In this document: positions 1 through 43,792 of the stretch, in pieces
Numbering within the stretch: position 1 is the stretch's first letter
Layout: each line of letters begins with the position of its first letter
Origin: a virus
Virus record (IMG/VR): IMGVR_UViG_3300027608_001459
Span: 1 to 43,792 of that record
Length of the DNA stretch: 43,792 nucleotides
Direction: 5' to 3' (one strand)
The notes under the pieces: model-generated
Seen by the model: the letters and a program-made list of their open reading frames with translations, nothing else
The model's database searches: none
What the model was told of the DNA's origin: nothing
Made by a program: the position numbers and the translations under genes

Positions 1-129
1 GCAATGAGCATGCAGTACCTACAAGGTGCTGAAATCGACTACAAAGATGAACTAATGGGTGCAAGTTTCACAATTAAAAATCCACAAGCAACTACAACAT
101 GCGGTTGCGGATCAAGTTTCGGGGTATAA
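1..129 (+). CDS. A-type iron-sulfur carrier protein (IscA/HesB/ErpA family), C-terminal part
   Basis: The window opens inside this gene; the last 42 codons are present, ending TAA at 127-129. The peptide ends with [12 protein letters not shown], the family's C-terminal C-x-C-G-(S/E)-S-F signature, which provides two of the three cysteines that bind an Fe-S cluster. The upstream stretch ([11 protein letters not shown]) fits the family's last strands. A-type carriers receive Fe-S clusters from a scaffold and pass them to apo-enzymes in the cytoplasm. The third Cys lies upstream of the window, so completeness cannot be judged. The next gene begins 2 bases after the stop, so the two are probably co-transcribed. 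The C-terminal motif is nearly diagnostic; which subtype it is (IscA, ErpA, SufA) cannot be said. Confidence 0.88.
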
Positions 130-131
130 AA

Positions 132-3100
132 ATGGCAAGACAAAATGTAGATATTGGCGTACAAGGTAATGACGGTACTGGCGATAGTATTCGCGAAGCG
201 TTTAGGAAAGTTAATGATAACTTTAGAGATCTATATGCAGTGTTTGGGCAAGGTGATAGGATTGCCTCAACTGATTTAGATGACTTCCCTAGCAATTACT
301 CATATCTAACTACGCCGCCGCCAAATACATTTAGTACAACAACCAGTGCAAGAACGTTTGTGGTTAACAGCACAGGTGACGGTGTATTGGCCAAAGACAT
401 TATTGGCACTAACGGTGTTACCATTAACAACAGCAGCAGTGGACAGTTAGTTATCAGCGCAGGCGGCGCTAAACTAATCGGCGACACTAGTCCTGCAATG
501 AGTGCTCCGTTAAATGCTAATACTATACCTATTGGTAATGTTGGAGATCCATCTACTGCTAATGTAAATTTATTTAATAGTGTACATCCTACTACTCCTA
601 TTACCATTGACGAATTAGTTGTTACTAAGGGCTATGCTGATCGTCGCTACCTACAACAGTCAGGTGGATCAACTGCGGGTCAAATTCGTATTAGACCAGA
701 ACCAGTTGACCAAAGCGAATATACAAAAACCATTGCAGGGTATCAAAACGGTAATATACTAATTACCGGACACGGCTATGACAGCGGTGCTGACGGTATT
801 GCCTACAAATATTTTACAACAGGAACGCCACCAGCAGGAATAGTTAGCGGAACTACTTATTATTTAAAATATGTCAATGTTGACGAACTTAGTATTCATA
901 CAACATTCGAAGATGCTAAGACTGGCACTGCAAAAATTACAATTAGTACTGGATCAGGCAGTGGTACGCAGACACTAGTAGATGCGTTTTTTGATGCAAC
1001 ACTACCGGGCAATTTCTTAAGCAATGAAGCATTACCTCGTGAGTCTACTGTGCGTAGACAAGGTGATGTCATGGATGGTCCATTATATCTTTCAGACCAT
1101 CCTAGTCCGTTGAATGTTGATCCAGTTCCAGTAATTGTAGGTGCTGACGAAGATTTCCAGGCTGCTACAAAATACTATGTTGACAATAATAGTTTTGCCA
1201 GTAATATTAATTTGTTTGTTTCTACTAGTGGAGACAATACACAGGCTGGGGTACCAGCGGGTAAAGAAGGTCGTGCGTTTGCCTATGCTTATTCTACCGT
1301 TGGTGCTGCCTGTGCAAAAGCTGTAGAATTAATTGCACTAGCAGGAAACGAACCAGGTCCTTATAGACAGCGTATTGCCTACACCTTGGGCGGCACCACA
1401 ACATACAGCACTGTTCAAAGCGCAGCATTTACCGGTGGTACTGGATATGTTGCTGTAGAAACCTTATTAACTCTTAATAGAGAATATATTAGAGCAGAGG
1501 TAATTGGTTATATTGACAGCACGTATCCAGATTTAAACTATAATGCAGAATTGTTTTCTAGAGATATAGGTAGTATTATTGATGCTGTTGTTATTGATAC
1601 GTTAGTTAACGGCAACTGGCAAAGTATAAGTGCAGGGCAATCATATTTTAAAAATGCCAACCTCACACTTCAATTAGAAACAGTAGCTGGCATTGCCTAT
1701 GCTAAATCTCTAGCCAACTATGTTCTACAGAAAGTTAATCCTCCAACTAGTTATCAAACGGTTTACGTAAGACAAACAGATCTAGTAAGTACTAATTCAA
1801 CACAACGAGATCTAGTTGATGATAAATTTGACATTGTATTGAATATCATACAAAATGGTATTAGTTCAGCTCCAAATATTGACTATGGTGATGGCCAAGT
1901 AACATTCAATGTTGACAACGGCGGCCAAGGTTATGTTGACCAAGGATTGCCAACTAACGTTGACATTACTCCAGGTAAGCTAGTCAAAGGTATCCAATCA
2001 GGTGCATTAGGAAGAATTTTATCCTACGCTAGCGGTGCATTGGAAGACACTATCACTTGTCAATTGCTAACTCCTTATAATTTTGATCTCACTGAACAGG
2101 TAGAATTTGCTGAGCCAAACAAAGATCTACAGATTACTGTTAGAATTGAAAGTGGTATCTACTACGAAGACTTGCCTATTAAAGTGCCTGCTAACGTGTC
2201 TCTCAAAGGTGATGAGTTCCGTAGAACAATTATACGTCCAAGAGATCGTGCTAGTCAAAGCCCGTGGATTGAAACATATTTCTATAGAGATGTAGAATTT
2301 GACGGTATGGATCTTGCCACTACATACAATCCAAATGCAATAACACTGTTAACAGCAAACAAAGATTATTTGAAACGTGAATTAATTGCATGGATTGCTG
2401 CTCAAGTATCAGGCAACATCAGTCCATTTACCACTGCGTTTGTTTATAACGAAGGCAAATGTAGTCGTGACGTTGGACTAATGGTAGATGCATTAGTTCA
2501 AGATATTAAGTTTGGCGGTAATGCCAGTACATACGATGCTGCCTCTTTATATTACAACGGTGCTGTTAGTAAAATTATTGGTCAGGAAACACAAACTGCT
2601 GCGGCCGTTAATCAGTTAAAAACTATAATTGTCAGTTATATCCTAGTTAATACTGCATATACATCATTGCAGACTTCAGTTACGCAGACAATCAATTCCA
2701 CCAACGGCGAAGCTGCTGCTATTACCAAAGTAGGTACGCTGTTGACCAGTGTGGCATCTGTAATTACTACAGGTCTAAGCGCACTACCTGCAACATATGA
2801 CAGTCCAAAATATGGATATCACTACCTAATGAACAGCAGTGTTCCAATGGATGTTGGTCCAAGTTATGCAAATGCAGGCGGATATACTAATGCTGCTAAA
2901 CTATTGGAAATCAACAAGGCATTCATTCAAGATGAAGTTAATGAGTTTGTAAAAGTACAACCAGGTGTTGTTGCATATGATGAGGATAAGTCTAAACGTG
3001 ATACTGGATTCATCGTCGATGCGCTGGTACAAGATTTAAAAGATGGTGGTAAGATCAACGCTGTTGATACAGCATTAAAATATTATAATTCTTCAAGTCT

Positions 3101-6100
3101 AGTTACGCAGGCAGCATGTATTGCAGGTATTAATTATGTCAATACCATTGCTCAAAAAATTATTGACAATATTTTACTAACTGGCTCCACTACTCCGCCG
3201 AAGCGTGGAACTACTACGCAGATCAGAAATACAAGTATTGTAAAAGAATCAACTAGTGGAACAACTATCACTAACCTAATTAGCACAGTTGTATATGCAT
3301 TTGATGCAGATTTTAACCCGCCTAAGAACAATACAGAAATTGACATGTTCATGTTTAACGATGCTGTTAAAGTTCACAATATAACAGGTCAAGGCCACGG
3401 CGGGTTTATGTGTGTACTAGATCCTGCAGGTTCAGTTGGTTCTAAGAGTCCATATGTACAAAGCTGTGCATGTTTCTCTAGAAGTGTAAATCAACAGACA
3501 TTTGCAGGAGGTATGTTTGTTGACGGATTTAGTGGTAGACTAAAGACTAAAATTACCAACGTCAGTGGTTCAACTTTAACACTGTCTGGATTAACTTTTA
3601 GAGCGCCAATTGCACCTACTGCGTTCTATTACAATGGTTTTAGATATCAAGTAGACAGCGTTAGCTCTTGGAGCGCATCTACAGGCATTGCTACTATTGA
3701 ACTTAACCCAACAACTCCATGGACCAGTGGCAACCTAAACATTATCTTAGAAACTCCTGGCAATCGTTCAATGTTAGGTAATGACTACACTCAGGTTAAT
3801 GACCTAGGTTATGGTATTGTTGCACACAACACTGGTCTAACAGAACAAGTATCAACATTTACCTACTACTGTTGGACTGCATATCTTGCCAGCTATGGTG
3901 GACAGATTAGGGGTATTGCTGGGTCAAATGCACAAGGTGTATATGGTTTAAAATCTGTAGGTGCTGATCCAACAGAGATCCCAGACCAAGTGGCACTGGC
4001 CAACAACATGACACAGGTAGCTAAAGTCTATCGTTATGATGATTATAGTGCAGATAGTCAGCAAAATGATATTGAGCTGTATATTAAACGCTATACTTAC
4101 ATTCCATCAAATGTTAGTGAAATTGAAATTGATCATCTAGATGGAACTATTGGTCGCTACGAATTAAGAACAGTCACCCGCACAGGACTAAACGAAAGTC
4201 AATATACCTATAGAATTACTGGCGTAACTAATGCCACTACTGCAGTGGTTACTGTACATGGTACTTTACCGTTAACTGTTACTGGTATTAGTCGTGCTAG
4301 TCCAGCAGTGGTCACAATCAGTGGTAGTCATGGAATGACAGATGGTGATTTTGTAACTATCACTGGCGTAGTGGGCATGACCGAAATTAATAACGGTAGC
4401 TACTATATTAAATCAACTGGGCCTGGAACTTTTTCATTACATACAGATGATACCCTGATTCCTGAAGTTGACAGCACCAGTTGGACCACTTGGAGTTCAG
4501 GTGGTACTGTAGAAAGTCCAATTAAATTCTATTCAGGCGATCGTGTATTGATCAGCGGTGTAGGTGGTACAACTCAGCTTAATGGTAACAAATATTATGT
4601 TAACCCATTAACTTATAACACTTTTGAATTATACAGTGATGCGCTGTTAGCTACTCCTGTTAATTCTAGTGGGTATGGGGTGTTTACCAGTGGCGGCGTT
4701 GTCAATGAGAAGTTTACCTACGCTATCAATGCAATTACTAAAGCTGAACCTGCACAGGTTACATTTACTGAAAGTCATCACTATTCAGATGGAGACCTAG
4801 TTAAAATTGAAGGCGTAGGCGGTATGACACAGATTACTGGTCTATACTATGCTAAGAAAAACGGTGCAAACACTATTCAGTTATATACTGATCCCACACT
4901 GGTAACACCAACTAACAGCATTACCTATGGAACTTATACTAGTGGTGGTACTGTATTTGGTGGTAAAGAAATATTATTATTAAGTGTTAGCACCAGTGCT
5001 AACGATAATAGAGAAGCAAATGGTTTGGTCACACAGTTAAGTGATCACATGAATATCTCAATTAGACAGTTGCAAAACTTTACATTTACAGGCATTGCCA
5101 ACGTTAATCCAACTAGACCAAGTACTGCGCTAGAATTTGATGCTACCTTGCCAACTGTTTATAGGATCATTGCATATAATTCTGCACTGTCAGATGGCTC
5201 CGTATTACCAGATGATACTGCAGTGTTAACTTCTGACAGTAGTTTTGTTTATATTAAACCCACTACTGATCCTACCTTAGTGACAACTACTGATCCTATA
5301 GACGGTGCTAAGAAAATGGGATCACAGATTGGCGATACTAGAATTGCTATCTACGAGTTTAGCGGCATAGATAATACTGCCACTAGAGACTTATTAAACA
5401 GTGGAACATTAACTTTTGCATGGGCTGGTAAGACTCATACCATTACGGGGTATACTGCTGCTGCAGGACTAGTGCCAGCATATATTACTATTGCAGATGC
5501 TGTTAACAATAACAACTACAGTGGTAGTACAGCCGGTATTGCTAAAGTGTTTGGTATTGCAAGTGCTTCAACGTTACGTGCAGGATTACCTGCAGGATCT
5601 ACTGGTGCAATTACAGTTAAAATATCAACATGTCGTGTAACTGGACATGATTTCTTAGACATTGGAACAGGTGGTTATAATACCACTAACTATCCAAGTG
5701 CTATCTTTGGTAATCCTACACAAGGACCAACACAGGAAAATGAAGTTATTGAGGAACTAAAAGGTCGTGTGTTCTATGTAAGTACAGACCAAGACGGTGT
5801 ATTCCGTGTTGGACGATTCTTTACTGTTGACCAAGGTACTGGTACTGTTACATTTGCTGCTTCAATTGCACTGAGTAACCTAGACGGTATTGGATTCAAA
5901 CGTGGTGTTACAGTTGCTGAGTTCTCAACTGATGCAACTATGACCAACAATGCTGCTGACACTGTGCCTGTGCAGAGTGCTATCCGCGGGTACATTGACA
6001 AGCGTCTTGGTTTAGATCACAGCGGTAATACTATTCCTGTACCTAACCTAATTGGTTCAGGTTACTTGCCGTTAAACGGTGCGTTAGCCATGAAGGCTAT

Positions 6101-7622
6101 TATCAATGCTGGCGGATTTAAGATTCAAAACTTAGGTGCTCCGGGAATTGATGATGATGCTTCAACTAAGTTATATGTTGACACTCAAGTAGGATTGTAC
6201 AATCAACTGTCAACACTGGTTGATGTGGGTGCAATGACTCCTGCCAGTGGCGACCTAATGATCTACACAGGTGGTAACAAATCAATAGTCAGCGCAACTC
6301 CCGCTGGAGATATTGTCAGTACGCTGAGCAGTGCAAACATTGCAACCTTAGTTGGTGGTATTACTACTTCCCCAGTTATTGATGCTGGTATTGCAGGAAC
6401 TGCGCAATTAAATGTCTCTGGTGGTATTGTTGTCGATGACATTACTGGATTCCCATCTATTGGTTATATTAAAATTAACAATGAGATATTCAGCTATAGT
6501 GGAATTAATACTCCCACTAATAGATTTGAAGGTATAGCTAGAGCACAATGGACCACTACCAGCACCACACATGCCGCCAGTTCAACTGTTATTGGATTAA
6601 ACAATGCACAGGCTAATTTACAGATTGCACCGTTAGTCATTGTTGATGGTGATGTAAGTAACATTGCCGACATAGCGCAGAGTAAGTTACTAATGTCATT
6701 GGCCACAACCAGTGCAACTGCTCCAACAGGTACTGCTGCGGTTAAACAGGCTGCCAGCGGTGTTGCAAGTTTTGACAGTGCTAACTTTGAAATCACAGAT
6801 GGATGGGTTGGCATCAAAGCAGGCGGTGTTGCAGTAGATGATATTGCCACCATTGCCGACAGCACAGTGATAGCTAATTTCTCAGGTGGTGTTGCTAGTC
6901 CAACAGCAGTGACGGCAAGTACAGCAGGTGCAAAAATATTAGACGCAGTGTTTACCACTAACGGTCTGATGAGCAGAACTGGTGCAGAAACATTTGCAGT
7001 TGTGGCGGTGACTACCAGTGGTGGTAATGACAGCCTAGTTAAGACTAGCAGTACTGGTACTATTAATGTTAAAGGACTACAGTTAAACGGTAGTAACGCA
7101 CTAACACTATCTAGTACAACTATTAAACTGACAACGCCTGGTGGCGTTGATGTTATCAGTGCAACAGGTAGTGCGGCCGGTGCTACTCCAGTGACACTAA
7201 CTGGTCAGTTTACGTTAGGTACTAGCAGTACACTACAGGCAACATTTGCTGACTTGGCAGAATACTATACTGCTGATAAAGAATATGAGCCAGGTACTGT
7301 GTTGATATTTGGCGGCACAGCTGAAACTACTACAACAAATGTCTTTGGTGATGCTAGACTAGCAGGTGTTGTGTCAACTGATCCAGGATTTAAAATGAAT
7401 GGCGAACTACAGGGTACTAGAGTTTGTCTAGCCCTACAAGGTCGTGTACCATGTAAGGTTGTTGGACAGGTCAAGAAAGGTGACATGCTGACCACTGCTG
7501 GTATTGTTGGCTACGCTGCCAAGGCCATGGATCCCAAAGTAGGTACTATCATTGGTAAGGCATTAGAAGATAAAAACTATACTGAAGCTGGCGTAATCGA
7601 AGTTGCCGTTGGTAGAGTGTAA
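132..7622 (+). CDS. Giant virion adhesin / tail-fibre-like structural protein (2496 aa)
   Basis: The start is taken at ATG 132 (MARQNVDIGVQG), 2 bases after the previous stop with GGGG upstream; an in-frame ATG at 99 lies inside the Fe-S gene and is less likely. Residues about 13-35 hold a module (GTGDSIREAFRKVNDNF) also found at the N-termini of the 7641 and 13618 genes. Three helical repeats with R-D-x-G-x(3)-DA(L/V)V-x-D occur near residues 476, 779 and 956. A beta-helix-like stretch (SGIYYEDLPIKVPANVSLKG) is near 675-705. Three tandem repeats of about 75 residues (HG/HHYSDGD-V-x-I-x-GV-GMT, ending TSGGTV) lie at about 1382-1608. The last 120 residues (LAEYYTADKEYEPG onward, ending IEVAVGRV) resemble C-terminal chaperone-like domains of phage appendages. 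Role inferred: host adsorption or a long virion fibre. Receptor unknown. Confidence 0.85.
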   Translation: MARQNVDIGVQGNDGTGDSIREAFRKVNDNFRDLYAVFGQGDRIASTDLDDFPSNYSYLTTPPPNTFSTTTSARTFVVNSTGDGVLAKDIIGTNGVTINNSSSGQLVISAGGAKLIGDTSPAMSAPLNANTIPIGNVGDPSTANVNLFNSVHPTTPITIDELVVTKGYADRRYLQQSGGSTAGQIRIRPEPVDQSEYTKTIAGYQNGNILITGHGYDSGADGIAYKYFTTGTPPAGIVSGTTYYLKYVNVDELSIHTTFEDAKTGTAKITISTGSGSGTQTLVDAFFDATLPGNFLSNEALPRESTVRRQGDVMDGPLYLSDHPSPLNVDPVPVIVGADEDFQAATKYYVDNNSFASNINLFVSTSGDNTQAGVPAGKEGRAFAYAYSTVGAACAKAVELIALAGNEPGPYRQRIAYTLGGTTTYSTVQSAAFTGGTGYVAVETLLTLNREYIRAEVIGYIDSTYPDLNYNAELFSRDIGSIIDAVVIDTLVNGNWQSISAGQSYFKNANLTLQLETVAGIAYAKSLANYVLQKVNPPTSYQTVYVRQTDLVSTNSTQRDLVDDKFDIVLNIIQNGISSAPNIDYGDGQVTFNVDNGGQGYVDQGLPTNVDITPGKLVKGIQSGALGRILSYASGALEDTITCQLLTPYNFDLTEQVEFAEPNKDLQITVRIESGIYYEDLPIKVPANVSLKGDEFRRTIIRPRDRASQSPWIETYFYRDVEFDGMDLATTYNPNAITLLTANKDYLKRELIAWIAAQVSGNISPFTTAFVYNEGKCSRDVGLMVDALVQDIKFGGNASTYDAASLYYNGAVSKIIGQETQTAAAVNQLKTIIVSYILVNTAYTSLQTSVTQTINSTNGEAAAITKVGTLLTSVASVITTGLSALPATYDSPKYGYHYLMNSSVPMDVGPSYANAGGYTNAAKLLEINKAFIQDEVNEFVKVQPGVVAYDEDKSKRDTGFIVDALVQDLKDGGKINAVDTALKYYNSSSLVTQAACIAGINYVNTIAQKIIDNILLTGSTTPPKRGTTTQIRNTSIVKESTSGTTITNLISTVVYAFDADFNPPKNNTEIDMFMFNDAVKVHNITGQGHGGFMCVLDPAGSVGSKSPYVQSCACFSRSVNQQTFAGGMFVDGFSGRLKTKITNVSGSTLTLSGLTFRAPIAPTAFYYNGFRYQVDSVSSWSASTGIATIELNPTTPWTSGNLNIILETPGNRSMLGNDYTQVNDLGYGIVAHNTGLTEQVSTFTYYCWTAYLASYGGQIRGIAGSNAQGVYGLKSVGADPTEIPDQVALANNMTQVAKVYRYDDYSADSQQNDIELYIKRYTYIPSNVSEIEIDHLDGTIGRYELRTVTRTGLNESQYTYRITGVTNATTAVVTVHGTLPLTVTGISRASPAVVTISGSHGMTDGDFVTITGVVGMTEINNGSYYIKSTGPGTFSLHTDDTLIPEVDSTSWTTWSSGGTVESPIKFYSGDRVLISGVGGTTQLNGNKYYVNPLTYNTFELYSDALLATPVNSSGYGVFTSGGVVNEKFTYAINAITKAEPAQVTFTESHHYSDGDLVKIEGVGGMTQITGLYYAKKNGANTIQLYTDPTLVTPTNSITYGTYTSGGTVFGGKEILLLSVSTSANDNREANGLVTQLSDHMNISIRQLQNFTFTGIANVNPTRPSTALEFDATLPTVYRIIAYNSALSDGSVLPDDTAVLTSDSSFVYIKPTTDPTLVTTTDPIDGAKKMGSQIGDTRIAIYEFSGIDNTATRDLLNSGTLTFAWAGKTHTITGYTAAAGLVPAYITIADAVNNNNYSGSTAGIAKVFGIASASTLRAGLPAGSTGAITVKISTCRVTGHDFLDIGTGGYNTTNYPSAIFGNPTQGPTQENEVIEELKGRVFYVSTDQDGVFRVGRFFTVDQGTGTVTFAASIALSNLDGIGFKRGVTVAEFSTDATMTNNAADTVPVQSAIRGYIDKRLGLDHSGNTIPVPNLIGSGYLPLNGALAMKAIINAGGFKIQNLGAPGIDDDASTKLYVDTQVGLYNQLSTLVDVGAMTPASGDLMIYTGGNKSIVSATPAGDIVSTLSSANIATLVGGITTSPVIDAGIAGTAQLNVSGGIVVDDITGFPSIGYIKINNEIFSYSGINTPTNRFEGIARAQWTTTSTTHAASSTVIGLNNAQANLQIAPLVIVDGDVSNIADIAQSKLLMSLATTSATAPTGTAAVKQAASGVASFDSANFEITDGWVGIKAGGVAVDDIATIADSTVIANFSGGVASPTAVTASTAGAKILDAVFTTNGLMSRTGAETFAVVAVTTSGGNDSLVKTSSTGTINVKGLQLNGSNALTLSSTTIKLTTPGGVDVISATGSAAGATPVTLTGQFTLGTSSTLQATFADLAEYYTADKEYEPGTVLIFGGTAETTTTNVFGDARLAGVVSTDPGFKMNGELQGTRVCLALQGRVPCKVVGQVKKGDMLTTAGIVGYAAKAMDPKVGTIIGKALEDKNYTEAGVIEVAVGRV
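4275..4960 (+). repeat. Three tandem FCCH-like protein repeats inside the giant adhesin
   Basis: Three successive units of roughly 70-80 codons share the pattern P-(A/I)-x-(V/F), then (H)G/S-D-G-D/R-V-x-I-(S/T/E)-GV-x-G-(M/T)-T-x-(I/L)-N/T-G, then Y-Y-x-K/N, then F/I-x-L-x-(T/S)-D-x-L, closing T-S-G-G-x-V. The nucleotide copies have diverged, so this is an old domain duplication and not a recent DNA repeat. The consensus resembles the first-catalytic-cysteine half-domain-like repeats reported in phage and bacterial fibre proteins; that family link is from memory. Confidence 0.6.
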
Positions 7623-7625
7623 ATA
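7618..7625 (+). promoter_or_regulatory. Late-promoter-like octamer (TGTAAATA)
   Basis: The TAAATA core resembles the T4 late -10 element TATAAATA. It lies 15 bases before ATG 7641, with GGAG between. It contains the stop codon of the upstream gene, which lowers its weight. Judged together with the other copies of the motif in this window. Confidence 0.25.
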
Positions 7626-7640
7626 TAAGTGGAGCGATAA

Positions 7641-8900
7641 ATGGTACAAAAAATAATAGGCTTAGGTGTTCCTGACAAGGGCAATGGTGATCCGCTACGC
7701 ACAGCGTTTAGTAAAGTAAATGATAACTTTACAGAACTATATAATTCTGTATCAGCAGTAGTAGTGACAGGTGCTACTGCACCTACTGGACCGGAAGAGG
7801 GTTCTCTATGGTGGAATAGTGAAAGTGGTAGAATGTATGTCTACTACGGAACAAGTTGGGTTGATGCTAGTCCAGTAGACGGTGCGGGTATTAACAGCAC
7901 TAACGAATTAGTTAACGGTGCTCATACAGTTAGCTTAGGATCAACTGGTATAATAACCTTGCCAAACAGCAGTTATTTAGAAAGTACTGATACTAACTTA
8001 AAAGTTGGTGCTCAAGGTACTGTAACTATTCGTAGTAATGCAGAATTGAGTGGGACTACAAGATCGTGGGAGTTTGGCAGACAAGGCACTATTGCAACTC
8101 CTTTAATGTTACCAACAACATTTACTGCGGTATTAGACAACGCTCACAGAACTGTAGGTGATGCTATATCAGGTACACCGTGGCAATACACTGTTGCGTT
8201 TGTGGTAGGGCCTGGAGGAGCTGTTGAAACACAAATAGACAATCCAGATTGGCCAACAAATCCAGGATATTCGCCAGGCGACGAGTTTGAGTTCACTGAA
8301 GAGGATCACGGTATTCCAGGATTTATATTTGCTGTTACAATCAACGGATTTTCAGAAATACCAGGAACAGGATTTCTAGTAGTGATAGGAGTTACACCTC
8401 CTCCAGAATATCCAAGCACAGTTAGTTCACTAGGTGCTATTAAACTAAGTGCTAATACAAGTGATTGGGTGTTTGATCCTAACGGAAGTTTATACTATCC
8501 AGATGCTACAGTTCAGACCACAGCCTATGTGGCACCTACCACTGGCAATGCTGTGATAAGTTCACAAAGTTCTATTACTATTAGTAGAAACGGTATGACT
8601 ATCAAAATAACAGAAGCTGGGGTTGTACAGATGTCGTTTGATAGCATTATTGATATTAGAGGACGTAGTTCAATAAACAACGCAGGATCAACAACAATTG
8701 CTACACCTAACGGAGATACTGTTATAGGTACTTGGTATAACATTAGCACTGCACTAGCGGTAGGTGATCAGTTAGTTTCTACTATTATGGACAGTAGTTT
8801 TCATAATGTATATAGAATAACTGTACTCATCCGTGAACAAGATACTACTCCAGGTGTTGAGTTCACTACCGCTTATGCAATCATCGAACAGTTACAATAA
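7641..8900 (+). CDS. Virion structural protein with adhesin N-terminal module (419 aa)
   Basis: ATG 7641 follows GGAG at 7631-7634. Residues about 10-35 (KGNGDPLRTAFSKVNDNFTELY) are a copy of the module at the start of the 132 and 13618 proteins. It is followed by a short Trp/Tyr-rich unit, GSLWWNSESGRMYVYYGTSW plus VDASP, which is also present in the 13618 product. The middle is Thr/Ser/Gly-rich beta-type sequence, and GSLYYPDATVQTTAYV near residue 280 matches motifs in the 8929 product. No enzyme motif was seen. The shared modules suggest these proteins assemble onto the same virion structure. Function as tail fibre or fibre-tip component is inferred. Confidence 0.8.
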   Translation: MVQKIIGLGVPDKGNGDPLRTAFSKVNDNFTELYNSVSAVVVTGATAPTGPEEGSLWWNSESGRMYVYYGTSWVDASPVDGAGINSTNELVNGAHTVSLGSTGIITLPNSSYLESTDTNLKVGAQGTVTIRSNAELSGTTRSWEFGRQGTIATPLMLPTTFTAVLDNAHRTVGDAISGTPWQYTVAFVVGPGGAVETQIDNPDWPTNPGYSPGDEFEFTEEDHGIPGFIFAVTINGFSEIPGTGFLVVIGVTPPPEYPSTVSSLGAIKLSANTSDWVFDPNGSLYYPDATVQTTAYVAPTTGNAVISSQSSITISRNGMTIKITEAGVVQMSFDSIIDIRGRSSINNAGSTTIATPNGDTVIGTWYNISTALAVGDQLVSTIMDSSFHNVYRITVLIREQDTTPGVEFTTAYAIIEQLQ

Positions 8901-8901
8901 G

Positions 8902-8909
8902 ATTAAATA
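8902..8909 (+). promoter_or_regulatory. Late-promoter-like octamer (ATTAAATA)
   Basis: Located 19 bases before ATG 8929, with GGAGC in between as ribosome binding site. It lies just after the upstream stop and is not part of it. Resembles T4 late -10 TATAAATA. Confidence 0.35.
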
Positions 8910-8928
8910 CAAGATACGGAGCAAATAA

Positions 8929-11900
8929 ATGACAGTACTAACATTCCCAACAAATCCAATACTAGGGCAACAATATGCAGCACCTAATGGGATTCAATAT
9001 GTGTTCGACGGTGTAAAATGGATAGTTGAAACAACTAGCTCATCGTCAGCAGCAGTGACTAATTCAGTGCAGGATAGGGTTGCTCCTATGTTTGTTACTG
9101 GTGATCATACAGGTATTACCTTTACATACAATGCAGCTACAAATGTAATGAGCGCAGAAGTTGCCGGATCAACTTTTAACGGTGATTATGACGACCTAAT
9201 TAACAAACCAACTCTATTTGTTGGTCCAGGTTCAGCCACTGACAATGCAATTGTTAGATTTGATGGTACAACAGGAACTCTTGCACAAAATAGCTTGGTC
9301 ACTGTCAGCGATACCGGTGCAATAGTTGCGCCACAGGTAGGCAGCGTTATTCCATTTTACTTTGCTAATCAAGCAGCCTTTCCAAGTGCCGGTACCTATC
9401 ATGGTGCTGTTGCACACAGTCACAGTGATGGTAAGATGTACTTTGCACATGGTGGTGTTTGGAATGCTTTGGCCAACGCCAGTGAGTTATTCAGCGGCAA
9501 CTATGACAACCTAAGTAATAGGCCAACTATTCCACCTGCATATACTTTACCCACAGCATCAACCACAGTACTGGGTGGTGTAAAAGTTGACGGCACAACT
9601 GTTACAATTACAGACGGAGTTATTAGTTCAGTTGGCGGCGGTAGCGGTGGTGGCGGTGATGCCAACATCTGGGTACAGACATTTGAATCTGAGGACGGTG
9701 CTCCAACAGACGTTGTGGGAATAGCAATCAGTGTAGAATACGATAGTGCGGGCAATGTCATTAGTTTGTTTACTCATAGCAATGCAGTTGGTAATAATTA
9801 TTATTCCGTGGGCAAGTACACCACCACAGGTACCAAGATATGGACAGCAAGATTTGCAGATGGATTTGACACAGACGGTTGGGGTTTAGCAGTAGACAAC
9901 AACAGCAACTCAATATATGTGGCAGGTCAAACTACTCCAGAAACAGGATATAGTGTGTCCACACTGACCAAACTTGACAGCAGTGATGGCACCATTGAGT
10001 GGAGCAAGACCTATGACTTTGGATTTGCGAGTCAAAGTGCTGTTGTGGATGTAGACAGTGATGGTAATCCCATTATGGTGGGATATGCCAGCAACGGTAA
10101 TGACAATTATATCACCACTACCAAAGTCGCTGCCGCAGACGGCACAATAATATGGTCAAGAGCATTAGACGGACAAAACGATGAAGAAGCCTATGGTATG
10201 GCAGTGGGACCTACGGGTGAGGTTGTGGCTGTTGGTTATATGGAGTCATTTGGAGTACAGGATGCGGCTGCAACCTTATACACTGAGCCTGCGAGCAATC
10301 CACTATGGACTGTAGGCGGTTCAATAATATCTTTGGATGGCGTCACAGCAGATTACTCTTTCACTGACGGTGTTCCCACATTTACCAATGTGGTTGATAC
10401 TGTGGGTGGCAGATCAGTGGACGATGTAATTATCACTGTGTTAGGTGGCAACCTTGGCGGCGTTACTGGTGTAGATGATATGGTCGTCAAAGTTGCCACA
10501 TTGGCCGCTAACGACACTGATAATCGTATGTTGGTGGTCAAGTATGCTGCCAACGGAACTATCGCTTGGCAAAAGGCCATACAGTTTGATGCGGGCTTTG
10601 ACTGCCGTGGAGCAGATGCTGACATTGACAGCGACGGTAACATCTATGTTACTGGCAGTTATCGATATAGTTTTGAAAGCGGAACAACCAGTGCTCTCAG
10701 CATACTTAAACTGGACAGCACAGGTGTGAAACAGTGGAGTAGACGAGTAACAGGCAACTGTGATACATTTGGCGTCAGTGTGGTGGTTGGTGCTGATGAT
10801 AAACTGTACTTGTCAGCCATGACTGGCAACAACAATGATGCGAACAACGCTTATACCTGGGTCGCAGCCAAATATGGCATTAATGGCACAGTAGAATGGC
10901 AAAGACTCATAGACAATACCACAGGTTGGTCATTTACTGGCGACATCTTTCTCGGCGACGGTGGCGGCAGTAACATAGCAGTCAAACAGGACTATGTGGT
11001 ACTTGCGGGCGGCTTCGGTGATCTCATAAACAGTGGCGTACCACATGCCACATTGGTACAGGTTGCGGCCACTGGAGATGTGTTCTCTGTGGGCGACTGG
11101 GACTTCACAGCGGCTTCATTCAGCGGTGTACTCAACAGTTCAGCCAGTGATATCACAGTGGTCAACGCTGGTAAAACTGACACAGACAATGTGTCAAACA
11201 TAAATGTTTCCACTGTTACTCTACAGTTTGACAGTAGTGCCTTCTTGATAGGCACGCTGTACTCAGCGGGCGACAGCAGTGACCGATTGGTCAACGGTGC
11301 TCATGAAGTTGTATTGGGAGCAAGTGGCACAGTGACATTGCCAGCAGGTGGTACTATCACTGAAGGCTACGTTACCAGTAATCCCACAATACAACTTACT
11401 CCAGCAACGCCAGATGTTGCCAGTCAGAAGTTGGTGATCAAGGGCGGCGGTTCATATGATTATACCGACAATGGTATAAACATAAATTATTATACTAATA
11501 CTGCTATAGTCGGTGATACTCTTACTTTCTATATCAATTCACCTACTTACGCTGGTCAAACGCTCTACTGGTGGATCTACCCAGAGGGTGCTAACATATC
11601 AGATCCAGGATCAGGCACAGTGGTATTGGATGGCAATAGCGGCACTATTAGTTTTGAACTAGACAGTGATGACAATGAGTTTACTCTGCGTGTGTCACCT
11701 GAAGCCAACAACTATGACCCTGCGAGTTTAGGTGTTGAATCAGGCTTGATTAACCCTGACGCACCTACATTTGATTTTGAGCATCACCTACACTTGACCA
11801 CAGGCAACTTGGCTGAAACCAGTATCTTCTTAGGCACTGATGATCACAATGTTCGTACTACAACTGATGGCAATATACAAATAACCACTCCTAACACAAG

Positions 11901-12891
11901 CAACAATGTTTGGAATTTTGATGTTGCTGGAGATTTAAATCTACCAGATAACGGTGGTATAGTGTTTGACCGCAACAACACAACAATACGTGTGGGCATG
12001 GGCTTCCACATTGCCAGTGGTGAAGGTATCAGTCTTGACGCTATTGATCAAAATGCTATACTAACTCTAAGTGGTGCTGGTAATGGTCCAGTAAATCAAA
12101 CTTATAACAAAACTAACGATACACTTTATACAGGTAATGACAACAGTAGTGTCACTGTAGAAAATCTAGGCGGCACTTGGAATGTACTCATAGCTGGTGA
12201 CAGCAAATACACCAGCAATGATCTCATCGGGTGGGCTCTAAGTACTGGACCTGGACCTGTGCCAGTTGGAGTATTATCAAATGGCTATAAAAGTTGGGTA
12301 TTTTCTCCAACTGGTAATTTAACATTCCCGGATGGTACTACAAACTCAGGCGATACAGTTATTTCAACCAGCACTTATAATATACAAAGTATTGGCAATA
12401 CACTAATTCAAACCAGTGCCAATGCCGGCGCAAAGACTTGGACATTTGGTACAAATGGTTCATTAACATTCCCAGATACTACTGTACAGACCACAGCCTG
12501 GGCAGGTGGTCGTGTTGTTGCAGTACCTACTGCTAGTATAGGTGCCGCAGGAGATAAGCAAGGAGATTTAGCATTTAATAATTCCTACATATATTATTGT
12601 ACTCAAAATTTTACACCATCTAGTTATTCTTCTACGATTGTCTTAACGTATTCAGGTACATATCCTACTATAGTAAAAGGCAGTATTCCTCAACCACAAG
12701 CAGGATGGGAGTTAATTCATGATGGAAATACTTATATTTTAGATGCTAATGCTACCGAAGGAAATCCAGGCGAATGGTCCTTATCATTATCAAGTAGTAT
12801 ATCAGTAACTATTGGTGATAGCGTTACAATTGGGCCAGCATCAGTTCCAAATATTTGGAAGCGTGTAGCCTGGAGTGGAGACACTTGGTAA
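8929..12891 (+). CDS. Beta-propeller-containing virion adhesin (1320 aa)
   Basis: ATG 8929 is preceded by GGAGC. The N-terminus (FPTNPILGQQYAAPNGIQYV, then FDGVKWIVE) and HSHSDGKMYFAHGGVWNAL are the short Trp units common in marine phage fibres. Residues about 284-677 form a run of blade-like repeats: K-(Y/L)-(T/D)-x-(T/S)-G-x-x-x-W-x-(A/K), followed by D-(S/N)-(D/N)-(S/G)-N-x-(I/P)-(Y/M)-V-(A/T)-G, typical of SBBP-type beta-propellers. The C-terminal part has two FPD-T-x-TTAW-type motifs (GSLTFPDTTVQTTAW near 1180). The propeller coding region is visibly richer in G+C than the flanks. The stop overlaps the next start (TAATG), so the desaturase is probably translationally coupled. Role inferred: virion surface binding protein. 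Confidence 0.82.
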   Translation: MTVLTFPTNPILGQQYAAPNGIQYVFDGVKWIVETTSSSSAAVTNSVQDRVAPMFVTGDHTGITFTYNAATNVMSAEVAGSTFNGDYDDLINKPTLFVGPGSATDNAIVRFDGTTGTLAQNSLVTVSDTGAIVAPQVGSVIPFYFANQAAFPSAGTYHGAVAHSHSDGKMYFAHGGVWNALANASELFSGNYDNLSNRPTIPPAYTLPTASTTVLGGVKVDGTTVTITDGVISSVGGGSGGGGDANIWVQTFESEDGAPTDVVGIAISVEYDSAGNVISLFTHSNAVGNNYYSVGKYTTTGTKIWTARFADGFDTDGWGLAVDNNSNSIYVAGQTTPETGYSVSTLTKLDSSDGTIEWSKTYDFGFASQSAVVDVDSDGNPIMVGYASNGNDNYITTTKVAAADGTIIWSRALDGQNDEEAYGMAVGPTGEVVAVGYMESFGVQDAAATLYTEPASNPLWTVGGSIISLDGVTADYSFTDGVPTFTNVVDTVGGRSVDDVIITVLGGNLGGVTGVDDMVVKVATLAANDTDNRMLVVKYAANGTIAWQKAIQFDAGFDCRGADADIDSDGNIYVTGSYRYSFESGTTSALSILKLDSTGVKQWSRRVTGNCDTFGVSVVVGADDKLYLSAMTGNNNDANNAYTWVAAKYGINGTVEWQRLIDNTTGWSFTGDIFLGDGGGSNIAVKQDYVVLAGGFGDLINSGVPHATLVQVAATGDVFSVGDWDFTAASFSGVLNSSASDITVVNAGKTDTDNVSNINVSTVTLQFDSSAFLIGTLYSAGDSSDRLVNGAHEVVLGASGTVTLPAGGTITEGYVTSNPTIQLTPATPDVASQKLVIKGGGSYDYTDNGININYYTNTAIVGDTLTFYINSPTYAGQTLYWWIYPEGANISDPGSGTVVLDGNSGTISFELDSDDNEFTLRVSPEANNYDPASLGVESGLINPDAPTFDFEHHLHLTTGNLAETSIFLGTDDHNVRTTTDGNIQITTPNTSNNVWNFDVAGDLNLPDNGGIVFDRNNTTIRVGMGFHIASGEGISLDAIDQNAILTLSGAGNGPVNQTYNKTNDTLYTGNDNSSVTVENLGGTWNVLIAGDSKYTSNDLIGWALSTGPGPVPVGVLSNGYKSWVFSPTGNLTFPDGTTNSGDTVISTSTYNIQSIGNTLIQTSANAGAKTWTFGTNGSLTFPDTTVQTTAWAGGRVVAVPTASIGAAGDKQGDLAFNNSYIYYCTQNFTPSSYSSTIVLTYSGTYPTIVKGSIPQPQAGWELIHDGNTYILDANATEGNPGEWSLSLSSSISVTIGDSVTIGPASVPNIWKRVAWSGDTW
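9781..10960 (+). repeat. Beta-propeller blade repeats (SBBP-like) in the 8929 adhesin
   Basis: At least four units are readable: those containing GTKIWTARF, GTIEWSKTY, GTIIWSRAL, GTIAWQKAI, GVKQWSRRV and GTVEWQRLI each pair with a D-x-D/N-x-N-(I/P)-x-V-(T/A/V)-G strand. The units diverge at DNA level. Base composition is shifted: by hand count 35 of 60 bases in 11041-11100 are G or C, against 20 of 60 in 7981-8040. Confidence 0.6.
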
Positions 12892-13595
12892 TGGAAATTA
12901 TCTTAGCAACACTCTTAATGACACACTTGACAATAGTGTCAGTTACCCTGTATCTACATCGTTGTCAAGCACATAGAGGAGTTGAGTTCCATCCTGCGGT
13001 AAGCCATTTCATGCGATGCTGGCTATGGCTAACAACAGGTATGACCACTAAAGCATGGGTAGCAGTACACCGAAAACATCATCAAAACACAGACGTAGAA
13101 GGCGATCCACATAGTCCACACGTATTTGGCATCAAACGATTACTACTAGGTGGATGGAGTTTGTATCACGAAGCAACAAAAGATCCTAACATGGTTATTA
13201 AATACGGGGCAGGGACTCCTAAAGATCGTGCCGAAGTTTTCTACACTAGATATCACCGCCATGGCATTCTTGTAATGCTGGTTATAGACCTATTGTTATT
13301 TGGGCCATGGGGTTTTCTAGTGTGGGGTGTTCAGATGATATGGATTCCGTTCTGGGCCGCTGGATTCATTAACGGAATCGGCCATTGGTGGGGTTACCGT
13401 AATGGGGAAACTGACGATCACAGTCGCAATGTAAGTCCGGTGGGAATTTTAATCGGTGGCGAGGAACTGCACAATAACCACCACTTAGATCCTGCAAGTC
13501 CTAAGTTTAGCCGTAAATGGTATGAATTTGACATAGGGTGGTTTTATATACGCACTTTAAGTCTGCTAGGTTTAGCAAAAGTACGCACCAGCTAA
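12891..13595 (+). CDS. Membrane fatty-acid (acyl-CoA-type) desaturase
   Basis: ATG 12891 shares its A with the stop of the preceding adhesin gene (TAATG); longer starts would lie inside that gene. The 234-residue product has all three histidine boxes of the di-iron desaturases: HRCQAH (23-28), HRKHH (60-64) and HNNHH (194-198). Hydrophobic segments near residues 3-20 and 125-165 fit membrane-spanning hairpins. The family uses O2 and reducing power to put a double bond (commonly delta-9) into acyl chains at the membrane. At 234 aa it is shorter than the roughly 280-380 aa of most bacterial and eukaryotic members. Its place between two fibre genes is unusual. Substrate cannot be predicted. It may alter host membrane fluidity during infection (inference). 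Confidence 0.88.
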   Translation: MEIILATLLMTHLTIVSVTLYLHRCQAHRGVEFHPAVSHFMRCWLWLTTGMTTKAWVAVHRKHHQNTDVEGDPHSPHVFGIKRLLLGGWSLYHEATKDPNMVIKYGAGTPKDRAEVFYTRYHRHGILVMLVIDLLLFGPWGFLVWGVQMIWIPFWAAGFINGIGHWWGYRNGETDDHSRNVSPVGILIGGEELHNNHHLDPASPKFSRKWYEFDIGWFYIRTLSLLGLAKVRTS

Positions 13596-13598
13596 ATA
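13591..13598 (+). promoter_or_regulatory. Late-promoter-like octamer (GCTAAATA)
   Basis: Ends 19 bases before ATG 13618, with GAGAG between. Overlaps the desaturase stop codon. Same octamer as at 28402. Confidence 0.35.
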
Positions 13599-13617
13599 TA
13601 GTATATGAGAGCGAACT

Positions 13618-14475
13618 ATGGCAATACAACCAATTAATTTAGGAACTTACGCAAACGACGGCACTGGCGACGACTTGCGATCAGCTTTTCAGAAAGTTAA
13701 TGCTAATATTTTAGAATTAGCCAGTACAGTCTACGGAGCAAACGTAGGAGCAGTTCCGCCAACGTCGGGAGTCTATGAAGGTGAACTATGGTGGAGTACT
13801 GTAGAAGGTAGAATGTACATCAAATACGGGACTACATGGGTTGATGCAAGTCCTGCTGACGGATTTGTAGAGTATGACATTTCAGCAGTGGCAACCACCG
13901 GTGGAGTAAACGTTAGACTAAGCGGTACAGACTTATCACAAGATGATATTAAAATTGCAGCTGGTGCAAACATTCTAGTTACTAGAACAGATGCAAATAC
14001 TATTACACTGAGTGCTCCTAGTTTTACTGGAAACGTTACAGGTAACTTAACTGGTAATAGTGCAGGAATTCATACTGGTAGTGTTATCGGAGATACTACT
14101 GGATTTCATACAGGCAGTGTGACAGGCGATGTTACGGGCAATCTTACTGGTTATGTAAACGGCAATGTTACAGGAAATGTAACTGGCAACCTAACTGGTG
14201 ATAGTTTTGGAATTCATACCGGCAGTGTTGTTGGTAATGTAAACGGATCAGTAACTGGCAATGCAGGATCAGTTACCAATGGTGTATATACAACATCAAG
14301 CATTAATGCGTTAGTAGATGTTAATACTGTATCAACTCCTCCAACTTCAGGTCAAGCATTAGTTTGGAATGGAACTAATTGGGTTCCAGGTACAGTTGCT
14401 ACCAGTGGTGGCGGGTTAGATTTTGGAACATTTTCAGCACCGGCTGGATTTACATTAGATTTTGGAACATTTTAA
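13618..14475 (+). CDS. Short-repeat virion fibre protein with adhesin N-terminal module (285 aa)
   Basis: ATG 13618 follows a GAGAGCG element. Residues 9-35 (YANDGTGDDLRSAFQKVNAN) repeat the module of the 132 and 7641 proteins, and GELWWSTVEGRMYIKYGTTW plus VDASP repeats the Trp unit of 7641. Residues about 140-225 are a run of short G-N/D-V-T-G-N-L-T-G units alternating with GIHTGSV or GFHTGSV, likely a beta-solenoid or trimeric stalk. PPTSGQALVWNGTNWVPG follows, then a C-terminus with two LDFGTF copies. This is a typical fibre architecture. No enzymatic motif is visible. Confidence 0.8.
   Translation: MAIQPINLGTYANDGTGDDLRSAFQKVNANILELASTVYGANVGAVPPTSGVYEGELWWSTVEGRMYIKYGTTWVDASPADGFVEYDISAVATTGGVNVRLSGTDLSQDDIKIAAGANILVTRTDANTITLSAPSFTGNVTGNLTGNSAGIHTGSVIGDTTGFHTGSVTGDVTGNLTGYVNGNVTGNVTGNLTGDSFGIHTGSVVGNVNGSVTGNAGSVTNGVYTTSSINALVDVNTVSTPPTSGQALVWNGTNWVPGTVATSGGGLDFGTFSAPAGFTLDFGTF
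14032..14290 (+). repeat. GNVTGNLTG / HTGSV short tandem repeats in a fibre gene
   Basis: Roughly 9-codon units encode variants of GN(V/L)TG; the HTGSV variant appears three times, spaced by GIH or GFH. The repeats are imperfect in DNA, spaced by coding periodicity, and in frame with the CDS. Confidence 0.75.
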
Positions 14476-14491
14476 AGGTTAGGAGATAATA

Positions 14492-15880
14492 ATGGCATTA
14501 CAAATTAGAAGAGGCCTTGAGGCAAATCGATCAGCAGTTACTCCTGACGAAGGCGAATTCTTATACACTACTGATCAAAGTAAATTATATGTTGGAAACG
14601 GTACTACTCCAGGTGGCGTACTTATTACTGGGAGCGGGATTAACAGTGTTGTTGAAGATACCACTCCACAACTAGGAGGAGCATTAGATGTCAATGGATT
14701 TAAAATTGTTAGCACAGGCAATGGCAACATTGAATTAGATCCAGATGGTACTGGTGACGTTATACTACATGGTAATTTAACAATTGATGTCAATGGTAAC
14801 GTTACTAAAACTGGTGAATTAAATATTAGTCCGACTAGTTTTACAACTTTCGGCAGTAATAATGCGTCAATCGACGGTAATGTTTTTATTACTAGAAATA
14901 GTTACTCAACAGGAACGGCCGCCGGATTTACTTTTGCTCAACATCATAACACTGCAGACGCTGTAAATTTTACATTTTATAGAAGTAGAGGAACAGGAAA
15001 TTCCCAAGCAGTGGTTTCAAATGGTGATGACATAGTTGATCTTGCATTTGTTGGTCATGATGGCACTAGTACTCCTATAGGTGCAGGAAATATTTCTTGT
15101 CAAGTAGACGGAACTGTTAGTAGTGGAATAATTCCAGGTAGATTTAGATTTGCATTACACGATGGTGTAACTAGTGGAGCACTAGGATTACGAGCAGTAG
15201 CAGAATTAAATTCAGCGGGCGTATGGAAGGTCAACAGTATACAAAACTACAGCGGCTCTAACTTAACTGTCACAGCTACTACTGTTAACATTGCAGGGGA
15301 CCTACAACTTAACGCTCAGGGCGATTTAAGATTTGCGGATGCAGATTCTAGTAACTATGTAGCATTCCAAGCGGCTGCCACAGTCGCTGCCAACGTGACT
15401 TGGACACTACCTAGCGCAGACGGAACTGTTGGTCAGGTGTTAACAACCAACGGTGGTGGTACATTAAGTTGGTCAACTGCATCGGGAGGATCAGGGCTAG
15501 TATCAAGAGCTAGTCTAACACCAGTAACTACTGCAGCATTAGCCAGCGGAGCAAGTGAAAATCTTATGATTACTGGCTACAAAGGATATGTTTTGTATAA
15601 AATTGAAACTTCGTCAGCAGCTTGGGTAAGATTGTATTCTAGTACTGCGGCCAGGACAGCAGATGCTAGTAGATTAGAAGGAACTGATCCACTACCAGGT
15701 GCAGGTGTTATTGCTGAAATTATATCTACAGGGTCACAGACTATTTTAATAACTCCAGGCGCACTTGGCTTTAGTACAGAAACAACTCCTAGTATACAAA
15801 TACCTTGCACTATAACAAATAAATCTGGAGCAACAACTACTATTACCGTTACATTGACTGTTCTACAAATTGAGGTATAA
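14492..15880 (+). CDS. Virion fibre protein with Mtd-like N-terminal unit (462 aa)
   Basis: ATG 14492 has a good AGGAG ribosome site 8 bases upstream. The N-terminus, MALQIRRGLEANRSAVTPDE then GEFLYTTDQSKLYVGNGTTP, is the R-R-G...P-x-x-G-E-x-x-x-T-T-D-x-x-x-L-(Y/F)-V-G-x-G motif found at the start of many phage tail-fibre and tropism-determinant proteins. A beta-rich body with DVNGFKIVSTGNGNIELDPD follows. GTVGQVLTTNGGGTLSWSTA near residue 310-330 is another widespread fibre unit. The C-terminal 100 residues look like a separate globular domain. Probably part of the adsorption apparatus. The stop is followed 1 base later by the next ATG. Confidence 0.8.
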   Translation: MALQIRRGLEANRSAVTPDEGEFLYTTDQSKLYVGNGTTPGGVLITGSGINSVVEDTTPQLGGALDVNGFKIVSTGNGNIELDPDGTGDVILHGNLTIDVNGNVTKTGELNISPTSFTTFGSNNASIDGNVFITRNSYSTGTAAGFTFAQHHNTADAVNFTFYRSRGTGNSQAVVSNGDDIVDLAFVGHDGTSTPIGAGNISCQVDGTVSSGIIPGRFRFALHDGVTSGALGLRAVAELNSAGVWKVNSIQNYSGSNLTVTATTVNIAGDLQLNAQGDLRFADADSSNYVAFQAAATVAANVTWTLPSADGTVGQVLTTNGGGTLSWSTASGGSGLVSRASLTPVTTAALASGASENLMITGYKGYVLYKIETSSAAWVRLYSSTAARTADASRLEGTDPLPGAGVIAEIISTGSQTILITPGALGFSTETTPSIQIPCTITNKSGATTTITVTLTVLQIEV

Positions 15881-15881
15881 T

Positions 15882-18857
15882 ATGCCTATATCAGCATACA
15901 TTAGCAAACGAGAATACATTGTTACGGTTCATAATTTTCAAGACCTAGACAGCATCTATGCTGATTTAGAAACACTTGGAAAATCTCCTGCTGGAGTAGA
16001 CCTATCTAGAAGTGTAGAATGCCTGCATCGTAGAGCTACAAGTAGAAATACACATTACTTACTAACAGATTGGGAAGCTGGTGAGCTTGCTGCCGATCAT
16101 AGAATTAAATCAGTAACCCTTGCTCCTCAATATCTAGGCATCCAAGCAGGAACATTTGCCATAGAACAAACATCTTCTTCATGGGATAAATCTTCCGCTA
16201 CTTCAAACAATATGAAAAATTGGGGTTTATTACGCTGTACAGGAGGCGAACAATTAGTCAACTGGGGTGGAACTGGATATAACGGTAACGGCACAGGCAC
16301 TCCTGCACAATCAGGTACAATCACCTTAACACAAACTGGACGCAATGTTGATGTGGTGATTTGTGACCTCAATGGTATTGTATGGAATCATCCAGAATAT
16401 ACTGTTAATGCAGACGGTACTGGTGGCTCTAGAGCCATTCAGTACAATTGGGGCCAACATAACGCAGAAATAGACAACGGTGCAAACGGAACTTATATAT
16501 ACGGAACTGGGGATCATTCTACACACGTTGCTGGCACAGTTGCTGGCAATACACAAGGGTGGGCCCGTGATGCTAACATTTATAGCATTTACTATGATGC
16601 TGGCAATCCTGGAAATTTTAGTTATGTATTTGATTATATTAGAGCATTTCATAGAAACAAAGCAGTGAATACAGCTACAGGTCGAAAAAATCCTACCATT
16701 GTTAATAACAGCTGGGGGCAAAGTATTTTTCCTAGTCAATGGGAGTTTAGTGATATTACAGCAGTGACCTATAGGGGAACACGATATGAACCAGGTGGTA
16801 CTGTTACCTTTAATGGTGTAAGTGGAGTGTGTACTGCTAATACAAAGTTAGCTGATCTAGTAAATTTTGAACTTGGTGGTAATCGTATTACAACGACGGG
16901 ACCATATGTTCCACCAGGTGGAAGTATTTTAACTAAGCCAAGTGCGTGGACTCAAGAAGGGCAAGAAGCATTTATAACACAATTTGCTGCTCCAGATGCA
17001 CAATACGTATTGACTGTACAAGGTCCTGCTGATATAAGTTTTATCAGTAATGTAGCCGCTGATGCTGTTTCTGGAACGATGAGTGTGCAAGTTGAAGTGG
17101 TCGTTAAACAAGGTCCTACTGTGATTAATACGTATACTGGACCTGTTAGTTCAACTACTAATGGTGGCACTATTGAATCAATAGTTGAAGAACTCACAGT
17201 TAGTCTAGCTAATACTGCTGTCTATACTGTAGAATTTAATACTACATTAGATACTGCAGGTGCAGGTGCAGACTTGTCAGTTGCAACTGCCATGAGATTT
17301 ACTGTAATTACAGATGTAGTTGGTGCTGGTGCAACAGTTGCACCTATTAGCAATTCGTTATTAGGTGCTGCCAGTCTTGGTGTGTCTACAACACCGACAG
17401 TTGGAAACAGTGACGATGGGTACTGGACTCTAAACTTGCCGTTTAGTATAGAATATTTAGGTACTACGTACACTACAATATACGTAAGCACCAATCATTA
17501 TCTAACATTTGGCGGAGGGTCAACTGTCTGGAGTGGTATTAGTATAACAACTCCAAATCTTCCTAAAATCATGTGGTGTTCTGCGGATAATTCTGCACAG
17601 AGAATTTATTTTGGTGTTGAAGATGCAGGAACTGTTGGAACTTATACAGTTATTAATTCTGGTACAAGCGCATATACAATTAATTCATTATCTAATCCCA
17701 CTCTAACATTAAAAAGGGGTGATACATACACATTCAATGTCAGCGCCAGCAACCATCCTTTCTGGATTACAACAGTTCAAGGTACTGGTGCCGGAGATGC
17801 ATATAACACAGGAGTTACTAATAACGGGACTGATTCAGGTACTATTACTTTTACAGTGCCTATTGATGCTCCTTCTACGCTTTATTATAGTTGTGCATTT
17901 CACGTATCAATGGGAGGTACCATTAATATTGTAGCAGGAACAAGAACATATCGTGTTAGATTAGAAGGCAACGGAGGAACGTCTGGCACGTTAGGTAGTC
18001 CTGGAATGGTATGCGAATATGTATTCTATGAAAATGCGCCGGCCCAAATTGATTTAATAACCGGCGTTAACAATAGAAAGACTGCCGGCGGTGGGTTTAC
18101 TATTCAACAGTTAAACGATTGGGGATTCATCAGTGGTCAACGTATTCCTGCTCGTGTAGCAGCATGCGATGTTGACCTAGAAGACTTATACTCTGAAGGT
18201 ATTGTTATGGTTGGGGCTGCTGGCAATGGTCGGTGGAAACATGATGTACCAGGTGGTGTTGATTGGAATAACTCTTTTGAAATGTCTAGTCGTTATCCTG
18301 ATAGTGTTAGTACTCCTTATTTCTATATGAGGGGCACTAGTCCAACTGCCAATGATAATCTAGTTAGCGGGCAATACAATTTACCTTCAATCTGTGTAGG
18401 CGCAGTGGACAGCATACAAATTGATCAGAAAGTTCAATTTAGTGATTGTGGTCCAGGTGTAGATATTTGGGCACCTGGAACTTATATTATTAGTGCTTTG
18501 CCAAGTGGTGGCGCCGGAGATCTTAGAAACATCACCTATCGTATTGGTAAGTTTAGCGGCACTAGTATGGCTAGCCCACAAGTATGTGGTGTATTAGCAT
18601 GTGCGCTAGAATTGTATCCGCATATGACGCAAACAGCCGCCAAGGCCTATATACTAGCCTATGCTAAAAATAATCAATTAACTGCCAACACTAATGGTCC
18701 GGCAGATGGCCAAGATTTGCAAGGTGCGCCTAATAAATTTTTATATTATCATAAAGAACGTTTAGTTACTGGAAACACTGTGCCAAAGTTAAATTATCAA
18801 CCTAGGCCTAGTACAGGATCAGTATATCCTAGACCTAGAATAAGAAGGACTCTATAA
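15882..18857 (+). CDS. Subtilisin-like (S8) serine protease with inserted cupredoxin domain, virion-associated (991 aa)
   Basis: ATG 15882 (MPISAYISKREY) is chosen because GAGG lies 8 bases upstream and it directly follows the previous stop; ATG 15870 lies inside the previous gene. The S8 catalytic set is complete: Asp162 in VVICDLNG, His212 in GDHSTHVAGT, oxyanion Asn782 in GAAGNG, and Ser895 in SGTSMASPQ. About 500 residues are inserted between His and Asn. That insert contains, at about 604-684, a cupredoxin-like domain (LTLKRGDTYTFNV) with candidate type-1 copper ligands His625, Cys671, His674 and Met677 (C-x2-H-x2-M, as in amicyanin). No signal peptide is seen. Lying among fibre genes, it is probably a virion protein that matures fibres or digests the host surface. 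The protease call is firm; copper binding is inferred. Confidence 0.87.
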   Translation: MPISAYISKREYIVTVHNFQDLDSIYADLETLGKSPAGVDLSRSVECLHRRATSRNTHYLLTDWEAGELAADHRIKSVTLAPQYLGIQAGTFAIEQTSSSWDKSSATSNNMKNWGLLRCTGGEQLVNWGGTGYNGNGTGTPAQSGTITLTQTGRNVDVVICDLNGIVWNHPEYTVNADGTGGSRAIQYNWGQHNAEIDNGANGTYIYGTGDHSTHVAGTVAGNTQGWARDANIYSIYYDAGNPGNFSYVFDYIRAFHRNKAVNTATGRKNPTIVNNSWGQSIFPSQWEFSDITAVTYRGTRYEPGGTVTFNGVSGVCTANTKLADLVNFELGGNRITTTGPYVPPGGSILTKPSAWTQEGQEAFITQFAAPDAQYVLTVQGPADISFISNVAADAVSGTMSVQVEVVVKQGPTVINTYTGPVSSTTNGGTIESIVEELTVSLANTAVYTVEFNTTLDTAGAGADLSVATAMRFTVITDVVGAGATVAPISNSLLGAASLGVSTTPTVGNSDDGYWTLNLPFSIEYLGTTYTTIYVSTNHYLTFGGGSTVWSGISITTPNLPKIMWCSADNSAQRIYFGVEDAGTVGTYTVINSGTSAYTINSLSNPTLTLKRGDTYTFNVSASNHPFWITTVQGTGAGDAYNTGVTNNGTDSGTITFTVPIDAPSTLYYSCAFHVSMGGTINIVAGTRTYRVRLEGNGGTSGTLGSPGMVCEYVFYENAPAQIDLITGVNNRKTAGGGFTIQQLNDWGFISGQRIPARVAACDVDLEDLYSEGIVMVGAAGNGRWKHDVPGGVDWNNSFEMSSRYPDSVSTPYFYMRGTSPTANDNLVSGQYNLPSICVGAVDSIQIDQKVQFSDCGPGVDIWAPGTYIISALPSGGAGDLRNITYRIGKFSGTSMASPQVCGVLACALELYPHMTQTAAKAYILAYAKNNQLTANTNGPADGQDLQGAPNKFLYYHKERLVTGNTVPKLNYQPRPSTGSVYPRPRIRRTL

Positions 18858-18859
18858 AA

Positions 18860-21466
18860 ATGGCGTTAAACATCTGGACTCAACGATCTGGATACGAATT
18901 CAGCAGTGCCGCTGAAGGCAGTGAAATAGTCCAACAGTTACCGGTATCATATACAGCATTAGGTATAACTGCTAACGATGTTACTTTTACTGTTATATCA
19001 GGTCGTGTTCCTCACGGTCTAAGATTGTCTAGCGACTACATTATTGGTACTCCATTTGAAGTTCCACGTACTACAGTTTTTGAATTTGTTATCCGAGCCA
19101 GCTACAATGGACAAATTGCAGATAGAACATTTTTTTGGACCATAGAAGGAGCAGACGAACCAACGTGGGTTACTCCTGTTGGATCGTTGCCTGTTGGGGC
19201 AAACGATCAGTATTATATACTAGACAGTTCTTACATTGATTTTCAATTAGTGGCTACAGACTTTGACACGGCAGCTGGTCAAACATTAAAATATTTTCAA
19301 CCTAAGAATGGAGGAGATTTGCCTCCTGGGTTGATTCTAACTGAAGACGGAAGGATTGTAGGTTGGATACAACCTACATTAGCAATTCCAGAAGGCACTG
19401 GCAATGGCGCATATGATACTGCAATATTTGATGAAGTGGCCTACGACTTCGGTTATCGTCCTTCTAACGGTTATGACAGCTATGTCTATGATACTGTAAT
19501 CTACGATTATGCAGAAACTTCGTTAACTCCTAAGAAGCTGAATAGATACTATGAATTTTTAGTTACTGTTACAGATGGGGACACTAGTTCAACAAGACAG
19601 TTTAAAATATTTGTAGTAGGTGACGATTACTTCCGTGCCGACACCGTGGCCATTGGGGCAGGCGACGGAGTATTTACAGTAGACTCAACTTATGTTCGTG
19701 CTCCTATTTGGACCACAGCCAGTAACTTGGGTGTAAAAAGAGCCAATAACTATCTAACTTTTAAATTAGATACGTACAAAGCATTGGAACTAGGACCTAT
19801 CATTTACTCATTAGACACAGTAAACCCTATCATTGATGGATATGCTTATACTACCTTAGCAACTGAAAACAAAATAACTAAAAATCTTTTAAGAATTAAA
19901 AATACAACTGGCACTCCCGTTGTAGGTAATAAACTCTGTCTTAAGGATTATGTGACAGATGCAGATGCCACTACATACAATGTTATCAATGTTACTAATG
20001 TATCATCAACTGAATTTATTCTAACCTTATCTCCGCCGTTGGCTATTGGTGTTGCTAATAACAAATTTATACAATTAGGCACTGCTAGTACACTTCCATT
20101 GGGCATGCAATTTGATCAGGGAACTGCAGAAGTTTTTGGAGTTGTTCCATATCAACCTGCAATTACAAAAAGCTATACATTCACAGTAACTGCCACTAGA
20201 CTAAGTGACCGTGGTGAAATTGCCAACTCTAAACGTACATTTAGCGTACAGGTACTGGGTGAAATTGATAGCGTAATGACATGGAATACTCCTAGCAATC
20301 TAGGTAGCATTGGTGCTAATCTAGTTAGCACCTTAGCTGTTAGTGCATCTAGTACAGTGTCAAATAGTGCAATATTGTACGTATTAGAATCAGGAACATT
20401 GCCTCCGGGACTAACACTAAGTCTAGACGGAGAGATTGTAGGTAAAGTAAACCAATTTGGTGGTGAAGATGCGCCAGGAATACTTACACTAGATGGTGGG
20501 GGTCTACTGTTAGACGACGGTACTACTACCTTAGACAAAGACTATGCATTTACGATACAGGCTAGAGATATACTCAGCTATAGTGCAATATCAAGAGAGT
20601 TTACGCTAAACATTGATACTCCAAATGACAGATTGTACAGTAACTTGATTGTTAGACCTTTCCTAAAACAAACACAAAGAGATCTATTCAAAGACTTTAT
20701 TACCGACTCTGATGTGTTTAGTATTCAATCAATATACAGACCGAGTGATCCAAACTTTGGCATACAGAAAGATCTTAAAATGCTAGTGTTTGCAGGTATA
20801 GAAACCAAGTCAGCTGCAGAAGTTGCCGGTGCCCTGGGTCGTAATCATAAACCTAAAAAATTTAAATTTGGCGCTGTTAAGAAAGCACAGGCAAAGATTA
20901 CTGGAACAAACACAGTAGTTTACGAAGTAGTCTATGTAGAAGTTGTAGATCCATTAGAAACTAACAATGCTAAATTACCTGAACATGTATTCACAGGTAT
21001 TAGTTCTGCAAACACTCCAATAACTGTTGATCAAAACAACGAATTTTATCTAGGACCTTTTAATCAAGATAGACAATTTTGGCATGCTCCGGATCCGTTT
21101 AATGTTACATTGGACAGCACCGAAGTGTATGCCGGAGACCCGCATACTAACATTGTGTTCCCTGCTAGTATAAGCATCTGGAGAGATCGCATTAAATCTT
21201 TAGGATTAAAAGAACGCAACTATTTGCCACTTTGGATGAGAACAGTTCAAGACGGTAGTGTGCAAGAATTAGATTTTGTTAAAGCTGTACCTCTATGCTA
21301 CTGCAAGCCAGGAACGGCAGACGACATTATTTTAAACATTAAAAATCGAGAATTTGATTTTAAGCAAATTGACTATGTAATTGACAGATATATAATAGAT
21401 TCTGTCACCGGCTACTCAGCCGATAAATACATCGCATTTAAAAACGATAGGACAACAATATCATGA
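18860..21466 (+). CDS. Virion structural protein with Ig-like (putative He_PIG-type) domains (868 aa)
   Basis: ATG 18860 lies 2 bases after the previous stop, with AAGGA 12 bases upstream. At least four copies of the motif (L/V)-P-x-G-(L/M)-x-(L/F)-x-x-x-G/Y-x-I/V-x-G are seen: near residues 49-66 (VPHGLRLSSDYIIGTP), 153-170 (DLPPGLILTEDGRIVGW), 412-430 (TLPLGMQFDQGTAEVFGVVP) and 513-530 (TLPPGLTLSLDGEIVGKV). This is the signature of bacterial putative Ig-fold repeats. The last 250 residues are different and contain Trp/Tyr-rich sequence (FWHAPDPFNVTLD). It is coupled to the next gene by an ATGA overlap. Likely a baseplate or fibre component; exact position in the virion is unknown. Confidence 0.78.
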   Translation: MALNIWTQRSGYEFSSAAEGSEIVQQLPVSYTALGITANDVTFTVISGRVPHGLRLSSDYIIGTPFEVPRTTVFEFVIRASYNGQIADRTFFWTIEGADEPTWVTPVGSLPVGANDQYYILDSSYIDFQLVATDFDTAAGQTLKYFQPKNGGDLPPGLILTEDGRIVGWIQPTLAIPEGTGNGAYDTAIFDEVAYDFGYRPSNGYDSYVYDTVIYDYAETSLTPKKLNRYYEFLVTVTDGDTSSTRQFKIFVVGDDYFRADTVAIGAGDGVFTVDSTYVRAPIWTTASNLGVKRANNYLTFKLDTYKALELGPIIYSLDTVNPIIDGYAYTTLATENKITKNLLRIKNTTGTPVVGNKLCLKDYVTDADATTYNVINVTNVSSTEFILTLSPPLAIGVANNKFIQLGTASTLPLGMQFDQGTAEVFGVVPYQPAITKSYTFTVTATRLSDRGEIANSKRTFSVQVLGEIDSVMTWNTPSNLGSIGANLVSTLAVSASSTVSNSAILYVLESGTLPPGLTLSLDGEIVGKVNQFGGEDAPGILTLDGGGLLLDDGTTTLDKDYAFTIQARDILSYSAISREFTLNIDTPNDRLYSNLIVRPFLKQTQRDLFKDFITDSDVFSIQSIYRPSDPNFGIQKDLKMLVFAGIETKSAAEVAGALGRNHKPKKFKFGAVKKAQAKITGTNTVVYEVVYVEVVDPLETNNAKLPEHVFTGISSANTPITVDQNNEFYLGPFNQDRQFWHAPDPFNVTLDSTEVYAGDPHTNIVFPASISIWRDRIKSLGLKERNYLPLWMRTVQDGSVQELDFVKAVPLCYCKPGTADDIILNIKNREFDFKQIDYVIDRYIIDSVTGYSADKYIAFKNDRTTIS
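21422..21429 (+). promoter_or_regulatory. Late-promoter-like octamer (GATAAATA) inside the end of the upstream gene
   Basis: Identical to the octamers at 35365 and 39417. It lies 33 bases before ATG 21463 but inside coding sequence, so it may be chance. Confidence 0.2.
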
Positions 21467-22029
21467 CCAGCGCAATAGTATCATCAACAATTAACCAAAA
21501 CTTTCCGGTAGCAGGACAAGACAACAATAGTGTAGGTTTTAGAAATAACTTTACCTACATTAAAACTGGACTAGCAACTGCTGCTGGTGAAATTACTGCA
21601 TTGCAGGCAACCACTGCTAAAACAAATGCAGACAACGATTTTAACGGTGTTAAAATTGAAAATGCTGAAACTAACTTATTATATGGTACTGTTCTTACTG
21701 GTAATCAAACTAGTAATCTTACTGTTGAAGTTCCAAATGCAGAATATTTTTCACATACATTTACTGGTACTGGAAATAGGACTGTTTCATTCACCAACTG
21801 GCCAGCTGGCGGATTTTCTAAAATTAGAGTTGATCTAACTGACGGCGGAGTTATAAGAACTCTTACATTCTTATTACCTAGTGGTGCTGATATTTTTGTT
21901 GACAATGGTTTAACTTATCCGCTAGTTACGTCAGGTACTGCAGCCAAACATTATATTTTTGACGTATGGACTATTGATGGCGGGGATAATATCTTTATTA
22001 AGTCATTAGGAACATTCGAGGCAATTTAA
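21463..22029 (+). CDS. Small virion protein with variant adhesin N-terminal module (188 aa)
   Basis: ATG 21463 overlaps the upstream stop (ATGA). Residues about 10-38 (NFPVAGQDNNSVGFRNNFTY then IKTGLATAAGEI) look like a divergent form of the N-terminal module in the three fibre proteins upstream: D-N-x-(S/G)...F-R-x-(N/V)-(N/D)-(N/F)...(L/I)-Y. The rest is beta-rich (TFTGTGNRTVSFTNWPAGGF). It may be an adaptor at the base of the fibres (inference). No known enzyme motif. Confidence 0.7.
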   Translation: MTSAIVSSTINQNFPVAGQDNNSVGFRNNFTYIKTGLATAAGEITALQATTAKTNADNDFNGVKIENAETNLLYGTVLTGNQTSNLTVEVPNAEYFSHTFTGTGNRTVSFTNWPAGGFSKIRVDLTDGGVIRTLTFLLPSGADIFVDNGLTYPLVTSGTAAKHYIFDVWTIDGGDNIFIKSLGTFEAI

Positions 22030-22030
22030 T

Positions 22031-22258
22031 ATGCATCCATTAGCAGAAGATTACAGTAAATTAAAAGACGCGGAAATTGAAGCAAGGATTTCGGATCTTG
22101 GCAAAAAGTATTGGCAATCTAGTAACCCAAGTGTGCAAAGTCAAATTGCCATGTTTTTGGATCTGTACAGAGAAGAACTAAGAAGTAGGCAAGCAAAGAT
22201 GTGGCAACAACACCAAACCAAGGCTCCCGAGCTTGACAAACTGATAAACGTCAAGTAA
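22031..22258 (+). CDS. Small conserved phage protein, function unknown (75 aa)
   Basis: Starts 1 base after the previous stop. The product is charged and predicted helical (KLKDAEIEARISDLGKKYWQ, then a second helix IAMFLDLYREELRSRQAKMW). No membrane segment or enzymatic motif. Last gene of the virion module; the TTGACA of the next gene's promoter lies inside its 3' end (22233-22238). Confidence 0.65.
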   Translation: MHPLAEDYSKLKDAEIEARISDLGKKYWQSSNPSVQSQIAMFLDLYREELRSRQAKMWQQHQTKAPELDKLINVK

Positions 22259-22261
22259 AAT
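22233..22261 (+). promoter_or_regulatory. Sigma-70-type promoter of the DnaE-fragment gene, leaderless geometry
   Basis: TTGACA at 22233-22238, 17-base spacer, TAAAAT at 22256-22261, then 6 bases (AGCTAG) and ATG 22268. The -35 is perfect and the -10 has one mismatch. The expected transcription start, 6-8 bases past the -10, falls on the start codon. No Shine-Dalgarno sequence is present. Same geometry as the promoters at 23769 and 31576. Confidence 0.65.
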
Positions 22262-22267
22262 AGCTAG

Positions 22268-22762
22268 ATGCTATTAGACAAATTCAGTAATCCTGTATTT
22301 CAAGAACAAGATATTTTTAACATGCTCTACAAAGGGCAAATAGAATATCTTGATCAAATTATCATCGATCCAAGTATAGACACTAGTCAATTTGAAAAAT
22401 TTGTTAAACTAAATGTAAGCACAGAGTTAGACATATCCAAAGTTGAGTTTGATCAAATTTGTCAAACAGATTGGTTTATGCCCGATGAATATAAAACAAT
22501 GGACATTGAAACATTCATTGTAGATCGCAGTCCTAAAGAAAATCTCACACGCATTGTAGAAGAATTAGAAGAATATAAAGAACGTAATATGTTAGATCTG
22601 TTACGTTGGCTCAAATATTTTGTAGATACTTGTAGATCTAATAATTTAGTATGGGGTGTGGGTAGAGGAAGTTCAGTAGCCAGTTATGTACTATACATTA
22701 TAGGTGTACACAAAATAGACAGTATAAAATATAATTTAGACTGGCATGAATTCCTGAGATAA
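22268..22762 (+). CDS. DNA polymerase III alpha (DnaE)-like fragment protein (164 aa)
   Basis: Residues 126-164 (LVWGVGRGSSVASYVLYIIG, then VHKIDSIKYNLDWHEFLR) match the conserved DnaE stretch V-G-x-G-R-G-S-x-x-(A/G)-S...G-(I/V)-x-x-(I/V)-D-x-(I/L)-x-Y-x-L-x-x-(E)-(R)-F-L. In full DnaE proteins the catalytic Asp pair of the palm follows about ten residues later; here the protein stops right after EFLR, so it cannot polymerise by itself. The sequence after the stop shows no continuation in another frame. The N-terminal 120 residues are helical and not recognised. It may be a decoy, a nucleotide- or clamp-binding piece, or a relic. Expression from its own strong promoter argues for use. No Shine-Dalgarno precedes ATG 22268. 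Confidence 0.7.
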   Translation: MLLDKFSNPVFQEQDIFNMLYKGQIEYLDQIIIDPSIDTSQFEKFVKLNVSTELDISKVEFDQICQTDWFMPDEYKTMDIETFIVDRSPKENLTRIVEELEEYKERNMLDLLRWLKYFVDTCRSNNLVWGVGRGSSVASYVLYIIGVHKIDSIKYNLDWHEFLR

Positions 22763-22787
22763 GTAATATACCGTAAGGAGAACTATT

Positions 22788-23003
22788 ATGGCAATGAAAG
22801 AAGCAGCAAGAAAAGTGCATAAAACTATGCAAGGTAAAGAAATTGACCTTGACAAACTACGTATTCGCAACGAATCTACTCTAGCAGTAGGTAATGCTAA
22901 AATGAACGCTCGTGGCGATGAGTTAGGTCCAAATGGAAAAATTGTTCGTAAACGCGAAGAAGCAAGTACAGAGTACCATACAGATAGTTCAGATTTAAGA
23001 TAA
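22788..23003 (+). CDS. Small conserved phage protein, function unknown (71 aa)
   Basis: ATG 22788 has a strong ribosome site (AAGGAG, 8 bases upstream). The product is very charged: Lys/Arg-rich at the N-terminus (MKEAARKVHKTMQGKEIDLD) with a central NAKMNARGDELGPNGKIVRK segment. No Cys pair or membrane segment. Its position between the DnaE fragment and GroES suggests early or middle expression. Confidence 0.65.
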   Translation: MAMKEAARKVHKTMQGKEIDLDKLRIRNESTLAVGNAKMNARGDELGPNGKIVRKREEASTEYHTDSSDLR

Positions 23004-23011
23004 GAGGTTTT

Positions 23012-23392
23012 ATGTCAGAGATTTTTAAAAATCCAGGCATTAATATTAATGCTTGGAAGGTATCCACTTTGAAGCCATTAACTGATAATGTAATAGTTAC
23101 TGATATGAATTTCAGTGAACAAAAAAGCAACGGCGGCATTATCATACAAAGTGACAATGGCAAAGCACACGGCGTTCATCCTAGATGGGCTAAAATATAT
23201 GCAGTGGGCCCGGACCAAAAAGATGTATCCGTGGGGCAATGGATTTTGATGGAACACGGTCGTTGGACTCGAGGTATTAAGATCGAAGACGATGAAGGTG
23301 AAAAAATCATTAGAAAGGTTGATACTAAATGTATGCTAATGGTATCAGACGAGGCGCCACCAGATGACGCATGGATTGGAAGAGAACTATGA
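23012..23392 (+). CDS. GroES-type co-chaperonin (T4 gp31-like role)
   Basis: The 126-residue protein starts at ATG 23012 with GAGG upstream. Residues 18-32 (STLKPLTDNVIVTDM) match the first GroES strand (LRPLxDRVxV). Residues 34-50 (FSEQKSNGGIIIQSDNG) match the mobile loop, whose G-G-I-x-hydrophobic tripeptide docks onto GroEL. WAKIYAVGPDQKDVSVGQWI matches the family's G-x-(V/I)-x-A-V-G-x-G...V-x-V-G-D core. It would cap host GroEL, as T4 gp31 does for capsid folding. It has about 30 more residues than typical GroES. The stop overlaps the next start (ATGA). Confidence 0.88.
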   Translation: MSEIFKNPGININAWKVSTLKPLTDNVIVTDMNFSEQKSNGGIIIQSDNGKAHGVHPRWAKIYAVGPDQKDVSVGQWILMEHGRWTRGIKIEDDEGEKIIRKVDTKCMLMVSDEAPPDDAWIGREL

Positions 23393-23757
23393 CTAACACA
23401 TTTAGAGACCAGGAAAAGTTCATGCGGGCCTGTGATCAAACAGTGGGCTCATTTAATAAAGATCAATATAAACTATATTTGGATCTCATGGATGAAGAAT
23501 GGAAGGAGCTCAAAGCAGCACTGCTAATGGAAAATCGTGTAGAGCAGTTAGATGCACTACTTGATTTTATTGTTGTAACAACAGGTGCTATTCACTCAGC
23601 AGGATTTGATGCAGAAGGTGCCTGGAAAGAAGTTATGGCTACTAACTTTGCTAAAATCGACAAAGAAACTGGCAAGGTTCGTAAACGTGAGGACGGTAAG
23701 GTATTGAAACCCGTAGGGTGGGTGCCGCCGGAGTTGGCTCCTTATGTGAGCAAGTAA
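23389..23757 (+). CDS. MazG-like all-alpha NTP pyrophosphohydrolase
   Basis: ATG 23389 overlaps the GroES stop (ATGA); the longer start at 23371 lies inside groES. The 122 residues carry the family's metal-binding pattern: E36-E37-x-x-E40 (DEEWKEL), then E52-x-x-D55-x-x-x-D59 (EQLDALLDF) and a later helix with N and K (ATNFAKIDKETGKV). These enzymes hydrolyse NTP or dNTP, or (p)ppGpp-related nucleotides, to the monophosphate and PPi. Marine T4-like phages commonly carry one. Substrate is not evident. Transcription ends at the hairpin 4 bases downstream. Confidence 0.8.
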   Translation: MTNTFRDQEKFMRACDQTVGSFNKDQYKLYLDLMDEEWKELKAALLMENRVEQLDALLDFIVVTTGAIHSAGFDAEGAWKEVMATNFAKIDKETGKVRKREDGKVLKPVGWVPPELAPYVSK

Positions 23758-23760
23758 CTC

Positions 23761-23788
23761 AAAGGGTCTTGACAGACCCTTTCTTTTT
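23761..23788 (+). terminator. Rho-independent terminator after the MazG-like gene
   Basis: A perfect 9-bp stem AAAGGGTCT / AGACCCTTT (23761-23769 with 23774-23782), loop TGAC, followed by CTTTTTC. The -35 hexamer of the next promoter (TTGACA, 23769-23774) is built from the loop and stem ends. Confidence 0.9.
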
Positions 23789-23797
23789 CTCTATAAT
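23769..23797 (+). promoter_or_regulatory. Consensus sigma-70 promoter of the cytidylyltransferase gene, leaderless geometry
   Basis: TTGACA (23769-23774), exactly 17 bases, TATAAT (23792-23797), then AAGAGA and ATG 23804. Both hexamers are perfect. The predicted start point is at or within 2 bases of the ATG, so the mRNA would have almost no leader. The -35 lies in the terminator hairpin of the previous operon. Confidence 0.85.
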
Positions 23798-23803
23798 AAG
23801 AGA

Positions 23804-24226
23804 ATGAAAATAGGATTCACTTGCTCAACCTTTGACCTGTTCCACGCAGGTCATATCATGATGCTTAAAGAAGCACGAACACAATGCGACTATTTAATAG
23901 TTGGCCTACAAACAGACCCTACTATTGATCGTCCTGAAAAGAATAAACCCATTCAAGGTGTGTTTGAAAGATACGAACAGCTCAAGGCCTGCAAATACAT
24001 TGACGAAATACTAGTGTATGCCACTGAAGAAGATTTACTAAACATCTTGCTTTCTTATCCTATTAATGTTAGAATACTAGGACAAGAGTATATGACTAAA
24101 TCGTTTACAGGTGAGCACTTAGATATGCAAGTGTATTACAATCATAGGAAACACGGTTTTTCAACAACAGAATTACGTCAGCGTGTAGTTGACGCAGAAA
24201 GGAACAAAAATGGAAATACAACCTAA
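23804..24226 (+). CDS. Glycerol-3-phosphate cytidylyltransferase-like nucleotidyltransferase (TagD family)
   Basis: 140 residues with the full cytidylyltransferase signature: GFTCSTFDLFHAGHIMML with HAGH at 14-17, RYEQL at 56-60, and FSTTELRQRV at 119-128 (the R-x-x-G-(I/F)-S-T-T motif; here HRKHGFSTTE). The family transfers CMP from CTP to a phosphorylated alcohol, giving CDP-glycerol-type products. Size matches TagD (about 130 aa). It may serve surface-polymer or lipid-head-group modification of the host; the acceptor cannot be predicted. It is expressed from its own consensus promoter and overlaps the next gene by 17 bases. Confidence 0.82.
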   Translation: MKIGFTCSTFDLFHAGHIMMLKEARTQCDYLIVGLQTDPTIDRPEKNKPIQGVFERYEQLKACKYIDEILVYATEEDLLNILLSYPINVRILGQEYMTKSFTGEHLDMQVYYNHRKHGFSTTELRQRVVDAERNKNGNTT

Positions 24227-24377
24227 GGATACAAGCAAGGGACATTTTTATGTTAGCCTTGTAAAGAGTTTTTTACGCATTGTAGCAGGTGGCAATCTAG
24301 TAATAGGAAATCTGTTCTGGGCAGGTACTTTATTAATTCTTGCAGAAGTGCTAGGTATTGTAGAGGAACTAGTATGA
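24210..24377 (+). CDS. Small single-pass or hairpin membrane protein, unknown (55 aa)
   Basis: ATG 24210 is preferred over 24189 because AAAGGA lies 7 bases upstream. It overlaps the cytidylyltransferase end by 17 bases in another frame. The sequence has a short polar N-terminus, then about 35 hydrophobic residues (IVAGGNLVIGNLFWAGTLLI then LAEVLGIVEELV) that could span the membrane once or as a hairpin. The stop overlaps the next ATG (ATGA). Function unknown. Confidence 0.65.
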   Translation: MEIQPKDTSKGHFYVSLVKSFLRIVAGGNLVIGNLFWAGTLLILAEVLGIVEELV

Positions 24378-24598
24378 AAGAACGGATTAAGGAACTGGCA
24401 ATAGAATGCTATAATCCATACTCAAACTTTGATCACGAAAAGTTTGCAGAACTAATCATTAAAGATATCTTTAATGTTATGAATGACAAAAAAACCTACA
24501 ACAGATGTACCTACACTAATCATGACCTAGATAAGGCACAATGTGTAGTGCAAGAAGTTATTAAATGCGTTAACGAACACTTTGGAACTAAACTATGA
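24374..24598 (+). CDS. Small helical phage protein, unknown (74 aa)
   Basis: Linked by ATGA overlaps on both sides, so it is part of the cytidylyltransferase-to-clamp-loader operon. Contains E-R-I-K-E-L-A and F-D-H-E-K-F-A-E-L-I-I-K-D, a pattern common in small phage proteins of unknown role. Three Cys residues (12, 45, 57) are not arranged as an obvious zinc site. Confidence 0.6.
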   Translation: MKERIKELAIECYNPYSNFDHEKFAELIIKDIFNVMNDKKTYNRCTYTNHDLDKAQCVVQEVIKCVNEHFGTKL

Positions 24599-25509
24599 AA
24601 GAACTATGGGTTGAAAAATACCGTCCTGCAAAGGTTGACGGTTATGTGTTCAGAGATAACCATCAGAAAGAACAAGTACAAAGTTGGATTAAACAAGGCA
24701 CGATTCCACACTTGTTGTTTAGCGGCAATGCAGGTATTGGTAAAACAACACTGGCTAAGATCCTGTTTAACGAACTTGAAATTCAAGACTTAGACATTCT
24801 AGAGATCAATGCGTCACGTACTAACTCAGTTGAAGACGTTCGTGATAAGATTGTTAATTTTGTACAAATGATTCCATTTGGAGACTTTAAGGTAGTATTA
24901 CTAGATGAAGCAGATTACTTATCACCTAACGCACAGGCCGCACTACGTGGAGTCATGGAAGAATACCATACGACCGCTCGTTTTATTCTTACTTGTAACT
25001 ATCCTAATAGGATTATCCCTGCTCTCCATAGTCGTTGTCAAGGCTTCCACATTGAACGAGTTGACGTTAATGAATTTACTGCTCGTGTGGCTACTATTCT
25101 CGTTGAAGAGACCGTAGAGTTTGATCTTGACACACTAGATACATTTGTTAAAGCAACTTACCCAGACCTACGTAAATGTATTAATACTGTACAGATGAAC
25201 AGCCTAGAAGGCAAGCTACACACGCCAGAGAAAGGCGACACTGGAGAAGCTGACTATAAGATTGAAATGGTTGAGCTGTTTAAGAAAGGCAAGATTAGCG
25301 AAGCACGTAAACTAGTGTGCGGACAGGCTCGACCAGAAGAGATGGAAGAAATCTATCGCTGGTTGTATGACAATGTTGCAATCTTTGGAGAAGAACCTGT
25401 ACAAGAGAAAGCAATTCTCATTATTAAGCAAGGGCTAGTAGATCATACATTAGTTAGTGATCCAGAAATTAATCTGGCTGCTACATTAATTAGATTAAGT
25501 CACATATAA
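24595..25509 (+). CDS. Sliding-clamp loader ATPase subunit (T4 gp44 / RFC small-subunit type)
   Basis: 304 residues, close to T4 gp44 (319). Starts LWVEKYRP, the RFC-family N-terminal box. Walker A GNAGIGKT at 44-51, Walker B VVLLDEAD with D104-E105, sensor-1 TCNYPNRI near 133-140, and the trans-acting SRC motif at 146-148. It uses ATP to open the sliding clamp and load it on primer-template DNA. In T4 the partner gp62 follows directly; here the next genes are oxygenase-like and neither gp62 nor a clamp is recognisable in the window. ATGA overlap upstream and TAATG overlap downstream. Confidence 0.93.
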   Translation: MKELWVEKYRPAKVDGYVFRDNHQKEQVQSWIKQGTIPHLLFSGNAGIGKTTLAKILFNELEIQDLDILEINASRTNSVEDVRDKIVNFVQMIPFGDFKVVLLDEADYLSPNAQAALRGVMEEYHTTARFILTCNYPNRIIPALHSRCQGFHIERVDVNEFTARVATILVEETVEFDLDTLDTFVKATYPDLRKCINTVQMNSLEGKLHTPEKGDTGEADYKIEMVELFKKGKISEARKLVCGQARPEEMEEIYRWLYDNVAIFGEEPVQEKAILIIKQGLVDHTLVSDPEINLAATLIRLSHI

Positions 25510-26096
25510 TGAATAACGATTACGTTAAAGTTTATCCGTTGGATATTAACTTAGAAAAAATTAGAGAAAGCTGTGACATATTAAATCAATACATTAACTC
25601 TAATTTTGATCAAGTAGAGGGTGCAATAGCAACTGGGCCGCTAACTACACGAGTGTTTAATCATTATAATTTATTGTTATTTCCCTATGATGAATTTCAT
25701 AAGCTATATCAAGAAATTTGTAGAGTATTTTCAATAGTGTGTAATACTGATAAAAATTATTATATACAATGTTGGTTAAACTACTGCACTTATGAGCAGT
25801 TTATTGACTGGCATTCACACTGGGGTTCTCAAGATAACACATGGCACGGATTTGTTTGTGTTGATAGCGAAGAGAGCATAACTAGTTATAGGTTACCAAG
25901 CGGGGAAGAATTTGATGTACCTAGTAAAAACGGTACTTTAGTTATTAGTAAATCAGACGGAGATGTTCATCGTACATATCCGTGGCCGCATGTAGATAGG
26001 CCTAGGATTACTATTGCATTTGATTGTGTTCCAGAGGATCGAATACAATGGGGTGTAAATCATTGGATACCCGTTGCTAAACTAAATCATTTATAA
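25509..26096 (+). CDS. Putative Fe(II)/2-oxoglutarate oxygenase-like protein (195 aa)
   Basis: ATG 25509 overlaps the clamp-loader stop (TAATG). The core FIDWHSHWGSQDNTWHGFVC (His102, His104) and then GTLVISKSDGDVHRTYPWPH with His154 and RPRITIAFDC (Arg166) follows the H-x-(D/H)...H...R layout of double-stranded beta-helix dioxygenases. The first pair is H-x-H rather than the usual H-x-D, so activity is uncertain. Substrate unknown. It forms a three-gene set with the next oxygenase-like gene and the nitrilase-family gene. Confidence 0.55.
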   Translation: MNNDYVKVYPLDINLEKIRESCDILNQYINSNFDQVEGAIATGPLTTRVFNHYNLLLFPYDEFHKLYQEICRVFSIVCNTDKNYYIQCWLNYCTYEQFIDWHSHWGSQDNTWHGFVCVDSEESITSYRLPSGEEFDVPSKNGTLVISKSDGDVHRTYPWPHVDRPRITIAFDCVPEDRIQWGVNHWIPVAKLNHL

Positions 26097-26100
26097 ATTT

Positions 26101-26703
26101 ATGAATTTAAAAGGTTATACTATTGAAAAAACTTTTAGTTTATTTCCAACATGCGTAATAGCGTTTGATCTATCAGGCCACACCAGCATTAGTACATTGT
26201 TAGAAGTGATTGATGAAACTAAACAACTGTGCCGACCTCACGGACTATTAGAAAATAGTATTAGTAGTTTTGGTATAATTCCTATTCTAGACGATCCTAG
26301 ATTATTAAATTTAAAAAATACTATGCAACTCTGCATATTTGACTATGCCAGTATTGCAGGATTAGAAAATATCTATATTACTAACAATTGGTACAATATT
26401 ATGGGTGCCGGTGCAAGAGTAAATGCACATCGTCACTACGGAAGTACAGTAAGTGGTGCATTCTACCCATTATTAACATCAGGTAGCAGTAATTTGTTTT
26501 TTAATTCTCCTATTGCACAGTGCAAAATGAACGACATTGCGACAACTCAAGGGGAAAACAATGTATTTTCTGCACTTGAAACAGAAATAGATATTAAAGA
26601 GAATCACCTATACCTATTTCCAAGTTGGCTAGATCATGGAGTTAATGTTAATACAACTTCAAATCGAATTGTAATAAGTTTTAATACGGATAGAAAAAAA
26701 TGA
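26101..26703 (+). CDS. 2OG-Fe(II) oxygenase-like protein, TIGR02466/2OG-FeII_Oxy_5 type (200 aa)
   Basis: NNWYNIMGAGARVNAHRHYG then STVSGAFYPLL (His110, His112), and LYLFPSWLDHGVNV with His179 followed by NRIVISFN (Arg189), are the two hallmark blocks of this phage-rich oxygenase-like family. About 200 aa is its normal length. Expected cofactors are Fe(II) and 2-oxoglutarate; the target is unknown for the family. No Shine-Dalgarno is visible before ATG 26101, and a TATAAA stands at 26092. ATGA overlap with the nitrilase-family gene. Confidence 0.72.
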   Translation: MNLKGYTIEKTFSLFPTCVIAFDLSGHTSISTLLEVIDETKQLCRPHGLLENSISSFGIIPILDDPRLLNLKNTMQLCIFDYASIAGLENIYITNNWYNIMGAGARVNAHRHYGSTVSGAFYPLLTSGSSNLFFNSPIAQCKMNDIATTQGENNVFSALETEIDIKENHLYLFPSWLDHGVNVNTTSNRIVISFNTDRKK

Positions 26704-27530
26704 AAAATGTAAGATTTGCAGGTGCACAAATACCTTGCTCTAAAATATTAAAAAATAATGTACAAACAATTAAAACTGCCATTGACTGGGCAGTTGATAA
26801 TCAAGTTGATTATTTAATAACTCCAGAAGGGTCACTTAGCGGATATATTAAAGATTTTGATGTGCCAGAATTAGTTGATGCACTTACAGAAATTGAACAA
26901 TATGCTGCTAACAAAGTTGGCCTATGTTTAGGAACTCTATGGACCGAAAATGAAAATGACATAGGAGTTAGACGAAACCAAATTAGATTTTATTCAAAGG
27001 ATGGAATTCTCAATCGTACCGTTGATAAAACTATTATTACCCCCTACGATGTTATGCTTGGCATTGCTCCATCTTCAGAGCACATTATAGTTCCATTCTT
27101 AGATGAACAATTAGACATGCATGACATACCGCTCATAGCAGGTGCATTTATCTGTGCTGATTTTTATGGAAAGAAAGAATATCCTGATCTAACACGCATG
27201 TCGTTCAATGACGGAGCCCATATTTTTTTACATGCAACTAACGCAGAAAGAGATGTTGGAAGAATGTATGATAGTGTGATGAGTGATTGGCATAATGCAC
27301 ATTTAAGAAACATTTCTTATCTTGCTGGGATTCCTGTTATTAGTGTAGATAACAGTATAAAAATGGACGGCACTGAGTGGAACGGTCCTACTAGCAGTCA
27401 AAGTGGAGTGCTAATTGGAGGAGAATGGGTTGTAACTGTGCCAAGAGTTGGAACACATTATTTTTATTATGATTTCCCATTAGACAAGCTAATACATATG
27501 GATTGGCCAAACGGTATTGGGAAAAACTAA
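26700..27530 (+). CDS. Nitrilase-superfamily carbon-nitrogen hydrolase (276 aa)
   Basis: The catalytic triad is complete: Glu43 in TPEGSLSGY, Lys110 in TVDKTIITPYD, and Cys152 in AGAFICADFYG. Length is typical (260-300). The superfamily cleaves C-N bonds in nitriles, amides, ureas or N-carbamoyl compounds, using the cysteine as nucleophile. It overlaps the oxygenase-like gene by ATGA and ends at a bidirectional terminator, so it closes an operon starting at 23804. A nitrogen-salvage or metabolite-modifying role with the upstream oxygenases is inferred. The subfamily could not be decided. Confidence 0.82.
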   Translation: MKNVRFAGAQIPCSKILKNNVQTIKTAIDWAVDNQVDYLITPEGSLSGYIKDFDVPELVDALTEIEQYAANKVGLCLGTLWTENENDIGVRRNQIRFYSKDGILNRTVDKTIITPYDVMLGIAPSSEHIIVPFLDEQLDMHDIPLIAGAFICADFYGKKEYPDLTRMSFNDGAHIFLHATNAERDVGRMYDSVMSDWHNAHLRNISYLAGIPVISVDNSIKMDGTEWNGPTSSQSGVLIGGEWVVTVPRVGTHYFYYDFPLDKLIHMDWPNGIGKN

Positions 27531-27553
27531 AAAGGGGACTAGGTCCCCTTTTT
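27530..27553. terminator. Bidirectional rho-independent terminator between nitrilase-family gene and phoH
   Basis: Stem AAAAGGGGAC / GTCCCCTTTT with loop TAG, flanked by A-run and T-run so it works on both strands. It separates convergent genes: the + strand nitrilase-family gene and the - strand phoH. Confidence 0.93.
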
Positions 27554-27555
27554 CT

Positions 27556-28278
27556 TTAATCGTCACCGTAAAGGTCTAACACCTCCTTAACAGCATTATG
27601 GCGTTCAATGTCGTGACTATCAAAACGCACAATATCAATGTGAGATAACTTACGTCCTTCAATCTTACCGATGAAGTCTATAAGTCCATTGTCTTTCAAT
27701 CTGTCTGCTTGGTTCAAATCACCAGTTACTACCATTTTAGAGTTTTCTCCTAGGCGAGTTAGTAGCATTTTCATCTGGTTCTGAGTTGCATTCTGCATTT
27801 CGTCCGCAATAATATAAGCATTCTTAAATGTGCGGCCGCGCATATATGCGAGTGGGCTGATTTCAATAATGCCTTCTTCTAGCATCGATTCGATTTCCTT
27901 AGTTAGATAATATTCTCCTAATACATCGAAGATTGGTCTTGTCCATGGCGCCATTTTTTCATTTAGCGTACCAGGCAAGAATCCTAAATCCTCATCAACA
28001 GAAACGGCAGGTCTAGTGACTATAATCCTATCAACTTTACCTTCTTGATAAAGTTTGATTCCCATTTGAACAGCCAACAAGGTCTTGCCCGTACCAGCAG
28101 GTCCGACGGCAAACAAGATATTCTTGTTGTCATCGTTGAGCTTGAATAGATAAGATTCTTGGTGTTTATTGCGAGGTAACAGGTTTACACGCTGTTTTTT
28201 CGCAGGTTTGTGTGCATGGAAATCAATTACATTCACATCTGAAGTAAAACGTTTTTTCACTCGATTGTTTTTACTCAT
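27556..28278 (-). CDS. phoH: PhoH-like P-loop ATPase
   Basis: Only minus-strand gene. The start is at 28278 (MSKNNRVKKRF): GGGAG lies 7 bases upstream of it, while the longer start at 28311 has no ribosome site and sits in a leader hairpin. 240 residues; Walker A GPAGTGKT at 59-66, VTRPAVSVDEDLGFLPG (PhoH signature), and Walker B AYIIADEMQN followed by TRLGENSKMVVTGDLNQAD. This is the single-domain PhoH form widespread in marine phages. It is related to RNA helicase/ATPase domains; its role in infection is unsettled, with links to phosphate stress in some hosts. An imperfect hairpin lies in the leader. Confidence 0.92.
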   Translation of the reverse strand: MSKNNRVKKRFTSDVNVIDFHAHKPAKKQRVNLLPRNKHQESYLFKLNDDNKNILFAVGPAGTGKTLLAVQMGIKLYQEGKVDRIIVTRPAVSVDEDLGFLPGTLNEKMAPWTRPIFDVLGEYYLTKEIESMLEEGIIEISPLAYMRGRTFKNAYIIADEMQNATQNQMKMLLTRLGENSKMVVTGDLNQADRLKDNGLIDFIGKIEGRKLSHIDIVRFDSHDIERHNAVKEVLDLYGDD

Positions 28279-28304
28279 TAAGTATCTCCCACTTTTAGTA
28301 AAGC

Positions 28305-28343
28305 AGGACATGTAGCGACCGCCTCAGTAACTACAGAGGTCCT
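28305..28343 (-). promoter_or_regulatory. Imperfect hairpin in the phoH 5' leader
   Basis: On the minus strand the order is AGGAC, CTC, TGTAG, a 15-base apical stretch, CTACA, T, GTCCT: two nested 5-bp helices with an internal asymmetry of 3 against 1 bases. A CCTC/GAGG alternative pairing is also possible. It lies 27-65 bases before the phoH start codon, upstream of the GGGAG site. No T-run follows, so it is not a terminator. It could regulate translation or mRNA stability. No known riboswitch family was recognised. Confidence 0.45.
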
Positions 28344-28401
28344 ACACTATTACTTAGTCATTTTGGACTAGAATAAACTAGCAACATATGATTTAAAACC
28401 T

Positions 28402-28409
28402 GCTAAATA
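28402..28409 (+). promoter_or_regulatory. Late-promoter-like octamer (GCTAAATA)
   Basis: Lies 25 bases before ATG 28435 in non-coding DNA and is the same octamer as at 13591. It would drive the 28435-30425 gene run. It does not overlap any stop codon. Confidence 0.4.
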
Positions 28410-28434
28410 AGAGTAGAACCTTCTAGGAATAACT

Positions 28435-28995
28435 ATGCGCGATATACTTGACGTTATTAAAAACGTAGAATCAATTTACAGCACTAATTCTAGCCTAAGC
28501 ACACTTAAAGACTTTGAGCGTGTTCTAGACGAGATGAATATGTACGTATATAAAAACTGGGCCGATGGGGAACTAGCTTCAGGACCTAAAGTTGATCGTC
28601 ACTGGGTAACTGCTAGCTTTATGTGGCCACGTGAGAAGATGCCTGATCCTATGGCAGCTAAACGATTAATTGACTACGGCTGTCGTGTGCGCTACGAAAA
28701 AACAAATTTGTTAGAACCAAGGCAAGTTAAGACTCCAGACGACTTCCGTCCTGGCACACGCAAAGGCAAGTTAGATCAAACACCAGTATGGTTAGTGGAA
28801 ATTACCATGCCTAAGACTCTAGTTCAAGATATTTTTAACGGGTATATGACCAAGATGAAAGAAAGTATGGGCATTGGTCGTAATGCAAATGTTGATTCAG
28901 CTCCGCCTCAGGCAGCAGAACAAGCGGCGGTGGCAGCACCTGCAGGCGGCATGCCAGCAGCACCTGCAGGAGGAGAACCTAATGTCGCAGCTTAA
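28435..28995 (+). CDS. Conserved phage protein of unknown function (186 aa)
   Basis: First gene after the divergent phoH. Acidic helical N-terminus (MRDILDVIKNVESIY); the core has a Trp-rich block (WVTASFMWPREKMPDPMAAK) and PDDFRPGTRKGKLDQTPVWL, followed by VEITMPK. The C-terminal 35 residues are Ala/Pro/Gly-rich and low-complexity. No enzyme motif was recognised. It overlaps the next gene by 14 bases. Expression timing is probably late, from the octamer upstream. Confidence 0.7.
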   Translation: MRDILDVIKNVESIYSTNSSLSTLKDFERVLDEMNMYVYKNWADGELASGPKVDRHWVTASFMWPREKMPDPMAAKRLIDYGCRVRYEKTNLLEPRQVKTPDDFRPGTRKGKLDQTPVWLVEITMPKTLVQDIFNGYMTKMKESMGIGRNANVDSAPPQAAEQAAVAAPAGGMPAAPAGGEPNVAA

Positions 28996-29716
28996 TGAAG
29001 GATTACTAGCAGGTGATTTACGTATGCTAGTAGATAATATTTTTGAAGTTGACAGTTTTTCTAGCAAAATGGGAGATGACAAGGACATAGTTGTTCTAGC
29101 ATTTACTGTAAAGAGCCAAGAGCCTGCTGACGATCTAGTGACCTTTATGGAAAATGGTTACGACTTTGTACTAGATGCAGATGCTAGTCCGGGAGAACTT
29201 AGTGACGGCAAATACAAAGTGTTTGTTGAAATTGAACGTAACCGTCGCATACACGAACAAATTTTAGAACTGCTCAATGGTGTTGGACTACTAGCAGAAG
29301 TAGATAATTTTAAATTTAGATATCACAAGAGTTTTAATAGTGTTGATGCAGATGAACAGAATTTAAACGAAATGATTCCAAAGACTAACGATGCTTACGA
29401 AATTACTATTCAAGAAAATCATATGAATAACTTTAGTAACTTCTTTGGCCGTAGCTACTTAGAACAAGTAAGTGTTGATCAAGAAGATATTGTATTCCAA
29501 AAGAAATATGCAGAACCATTGCGTATGCGCATTTCAGACTTTGGAACAAAAGCCGAAGTCTATGATAATATCGTAGGTCCAATTATGTTAGAAGGTAGCT
29601 CAATGAGTGAAATCATGTACTTTACCAAGTACGTAGGTAACTACAACATTACTAAAATTGGAAATACATTTGTATTTGAGAACGGCAAGTATGCCGTAGC
29701 GTTGGAAAAAGTCTAA
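28982..29716 (+). CDS. Conserved phage protein of unknown function (244 aa)
   Basis: The start at 28982 (MSQLNEGLLAGDL) is chosen because GGAGGAG lies 7-13 bases upstream; upstream ATGs in frame would overlap the previous gene by over 100 bases. Contains LNEGLLAGDLRMLVDNIFEV at the N-terminus, FVLDADASPGELSDGKYKVF and FKFRYHKSFNSVDADEQNLN. It appears soluble and mixed alpha/beta. Possibly a structural or assembly protein, but nothing diagnostic was seen. TAATG overlap with the next gene. Confidence 0.7.
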   Translation: MSQLNEGLLAGDLRMLVDNIFEVDSFSSKMGDDKDIVVLAFTVKSQEPADDLVTFMENGYDFVLDADASPGELSDGKYKVFVEIERNRRIHEQILELLNGVGLLAEVDNFKFRYHKSFNSVDADEQNLNEMIPKTNDAYEITIQENHMNNFSNFFGRSYLEQVSVDQEDIVFQKKYAEPLRMRISDFGTKAEVYDNIVGPIMLEGSSMSEIMYFTKYVGNYNITKIGNTFVFENGKYAVALEKV

Positions 29717-30165
29717 TGTGGATAGTTAGTCTAATACCAGAAAATATATTTGTTATAATTTATTATGCACTAGTGGGTGCCGGTATTACACTATACATTG
29801 TTAGCAAGTTGGTAACATGGATTCCCATGATAACGCAATGGAAGTTGCCAATGGAACTGGTAGGTGTTCTAGCACTGGCAGCAGGTGCTTATTTTATGGG
29901 CGGCTACGGTGTGCAGAAAGCGTGGCTAGCTAGAGTAGCAGAGTTAGAAGAAAAAGTTAAAGCAGCAGAAGCAAAGTCTGCTGTGGTCAATACTGTAGTG
30001 CAAGAAAAGATTGTTTATAAAACTAAGATAGTTAAAGAAGTACAAATAAAAATTGAAGAGCGCATTAAAGAAGTTGAAAAAATTATCGATGCTGAATGTA
30101 AGGTTGATCCTATAGCGATACAAATTTTAAACGATGCGGCAGCTCCTGTAGGAGAAGCTAAATGA
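29716..30165 (+). CDS. Inner-membrane spanin-like protein (Rz-type)
   Basis: 149 residues. Two hydrophobic segments near residues 8-30 and 45-62, then a long charged coiled coil (residues about 72-125: VAELEEKVKAAEAKSAV through VQIKIEERIKEVEKIID). The next gene is a small lipoprotein overlapping by ATGA. A membrane-anchored periplasmic coiled coil paired with a lipoprotein is the arrangement of two-component spanins, which fuse inner and outer membranes in the last lysis step. Classical Rz has one membrane segment; two are seen here. Implies a Gram-negative host. Confidence 0.65.
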   Translation: MWIVSLIPENIFVIIYYALVGAGITLYIVSKLVTWIPMITQWKLPMELVGVLALAAGAYFMGGYGVQKAWLARVAELEEKVKAAEAKSAVVNTVVQEKIVYKTKIVKEVQIKIEERIKEVEKIIDAECKVDPIAIQILNDAAAPVGEAK

Positions 30166-30425
30166 AATTATTGATTGTGATAGCAGCATTTGCGCTTGTA
30201 GGATGTAGCACTACTGTACCAGTAGTTATGAAGTTCCCCGATGTTCCTAAAGAGTTATTAGAAGCTTGCCCTAATTTAAAACTAGCAGACAACAGTCCTA
30301 AGCTAAGTGCAATGCTAACTACAGTAACTCAAAATTACGCATTGTATAAAAATTGTCAAATTAAACAAGAAGGCTGGGTTGAATGGTATAAAAGCCAAAA
30401 ACAGATATTTGAAAGTGTGAAATAA
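30162..30425 (+). CDS. Outer-membrane spanin-like lipoprotein (Rz1-type)
   Basis: 87 residues, starting with a lipoprotein signal MKLLIVIAAFALVGCS; lipobox LVGC with Cys15 as the lipidated residue. The mature part is Pro- and Lys-containing (VVMKFPDVPKELLEACPNLK). It overlaps the inner-membrane partner by 4 bases. The size and order fit an o-spanin. It contains two further Cys residues (36 and 64) that could form disulfides. Function from context and lipobox; not sequence identity. Confidence 0.7.
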   Translation: MKLLIVIAAFALVGCSTTVPVVMKFPDVPKELLEACPNLKLADNSPKLSAMLTTVTQNYALYKNCQIKQEGWVEWYKSQKQIFESVK

Positions 30426-30428
30426 ATA
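30421..30428 (+). promoter_or_regulatory. Late-promoter-like octamer (AATAAATA)
   Basis: Ends 24 bases before ATG 30453. Overlaps the stop of the lipoprotein gene. Would drive the 30453-31579 membrane-protein genes. Confidence 0.35.
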
Positions 30429-30452
30429 GTAGTACATAAAGGGTCAGGCAAT

Positions 30453-30683
30453 ATGATGGGTTATCTGTTAAGTGACAGCATTAACGGCACAGTAAGCAGC
30501 AAACGAGTTGTAACGTTGTTGGCATTTATACTGTGTGCTATCAGCATGATGTCTGAACAATTTTTTAACTACAAGCTCAATTCAACAGCATTTGAAAGCA
30601 TGATGTATATTGTTATTGCTGGATTGGGATTTACTGCTAGTGAGAAGTTTGCACTTAGCAAAAAGGAAAAAGAAAATGGGTGA
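30453..30683 (+). CDS. Small two-segment membrane protein, holin candidate (76 aa)
   Basis: MMGYLLSDSINGTVSSKRVV then two hydrophobic segments (about 21-35 and 50-65), a charged C-terminus KKEKENG. Small size, two membrane helices, a charged tail and its place just after the spanins are typical of holins. Alternative start 30456 loses one residue. The ribosome site is weak (AAAGGG, 12 bases upstream). The holin call is by context only. Confidence 0.55.
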   Translation: MMGYLLSDSINGTVSSKRVVTLLAFILCAISMMSEQFFNYKLNSTAFESMMYIVIAGLGFTASEKFALSKKEKENG

Positions 30684-30963
30684 TCAAAAACTGATGAAAT
30701 ATCTGCTACTGTTAATAGTATTTCCAATACTATTAGCAATGTTTAGTGGTGATAGATTTCGATATCCTTGTCAAGATCCAGACAATTGGGACAAAGATTT
30801 TTGTAAATTACCAAAATGTGACGTTACTCGCACATGCCCAGAGCATATTTTTAAAGGTCAACGTGACCCAAGATTAGGACCACCAAAAGATGAATCGACT
30901 AAAACAATTTCTGCGCCCGCTGCTGGAGCGCCTAACACACAAGGAGCCAACTGTGGAAAATAA
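30676..30963 (+). CDS. Small Cys-containing membrane-anchored protein, unknown (95 aa)
   Basis: ATG 30676 has AAGGA 8 bases upstream and overlaps the previous gene by 8 bases; the in-frame ATG 30610 is inside that gene. A single hydrophobic segment (LMKYLLLLIVFPILLAMF) at about 6-23 acts as anchor or signal. It is followed by a Cys-rich stretch with five Cys, four of them at CQDPDNWDKDFCKLPKCDVT and RTC, likely exposed to the periplasm. Pro/Ala-rich C-terminus. Probably part of the lysis or membrane region; function unknown. Confidence 0.6.
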   Translation: MGDQKLMKYLLLLIVFPILLAMFSGDRFRYPCQDPDNWDKDFCKLPKCDVTRTCPEHIFKGQRDPRLGPPKDESTKTISAPAAGAPNTQGANCGK

Positions 30964-31579
30964 TCAACCTAACATCATGTACACTGAAGAACAGCTAATG
31001 GTTAGACTAAAGTTCTTCATTGGAATTTGTTTAGCATTAACGCTATTTGGCATTGTGTTTGTTGTACTATATTCGTTAATTTTTGTCACCCAACCATTAA
31101 ATGCAATTAGTCCTATTGATCAAAAGTTTTTTGAATTGATTATCCCTATTGCTACATTCTTAACTGGTACACTGTCAGGTATTATGTTAGCAGGCGGGGA
31201 CAAAGACGCACAGAAGCAAGCTCTGGCAGCGGCTAATGCAGGATGGCCTAAGCCACCTAGCCCAGCACCAATAGGAGGATTTGGAAATGGCGCAACAATA
31301 CCAGGAACAGGATTTGCGAGCGGGACTCCAGCATTTGGCCAACCGTCAGCAGGAGGCTTCGGTGCCCCAAGCAGTGGTTTTGGTTCAACACCATTTGGCG
31401 GGAACGGCGCAAGCAGCTTTGGTAGCAATACAGGATTTGGAGCGACAGCGGCTACACCATTCGGAGCCTCAGCAGTTGGTGCAGCCGGAGGATTTGCGGC
31501 AGCAACAATGATGCCTACTATGGCCAAACCAATGCCTAGCAGACCACCGTTTGACGAAGACTTTCCTGAATTAGATTGA
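30953..31579 (+). CDS. Membrane protein with FG-rich low-complexity tail, GTG start (208 aa)
   Basis: GTG 30953 is preferred because a strong AAGGAG site stands 6 bases upstream (30941-30946) and the overlap with the previous gene is only 11 bases; ATG 30890 has no such site and ATG 30977 is a weaker option. Two hydrophobic segments (about 20-45 and 60-80, ending [11 protein letters not shown]). Then a tail of some 100 residues rich in Gly, Phe, Ala, Ser and Pro with repeated G-F-G, A-F-G, P-F-G units, ending in acidic DEDFPELD. Function unknown; position suggests the lysis or membrane module. The FG tail is probably disordered. Confidence 0.65.
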
Positions 31580-31604
31580 CCTTTTAATTCTAGTGCTATA
31601 TAAT
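31576..31604 (+). promoter_or_regulatory. Sigma-70-type promoter of dnaJ, leaderless geometry
   Basis: TTGACC (31576-31581), exactly 17 bases, TATAAT (31599-31604), then AGTACT and ATG 31611. One mismatch in the -35. The predicted start point falls on the ATG. The -10 sits inside an inverted repeat (31592-31610). Confidence 0.75.
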
Positions 31605-31610
31605 AGTACT
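31592..31610. other. Inverted repeat over the dnaJ promoter -10
   Basis: AGTGCTAT, 3-base centre ATA, ATAGTACT: 7 of 8 positions complementary (the eighth would be G-U in RNA). It covers the -10 element and the bases up to the ATG, the usual place for an operator. It could also be chance in AT-rich DNA. Confidence 0.35.
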
Positions 31611-32438
31611 ATGGACTATTATCAAATATTAGGTGTAGCTGAAAACGCAAGTCAGGATGATATCAAAAAGGCCTACAAAAAGTTGGCCATGAAGAATCAT
31701 CCTGATCGCGGCGGCGACACACAAAAATTTCAAGAAATATCGCAAGCGTATGACACGTTAGGCGACGAGCAAAAACGACAACAGTATAACGCTCAAAAAA
31801 ATAACCCTTTTATTCACGCACGTAGCGGCAATCAAGGATTCCCAGATATAAACGATATCTTTGGAGCAACATTTGGATTTGGTCCAGGATTTGCAGGGTT
31901 TCATCAACAACGTCGTAATAGAGATTTATCTATTCGCGTTACTATCACATTCAAGCAGAGTTATCTAGGTACACAAATTGAAGCTAGATTTAACACTCCC
32001 GCTGGACGAGCACAAACTGTAGTAGTAGATATACCTCCAGGTGTACAAAGCGGACAAACTATTCGTTATGCTGACCTAGGTGACGATGCTTTTCCAAACA
32101 TGCCTCGTGGCAATTTGAACGTTACTGTGATGGTAGAAGCTGATCCAGAATGGGAAAGACGTGGTAACGATCTATTCACAACTGTGACTGTGTCAGCATT
32201 AGAAGCAATGACTGGGTGCATGAAAGAAGTAAACTGTTTAGATGGCGGAATTATGCCACTAAAGCTACGTCCTGGCATTAGACATGGGTCAGAGTTTGCC
32301 AGTGGTGGACGTGGATTTAGAGATATTAATTCAGGTAGACTAGGCAGTTTAATTGTTATATTAAACGTAGACATTCCGGCAGTAACAGATCCCCAATTAG
32401 TGCAGGAATTAAAGACATTATATGCTAAACTACAATAA
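31611..32438 (+). CDS. dnaJ: DnaJ-type Hsp40 co-chaperone (class II, no zinc finger)
   Basis: The start is set to ATG 31611 because MDYYQILGV is the normal J-domain N-terminus and the promoter geometry points here; ATG 31593 lies inside the -10 region. 275 residues: J domain 1-65 with the HPD triad at 30-32, a G/F-rich linker at about 80-105 ([19 protein letters not shown]), then the two beta C-terminal substrate-binding domains ([17 protein letters not shown]). The CxxCxGxG zinc repeats are absent, so it is CbpA/DjlB-like. It would stimulate host DnaK ATPase. clpA follows 19 bases downstream. Confidence 0.92.
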
Positions 32439-32457
32439 TTGTATTAAAGGAAATTAA

Positions 32458-34734
32458 ATGGTAGAACCTAGCAGCGAATTACAAATGGTATTTGAAAAAG
32501 CCATTGATGTAGCAAAGAAGCTAAAACACGAATACTTAACGATTGAACACTTGTTGTTCTCTATGTTATGCGAAGACTCGTTTAACAAGTGTGTCACTGG
32601 CTATGGTGCAGATGCTGATTTCCTTAAAAAGAATCTAGAGCTATATCTTAAAAACAAGTGTGATGAAATTATCACAGAACAAACTGATGTTAAACCACGT
32701 AAGACACAGGCAGTAGAGCGTGTGCTTAATCGTGCATTTACACAGGTCCTGTTTAATGGGCGTCAAAAAATTGAACCAACAGATGTATTCCTTGCTATGA
32801 TGAGCGAAAAGCGTTCATATGCAAACTACTACATTCAACAAGCAGAAATTGATAAAGATAAATTTGCTGACTATTTAAATTCAGAAATTACAGAAACAGA
32901 AGAAATGGAAGAGCCAAGAGACGGTCAAGGCGAAAAAGCCTTACGTGCATTTACAACTAACCTTAATGATGCAGTTAAAAAGAATAAGGTTGATCCAGTA
33001 ATTGGCCGTGTTGATGAATTAGAAAACATTGCCCTGTCATTAGGTCGTCGTAGTAAATCAAATGTAATCCTAGTTGGTGATCCAGGTGTAGGTAAGACTG
33101 CTATTGCAGAAGGACTTGCGTTTAACATTGTTAAAGGTGCTGTTCCAGACTTCTTAAAAGAATACACTGTGTATAATCTTGACATCAGTGCTATGCTTGC
33201 AGGATCAAAGTATCGTGGCGACTTTGAAGAACGATTTAAACTAGTATTACGTGGTCTTGACAAGAAAGGCAAAACAATCTTGTTTATTGACGAAGCACAC
33301 ATGATCAGTGGTGCAGGTGCAGGTGGACAACAAAGTAGTAATGATCTTGCTAACATGATGAAGCCTGCACTAAGCAAAGGCAACATTAAAGTTATTGCAT
33401 CAACTACGTGGGAAGAGTATCGCAAGTACTTTGAGAAGGATCGTGCATTGATGCGTAGGTTTGCTCGTATTACTATTGATGAGCCTACTCCAGAAATGGC
33501 AGTACAGATCCTTAAGGGTATTAAGAAGTACTACGAAGGTCATCACAATGTTAAGATCAAAGACGATGCTATACAGGCAGCAGTTAAACTTAGTATTAAG
33601 TATCAAACAGATAAGAAGTTGCCTGACAAAGCAATTGACCTAATCGACCTTGCCTGCTCACGCTTTAATTTAAAACTTGCAGACGACCGCATTGTTGATG
33701 AGGCAGCTATTCAGTACGAACTGGCCAAGGTAGTTAACATGCCTACTGAAAAGATTGCAGAACAAGAATCAAGTAGTCTTGTTAATCTTGAAGCCAATCT
33801 ACAACAAGAAGTCTACGGACAAGACACTGCTATAACAGAAATTGTAGATAAGATTTTAGTTAGTCAAGCTGGACTAAAAGCAGAGAATCGTCCAGTAGGT
33901 GCGTTTGTGTTTATGGGACCAACTGGTACAGGTAAGACAGAAACTGCAAAAGCATTGGCTAAAAACTTAGGTGTTAAGTTGATCAGATTTGACATGAGTG
34001 AGTATCAAGAAAAACATTCAGTTAGCAAGTTAATTGGATCACCTCCAGGCTACGTAGGCTTTGAAGAAAATGCAGGTTTGTTGATTACACAAATTCAAGA
34101 AAATCCTAACTGTGTATTGTTATTAGATGAGATAGAAAAGTCACATCCTGATGTGTCAACTATTCTATTGCAGATGATGGACAATGGATTTGTCACAGGA
34201 TCTAATGGTAAGAAAGCAGATTGCCGTAATTTGATTCTAATCATTACAACTAATGCTGGCGCTAGTGACTCTGAGAAGAATCAGATTGGTTTCGGTCAAC
34301 AGGAAAAGCAGTACAGTGATGAAGCATTGAAGAAATTCTTTGCACCTGAATTCCGCAATCGTCTAGACGGTGTTGTTACCTTTGGCAAGCTAACTAAAGA
34401 AACAATGATCAAGATTGTTGGCAAGTTTATGGTTGAAGTTAAAGATCAAATTAAAGACAAAGGCATTAAGGTTAAAATTAGTGACGATGCCATTGACTGG
34501 TTGATTGACAAGGGCTTTGACAGTAAAATGGGTGCTCGTCCGTTACAACGTGTTATTGACAAGGACATCAAGCGTCCACTGGCTAAAATGATGTTGTTTG
34601 GAGACTTAAAGAACGGGGGAAGTTTAACTATTAGTGTTACAGAAGGTGCGTTAACATTAACTGCTAAACCTAAAGTACAAAAGGTAATTGTAGATGAAAT
34701 TACATCAGTCAATACAGACCAAGCAGACAACTAA
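32458..34734 (+). CDS. clpA: ClpA-type AAA+ unfoldase with ClpP-docking loop
   Basis: 758 residues, the same length as E. coli ClpA by memory. N-domain 1-150 (double Clp-N repeat: HEYLTIEHLLFSML), D1 Walker A GDPGVGKT at 207-214 and Walker B ILFIDEAH, D2 Walker A GPTGTGKT at 487-494 and Walker B VLLLDEIE, arginine fingers in FAPEFRNRLD, and C-terminal GARPLQRVI. There is no ClpB-type middle coiled coil. The loop KNQIGFGQQ (I610-G611-F612) matches the tripeptide that docks ClpA/ClpX onto ClpP. No clpP is present in the window, so it would use host ClpP. AAAGGA ribosome site 7 bases before ATG 32458. Most T4-like phages lack such a gene in full length, to my knowledge. Confidence 0.93.
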   Translation: MVEPSSELQMVFEKAIDVAKKLKHEYLTIEHLLFSMLCEDSFNKCVTGYGADADFLKKNLELYLKNKCDEIITEQTDVKPRKTQAVERVLNRAFTQVLFNGRQKIEPTDVFLAMMSEKRSYANYYIQQAEIDKDKFADYLNSEITETEEMEEPRDGQGEKALRAFTTNLNDAVKKNKVDPVIGRVDELENIALSLGRRSKSNVILVGDPGVGKTAIAEGLAFNIVKGAVPDFLKEYTVYNLDISAMLAGSKYRGDFEERFKLVLRGLDKKGKTILFIDEAHMISGAGAGGQQSSNDLANMMKPALSKGNIKVIASTTWEEYRKYFEKDRALMRRFARITIDEPTPEMAVQILKGIKKYYEGHHNVKIKDDAIQAAVKLSIKYQTDKKLPDKAIDLIDLACSRFNLKLADDRIVDEAAIQYELAKVVNMPTEKIAEQESSSLVNLEANLQQEVYGQDTAITEIVDKILVSQAGLKAENRPVGAFVFMGPTGTGKTETAKALAKNLGVKLIRFDMSEYQEKHSVSKLIGSPPGYVGFEENAGLLITQIQENPNCVLLLDEIEKSHPDVSTILLQMMDNGFVTGSNGKKADCRNLILIITTNAGASDSEKNQIGFGQQEKQYSDEALKKFFAPEFRNRLDGVVTFGKLTKETMIKIVGKFMVEVKDQIKDKGIKVKISDDAIDWLIDKGFDSKMGARPLQRVIDKDIKRPLAKMMLFGDLKNGGSLTISVTEGALTLTAKPKVQKVIVDEITSVNTDQADN

Positions 34735-35335
34735 ACTGTTTAATAACAAATACAAATATAAGATTGTACTTGTATTACGTAGTGCCAGCTGGTTTAGAGG
34801 CTGTAATTTTGACCTAGTTGAAAATTATATTGCCGAACAAGATAAATCAGATGCTGACCCATGGTTTATAAAATTGAATCCTTACGAAAAACAATATACT
34901 ATACAGCTCTGTAATACTCTTAAAAAACTTAAAGATTACGAACTAAGAGTAGAAAATCCTCTAATTAGTTTTTATACTAACAACGAATTAGATTTAGAAA
35001 AGTTAGCTAAAATTGACAGTGATAAAGTCAAATATGTTAGTTTGCCTACAGTAGGAACTGAATCTATACTAGACGAAGGCAAGGTTATTGTTAAAAACAT
35101 TGATTTTGATTACAAAGTCACAATGGGACGTACAAGACAAGAGTTTACTAGTTTTGTTCAATGGTGCGAAGGCATGGATAAAATACGTATGCCTAAACGT
35201 GCTAAAACAGATCTATGTAAGAAAGCCTGTTGGGGCGGTAGTCATTTCTATGTTAAAGACGAAAAGACGCTTACAATGGTTAAAATGTTTGTGGGCGGCT
35301 ACATACACACAGTAGAATCAGTGGTTAAAAGTTGA
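34694..35335 (+). CDS. Protein of unknown function overlapping clpA (213 aa)
   Basis: ATG 34694 lies 41 bases inside the end of clpA in another frame; AAGG is about 10 bases upstream. Later in-frame starts would remove the conserved-looking YKIVLVLRSASWFRGCNFDL segment. Mixed alpha/beta, basic. WCEGMDKIRMPKRAKTDLCK and KACWGGSHFYVKDEKTLTMV are distinctive blocks. No known motif was recognised. It ends 18 bases before a terminator, so it closes the dnaJ-clpA operon. Confidence 0.65.
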   Translation: MKLHQSIQTKQTTKLFNNKYKYKIVLVLRSASWFRGCNFDLVENYIAEQDKSDADPWFIKLNPYEKQYTIQLCNTLKKLKDYELRVENPLISFYTNNELDLEKLAKIDSDKVKYVSLPTVGTESILDEGKVIVKNIDFDYKVTMGRTRQEFTSFVQWCEGMDKIRMPKRAKTDLCKKACWGGSHFYVKDEKTLTMVKMFVGGYIHTVESVVKS

Positions 35336-35353
35336 TCAAAGCTAATTCCTATT

Positions 35354-35390
35354 ATCCCTTTTGCGATAAATATCGTAAGAGGGATTTTTT
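35354..35390 (+). terminator. Rho-independent terminator with a late-promoter octamer in its loop
   Basis: A 14-bp stem: ATCCCTTTTGCGAT pairs with ATCGTAAGAGGGAT (two G-U pairs in RNA), loop AAAT, followed by six T in 35385-35390. It ends the dnaJ-clpA operon. GATAAATA (35365-35372) spans the loop. Confidence 0.88.
35365..35372 (+). promoter_or_regulatory. Late-promoter-like octamer (GATAAATA) inside a terminator loop
   Basis: Same octamer as at 39417. It lies 44 bases before ATG 35417. The stem symmetry forces ATA-TAT around the loop, so part of the match comes from the palindrome. Confidence 0.4.
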
Positions 35391-35404
35391 ATGACCACGG
35401 TCAT
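35391..35404. other. Perfect inverted repeat ATGACC-AC-GGTCAT
   Basis: A 6-2-6 palindrome directly after the terminator T-run and 12 bases before ATG 35417. Could be a protein-binding operator or a small RNA hairpin. Its first ATG also opens a 6-codon reading frame (MTTVIC) ending at 35411 with GAGGG upstream. Confidence 0.45.
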
Positions 35405-35416
35405 CTGCTAATAATT

Positions 35417-35782
35417 ATGAAAATATTTGAACTTTACAACCCTAACATGAAACGCGAAGAGTTTGATCTAAATGATGATCTAATCTTTTTCATGCGTAAC
35501 GATCCACAATTCTATAGAGGCGAATATCATCCGTTTCTACAAAAATTCAAACGCCACTGTGAAGCAGGACGTGGTGTACGTCCTGCAGCATTTGCTCCTA
35601 TTGTGCAGAAGGCATTTGAACATTATAAAAATACATTTCCTGTTGAAGGCATGGAACAACAACTGTCAAGACCAGCACTAGAAGAAATCTGCGATAAGCT
35701 ACAAGGTGAAGAAACTAATTTCTATCACGACGAAAAACAAAGAGCAACTGAGAAAAAAGATGATCCTACGAGAACTATTTGA
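35417..35782 (+). CDS. Unknown protein at start of the head-cargo cluster (121 aa)
   Basis: ATG 35417 has no clear Shine-Dalgarno (upstream CTAATAATT). N-terminus MKIFELYNPN resembles the leaders of the following genes. Acidic, helical, with YRGEYHPFLQKFKRHCEAG and AFAPIVQKAFEHYKNTFPV segments. No recognised motif. It overlaps the next gene by 23 bases. Confidence 0.6.
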   Translation: MKIFELYNPNMKREEFDLNDDLIFFMRNDPQFYRGEYHPFLQKFKRHCEAGRGVRPAAFAPIVQKAFEHYKNTFPVEGMEQQLSRPALEEICDKLQGEETNFYHDEKQRATEKKDDPTRTI

Positions 35783-37334
35783 AGCCAAAGCTAAATCAGT
35801 AGGCATTATATTTGGCCGCTTTAATCCTCCTCACATGGGACACATGAAAGCGTGGGAAATGGCTTCTGAGAATTCAGTATGGTATGTTGGTACTAATAAA
35901 AGTACACAAGGCCCTAAGGATCCCTTACCGTTTGACATTAAAGTCAAAGCAATGCAGGCAGTATATCCTGAAATCAAAGGACATATTGTTGCTGAAATTA
36001 GTTGGTTAACATTGGCCAGCAAGGTATATGAAAAGCACGGTAACATTGTGTTAAATGTTTATACTGACGAAGACTGGGTCACTAAGACTCTTGTACAATA
36101 CAATGGAAAAGAAGGCACTCATGGCTACTATGAGTTTGGTACGATTCAACAACAGACTACACCTCGTCTAAGTTCAGCAACCGCTCTACGTAACGCAGTA
36201 GCAGCTGACGATAGAGATTTGTTTGGTCAAGCAGCAGGTGTTGACCCTAACACACTAGTTGCAGGTCACCCGTTCTTTGATGTGGTAAAACATTACCTAA
36301 TGCCACATGCTGAAAAGGCTGCGGCAAAAGTAGCCAAGAAAAAAGTTAAAGAACCAGCAACAGACGAATCCTTATTGGGATTCTTAGCTAAAAAGCCGCA
36401 AGCAGTAGTTCCAAAAAAATTAGATTATAATGCTGTACGCAAAGCATCACAGGCAGGGCCACAAAGTAAAACTTATAGACATCCTGAAGAATTTTGGAAA
36501 GACCAGCAGAAGGTAAAGAAACCAGAGAAAGATATAGCTGAAGGCACTAGTATTGAAAGCACCCTAAGAGCTGTTATCAATGACATAGGTGAACCAATTA
36601 CTAATGTCTACGACACAATGAAGTTTCAGGCCAAGAAGTATATGGAAAATCACGGTGAACTAGATCGTGGATTTAGAATGGTAGCAGCTGGCATTGGTGG
36701 TCGCTGGGTACAGAGCATGTATGTAGGTAGACTACAGAATGAGCTCTATGACCTATGTAAGTATAACACTCGTAGAACTGTTGAGTTGCAACAATTCCTG
36801 CGTGGAGTTGAAGCTGATGGCGAGTTAGAAATGAAAAGATCATTTGGCAACATTGCCAATGAACTTCCTAGAATACTGGCCAAATTAGGTCAACATCTTA
36901 ATGCTCCACAACTGACAAAGAATGCCAATCGCTGGATGCAAAATAAAGCAGCCTATGAAGAATATATTGCCAACTTAGAATTAGAAGATGAGTATGACGA
37001 GCCTGTGGTAGCTAAATCTCCTAAGAATCCAGCCATAGGGCAACAACGTAGTCAAGTAGAAGATATTGTTAACGATGTATTAAGCAAATTACCAAAAAAG
37101 ATTGCTGGAGATATACGTAATGCTATTGCTCGTAGTCCTAACAAACTACAAGCATTACAAGCAGAGTTAAAAAAGTATGGACAGAAAAGTGTAGCTGAAA
37201 ATGCTTGGGATAGACTACAACGTGAAAAGGCGTTAGAGTCAGCAGGCGTTGGCATTATCACAAAACAGAATACTACTGTTGATGTAAATAAGAATACGCC
37301 AAAGAAGAATTTGAAGGCATTTAGGTTAGCGTAA
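35760..37334 (+). CDS. Nucleotidyltransferase-fold domain fused to a head-protein-like C-terminal region (524 aa)
   Basis: ATG 35760 (MILRELFEAKAKS) fits the leader pattern of neighbouring genes; ATG 35706 is deep in the upstream gene. Residues 12-160 are a cytidylyltransferase/NMN-adenylyltransferase-like domain: IFGRFNPPHMGH (GxFxPxHxGH) near 14-26 and LSSATALRNAVAADD (the S-(S/T)-x-x-R motif) near 143-158. Residues 170-260 are a Lys/Ala-rich linker. The rest is a helical region (DIAEGTSIESTLRAVINDIG onward) and a short C-terminal helical unit ending SVAENAWDRLQREKALESAG. IAEG and VAEN are prohead-protease-like sites. It might be packaged in the head and delivered; substrate unknown. The stop overlaps the next ATG. 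Confidence 0.75.
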   Translation: MILRELFEAKAKSVGIIFGRFNPPHMGHMKAWEMASENSVWYVGTNKSTQGPKDPLPFDIKVKAMQAVYPEIKGHIVAEISWLTLASKVYEKHGNIVLNVYTDEDWVTKTLVQYNGKEGTHGYYEFGTIQQQTTPRLSSATALRNAVAADDRDLFGQAAGVDPNTLVAGHPFFDVVKHYLMPHAEKAAAKVAKKKVKEPATDESLLGFLAKKPQAVVPKKLDYNAVRKASQAGPQSKTYRHPEEFWKDQQKVKKPEKDIAEGTSIESTLRAVINDIGEPITNVYDTMKFQAKKYMENHGELDRGFRMVAAGIGGRWVQSMYVGRLQNELYDLCKYNTRRTVELQQFLRGVEADGELEMKRSFGNIANELPRILAKLGQHLNAPQLTKNANRWMQNKAAYEEYIANLELEDEYDEPVVAKSPKNPAIGQQRSQVEDIVNDVLSKLPKKIAGDIRNAIARSPNKLQALQAELKKYGQKSVAENAWDRLQREKALESAGVGIITKQNTTVDVNKNTPKKNLKAFRLA

Positions 37335-37549
37335 TGGATGAAATTGCACAGTTAAAACGCCTAGCTGGTGTTAATAGTTATAAAGGTCTGCAGCCTTATG
37401 ACATTAATGAAGGCAGTAATATCAGCGTTACTGGCAATGAGAAAGGTCAGTTGATGAAACAGCACAACATTAAATCAGGAACACCTGAATGGTTTAAGTT
37501 ATGGTTTAGTCTACCTTATATGACTGGCGAAAAGCCTATTGGAGATTAA
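37334..37549 (+). CDS. Small unknown protein (71 aa)
   Basis: TAATG overlap with the previous gene. MDEIAQLKRLAGVNSYKGLQ at the N-terminus, then PYDINEGSNIS (an INEG site), and EWFKLWFSLPYMTGEKPIGD at the end. The C-terminal part with W/F clusters is conserved-looking but not recognised. Followed 1 base later by the endolysin gene. Confidence 0.6.
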   Translation: MDEIAQLKRLAGVNSYKGLQPYDINEGSNISVTGNEKGQLMKQHNIKSGTPEWFKLWFSLPYMTGEKPIGD

Positions 37550-37550
37550 G

Positions 37551-38183
37551 ATGAGTTTTGAGTTTGATTTTACACAAGAAAAAGTAGCACACCTACTACA
37601 CAAGAACAAAGAACCAGCATTCTGGTTCAATGCTATGAACACCTACTTGCCAAAGTTTGGTATTACCACTGCAGCTCGTGTTGCAGGATTTGTAGCACAA
37701 GGTCAGCATGAAAGTGCAGACTTTACTATTTTACAAGAAAATTTAAACTATAGTGCAAAAGGCCTACGTGGTATATTTGGAAAGTATTTCCCGGATGATG
37801 CTATTGCAAATCAATATGCCAAAAAGGCAGAGATGATTGCCAATCGTGTCTACGGTGGACGTATGGGCAATGGTCCAGAAGCATCAGGTGATGGATACAA
37901 GTTCCGTGGTCGTGGTATACTACAGTTAACAGGTCGTGCAAACTATACACAATGCTCGCGTGATCTATTTGGTGACGACACACTAGCTAACGATCCGGAT
38001 CTAGTACGCACACCAGAGTATGCTATTATCACAGCCTGCTGGTTTTGGTACAAGAATCAACTAAATGCTATTTGCGATCAAGGTGATATTGTATTGTTAA
38101 GTAAACGCATCAATGGTGGCACTATTGGTTTAGAAGATCGTATTAAACATTGGAACGATGCACTAGACGTGTTTGAAAGTTAA
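37551..38183 (+). CDS. GH19-type endolysin / chitinase-like muramidase (210 aa)
   Basis: ATG 37551 has GGAG at 37541-37544; the in-frame start 37539 overlaps the previous gene. The GH19 core is clear: AGFVAQGQHESADFTILQEN with the catalytic Glu54 in H-E-S, NLNYSAKGLRGIFGKYFPDD, then YKFRGRGILQLTGRANYTQC and the C-terminal RINGGTIGLEDRIKHWNDAL. Phage GH19 proteins cut peptidoglycan (or chitin). No signal peptide, so release would need a holin. It sits in the head-protein cluster, about 6 kb from the spanins, so a virion-borne entry role is also possible. Confidence 0.88.
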   Translation: MSFEFDFTQEKVAHLLHKNKEPAFWFNAMNTYLPKFGITTAARVAGFVAQGQHESADFTILQENLNYSAKGLRGIFGKYFPDDAIANQYAKKAEMIANRVYGGRMGNGPEASGDGYKFRGRGILQLTGRANYTQCSRDLFGDDTLANDPDLVRTPEYAIITACWFWYKNQLNAICDQGDIVLLSKRINGGTIGLEDRIKHWNDALDVFES

Positions 38184-38184
38184 T

Positions 38185-39231
38185 ATGTTTTTAAGAGAAT
38201 TAATGCAGCGAGTAGGTCAAGAGGATTACCATCCAAACGATCCACCACCTGGGCCGGAGACTAAACCTACAATGCCTGCAGGTACTGTTAAGGTAGATGT
38301 TGATGATGTCTATGATTGGTATAAGTTGGGTCAGCATATTAGTAATATGAAAGGTCTTGGCAAACACGACTTTGGTCAAGGGCCTCCTAGCACTATATTC
38401 TCCTTTGGCAGCGAAGAAGAAGAACACAAATATATCGATGCATTAAAAAAGACAGGTCTTACCACTACTGATATTGATCCATTAGATCCTAATCAACCTA
38501 AAGGTATGCCTCGTCAAAAGACTGATCCTACATACAATGTAGGAGAGGCTAAGAAGCGCAGACGTAAAGCTCGGCGTACTTCAGGTATGCCAGCGGCATA
38601 CGGTCCAGGTCCCTACGGCGGCTATGGATACTATGCTGGCTACAGCGGAGAAGGTGGAGGGGACGGGGGTGGTGGTGAAAGCATTGAGAATGAAAACTTT
38701 GCTGATGGAAAGAACCCACAAGACAAAGGCGACAGTAAACGTCACGGTATCAATACTAAAGCATCAGTAAGTAGTTTACGTAAGACTGCTAAACAAGGTG
38801 GACGTAAGGGCCAGTTAGCACATTGGCTTGCTAATATGAAAGCTGGTAAGAAGAAGTCACTTAACGAAGCTGTTATTCATCCTAGTACTATGGATGCACT
38901 AGAAGACTTTCTGCCATTTGTAATGAAGTTGCTAAAACTAGACAAACTGCCAAGAATCAGCGTTCATAAAACTATAGAGACAGGTGATCAACCTAGCTTT
39001 GGTGGCTATGATATGGAAAACAACTCAATACAGTTAGCTCTCAAAGATCGTCATCCTGCAGATATACTTAGAACACTAGCACACGAATTAGTACACTATA
39101 AACAAAATACTACACACAGATTGCACGATCGCAGTGGACTAACTGGTAGCCCAGAAGAAAATGAAGCAAATACTAAAGCAGGTATTATCATGCGTCATTT
39201 CAACAAACGCTTTCCGCAATACTTGGAATAA
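38185..39231 (+). CDS. HExxH zinc metalloprotease-like protein, possibly head-packaged (348 aa)
   Basis: ATG 38185 (MFLRELMQRVG) is preferred over 38173, inside the endolysin. The C-terminal domain has AHELVHYKQ with His300-Glu301-x-x-His304 and a downstream Glu (E324 or E327 in PEENEA) as third zinc ligand. Middle: a Gly/Tyr-rich stretch (GPGPYGGYGYYAGYSGEG, about 155-180) and a basic region. VGEA and SLNEA are prohead-protease-like sites, the latter placed just before the protease domain. It could be an inactive precursor activated by cleavage (inference). Confidence 0.72.
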   Translation: MFLRELMQRVGQEDYHPNDPPPGPETKPTMPAGTVKVDVDDVYDWYKLGQHISNMKGLGKHDFGQGPPSTIFSFGSEEEEHKYIDALKKTGLTTTDIDPLDPNQPKGMPRQKTDPTYNVGEAKKRRRKARRTSGMPAAYGPGPYGGYGYYAGYSGEGGGDGGGGESIENENFADGKNPQDKGDSKRHGINTKASVSSLRKTAKQGGRKGQLAHWLANMKAGKKKSLNEAVIHPSTMDALEDFLPFVMKLLKLDKLPRISVHKTIETGDQPSFGGYDMENNSIQLALKDRHPADILRTLAHELVHYKQNTTHRLHDRSGLTGSPEENEANTKAGIIMRHFNKRFPQYLE

Positions 39232-39235
39232 TACT

Positions 39236-39421
39236 ATGAAAATAAGAGAAATACTAGTTAAAGAAGATGCTACGCCAGGTGGTACTAGTGCTGCTAATGT
39301 TAGCGTAGGACCTGTTTACAAAAACAAAGCAGGAAAAGCAGGTAAGAATAAAGACGGTACAGTAAAGAACGCATTAGATATGCCTAACAATTTACTCACC
39401 GGTGGCAGCTTAAAACGATAA
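39236..39421 (+). CDS. Small basic leader-type protein (61 aa)
   Basis: MKIREILVKEDATPGGTSAA with a VKED site, then Lys/Gly-rich sequence (KNKAGKAGKNKDGTVKNALD). ATG 39236 follows the previous stop by 4 bases; the ATG at 39161 lies inside the previous gene. No known function; similar leaders and composition to the neighbours suggest a head-internal peptide or protein. Confidence 0.55.
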   Translation: MKIREILVKEDATPGGTSAANVSVGPVYKNKAGKAGKNKDGTVKNALDMPNNLLTGGSLKR

Positions 39422-39424
39422 ATA
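39417..39424 (+). promoter_or_regulatory. Late-promoter-like octamer (GATAAATA)
   Basis: Ends 24 bases before ATG 39449, with TTGGAG in between. Overlaps the stop of the 39236 gene. Confidence 0.4.
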
Positions 39425-39448
39425 CAACGATATTGGAGAATTCTCAAA

Positions 39449-40519
39449 ATGCAAGATAACTTTCACCGCCCAGCAGATCACGAAGCAAAAATGGCTCGTG
39501 CTGACCTATTTAAATGTGCTCAATACAGCTTTAAGCTGTTCAAGATGATTGGCGAAGACCAAGAGCTAGAAGGTTGGGTACAGGCTAAGATTACCAAAGC
39601 CGCTGACTACATTGCGTCTGTGTATCACTACATGGAATACGAAATGAAGATCAGTGAGTACGGTAGTGCTATTGAAAACAGCGACATGTATTCAGAAAGC
39701 ATTCGTCGTGCATTTGCACAGAAGCTGACAGAAGCTAAGAAGCAGGCTGTTAAAGCTAAAGATGATATGAAGAAGAAAGAGAAAGCACTAGACGAAGAAA
39801 AGTCATCAACTGGTGGTGAGATTGATCGTTCTAAGAAAGGTGTTACTAAGCATAAAGAAAATCCAAACAGATTCAGTGACGAAGAGCATACTGAACCTAA
39901 ATCACAAGCTAAATCAAAATCTTCTGCAGAGAAAGCTGGTGACAAAGCACACGACAAAGCACAAGAGAAAGACAGTAAGGCATGGGGTAAAGCTAACCCA
40001 GGCAAGCAGACTATCATGAAGGGTGGTGTTAAAACTACTAATGAAGGTGCAAAGCCAGACTTTCTAGACATGGACAAAGATGGCGACAAGAAAGAGCCAA
40101 TGAAGAAGGCTGTTAAGGACAAGAAAGTTAAAGAAGGTAGTCATTACGGTAACGAGAAGTTAGCAAATGCTAAAGCAAGTCGTAGCGGTACAAGCACAGT
40201 TGTTGACCAAGACGGTAAGGGTGGTGTAAAAACTACAACTACAAAAACTCCTGCTAAGAAAATTAAAGAAGCAGCAGGTAAATGCAATCATACACCCAAA
40301 GGTAAATCATGTCCAGTACACGGTCTAAAAGAATGTGGCGGCATGTATGAAGGCGACAAGTTTGATCCATTAAAACATGTTGAGAAGAAGTCGCAAACTC
40401 CTCCTATTAAACAAGCAGCCAAAGATGTTGATCGCAAAAACTATGGCGATCGCACTGCATTGATGAAAGCTGGTGGTGTTAAAGATGATCGCGGCCCACG
40501 TGGTGTAAAACAAGGTTAA
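39449..40519 (+). CDS. Lys-rich head-type protein with DxDxDG loop and Cys/His cluster (356 aa)
   Basis: GGAG lies 11 bases before ATG 39449. Residues 1-110: helical domain (EAKMARADLFKCAQYSFKLF). Residues 110-280: highly charged, Lys-rich, low-complexity. D207-x-D-x-D-G-D213 (FLDMDKDGDKKEPMKKA) resembles a calcium loop, but the twelfth position is not acidic. C279-x-H281-x6-C288-x2-H291-x4-C296 is a candidate zinc site. LTEA, TNEG, VKEG and IKEA are prohead-protease-like sites. Probably DNA-associated or head-internal (inference). Confidence 0.65.
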   Translation: MQDNFHRPADHEAKMARADLFKCAQYSFKLFKMIGEDQELEGWVQAKITKAADYIASVYHYMEYEMKISEYGSAIENSDMYSESIRRAFAQKLTEAKKQAVKAKDDMKKKEKALDEEKSSTGGEIDRSKKGVTKHKENPNRFSDEEHTEPKSQAKSKSSAEKAGDKAHDKAQEKDSKAWGKANPGKQTIMKGGVKTTNEGAKPDFLDMDKDGDKKEPMKKAVKDKKVKEGSHYGNEKLANAKASRSGTSTVVDQDGKGGVKTTTTKTPAKKIKEAAGKCNHTPKGKSCPVHGLKECGGMYEGDKFDPLKHVEKKSQTPPIKQAAKDVDRKNYGDRTALMKAGGVKDDRGPRGVKQG

Positions 40520-40522
40520 ATC

Positions 40523-41266
40523 ATGGACATGAAGAAAATACTACAGGCATTGGATGGAGCTTCTGAGAAGCCTGCAGTAGATTCCAATGACATGAAAAAG
40601 TTCCTTACTATTGTAGAAGGCAAGGGTTCTTTGAATCGACCTACTACTGCAGAAGCTATGACTATGCAGCATTATGCAGAAAAGAAAACAATCACTGCTC
40701 CAGTACTTAATGTAGCAGAAGGTGCAAAGCCTAGCATGATTGGCAAATACTTTAAAGCAGTAGAGCAAGAATTAAAAGAAGCTGCAGAACGTCCTAACGA
40801 ACGTGCTCGTCAATTAGCAGAACGTGTTATTGAACGCATTGTTCCTAATGCAGACGGATCACTACCTGATCCAAGTATCAATCGCCTAACAGGCAAACCT
40901 AATCCTCCAGCAGCAGAACCTACACCTAGCAATCTAAAGCCAGGTGGTGCAACTGTTGAATACGGTGGGGAAACATACGACGTAATGGTGTTTGGTGACA
41001 AAAGTATTAGACCAAGAATAGCACGTAGTGACAAAGTTGTTAGTGCTAAGGTTTATACCATGGGCAACAAGATGTTTGTGCTATTAGATGCACCAGCTCA
41101 AGAAGGCATAGCAGAAGATAGCGATCCTTGCTGGGACAGCCATAAGATGGTAGGTACAAAGAAAAAAGGTGGCAAGACTGTGCCTAACTGTGTGCCTAAA
41201 GAAGCAGTTAATCCTGCTCAACAGGCAGCTATTGCTATTGCAAAAAAGAAAGCAGGTAAGAAGTAA
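40523..41266 (+). CDS. Head-cluster protein with CW...VPNCVP motif (247 aa)
   Basis: MDMKKILQALDGASEKPAVD leader, then IVEG, VAEG, LKEA and IAED prohead-protease-like sites. Middle: a small beta-rich domain (ATVEYGGETYDVMVFGDKSI). C-terminal DPCWDSHKMVGTKKKGGKTV followed by PNCVPKEA, a short motif that I recall in several marine T4-like phage proteins. Function unknown. TAATG overlap with the Dps-like gene. Confidence 0.65.
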   Translation: MDMKKILQALDGASEKPAVDSNDMKKFLTIVEGKGSLNRPTTAEAMTMQHYAEKKTITAPVLNVAEGAKPSMIGKYFKAVEQELKEAAERPNERARQLAERVIERIVPNADGSLPDPSINRLTGKPNPPAAEPTPSNLKPGGATVEYGGETYDVMVFGDKSIRPRIARSDKVVSAKVYTMGNKMFVLLDAPAQEGIAEDSDPCWDSHKMVGTKKKGGKTVPNCVPKEAVNPAQQAAIAIAKKKAGKK

Positions 41267-41703
41267 TGGACGAACTCAAAAAAGCAATGAAGATTGCATT
41301 TGCTAGTGAATATGCATTTGCTATCAAAGCACAAAACTTTCATTGGAATGTAGAAGGACCATTGTTTCCACAACTACACATGTTGTTTGCTACAGTCTAT
41401 GAAGAAGTGTATGGTGCAATTGATGACTTTGCAGAAAATATTCGCAAGTTAGGATCATACACACCTGCCAGTTTCCAACGCTTTTCAATGCTAACACAAG
41501 TTGAAGATGAATTAAACATGTTAGAAGATAGAGCTATGATTGCAGAATTACTGCAAGATAGCGATAAAATGGTTAAACTGTTAAAGATAGTATTTGATCT
41601 TTCTGAACAAGCAGGCGAACACGGATTAAGTGACTTTATAGCAGGACGCATGGATGCACACCGCAAACACAGCTGGCAGCTAAGGGCTACTTCTAAAGAA
41701 TAA
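41266..41703 (+). CDS. Dps-like / ferritin-like DNA-protection protein (145 aa)
   Basis: KAQNFHWNVEGPLFPQLHML then FATVYEEVYGAIDDFAENIR is the Dps signature. By spacing to E. coli Dps (H51, H63, D67, D78, E82) the residues are His26, His38, Ala42, Asp53 and Glu57, so one ferroxidase ligand (the D67 equivalent) is missing. Family members form 12-subunit shells that store iron and shield DNA from oxidants. About 20 residues shorter than E. coli Dps: the Lys-rich N-terminal DNA-binding tail is short. Neighbours are putative head proteins; a protective role for phage or host DNA is inferred. Confidence 0.85.
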   Translation: MDELKKAMKIAFASEYAFAIKAQNFHWNVEGPLFPQLHMLFATVYEEVYGAIDDFAENIRKLGSYTPASFQRFSMLTQVEDELNMLEDRAMIAELLQDSDKMVKLLKIVFDLSEQAGEHGLSDFIAGRMDAHRKHSWQLRATSKE

Positions 41704-41826
41704 GAACACACTACCTTAGGACCTTTGCGTTTTTAAGTGTGGGGAGGCTGCTGCCCGCAGAAAGCGATTCGCTACCGTAGACTGCTAAGTGAGCATAAAT
41801 ATATTATAGATTATTTGGGGAACAAA
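41704..41826 (+). other. 123-base gap with several short hairpins and a late-promoter octamer
   Basis: Holds CACACT...AGTGTG (41706-41742 region), CTGC-TGCCC-GCAG, AGCG-ATT-CGCT and TAG-ACTG-CTA hairpins in succession. None is followed by a T-run. No tRNA T-loop or cloverleaf could be fitted. CATAAATA is at 41794-41801. It might be a leader RNA or a small RNA. Confidence 0.35.
41794..41801 (+). promoter_or_regulatory. Late-promoter-like octamer (CATAAATA)
   Basis: Differs from T4 TATAAATA by one base. It lies 25 bases before ATG 41827, in non-coding DNA and free of stop codons, with TTGGGGA as ribosome site. The best-placed of these motifs. Confidence 0.5.
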
Positions 41827-42759
41827 ATGGACTTAAAAGCATTAATGCAGAAGTTAGAGACAATCAATACAAAACAGATCGTTACAGAATCTGTAGAAAC
41901 AAAAAAAGTTATTACAGAATCAGTAGCACGTCGAGTAGTTAAAGAATCTGCAGACCCTGTTTTTACAAGTTCTATTGCACGTGGCCTAGTTGAAGAATTT
42001 GGTTATGAACTAGAAGAAGATACTCTAGACGAAGCCGGACTTACTCCTGAGCAACAGGCAAAAATGGGACAGGCTAATCCACAAGATCCGTACATTGTAG
42101 CTAGAGCACTAGGCAAAGATGCTGTACCAGTAAGTTATTTCACTGACCCAGAAGATCAAAAAATTGCCAAGCAGTTAGGATTTAAAGACACAGTAGCAAC
42201 TGCACCAGGAGGCGCAGCCACTAAGCCAGCTGTTGCTCCAGAGTTAGTAGGAACGCAAAATCAAGCACCTGACGCAGCGGCACAAGCTGATCGAATTGCT
42301 AATAGAATGGATCAAGAAGCAGGAGCAAATACTGCAGGGCAGGCGGCAGCACCAGCTGCTCCGGCAGCCGTAGATCCAGCAGTTGCAGCTACTCGTGAAA
42401 AGTTTAAAGCCCTAATGGACAAGTTAGAAAAGACAGGCGGTGTTAGCGGTTCTGCTCCTGCACCAGCTGCTCCTGCAAAACCTACACAAATTGCTCCTGC
42501 ACCAACAGGCGCAGCTACTAAACCATCAACAGGCTTTGCCAATACAGGCGGTGGCGCTGCCGTTGGTAATCCAAACATGGCCAAGCAAGGTGTTAAAGAA
42601 GATCCTAACGAAGGCAATGCCTTTAGCGGTGCGCTTGATGCTGCTAAAGACTCGGGTGCTGATGAATTTGAAGTTGATGGAAATAAGTATCCTGTAAAAG
42701 AAACTGTTAGCTACGGCGATGATCAGATTTTAACTATCATTAAAAGCATCAAATACTAA
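41827..42759 (+). CDS. Ala/Pro-rich head-type protein with repeated VTES leader motif (310 aa)
   Basis: ATG 41827 (MDLKALMQKLETINTKQ) follows TTGGGGA; the frame is open upstream to 41737, but that part covers the promoter-like gap. The leader holds three spaced copies of a V-x-E-S motif (IVTES, VITES, VVKES), then TLDEA and GVKED, all prohead-protease-like. The middle is Ala/Pro/Thr-rich low-complexity (PAAPAAVDPAVAATREKFKA). C-terminus: NEGNAFSGALDAAKDSGADE, then a VDGNKYPVKE unit. Function unknown; head-internal or scaffold-like role inferred. Confidence 0.65.
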   Translation: MDLKALMQKLETINTKQIVTESVETKKVITESVARRVVKESADPVFTSSIARGLVEEFGYELEEDTLDEAGLTPEQQAKMGQANPQDPYIVARALGKDAVPVSYFTDPEDQKIAKQLGFKDTVATAPGGAATKPAVAPELVGTQNQAPDAAAQADRIANRMDQEAGANTAGQAAAPAAPAAVDPAVAATREKFKALMDKLEKTGGVSGSAPAPAAPAKPTQIAPAPTGAATKPSTGFANTGGGAAVGNPNMAKQGVKEDPNEGNAFSGALDAAKDSGADEFEVDGNKYPVKETVSYGDDQILTIIKSIKY

Positions 42760-42760
42760 T

Positions 42761-43792
42761 ATGAAAGATTCGATTGCCGAATCACTTGCCGCTATTCGTT
42801 CTTTAGAATCTCCTGAGATTCTAAACGAAGCTGCGGTTGCTGCTCCGGCGGCAGCAGCAAGCAAAGGCATTGGAAGATTCATCCCAGGTGTTGGTGCTGC
42901 CTTAGGTGCATATGATGCCTACGGTCGTGCTAAACAAGGTGATTGGGCAGGCGCTGGATTATCAGCACTAGGTGGTGCAGCTAGTCTAATACCAGGCGTT
43001 GGCACTGCTGCCAGTATAGGTATTGCAGGTGCTCAAGCACTACGTGACAAACAACGTACTGGTAGTTACATGCCAGGAGAAGATGAGATTGCGGCAGCTG
43101 TGGCAAAAGATGCAACAGCACAACCTGCAGTAGCACAGGCTAAACCAAATGCTGCTCCTGCTATGACTAAAGATCAAATTATGGCTTTTCAGAAAGCTAA
43201 CGGTCTAACACCAGACGGTGTACTAGGACCAAAAACACAAGCAGCATTAAATGCTCAAAAAACTAAAGGAACTGCTATGTCAGAAACACAAAAAATTGCA
43301 GAGCTAAGAAATCGTCTAGCTCAAATAGAATCAAGTCAACAAGTTGACGAAATTTCATTAGGTGGAATTGGGGCCGGCATTAAAAACTTTGGCAGTGCTG
43401 TTAAAACAGGTTTTACAAATCCTGAATATGCTAAAGTTGCTGGTATGTCTACTAGAGGTGCTACCAAAGGACAAGTTGTCAATAAAGCATCAAACATTGG
43501 TGCCAAGACTGGCAAGGCTCTAAACACAACTGCAAAAGTTGGTGCTGGTGCTGCTGTTGGCGCAGGTGCAATGGCTGCACTAGGCGGAGGTGGTGCTACT
43601 AATCCAACTGATAAGCCAACAGTTAAGCCAGCAGTAACTCCTGCGGCTCCGGCACAAACTCCAAATGCAGGTCCAGACAAGGCAGATGTAGATGCATTAA
43701 ATGCAATGGCAGCTGAATTAGAAAACAGTCAAGATCCAGCAGATATTGAATTGATGAAACGATACAACGGTATTATCAATGCTATTAATAAT
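42761..43792 (+). CDS. Peptidoglycan-binding-domain protein, 3' end beyond window (344 codons seen)
   Basis: Open from ATG 42761, 1 base after the previous stop, to the window end. MKDSIAESLAAIRSLESPEI then LNEAA is a leader with a prohead-protease-like site. Residues about 35-110 are Gly/Ala-rich and weakly hydrophobic with two repeats (FIPGVGAALGAYDAYGRAK; LIPGVGTAASIGIAGAQAL). Residues about 140-170 (KDQIMAFQKANGLTPDGVLG then PKTQAALNA) match the PG_binding_1 fold. A second hydrophobic Gly/Ala run is at about 250-280. Perhaps ejected with DNA to act at the cell wall or membrane (inference). Confidence 0.75.
   Translation, partial: MKDSIAESLAAIRSLESPEILNEAAVAAPAAAASKGIGRFIPGVGAALGAYDAYGRAKQGDWAGAGLSALGGAASLIPGVGTAASIGIAGAQALRDKQRTGSYMPGEDEIAAAVAKDATAQPAVAQAKPNAAPAMTKDQIMAFQKANGLTPDGVLGPKTQAALNAQKTKGTAMSETQKIAELRNRLAQIESSQQVDEISLGGIGAGIKNFGSAVKTGFTNPEYAKVAGMSTRGATKGQVVNKASNIGAKTGKALNTTAKVGAGAAVGAGAMAALGGGGATNPTDKPTVKPAVTPAAPAQTPNAGPDKADVDALNAMAAELENSQDPADIELMKRYNGIINAINN

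Follow-up and report, generated by a model that had tools for sequence, protein, structure and literature searches.

Sigma-70-type promoters predicted to yield leaderless mRNAs in a giant phage fragment and its relatives, and a 5'-end format shared with T4-type late promoters

Three Promoters Placed Directly Upstream of Start Codons

The window analyzed here is a fragment of 43,792 bases from IMG/VR (record IMGVR_UViG_3300027608_001459) that belongs to an uncultured large tailed (giant) phage, has a GC content of approximately 40% and carries T4-type baseplate and fibre genes as well as genes for GroES, MazG, PhoH, DnaJ and ClpA. Three of its genes are preceded at very short distance by promoters of the sigma-70 type, and the features concerned are the following:

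22233-22261, + strand: sigma-70-type promoter P1 of the dnaE-like gene (-35 TTGACA 22233-22238, 17-bp spacer, -10 TAAAAT 22256-22261)
22268-22762, + strand: DnaE-like stand-alone protein, 164 aa, predicted leaderless with the A of the ATG at the expected +1 (phrog_11127 DNA polymerase, E 3e-39)
23761-23788, + strand: intrinsic terminator AAAGGGTCT-TGAC-AGACCCTTT followed by CTTTTT, downstream of the MazG-like gene (hairpin -11.8 kcal/mol)
23769-23797, + strand: sigma-70-type promoter P2 (-35 TTGACA 23769-23774, 17-bp spacer, -10 TATAAT 23792-23797)
23804-24226, + strand: nucleotidyltransferase (RfaE2/TagD-like), 140 aa, predicted leaderless (phrog_7878, E 1e-36, match starting at residue 1)
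31576-31604, + strand: sigma-70-type promoter P3 (-35 TTGACC 31576-31581, 17-bp spacer, -10 TATAAT 31599-31604)
31611-32438, + strand: DnaJ-like protein, 275 aa, predicted leaderless, J domain from the N-terminus (phrog_14336 matched from residue 1)

An earlier note on this DNA had described three leaderless promoters of identical geometry. They span 22233-22270, 23769-23806 and 31576-31613 on the + strand, and the note is exact in its positions and hexamers as well as in the 17 bp of each spacer and the 6 nt that separate the -10 from the ATG. A fourth match to TTGACN-17-TANAAT-6-ATG is not present on either strand of the window. All three promoters are nested in neighbouring features: P1 sits in the 3' end of an upstream ORF (22031-22258), the TAA stop codon of which (22256-22258) forms part of the -10 and ends 9 nt before the dnaE-like ATG, the -35 of P3 includes the stop codon TGA of the upstream gene (31577-31579), and P2 overlaps the intrinsic terminator. 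The three genes lack a Shine-Dalgarno (SD) sequence, as had been claimed, while the accompanying statement that most neighbouring genes have one goes too far, since about half of them do: among 28 genes of the window that were examined, a clear SD motif (GGAG, AGGA or GAGG) precedes 13 and any SD-like motif 17.

The comparisons proposed in the earlier note, with shuffled sequence and with relatives of the phage, both came out in favour of the pattern. The three sites in the window stand against zero matches in 100 dinucleotide shuffles, and 15 large related phage records contain 71 matches with a gap of 6-7 nt (about 62 of them distinct once records sharing DNA are removed) against 2 for the reversed pattern. 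With the gap set to 11-12 nt, the same 15 records yield 9 matches, including one that also qualifies as a promoter with a gap of 6 nt. The relatives were drawn from many metagenomes, a handful of records being 200-370 kb long, and they share ancestry, so that counts across them do not represent independent events.

Spacing and Start Codons Point to Leaderless Initiation

In 3.7 Mb of sequence from relatives, the first ORF-opening ATG follows TTGACN-17-TANAAT at a distance of 6 nt in 70 cases and 7 nt in 24, with eight further cases at 3, 5, 8 and 9 nt, none at 10-16 nt and a leadered class spread over 17-47 nt. A bimodal distribution of the distance between -10 and ATG was also seen genome-wide. 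The empty interval of 10-16 nt is what would be expected if the ATG is placed either at the transcription start or far enough downstream to accommodate an SD sequence. Sigma-70 promoters most often initiate approximately 7 nt past the -10, and with a gap of 6 nt the +1 would thus be the A of the ATG itself. Moreover, the codons opening ORFs at 6-7 nt comprise 103 ATG, 1 TTG and 0 GTG, which fits the preference for ATG expected of leaderless initiation. Taken with the conservation and the synonymous-site constraint described below, the spacing and the ATG-only starts strongly support the proposal of leaderless transcription from host-type (sigma-70) promoters as a prediction, and the three genes of the window are very probably leaderless. 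Read-through from upstream could add leadered copies of the same genes.

Conservation of the Promoters and of the Features They Overlap

The leaderless position is conserved unevenly, strongly at the dnaE-like gene and partially at the other two genes. Among relatives of the dnaE-like gene, the proteins of which are mostly 40-60% identical, the promoter lies 5-8 nt from the ATG in all 67 distinct upstream regions, and an SD sequence upstream of the gene is absent in all 67. Within the coding tail of the upstream gene the -35 is spelled CTT-GAC in 66/66 sequences, although CTT accounts for only 0.15 of Leu and GAC for 0.36 of Asp codons, and the stop codon of that gene is TAA in 66/66, forming part of the -10. 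The Leu codon that follows CTT-GAC varies and all six codons are used. The fixed CTT-GAC and TAA next to a freely varying Leu codon point to selection on the DNA and not on the protein alone. The dnaE-like gene had been referred to as a fragment, but it is no debris, since the ORF (phrog_11127, 171 aa) is conserved and stands alone; a broken polymerase gene was considered and rejected on the basis of this match and of the separate dnaE-like gene found also in the phages PA5oct, XacN1 and SCTP-2. No relative of the protein was found in GTDB genomes. For dnaJ, the promoter lies 5-8 nt from the ATG in 40 of 83 distinct upstream regions, and relatives of the DnaJ-like protein align starting at residue 1. 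Of 61 distinct regions upstream of the nucleotidyltransferase gene, 11 retain P2 at the leaderless position when a score of at least 10 is required, and 12 do so when the cut-off is looser.

At P2, the -35 is formed by the loop and inner stem of the terminator, and the T-tract of the terminator serves as the promoter spacer. The GC-rich hairpin, the T-tract and the covarying pairs of a fused terminator-promoter are all found, and the site at 23769 is the only one of the three to have them. Such elements recur in relatives with different stems. Among 69 promoters with a T-run in the spacer, selected on the T-run only because selection on the hairpin would be circular, a stem of at least 6 occurs in 31, whereas exchanging the left arms among the sequences leaves such a stem in 5.5 on average and in 10 at most. 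An alignment of 21 sequences displays double changes in 4 of 9 pairs and a covariation score of 0.232 vs 0.085 in shuffled alignments; it was selected for the hairpin, and the swap test is thus the fairer of the two. The fused terminator would likely end the upstream transcript just before the leaderless one begins. This compact, insulated element, in which the loop of the terminator carries the -35 and the T-tract doubles as spacer, deserves attention in its own right.

It could be argued that the promoters are real but act as internal boosters, the genes being translated chiefly by coupling on mRNAs read through from upstream, in which case the 6-nt spacing would be a by-product of tight packing. 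The overlap of two promoters with upstream stop codons and the mere 9 nt between the upstream stop and the dnaE-like ATG are what such coupling would look like. However, packing would account neither for the exact mode at 6-7 nt with its empty flank at 10-16 nt nor for start codons that are almost exclusively ATG, and the terminator in front of the nucleotidyltransferase gene should block the read-through that coupling needs. We judge this explanation unlikely and retain leaderless initiation as the preferred reading for these genes.

Leaderless Positions Are Shared With T4-Type Late Promoters

The earlier note had taken the three genes for members of an early class translated from leaderless mRNAs. 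Relatives in which T4-type late promoters occupy the same zero-leader position speak against this part of its proposal. T4-type late promoters have the sequence TATAAATA and are characterized by dependence on a phage late sigma (gp55-like) and a clamp. Three relatives, 270-365 kb in length, show a strong enrichment of the T4-type late core TAAATA in front of their genes, the promoter class being assigned by this motif enrichment. The distance from TAAATA to the ATG is again bimodal in these three genomes, with 60 genes at 4-8 nt (part of which may be chance matches or nested ORFs), few at 9-14 nt and many at 15-33 nt. The relatives thus share their late core with T4-type promoters, and the subset at 4-8 nt from the ATG is predicted to be leaderless. 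The terminase large subunit belongs to this subset in each of the three genomes, identified in one copy by profile and in the two others by eye from the alignment of the same motifs. A tail tube protein and virion proteins are among the other members. In the nearer relatives of the window phage, late-type promoters mostly have leaders.

Replication, repair and chaperone functions predominate among the genes with a sigma-70-type promoter in the leaderless position, whose products include DnaJ, the DnaE-like protein, a primase, a UV-endonuclease-like protein and two exonucleases, one of the RecB type and one acting 5'-3'. An early or middle expression of this set fits with the type of promoter and does not require the missing leader as an explanation. 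Timing probably follows promoter type, and leader length is a separate property. Predicted leaderlessness is consequently a 5'-end format common to sigma-70-type and T4-type late promoters and no marker of an early class.

We accordingly consider it quite unlikely that the lack of a leader marks out a class of early host-takeover genes whose mRNAs are preferred for translation after host ribosomes have been altered. The strength and sigma-70 type of the promoters speak in favour of such a class, as do the replication or repair functions of several downstream genes in relatives and the ribosomal protein bS21, which is encoded by 10 of the 15 large relatives. Moreover, leaderless mRNAs do form a temporal class in the lytic Thermus phage phiYS40, although this class comprises many middle and late mRNAs and is accompanied by an increase of IF2 and a decrease of IF3 (PMC3594737). 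Against it stand the late promoters in front of terminase, tail tube and virion genes, the many other sigma-70-type promoters of the same phages that carry long leaders, and the finding that none of the 15 large relatives contains an IF3 gene. Unlike in phiYS40, where leaderlessness marks a temporal class, it spans promoter classes in the present phage group and, judged by promoter type in the relatives, is not limited to one class of expression. The strict sigma-70 pattern has zero matches in phiYS40.

Cultured Relatives and Possible Format Switching at an Exonuclease Gene

Cultured phages contain predicted leaderless genes as well. The Pseudomonas phage PA5oct resembles the window in the gene order dnaE-like, GroES, PhoH (minus strand) and ClpA, and its RecB-type exonuclease is predicted to be leaderless with an annotated start that coincides with the predicted ATG at 158242; at a second pattern match in PA5oct there is no coinciding annotated start. 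XacN1 yields six matches, all at 7 nt, which represent four distinct sites, two being repeated in the terminal duplication, and all four annotated starts checked, those of ORF110, ORF132, ORF202 and ORF418, coincide with the predicted ATG. Among nine environmental records carrying the RecB-type exonuclease gene, it is predicted to be leaderless (6-7 nt) in seven; in the remaining two the promoter is at 9 nt in one and absent from the other (G014). The enterobacterial phages RaK2, 121Q and BF and the Xanthomonas phage XbC2 differ in that a TATAAT-type element is present at the exonuclease gene, but the ATG is located farther away with a GGAG in between. This comparison suggests that leaderless and SD-dependent formats may have been switched between lineages at this gene. 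A pattern match in P-SSM2 was considered as a further RecB-type exonuclease and rejected, as it belongs to a different gene (PSSM2_156, T4-GC 152).

Interpretation and Relation to Known Systems

We regard it as highly probable, on the strength of the spacing and conservation seen in the sequences, that the three sites are sigma-70-type promoters yielding leaderless mRNAs, and that mRNAs with and without a leader represent two 5'-end formats, of which the leaderless one serves both promoter classes and carries no early label. The host-type (sigma-70-type) holoenzyme would begin transcription at the A of the ATG, and the 5'-terminal AUG would be recognized by ribosomes, presumably by a 70S-type initiation route, without a Shine-Dalgarno sequence. 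The -35, spacer and -10 would be folded into the upstream stop codon, the coding tail or the intrinsic terminator, so that regulation comes at almost no extra cost in DNA, and the benefit may lie in compaction and insulation. Chance, by which AT-rich intergenic DNA (the GC content is low, about 40%) would produce a TATAAT close to an ATG, is a negligible alternative, refuted by the shuffles, the reversed pattern and the conservation across clades.

A more far-reaching extension is a genome-wide zero-leader programme that combines host-type and late promoters with phage-modified ribosomes (e.g., by the phage's own bS21), in which leaderless and SD formats are swapped at the same promoter upon a change of host; we consider this rather improbable. 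Published lake phages with bS21 are predicted to infect Bacteroidetes, and since the promoters described here are of the TTGACA/TATAAT type, those are probably different phages. In one relative, a phage other than that of the window, the closest sequences to its bS21 among the few loci found are gammaproteobacterial (48-50%), which may hint at a gammaproteobacterial-like host for this relative.

Leaderless phage mRNAs are best known from a few cases. The temperate phage lambda transcribes one regulatory gene, cI, from PRM, a sigma-70 promoter with its +1 at the AUG, and its genome contains zero matches to the strict pattern. In bacteria, leaderless "TA-led" genes have a TATAAT-like -10 approximately 10-12 bp before the start codon and no SD sequence (Zheng et al., 2011; PMC3160421). 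Placement of the -10 and lack of an SD sequence are the same in the phage genes, but TA-led genes were described in cellular genomes, and in the jumbo phages studied here, unlike in TA-led genes, the -35 is conserved too and the promoter is nested in terminators or coding tails. Thus, it is established that a TATAAT next to the start codon is a sign of leaderlessness in bacteria and that leaderless phage mRNAs exist (phiYS40, lambda cI). A partial literature search retrieved no report of leaderless mRNAs in this phage group or of leaderless T4-type late promoters. The signal in this phage group is genuine and well conserved, and the reading shifts from an early class to a 5'-end format shared across promoter classes. 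Should mapped 5' ends agree, leaderless mRNAs would be a recurrent feature of this group, with individual cases retained even as the encoded protein drifts to 40-60% identity. Predicted leaderless genes are present in the cultured phages PA5oct and XacN1, where they are open to direct testing. Gene callers that depend on SD sequences can misplace leaderless starts. Finally, across all viral contigs, and among the matches listed, the ATG opens an ORF of at least 60 aa in 69% of cases at 6 nt, compared with 37% at 11 nt and a background of 30%, which shows that sigma-70 promoters occupying the leaderless position occur widely among environmental viruses and are not restricted to this phage group.

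Promoters and Upstream Motifs

In many relatives of dnaJ that lack the leaderless-type promoter, a hairpin such as GGTATAGTATAATTACTACTATACC followed by a T-run lies upstream of the gene (e.g., at loci L067, L064, and L099), with TATAAT located within the stem-loop and no Shine-Dalgarno (SD) motif ahead of the ATG. This hairpin with its internal TATAAT is perhaps a further promoter-terminator fusion. A leaderless-type promoter with a 6-nt gap was also observed in the cyanophage P-SSM2 (134575-134612; L695) at the gene PSSM2_156 (T4-GC 152), which adjoins gp45, and it is retained in 15 of 61 marine relatives. In the window, TAAATA late-type motifs occur 5' of tail-fibre and baseplate genes (7600-14500 and 39449), and at most of these sites the leaders carry an SD-like motif.

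Translation and Proteolysis Genes

Clustered tRNA genes are found in all three long relatives, each encoding a tRNA with anticodon CTA (labeled "Pyl" by ARAGORN), and two of them encode a tmRNA with an unusual tag peptide:

L412:10196-10271, tRNA, anticodon CTA (G002; ARAGORN)
L423:7515-7589, tRNA, anticodon CTA (G007; ARAGORN)
L443:12503-12576, tRNA, anticodon CTA (G005; ARAGORN)
L423:876-1270, tmRNA gene (G007)
L443:18267-18669, tmRNA gene (G005)

The CTA-anticodon tRNA could act as an amber suppressor; the stop codon TAG is infrequent in this clade (25/783 long ORFs).

At L461 of G007, genes named by eye as ClpX, Hsp20-like, and ClpS-like adjoin bS21, and the window itself encodes ClpA; therefore, the phage may steer host proteolysis.

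Follow-up and report, generated by a model that had tools for sequence, protein, structure and literature searches.

Positions 35417-43792 of the DNA analysed here probably form a late locus for internal head proteins of the T4 type, with products that would be targeted by N-terminal leaders and cleaved by a gp21-type protease, and with one product that would bind the capsid lattice through a copy of the capsid N-fist. The window is the entire IMG/VR virus record IMGVR_UViG_3300027608_001459, a fragment of 43,792 bases from a freshwater T4-like phage. This reading draws on features that are present in the sequence of the window and its relatives: leaders, an excess of cleavage sites, retention of the leader while the payload is exchanged, fusions that keep their sites, a prohead protease in the relatives, late-promoter motifs, and the resemblance of one small protein to the capsid protein. 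That CTS-tagged internal proteins are cut by gp21 is already known in principle from T4. The modular fusions and the capsid N-fist copy go beyond the original prediction, which had proposed a head-cargo operon in this interval.

Gene Content and Expression

Gene starts were called with a simple home-made caller, which gave 11 ORFs in the interval, all on the + strand, with the final ORF running past the contig end. The interval and reading frames had been predicted correctly, with ten proteins counted rather than 11. A nucleotide search of phage records with the window gave no match. A scan with the GH19 protein yielded 46 relatives, in many of which the operon is syntenic, lying downstream of a Clp-like ATPase gene and upstream of a DNA polymerase gene.

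The first ORF encodes a 121-aa protein (35417-35782) with a leader-like start, MKIFELYN, that lacks a cleavage motif; its membership in the locus is uncertain. The 524-aa protein that follows (35760-37334) has the leader MILRELFE/A (slashes denote predicted cuts), an NMNAT/cytidylyltransferase-like domain and then more modules, with sites IAE/G and VAE/N; a PDB sequence search with this nucleotidyltransferase returned nothing useful. Next are a 71-aa protein with a single site, INE/G (37334-37549), and a GH19 endolysin-like protein (37551-38183), which is probably an ordinary endolysin sitting within the operon. The 348-aa protein (38185-39231) has the leader MFLREL, modules with sites VGE/A (121) and LNE/A (228), and then a compact HExxH zincin (residues 229-348; 38869-39228), for which Foldseek gave just weak, general zincin matches (SprT, minigluzincins, Wss1 and IrrE). 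It is followed by the 61-aa protein (39236-39421), which consists of the leader MKIREILVKE (39236-39265), the last residue of which is the predicted cleavage Glu, a copy of the mature capsid N-terminus (39266-39310) and a Lys-containing tail. Three multi-site proteins come next, interrupted by a Dps/ferritin-like protein of uncertain membership (41266-41703): a 356-aa protein with five sites (39449-40519), which has a PHROG family and the motif KPDFLDMDKDGDKKEPMKKA in common with cyanophage virion proteins; a 247-aa protein with four sites (40523-41266), a loose leader, MDMKKILQ, and the C-terminal module PCW..KMVGTKKKGGKTVPNCVP; and a 310-aa protein (41827-42759) with the loose leader MDLKALMQKLE and sites VTE/S, ITE/S and VKE/S, among others. 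The peptidoglycan-binding-domain protein at the end (42761-43792), with early sites IAE/S and LNE/A, is truncated by the contig end and has 371 aa in relative L001.

The sequence ATAAATA is the core of T4-type late promoters. It is rare in the window (5 copies vs 14.5 expected), and three of the five copies lie just upstream of cargo genes on the + strand, at 35366-35372 (upstream of the first cargo gene, 35417), 39418-39424 (upstream of 39449) and 41795-41801 (upstream of 41827). In the relative genome G001, ATAAATA was found within 60 bases upstream of the start of 27 genes (37 copies in all; 0.9 expected), including tail genes, the gene with the MILRELF start and cargo genes. From this placement in both genomes, the operon would be expected to be expressed late, together with the head.

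A gp21 homologue, which the original prediction had proposed to look for, was not found on the window fragment but is present among the relatives: a gp21-type prohead protease (PF03420) was identified in 5 of the 16 relative contigs searched (G001, G002, G005, G011 and G012), the other contigs being fragments. In the four relatives that were read, the protease gene adjoins the portal, scaffold and major capsid genes.

N-Terminal Leaders

Internal proteins of T4 have capsid-targeting leaders of about 10 residues (PMC9026906), and in the T4 record the sequence MKTYQEFIAE/A is found in both IPII and IPIII. A strict leader pattern was matched by 3 of the 11 proteins in the interval (35760, 38185 and 39236) and by no window gene outside it; looser forms occur on 40523 and 41827. 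The leader ends in hydrophobic-x-Glu in 35760 and 39236, and partly so in 38185, where the site is further in. The suggestion that the proteins mostly start with such leaders thus applies to these strict and loose cases and fails for the GH19, Dps, 71-aa (37334) and 356-aa (39449) proteins, which have none. GH19 and Dps were dropped as tagged cargo in this phage for that reason.

We surveyed 1,281 unique proteins taken from the window, from four relative genomes and from 46 loci. The strict leader is found at the start of 64 of them, compared to 1.3 for shuffled N-termini and to 9 fits among 7,456 internal Met residues; like the site counts below, this count includes related genes that are not independent, and the argument rests on how far it departs from the controls. 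Across the relatives, the slot that follows GH19 is occupied by proteins of differing composition, most of which start with M[LFK][LI]RE[LIF]. The leader appears from these sequences to be portable, being kept while the payloads change, and its codons vary synonymously among the relatives, which argues for selection on the peptide rather than for shared DNA. The MILRELF start of the window's nucleotidyltransferase is also present on a 79-aa gene directly after the portal gene in three relative genomes.

Predicted Cleavage Sites and Modular Fusions

T4 gp21 cuts at L/I-x-E (PMC9026906). The motif [LIVMF]xE[AGSND] occurs 28 times in the interval (10.3 per 1000 residues), compared to 13.8 ± 3.3 expected from 500 composition-preserving shuffles, none of which reached 28. 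(Several of the sequence patterns used in this work were defined after inspection.) In the window's other 30 called genes there are 43 occurrences vs 46 expected, which is the chance level. The predicted richness of the interval in such sites is thereby borne out, and the outcome that the original prediction had named as refuting it, a motif density equal to the genome average, did not occur.

The same excess was seen in the relatives. In a set of 177 cargo proteins, non-redundant at 80%, hydrophobic-x-Glu-small was found 517 times vs 290 after shuffling within 20-residue windows, which keeps the local composition; this amounts to 1.78x. Control motifs, in which Glu was replaced by Asp, Lys or Gln or was shifted, or the motif was reversed, gave 0.82 to 1.13x in these proteins, and control genes subjected to the hydrophobic-x-Glu-small test gave 1.09x. 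The site excess across the relatives is specific to the hydrophobic-x-Glu motif.

Sites also tend to coincide with the boundaries of homology between cargo proteins: 83 of 489 boundaries lie no more than 4 residues from a site, compared to 42 for random positions, and the control motifs showed no comparable excess. In L021, L022, L024, L029 and L038, a single ORF encodes both the HExxH protease and the small 39236-type protein, and fused ORFs in the relatives retain the Glu site at the joint (e.g., LDLQE/TATAGATSAGN and LVQE/DATAGGTSAG). Other modules are likewise shuffled between ORFs among the relatives. The simplest reading of this pattern is that the fused cargo proteins are polyproteins that would be opened by the prohead protease.

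A Probable Copy of the Capsid N-Fist

The 61-aa protein has the sequence MKIREILVKE/DATPGGTSAANVSVG..., i.e., a leader, the putative cleavage Glu, and then what its sequence indicates to be a copy of the mature capsid N-terminus, which is a new observation. For the window protein, the match is with capsid proteins of relatives, its own capsid gene being off the contig. The corresponding sequence in the relatives is MRLRELLGE/TATAGATSAGNIASV for the small protein and, at the equivalent of the T4 gp23 cut, KYLAE/SATGGATSAGNVATL for the major capsid protein encoded in the same genome. Within the window and four relative genomes, the signature is confined to the small protein and the major capsid protein. 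Each of the 23 distinct freshwater copies, whether standalone or fused, has the Glu and, two positions before it, a hydrophobic residue.

Each proteome was searched with the capsid arm of the same genome, and 15 shuffled arms per genome served as a control. The top match was the small protein in G001 (score 68; best shuffled arm 48) and G005 (52; 45), the fused version in G011 (62; 52), ORF160 in the cyanophage S-CREM2 (95; 49) and ORF97 in the cyanophage S-SCSM1 (83; 44). No fist copy scored above the shuffled arms in G012 and the Melnitz phage, which means that not every phage has the gene. The gp23 arm of T4 matched a single protein besides gp23 itself, the product of gene 61.1, which has the sequence MKTFKEFIKE/DMVAGDSGGNPENISIGTTSGAVVNKGP, followed by lysines; FIKE/D directly precedes the copied stretch. 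The score for gp61.1 against the gp23 arm was 77, compared to a maximum of 38 in 2,000 shuffles. A short protein with a copy of the phage's own post-cleavage capsid N-terminus is found in G001, G005, G011, T4, S-CREM2 and S-SCSM1. A net basic tail was considered as a strict rule for these proteins and rejected, since the tail of gp61.1 is net neutral.

The resemblance runs about 25 residues beyond the cut, across the N-fist. In gp23, the N-fist comprises residues 66-91, contacts four subunits, two of them in the adjacent capsomer, takes shape on expansion, and is disordered in the five portal-facing subunits (PMC7136217, PMC9958956). A review of the T4 head ascribes N-fists to gp23 only. In a search largely outside the subscription literature, we found no description of gp61.1 as a head protein or gp23 copy, and no described function; the string "61.1" in PMC9026906 is a false text match.

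Phage records matching gp61.1 number 1,437, and those matching the cyanophage version 317, some of the matches being the capsid gene itself. Most fist-copy records are deposited as hypothetical and several as major head or capsid protein; some have no obvious leader. The copies significantly followed their own capsid protein, rather than that of other phages, in the cyanophages only (p = 0.0016); the signal was weak in Straboviridae (0.09) and absent among the three freshwater genomes (0.32), the arms of which are too alike. Copies from the three phage groups do not resemble one another, and a tblastn search with the freshwater small protein gave no match, as would be expected if the fist follows the capsid protein of each clade.

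Related Proteins in Cyanophage Virions

Virion mass spectrometry is available for S-CREM2 (PMC10665884, Table 3). In this phage, a T4-like leader, MKxFxxFLxE, is found on a SAM hydrolase, a kinase, a cytidylyltransferase and two unknown proteins, all of which were detected in virions. Altogether, 5 of 6 leader ORFs were detected vs 22 of 186 other non-structural ORFs (p = 0.0002), with a pattern that was set post hoc. In S-SCSM1, the cluster around the NMNAT gene is annotated as virion protein and is enriched 1.75x in sites; the association between leader and virion was not repeated there (1 of 2 leader ORFs), the pattern being too rare in that phage for a test. The authors of both studies caution that virion-detected proteins of this kind may be co-purified (PMC10665884 for S-CREM2).

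Three window proteins belong to PHROG families of cyanophage virion proteins. The nucleotidyltransferase has phrog_395 and phrog_3041 in common with S-CREM2 ORF154, the 356-aa protein has phrog_24078 in common with S-SCSM1 ORF89, and the 247-aa protein shares phrog_727 and phrog_38880 with S-CREM2 ORF160 and phrog_4359 with S-SCSM1 ORF92. The fist-copy proteins ORF160 and ORF97 are themselves virion proteins.

Discussion

The head-cargo reading of the original prediction is partly supported, by the T4-type leaders, the gp21-type sites, the late-promoter motifs, the gp21 of the relatives and the cyanophage kin detected in virions; it does not extend to GH19 and Dps, which are leaderless. We infer that, late in infection, the leader would carry each protein into the prohead core, where the gp21-type protease would cut after the Glu of hydrophobic-x-Glu, removing leaders and splitting multi-module proteins at their joints. 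The enzymes and small proteins would then remain in the head with the DNA, and some would perhaps be ejected with it. At the step that cleaves the capsid protein, the fist copy would likewise gain its new N-terminus; starting with a copy of the mature capsid N-terminus, it would be expected to bind the capsid lattice.

The closest known systems are the T4 proteins IPI, IPII, IPIII and Alt, which are CTS-tagged, processed by gp21 and ejected, and which likewise combine a short leader ending in hydrophobic-x-Glu and an exchangeable payload with a gp21-type protease in the group. However, the leader here is M-x-L-R-E-L rather than MKTYQEFI, and there are many more loci, with enzyme payloads and multi-module fusions that have sites at their joints. 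The ejection proteins of phiKZ and SPN3US, with a gp21-related protease, are similar in that many proteins are packed in the head and propeptides are cut after x-x-Glu, at multiple sites, and some of them have identical N-terminal propeptides; they differ in protease clade, in the motif (S/A-x-E) and in the proteins themselves (PMC5694885). In polyvalent proteins of phages and conjugative elements, too, one packaged polypeptide contains several domains, which proteolysis is presumed to release (PMC5512222). Their release is ascribed to embedded peptidases, whereas the joints here have prohead-protease-type sites; a HExxH zincin is present in the locus, yet many multi-site proteins are without one.

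A quite plausible alternative, although not the one we favour, is that the cargo consists of prohead core, scaffold or DNA-condensing head proteins that are processed and have no work beyond assembly, with no injected effector. The MILRELF start on the 79-aa gene beside the portal gene would fit such a role, and many of the cargo proteins, being multi-site, of low complexity and rich in Lys, resemble the T4 core proteins that are cut into fragments (PMC9026906). However, nucleotidyltransferase and HExxH zincin domains lie right behind a leader or site, and similar enzymes are present in cyanophage virions. That leaders and sites are mere by-products, of 5' ends moved by recombination and of Glu motifs in acidic, disordered proteins, is strongly disfavoured and very improbable: the slot after GH19 is indeed recombination-prone and its left flank conserved, but the leader codons differ synonymously, the leader occurs at unlinked loci, and the residue and phase controls are flat under shuffling that preserves local composition.

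For the small protein, we tentatively propose, as a possibility, that T4-like phages use an N-fist supplied in trans. A tiny leader-tagged protein (gp61.1; 39236-39421) would be packaged and cut by the protease alongside the capsid protein, its new N-terminus would fill N-fist sites without a donor by the portal and the pentameric vertices, and its Lys-containing tail would contact DNA. N-fist donation crosses capsomer borders; sites next to the portal and the T4 gp24 pentamers may thus be without a donor, and a free fist could fill them. In phage P1, the internal proteins DarA and Hdf lie on the inner shell at penton-hexon junctions and touch DNA, and DarA is cut by the prohead protease (PMC12810830), which shows such sites to be usable; these are large folded proteins, for which the excerpts of that paper report no copy of the capsid N-terminus. 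T4 gp61.1, a member of phrog_1823, matches the window protein in its leader, KED junction, copy of the mature capsid N-terminus, Lys-containing tail and length (54-61 aa), but the two fist sequences are those of different phages' capsid proteins, and gene 61.1 lies beside primase gene 61, whereas its counterpart here is in the cargo operon.

The small protein could instead be a regulatory substrate: as a competitor of the capsid protein for the prohead protease, it would set the timing of maturation without becoming part of the shell. The freshwater copies do reproduce the cleavage junction, down to positions P3 and P1, but we consider this role unlikely, as the copying extends about 25 residues past the cut, over the N-fist, and related proteins are retained in the virions of two cyanophages. 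A functionless remnant or misannotated piece of the capsid gene is hardly credible: the resemblance does not go beyond the arm, and some copies carry the database label major capsid protein, but the protein is retained, always short, in the 1437 and 317 records, the Glu stands just ahead of the arm in every freshwater copy, and the cyanophage copies track their own capsid protein and occur in virions.

The resemblance to gp23 places gene 61.1 of T4, which has stayed uncharacterised even though no large phage is better studied, in a new light, as a copy of the part of the shell that locks capsomers together. It is relevant, too, to a long-standing puzzle, namely what the shell does at its irregular sites near the portal and the vertices. 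A repeated misannotation of fist copies also comes to light. More generally, the leaders and sites offer a sequence rule by which head cargo can be predicted across a large group of T4-like phages, most of them uncultured, and joints with sites would reveal modular polyproteins among them.

Late-promoter-like motif and other window genes

The motif ATAAATA occurs in the window at a frequency three times below that expected, and is placed nearly always ahead of genes (copies at 21423, 30422, 35366, 39418 and 41795). It is likewise scarce and almost confined to gene fronts in the relatives, and is therefore a good marker of late promoters.

Several window genes were assigned by eye alone. A fatty-acid-desaturase-like protein (12855–13595; motifs HRCQAHR and HRKHHQNTD) has tail-fibre-like genes on both sides, and a large protein with subtilisin-like sequence (15870–18857; GDHSTHVAGTVAGN and GTSMASPQ) sits in the structural gene region. 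A chaperone-like set was recognised in the same way, consisting of GroES-like (23012–23392), DnaJ-like (31593–32438) and ClpA/B-like (32458–34734) genes, the latter two of which directly precede the cargo operon.

Linear modules and fist copies

Short linear modules, KPDFLDxDKDGxKKEPMKKA and CWxxYxxxGTKKxxGKxxxNCV, recur in cargo proteins that are otherwise unlike one another, both in the freshwater clade and in cyanophages. They are carried by the window proteins encoded at 39449–40519 and 40523–41266, by S-SCSM1 ORF92 (L098, 40061–41623) and by S-CREM2 ORF160 (L092, 8343–9236); the cyanophage proteins bearing them are virion proteins. In the relative locus L016, a GH19 (endolysin-like) domain lies within a leader-bearing 607-aa protein (MKILDIITE..., 8172–9995), adjoining a standalone GH19 gene.

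In some Straboviridae, namely Vibrio, Acinetobacter, Aeromonas and Serratia T4-like phages (L107, L108, L109 and L110), the gp61.1 fist copy makes up the C terminus of a longer protein (≈150 residues) and is immediately preceded by acidic residues. Among the phage-record matches, small gp61.1-type or cyanophage fist-copy genes bear the label “major capsid protein” or, in other records, “major head protein” (for example, NC_055713 187181–187306, MN013084 19118–19216, NC_055710 148635–148718 and NC_015290 158695–158808), apparently owing to a match to the capsid protein that is confined to the arm.
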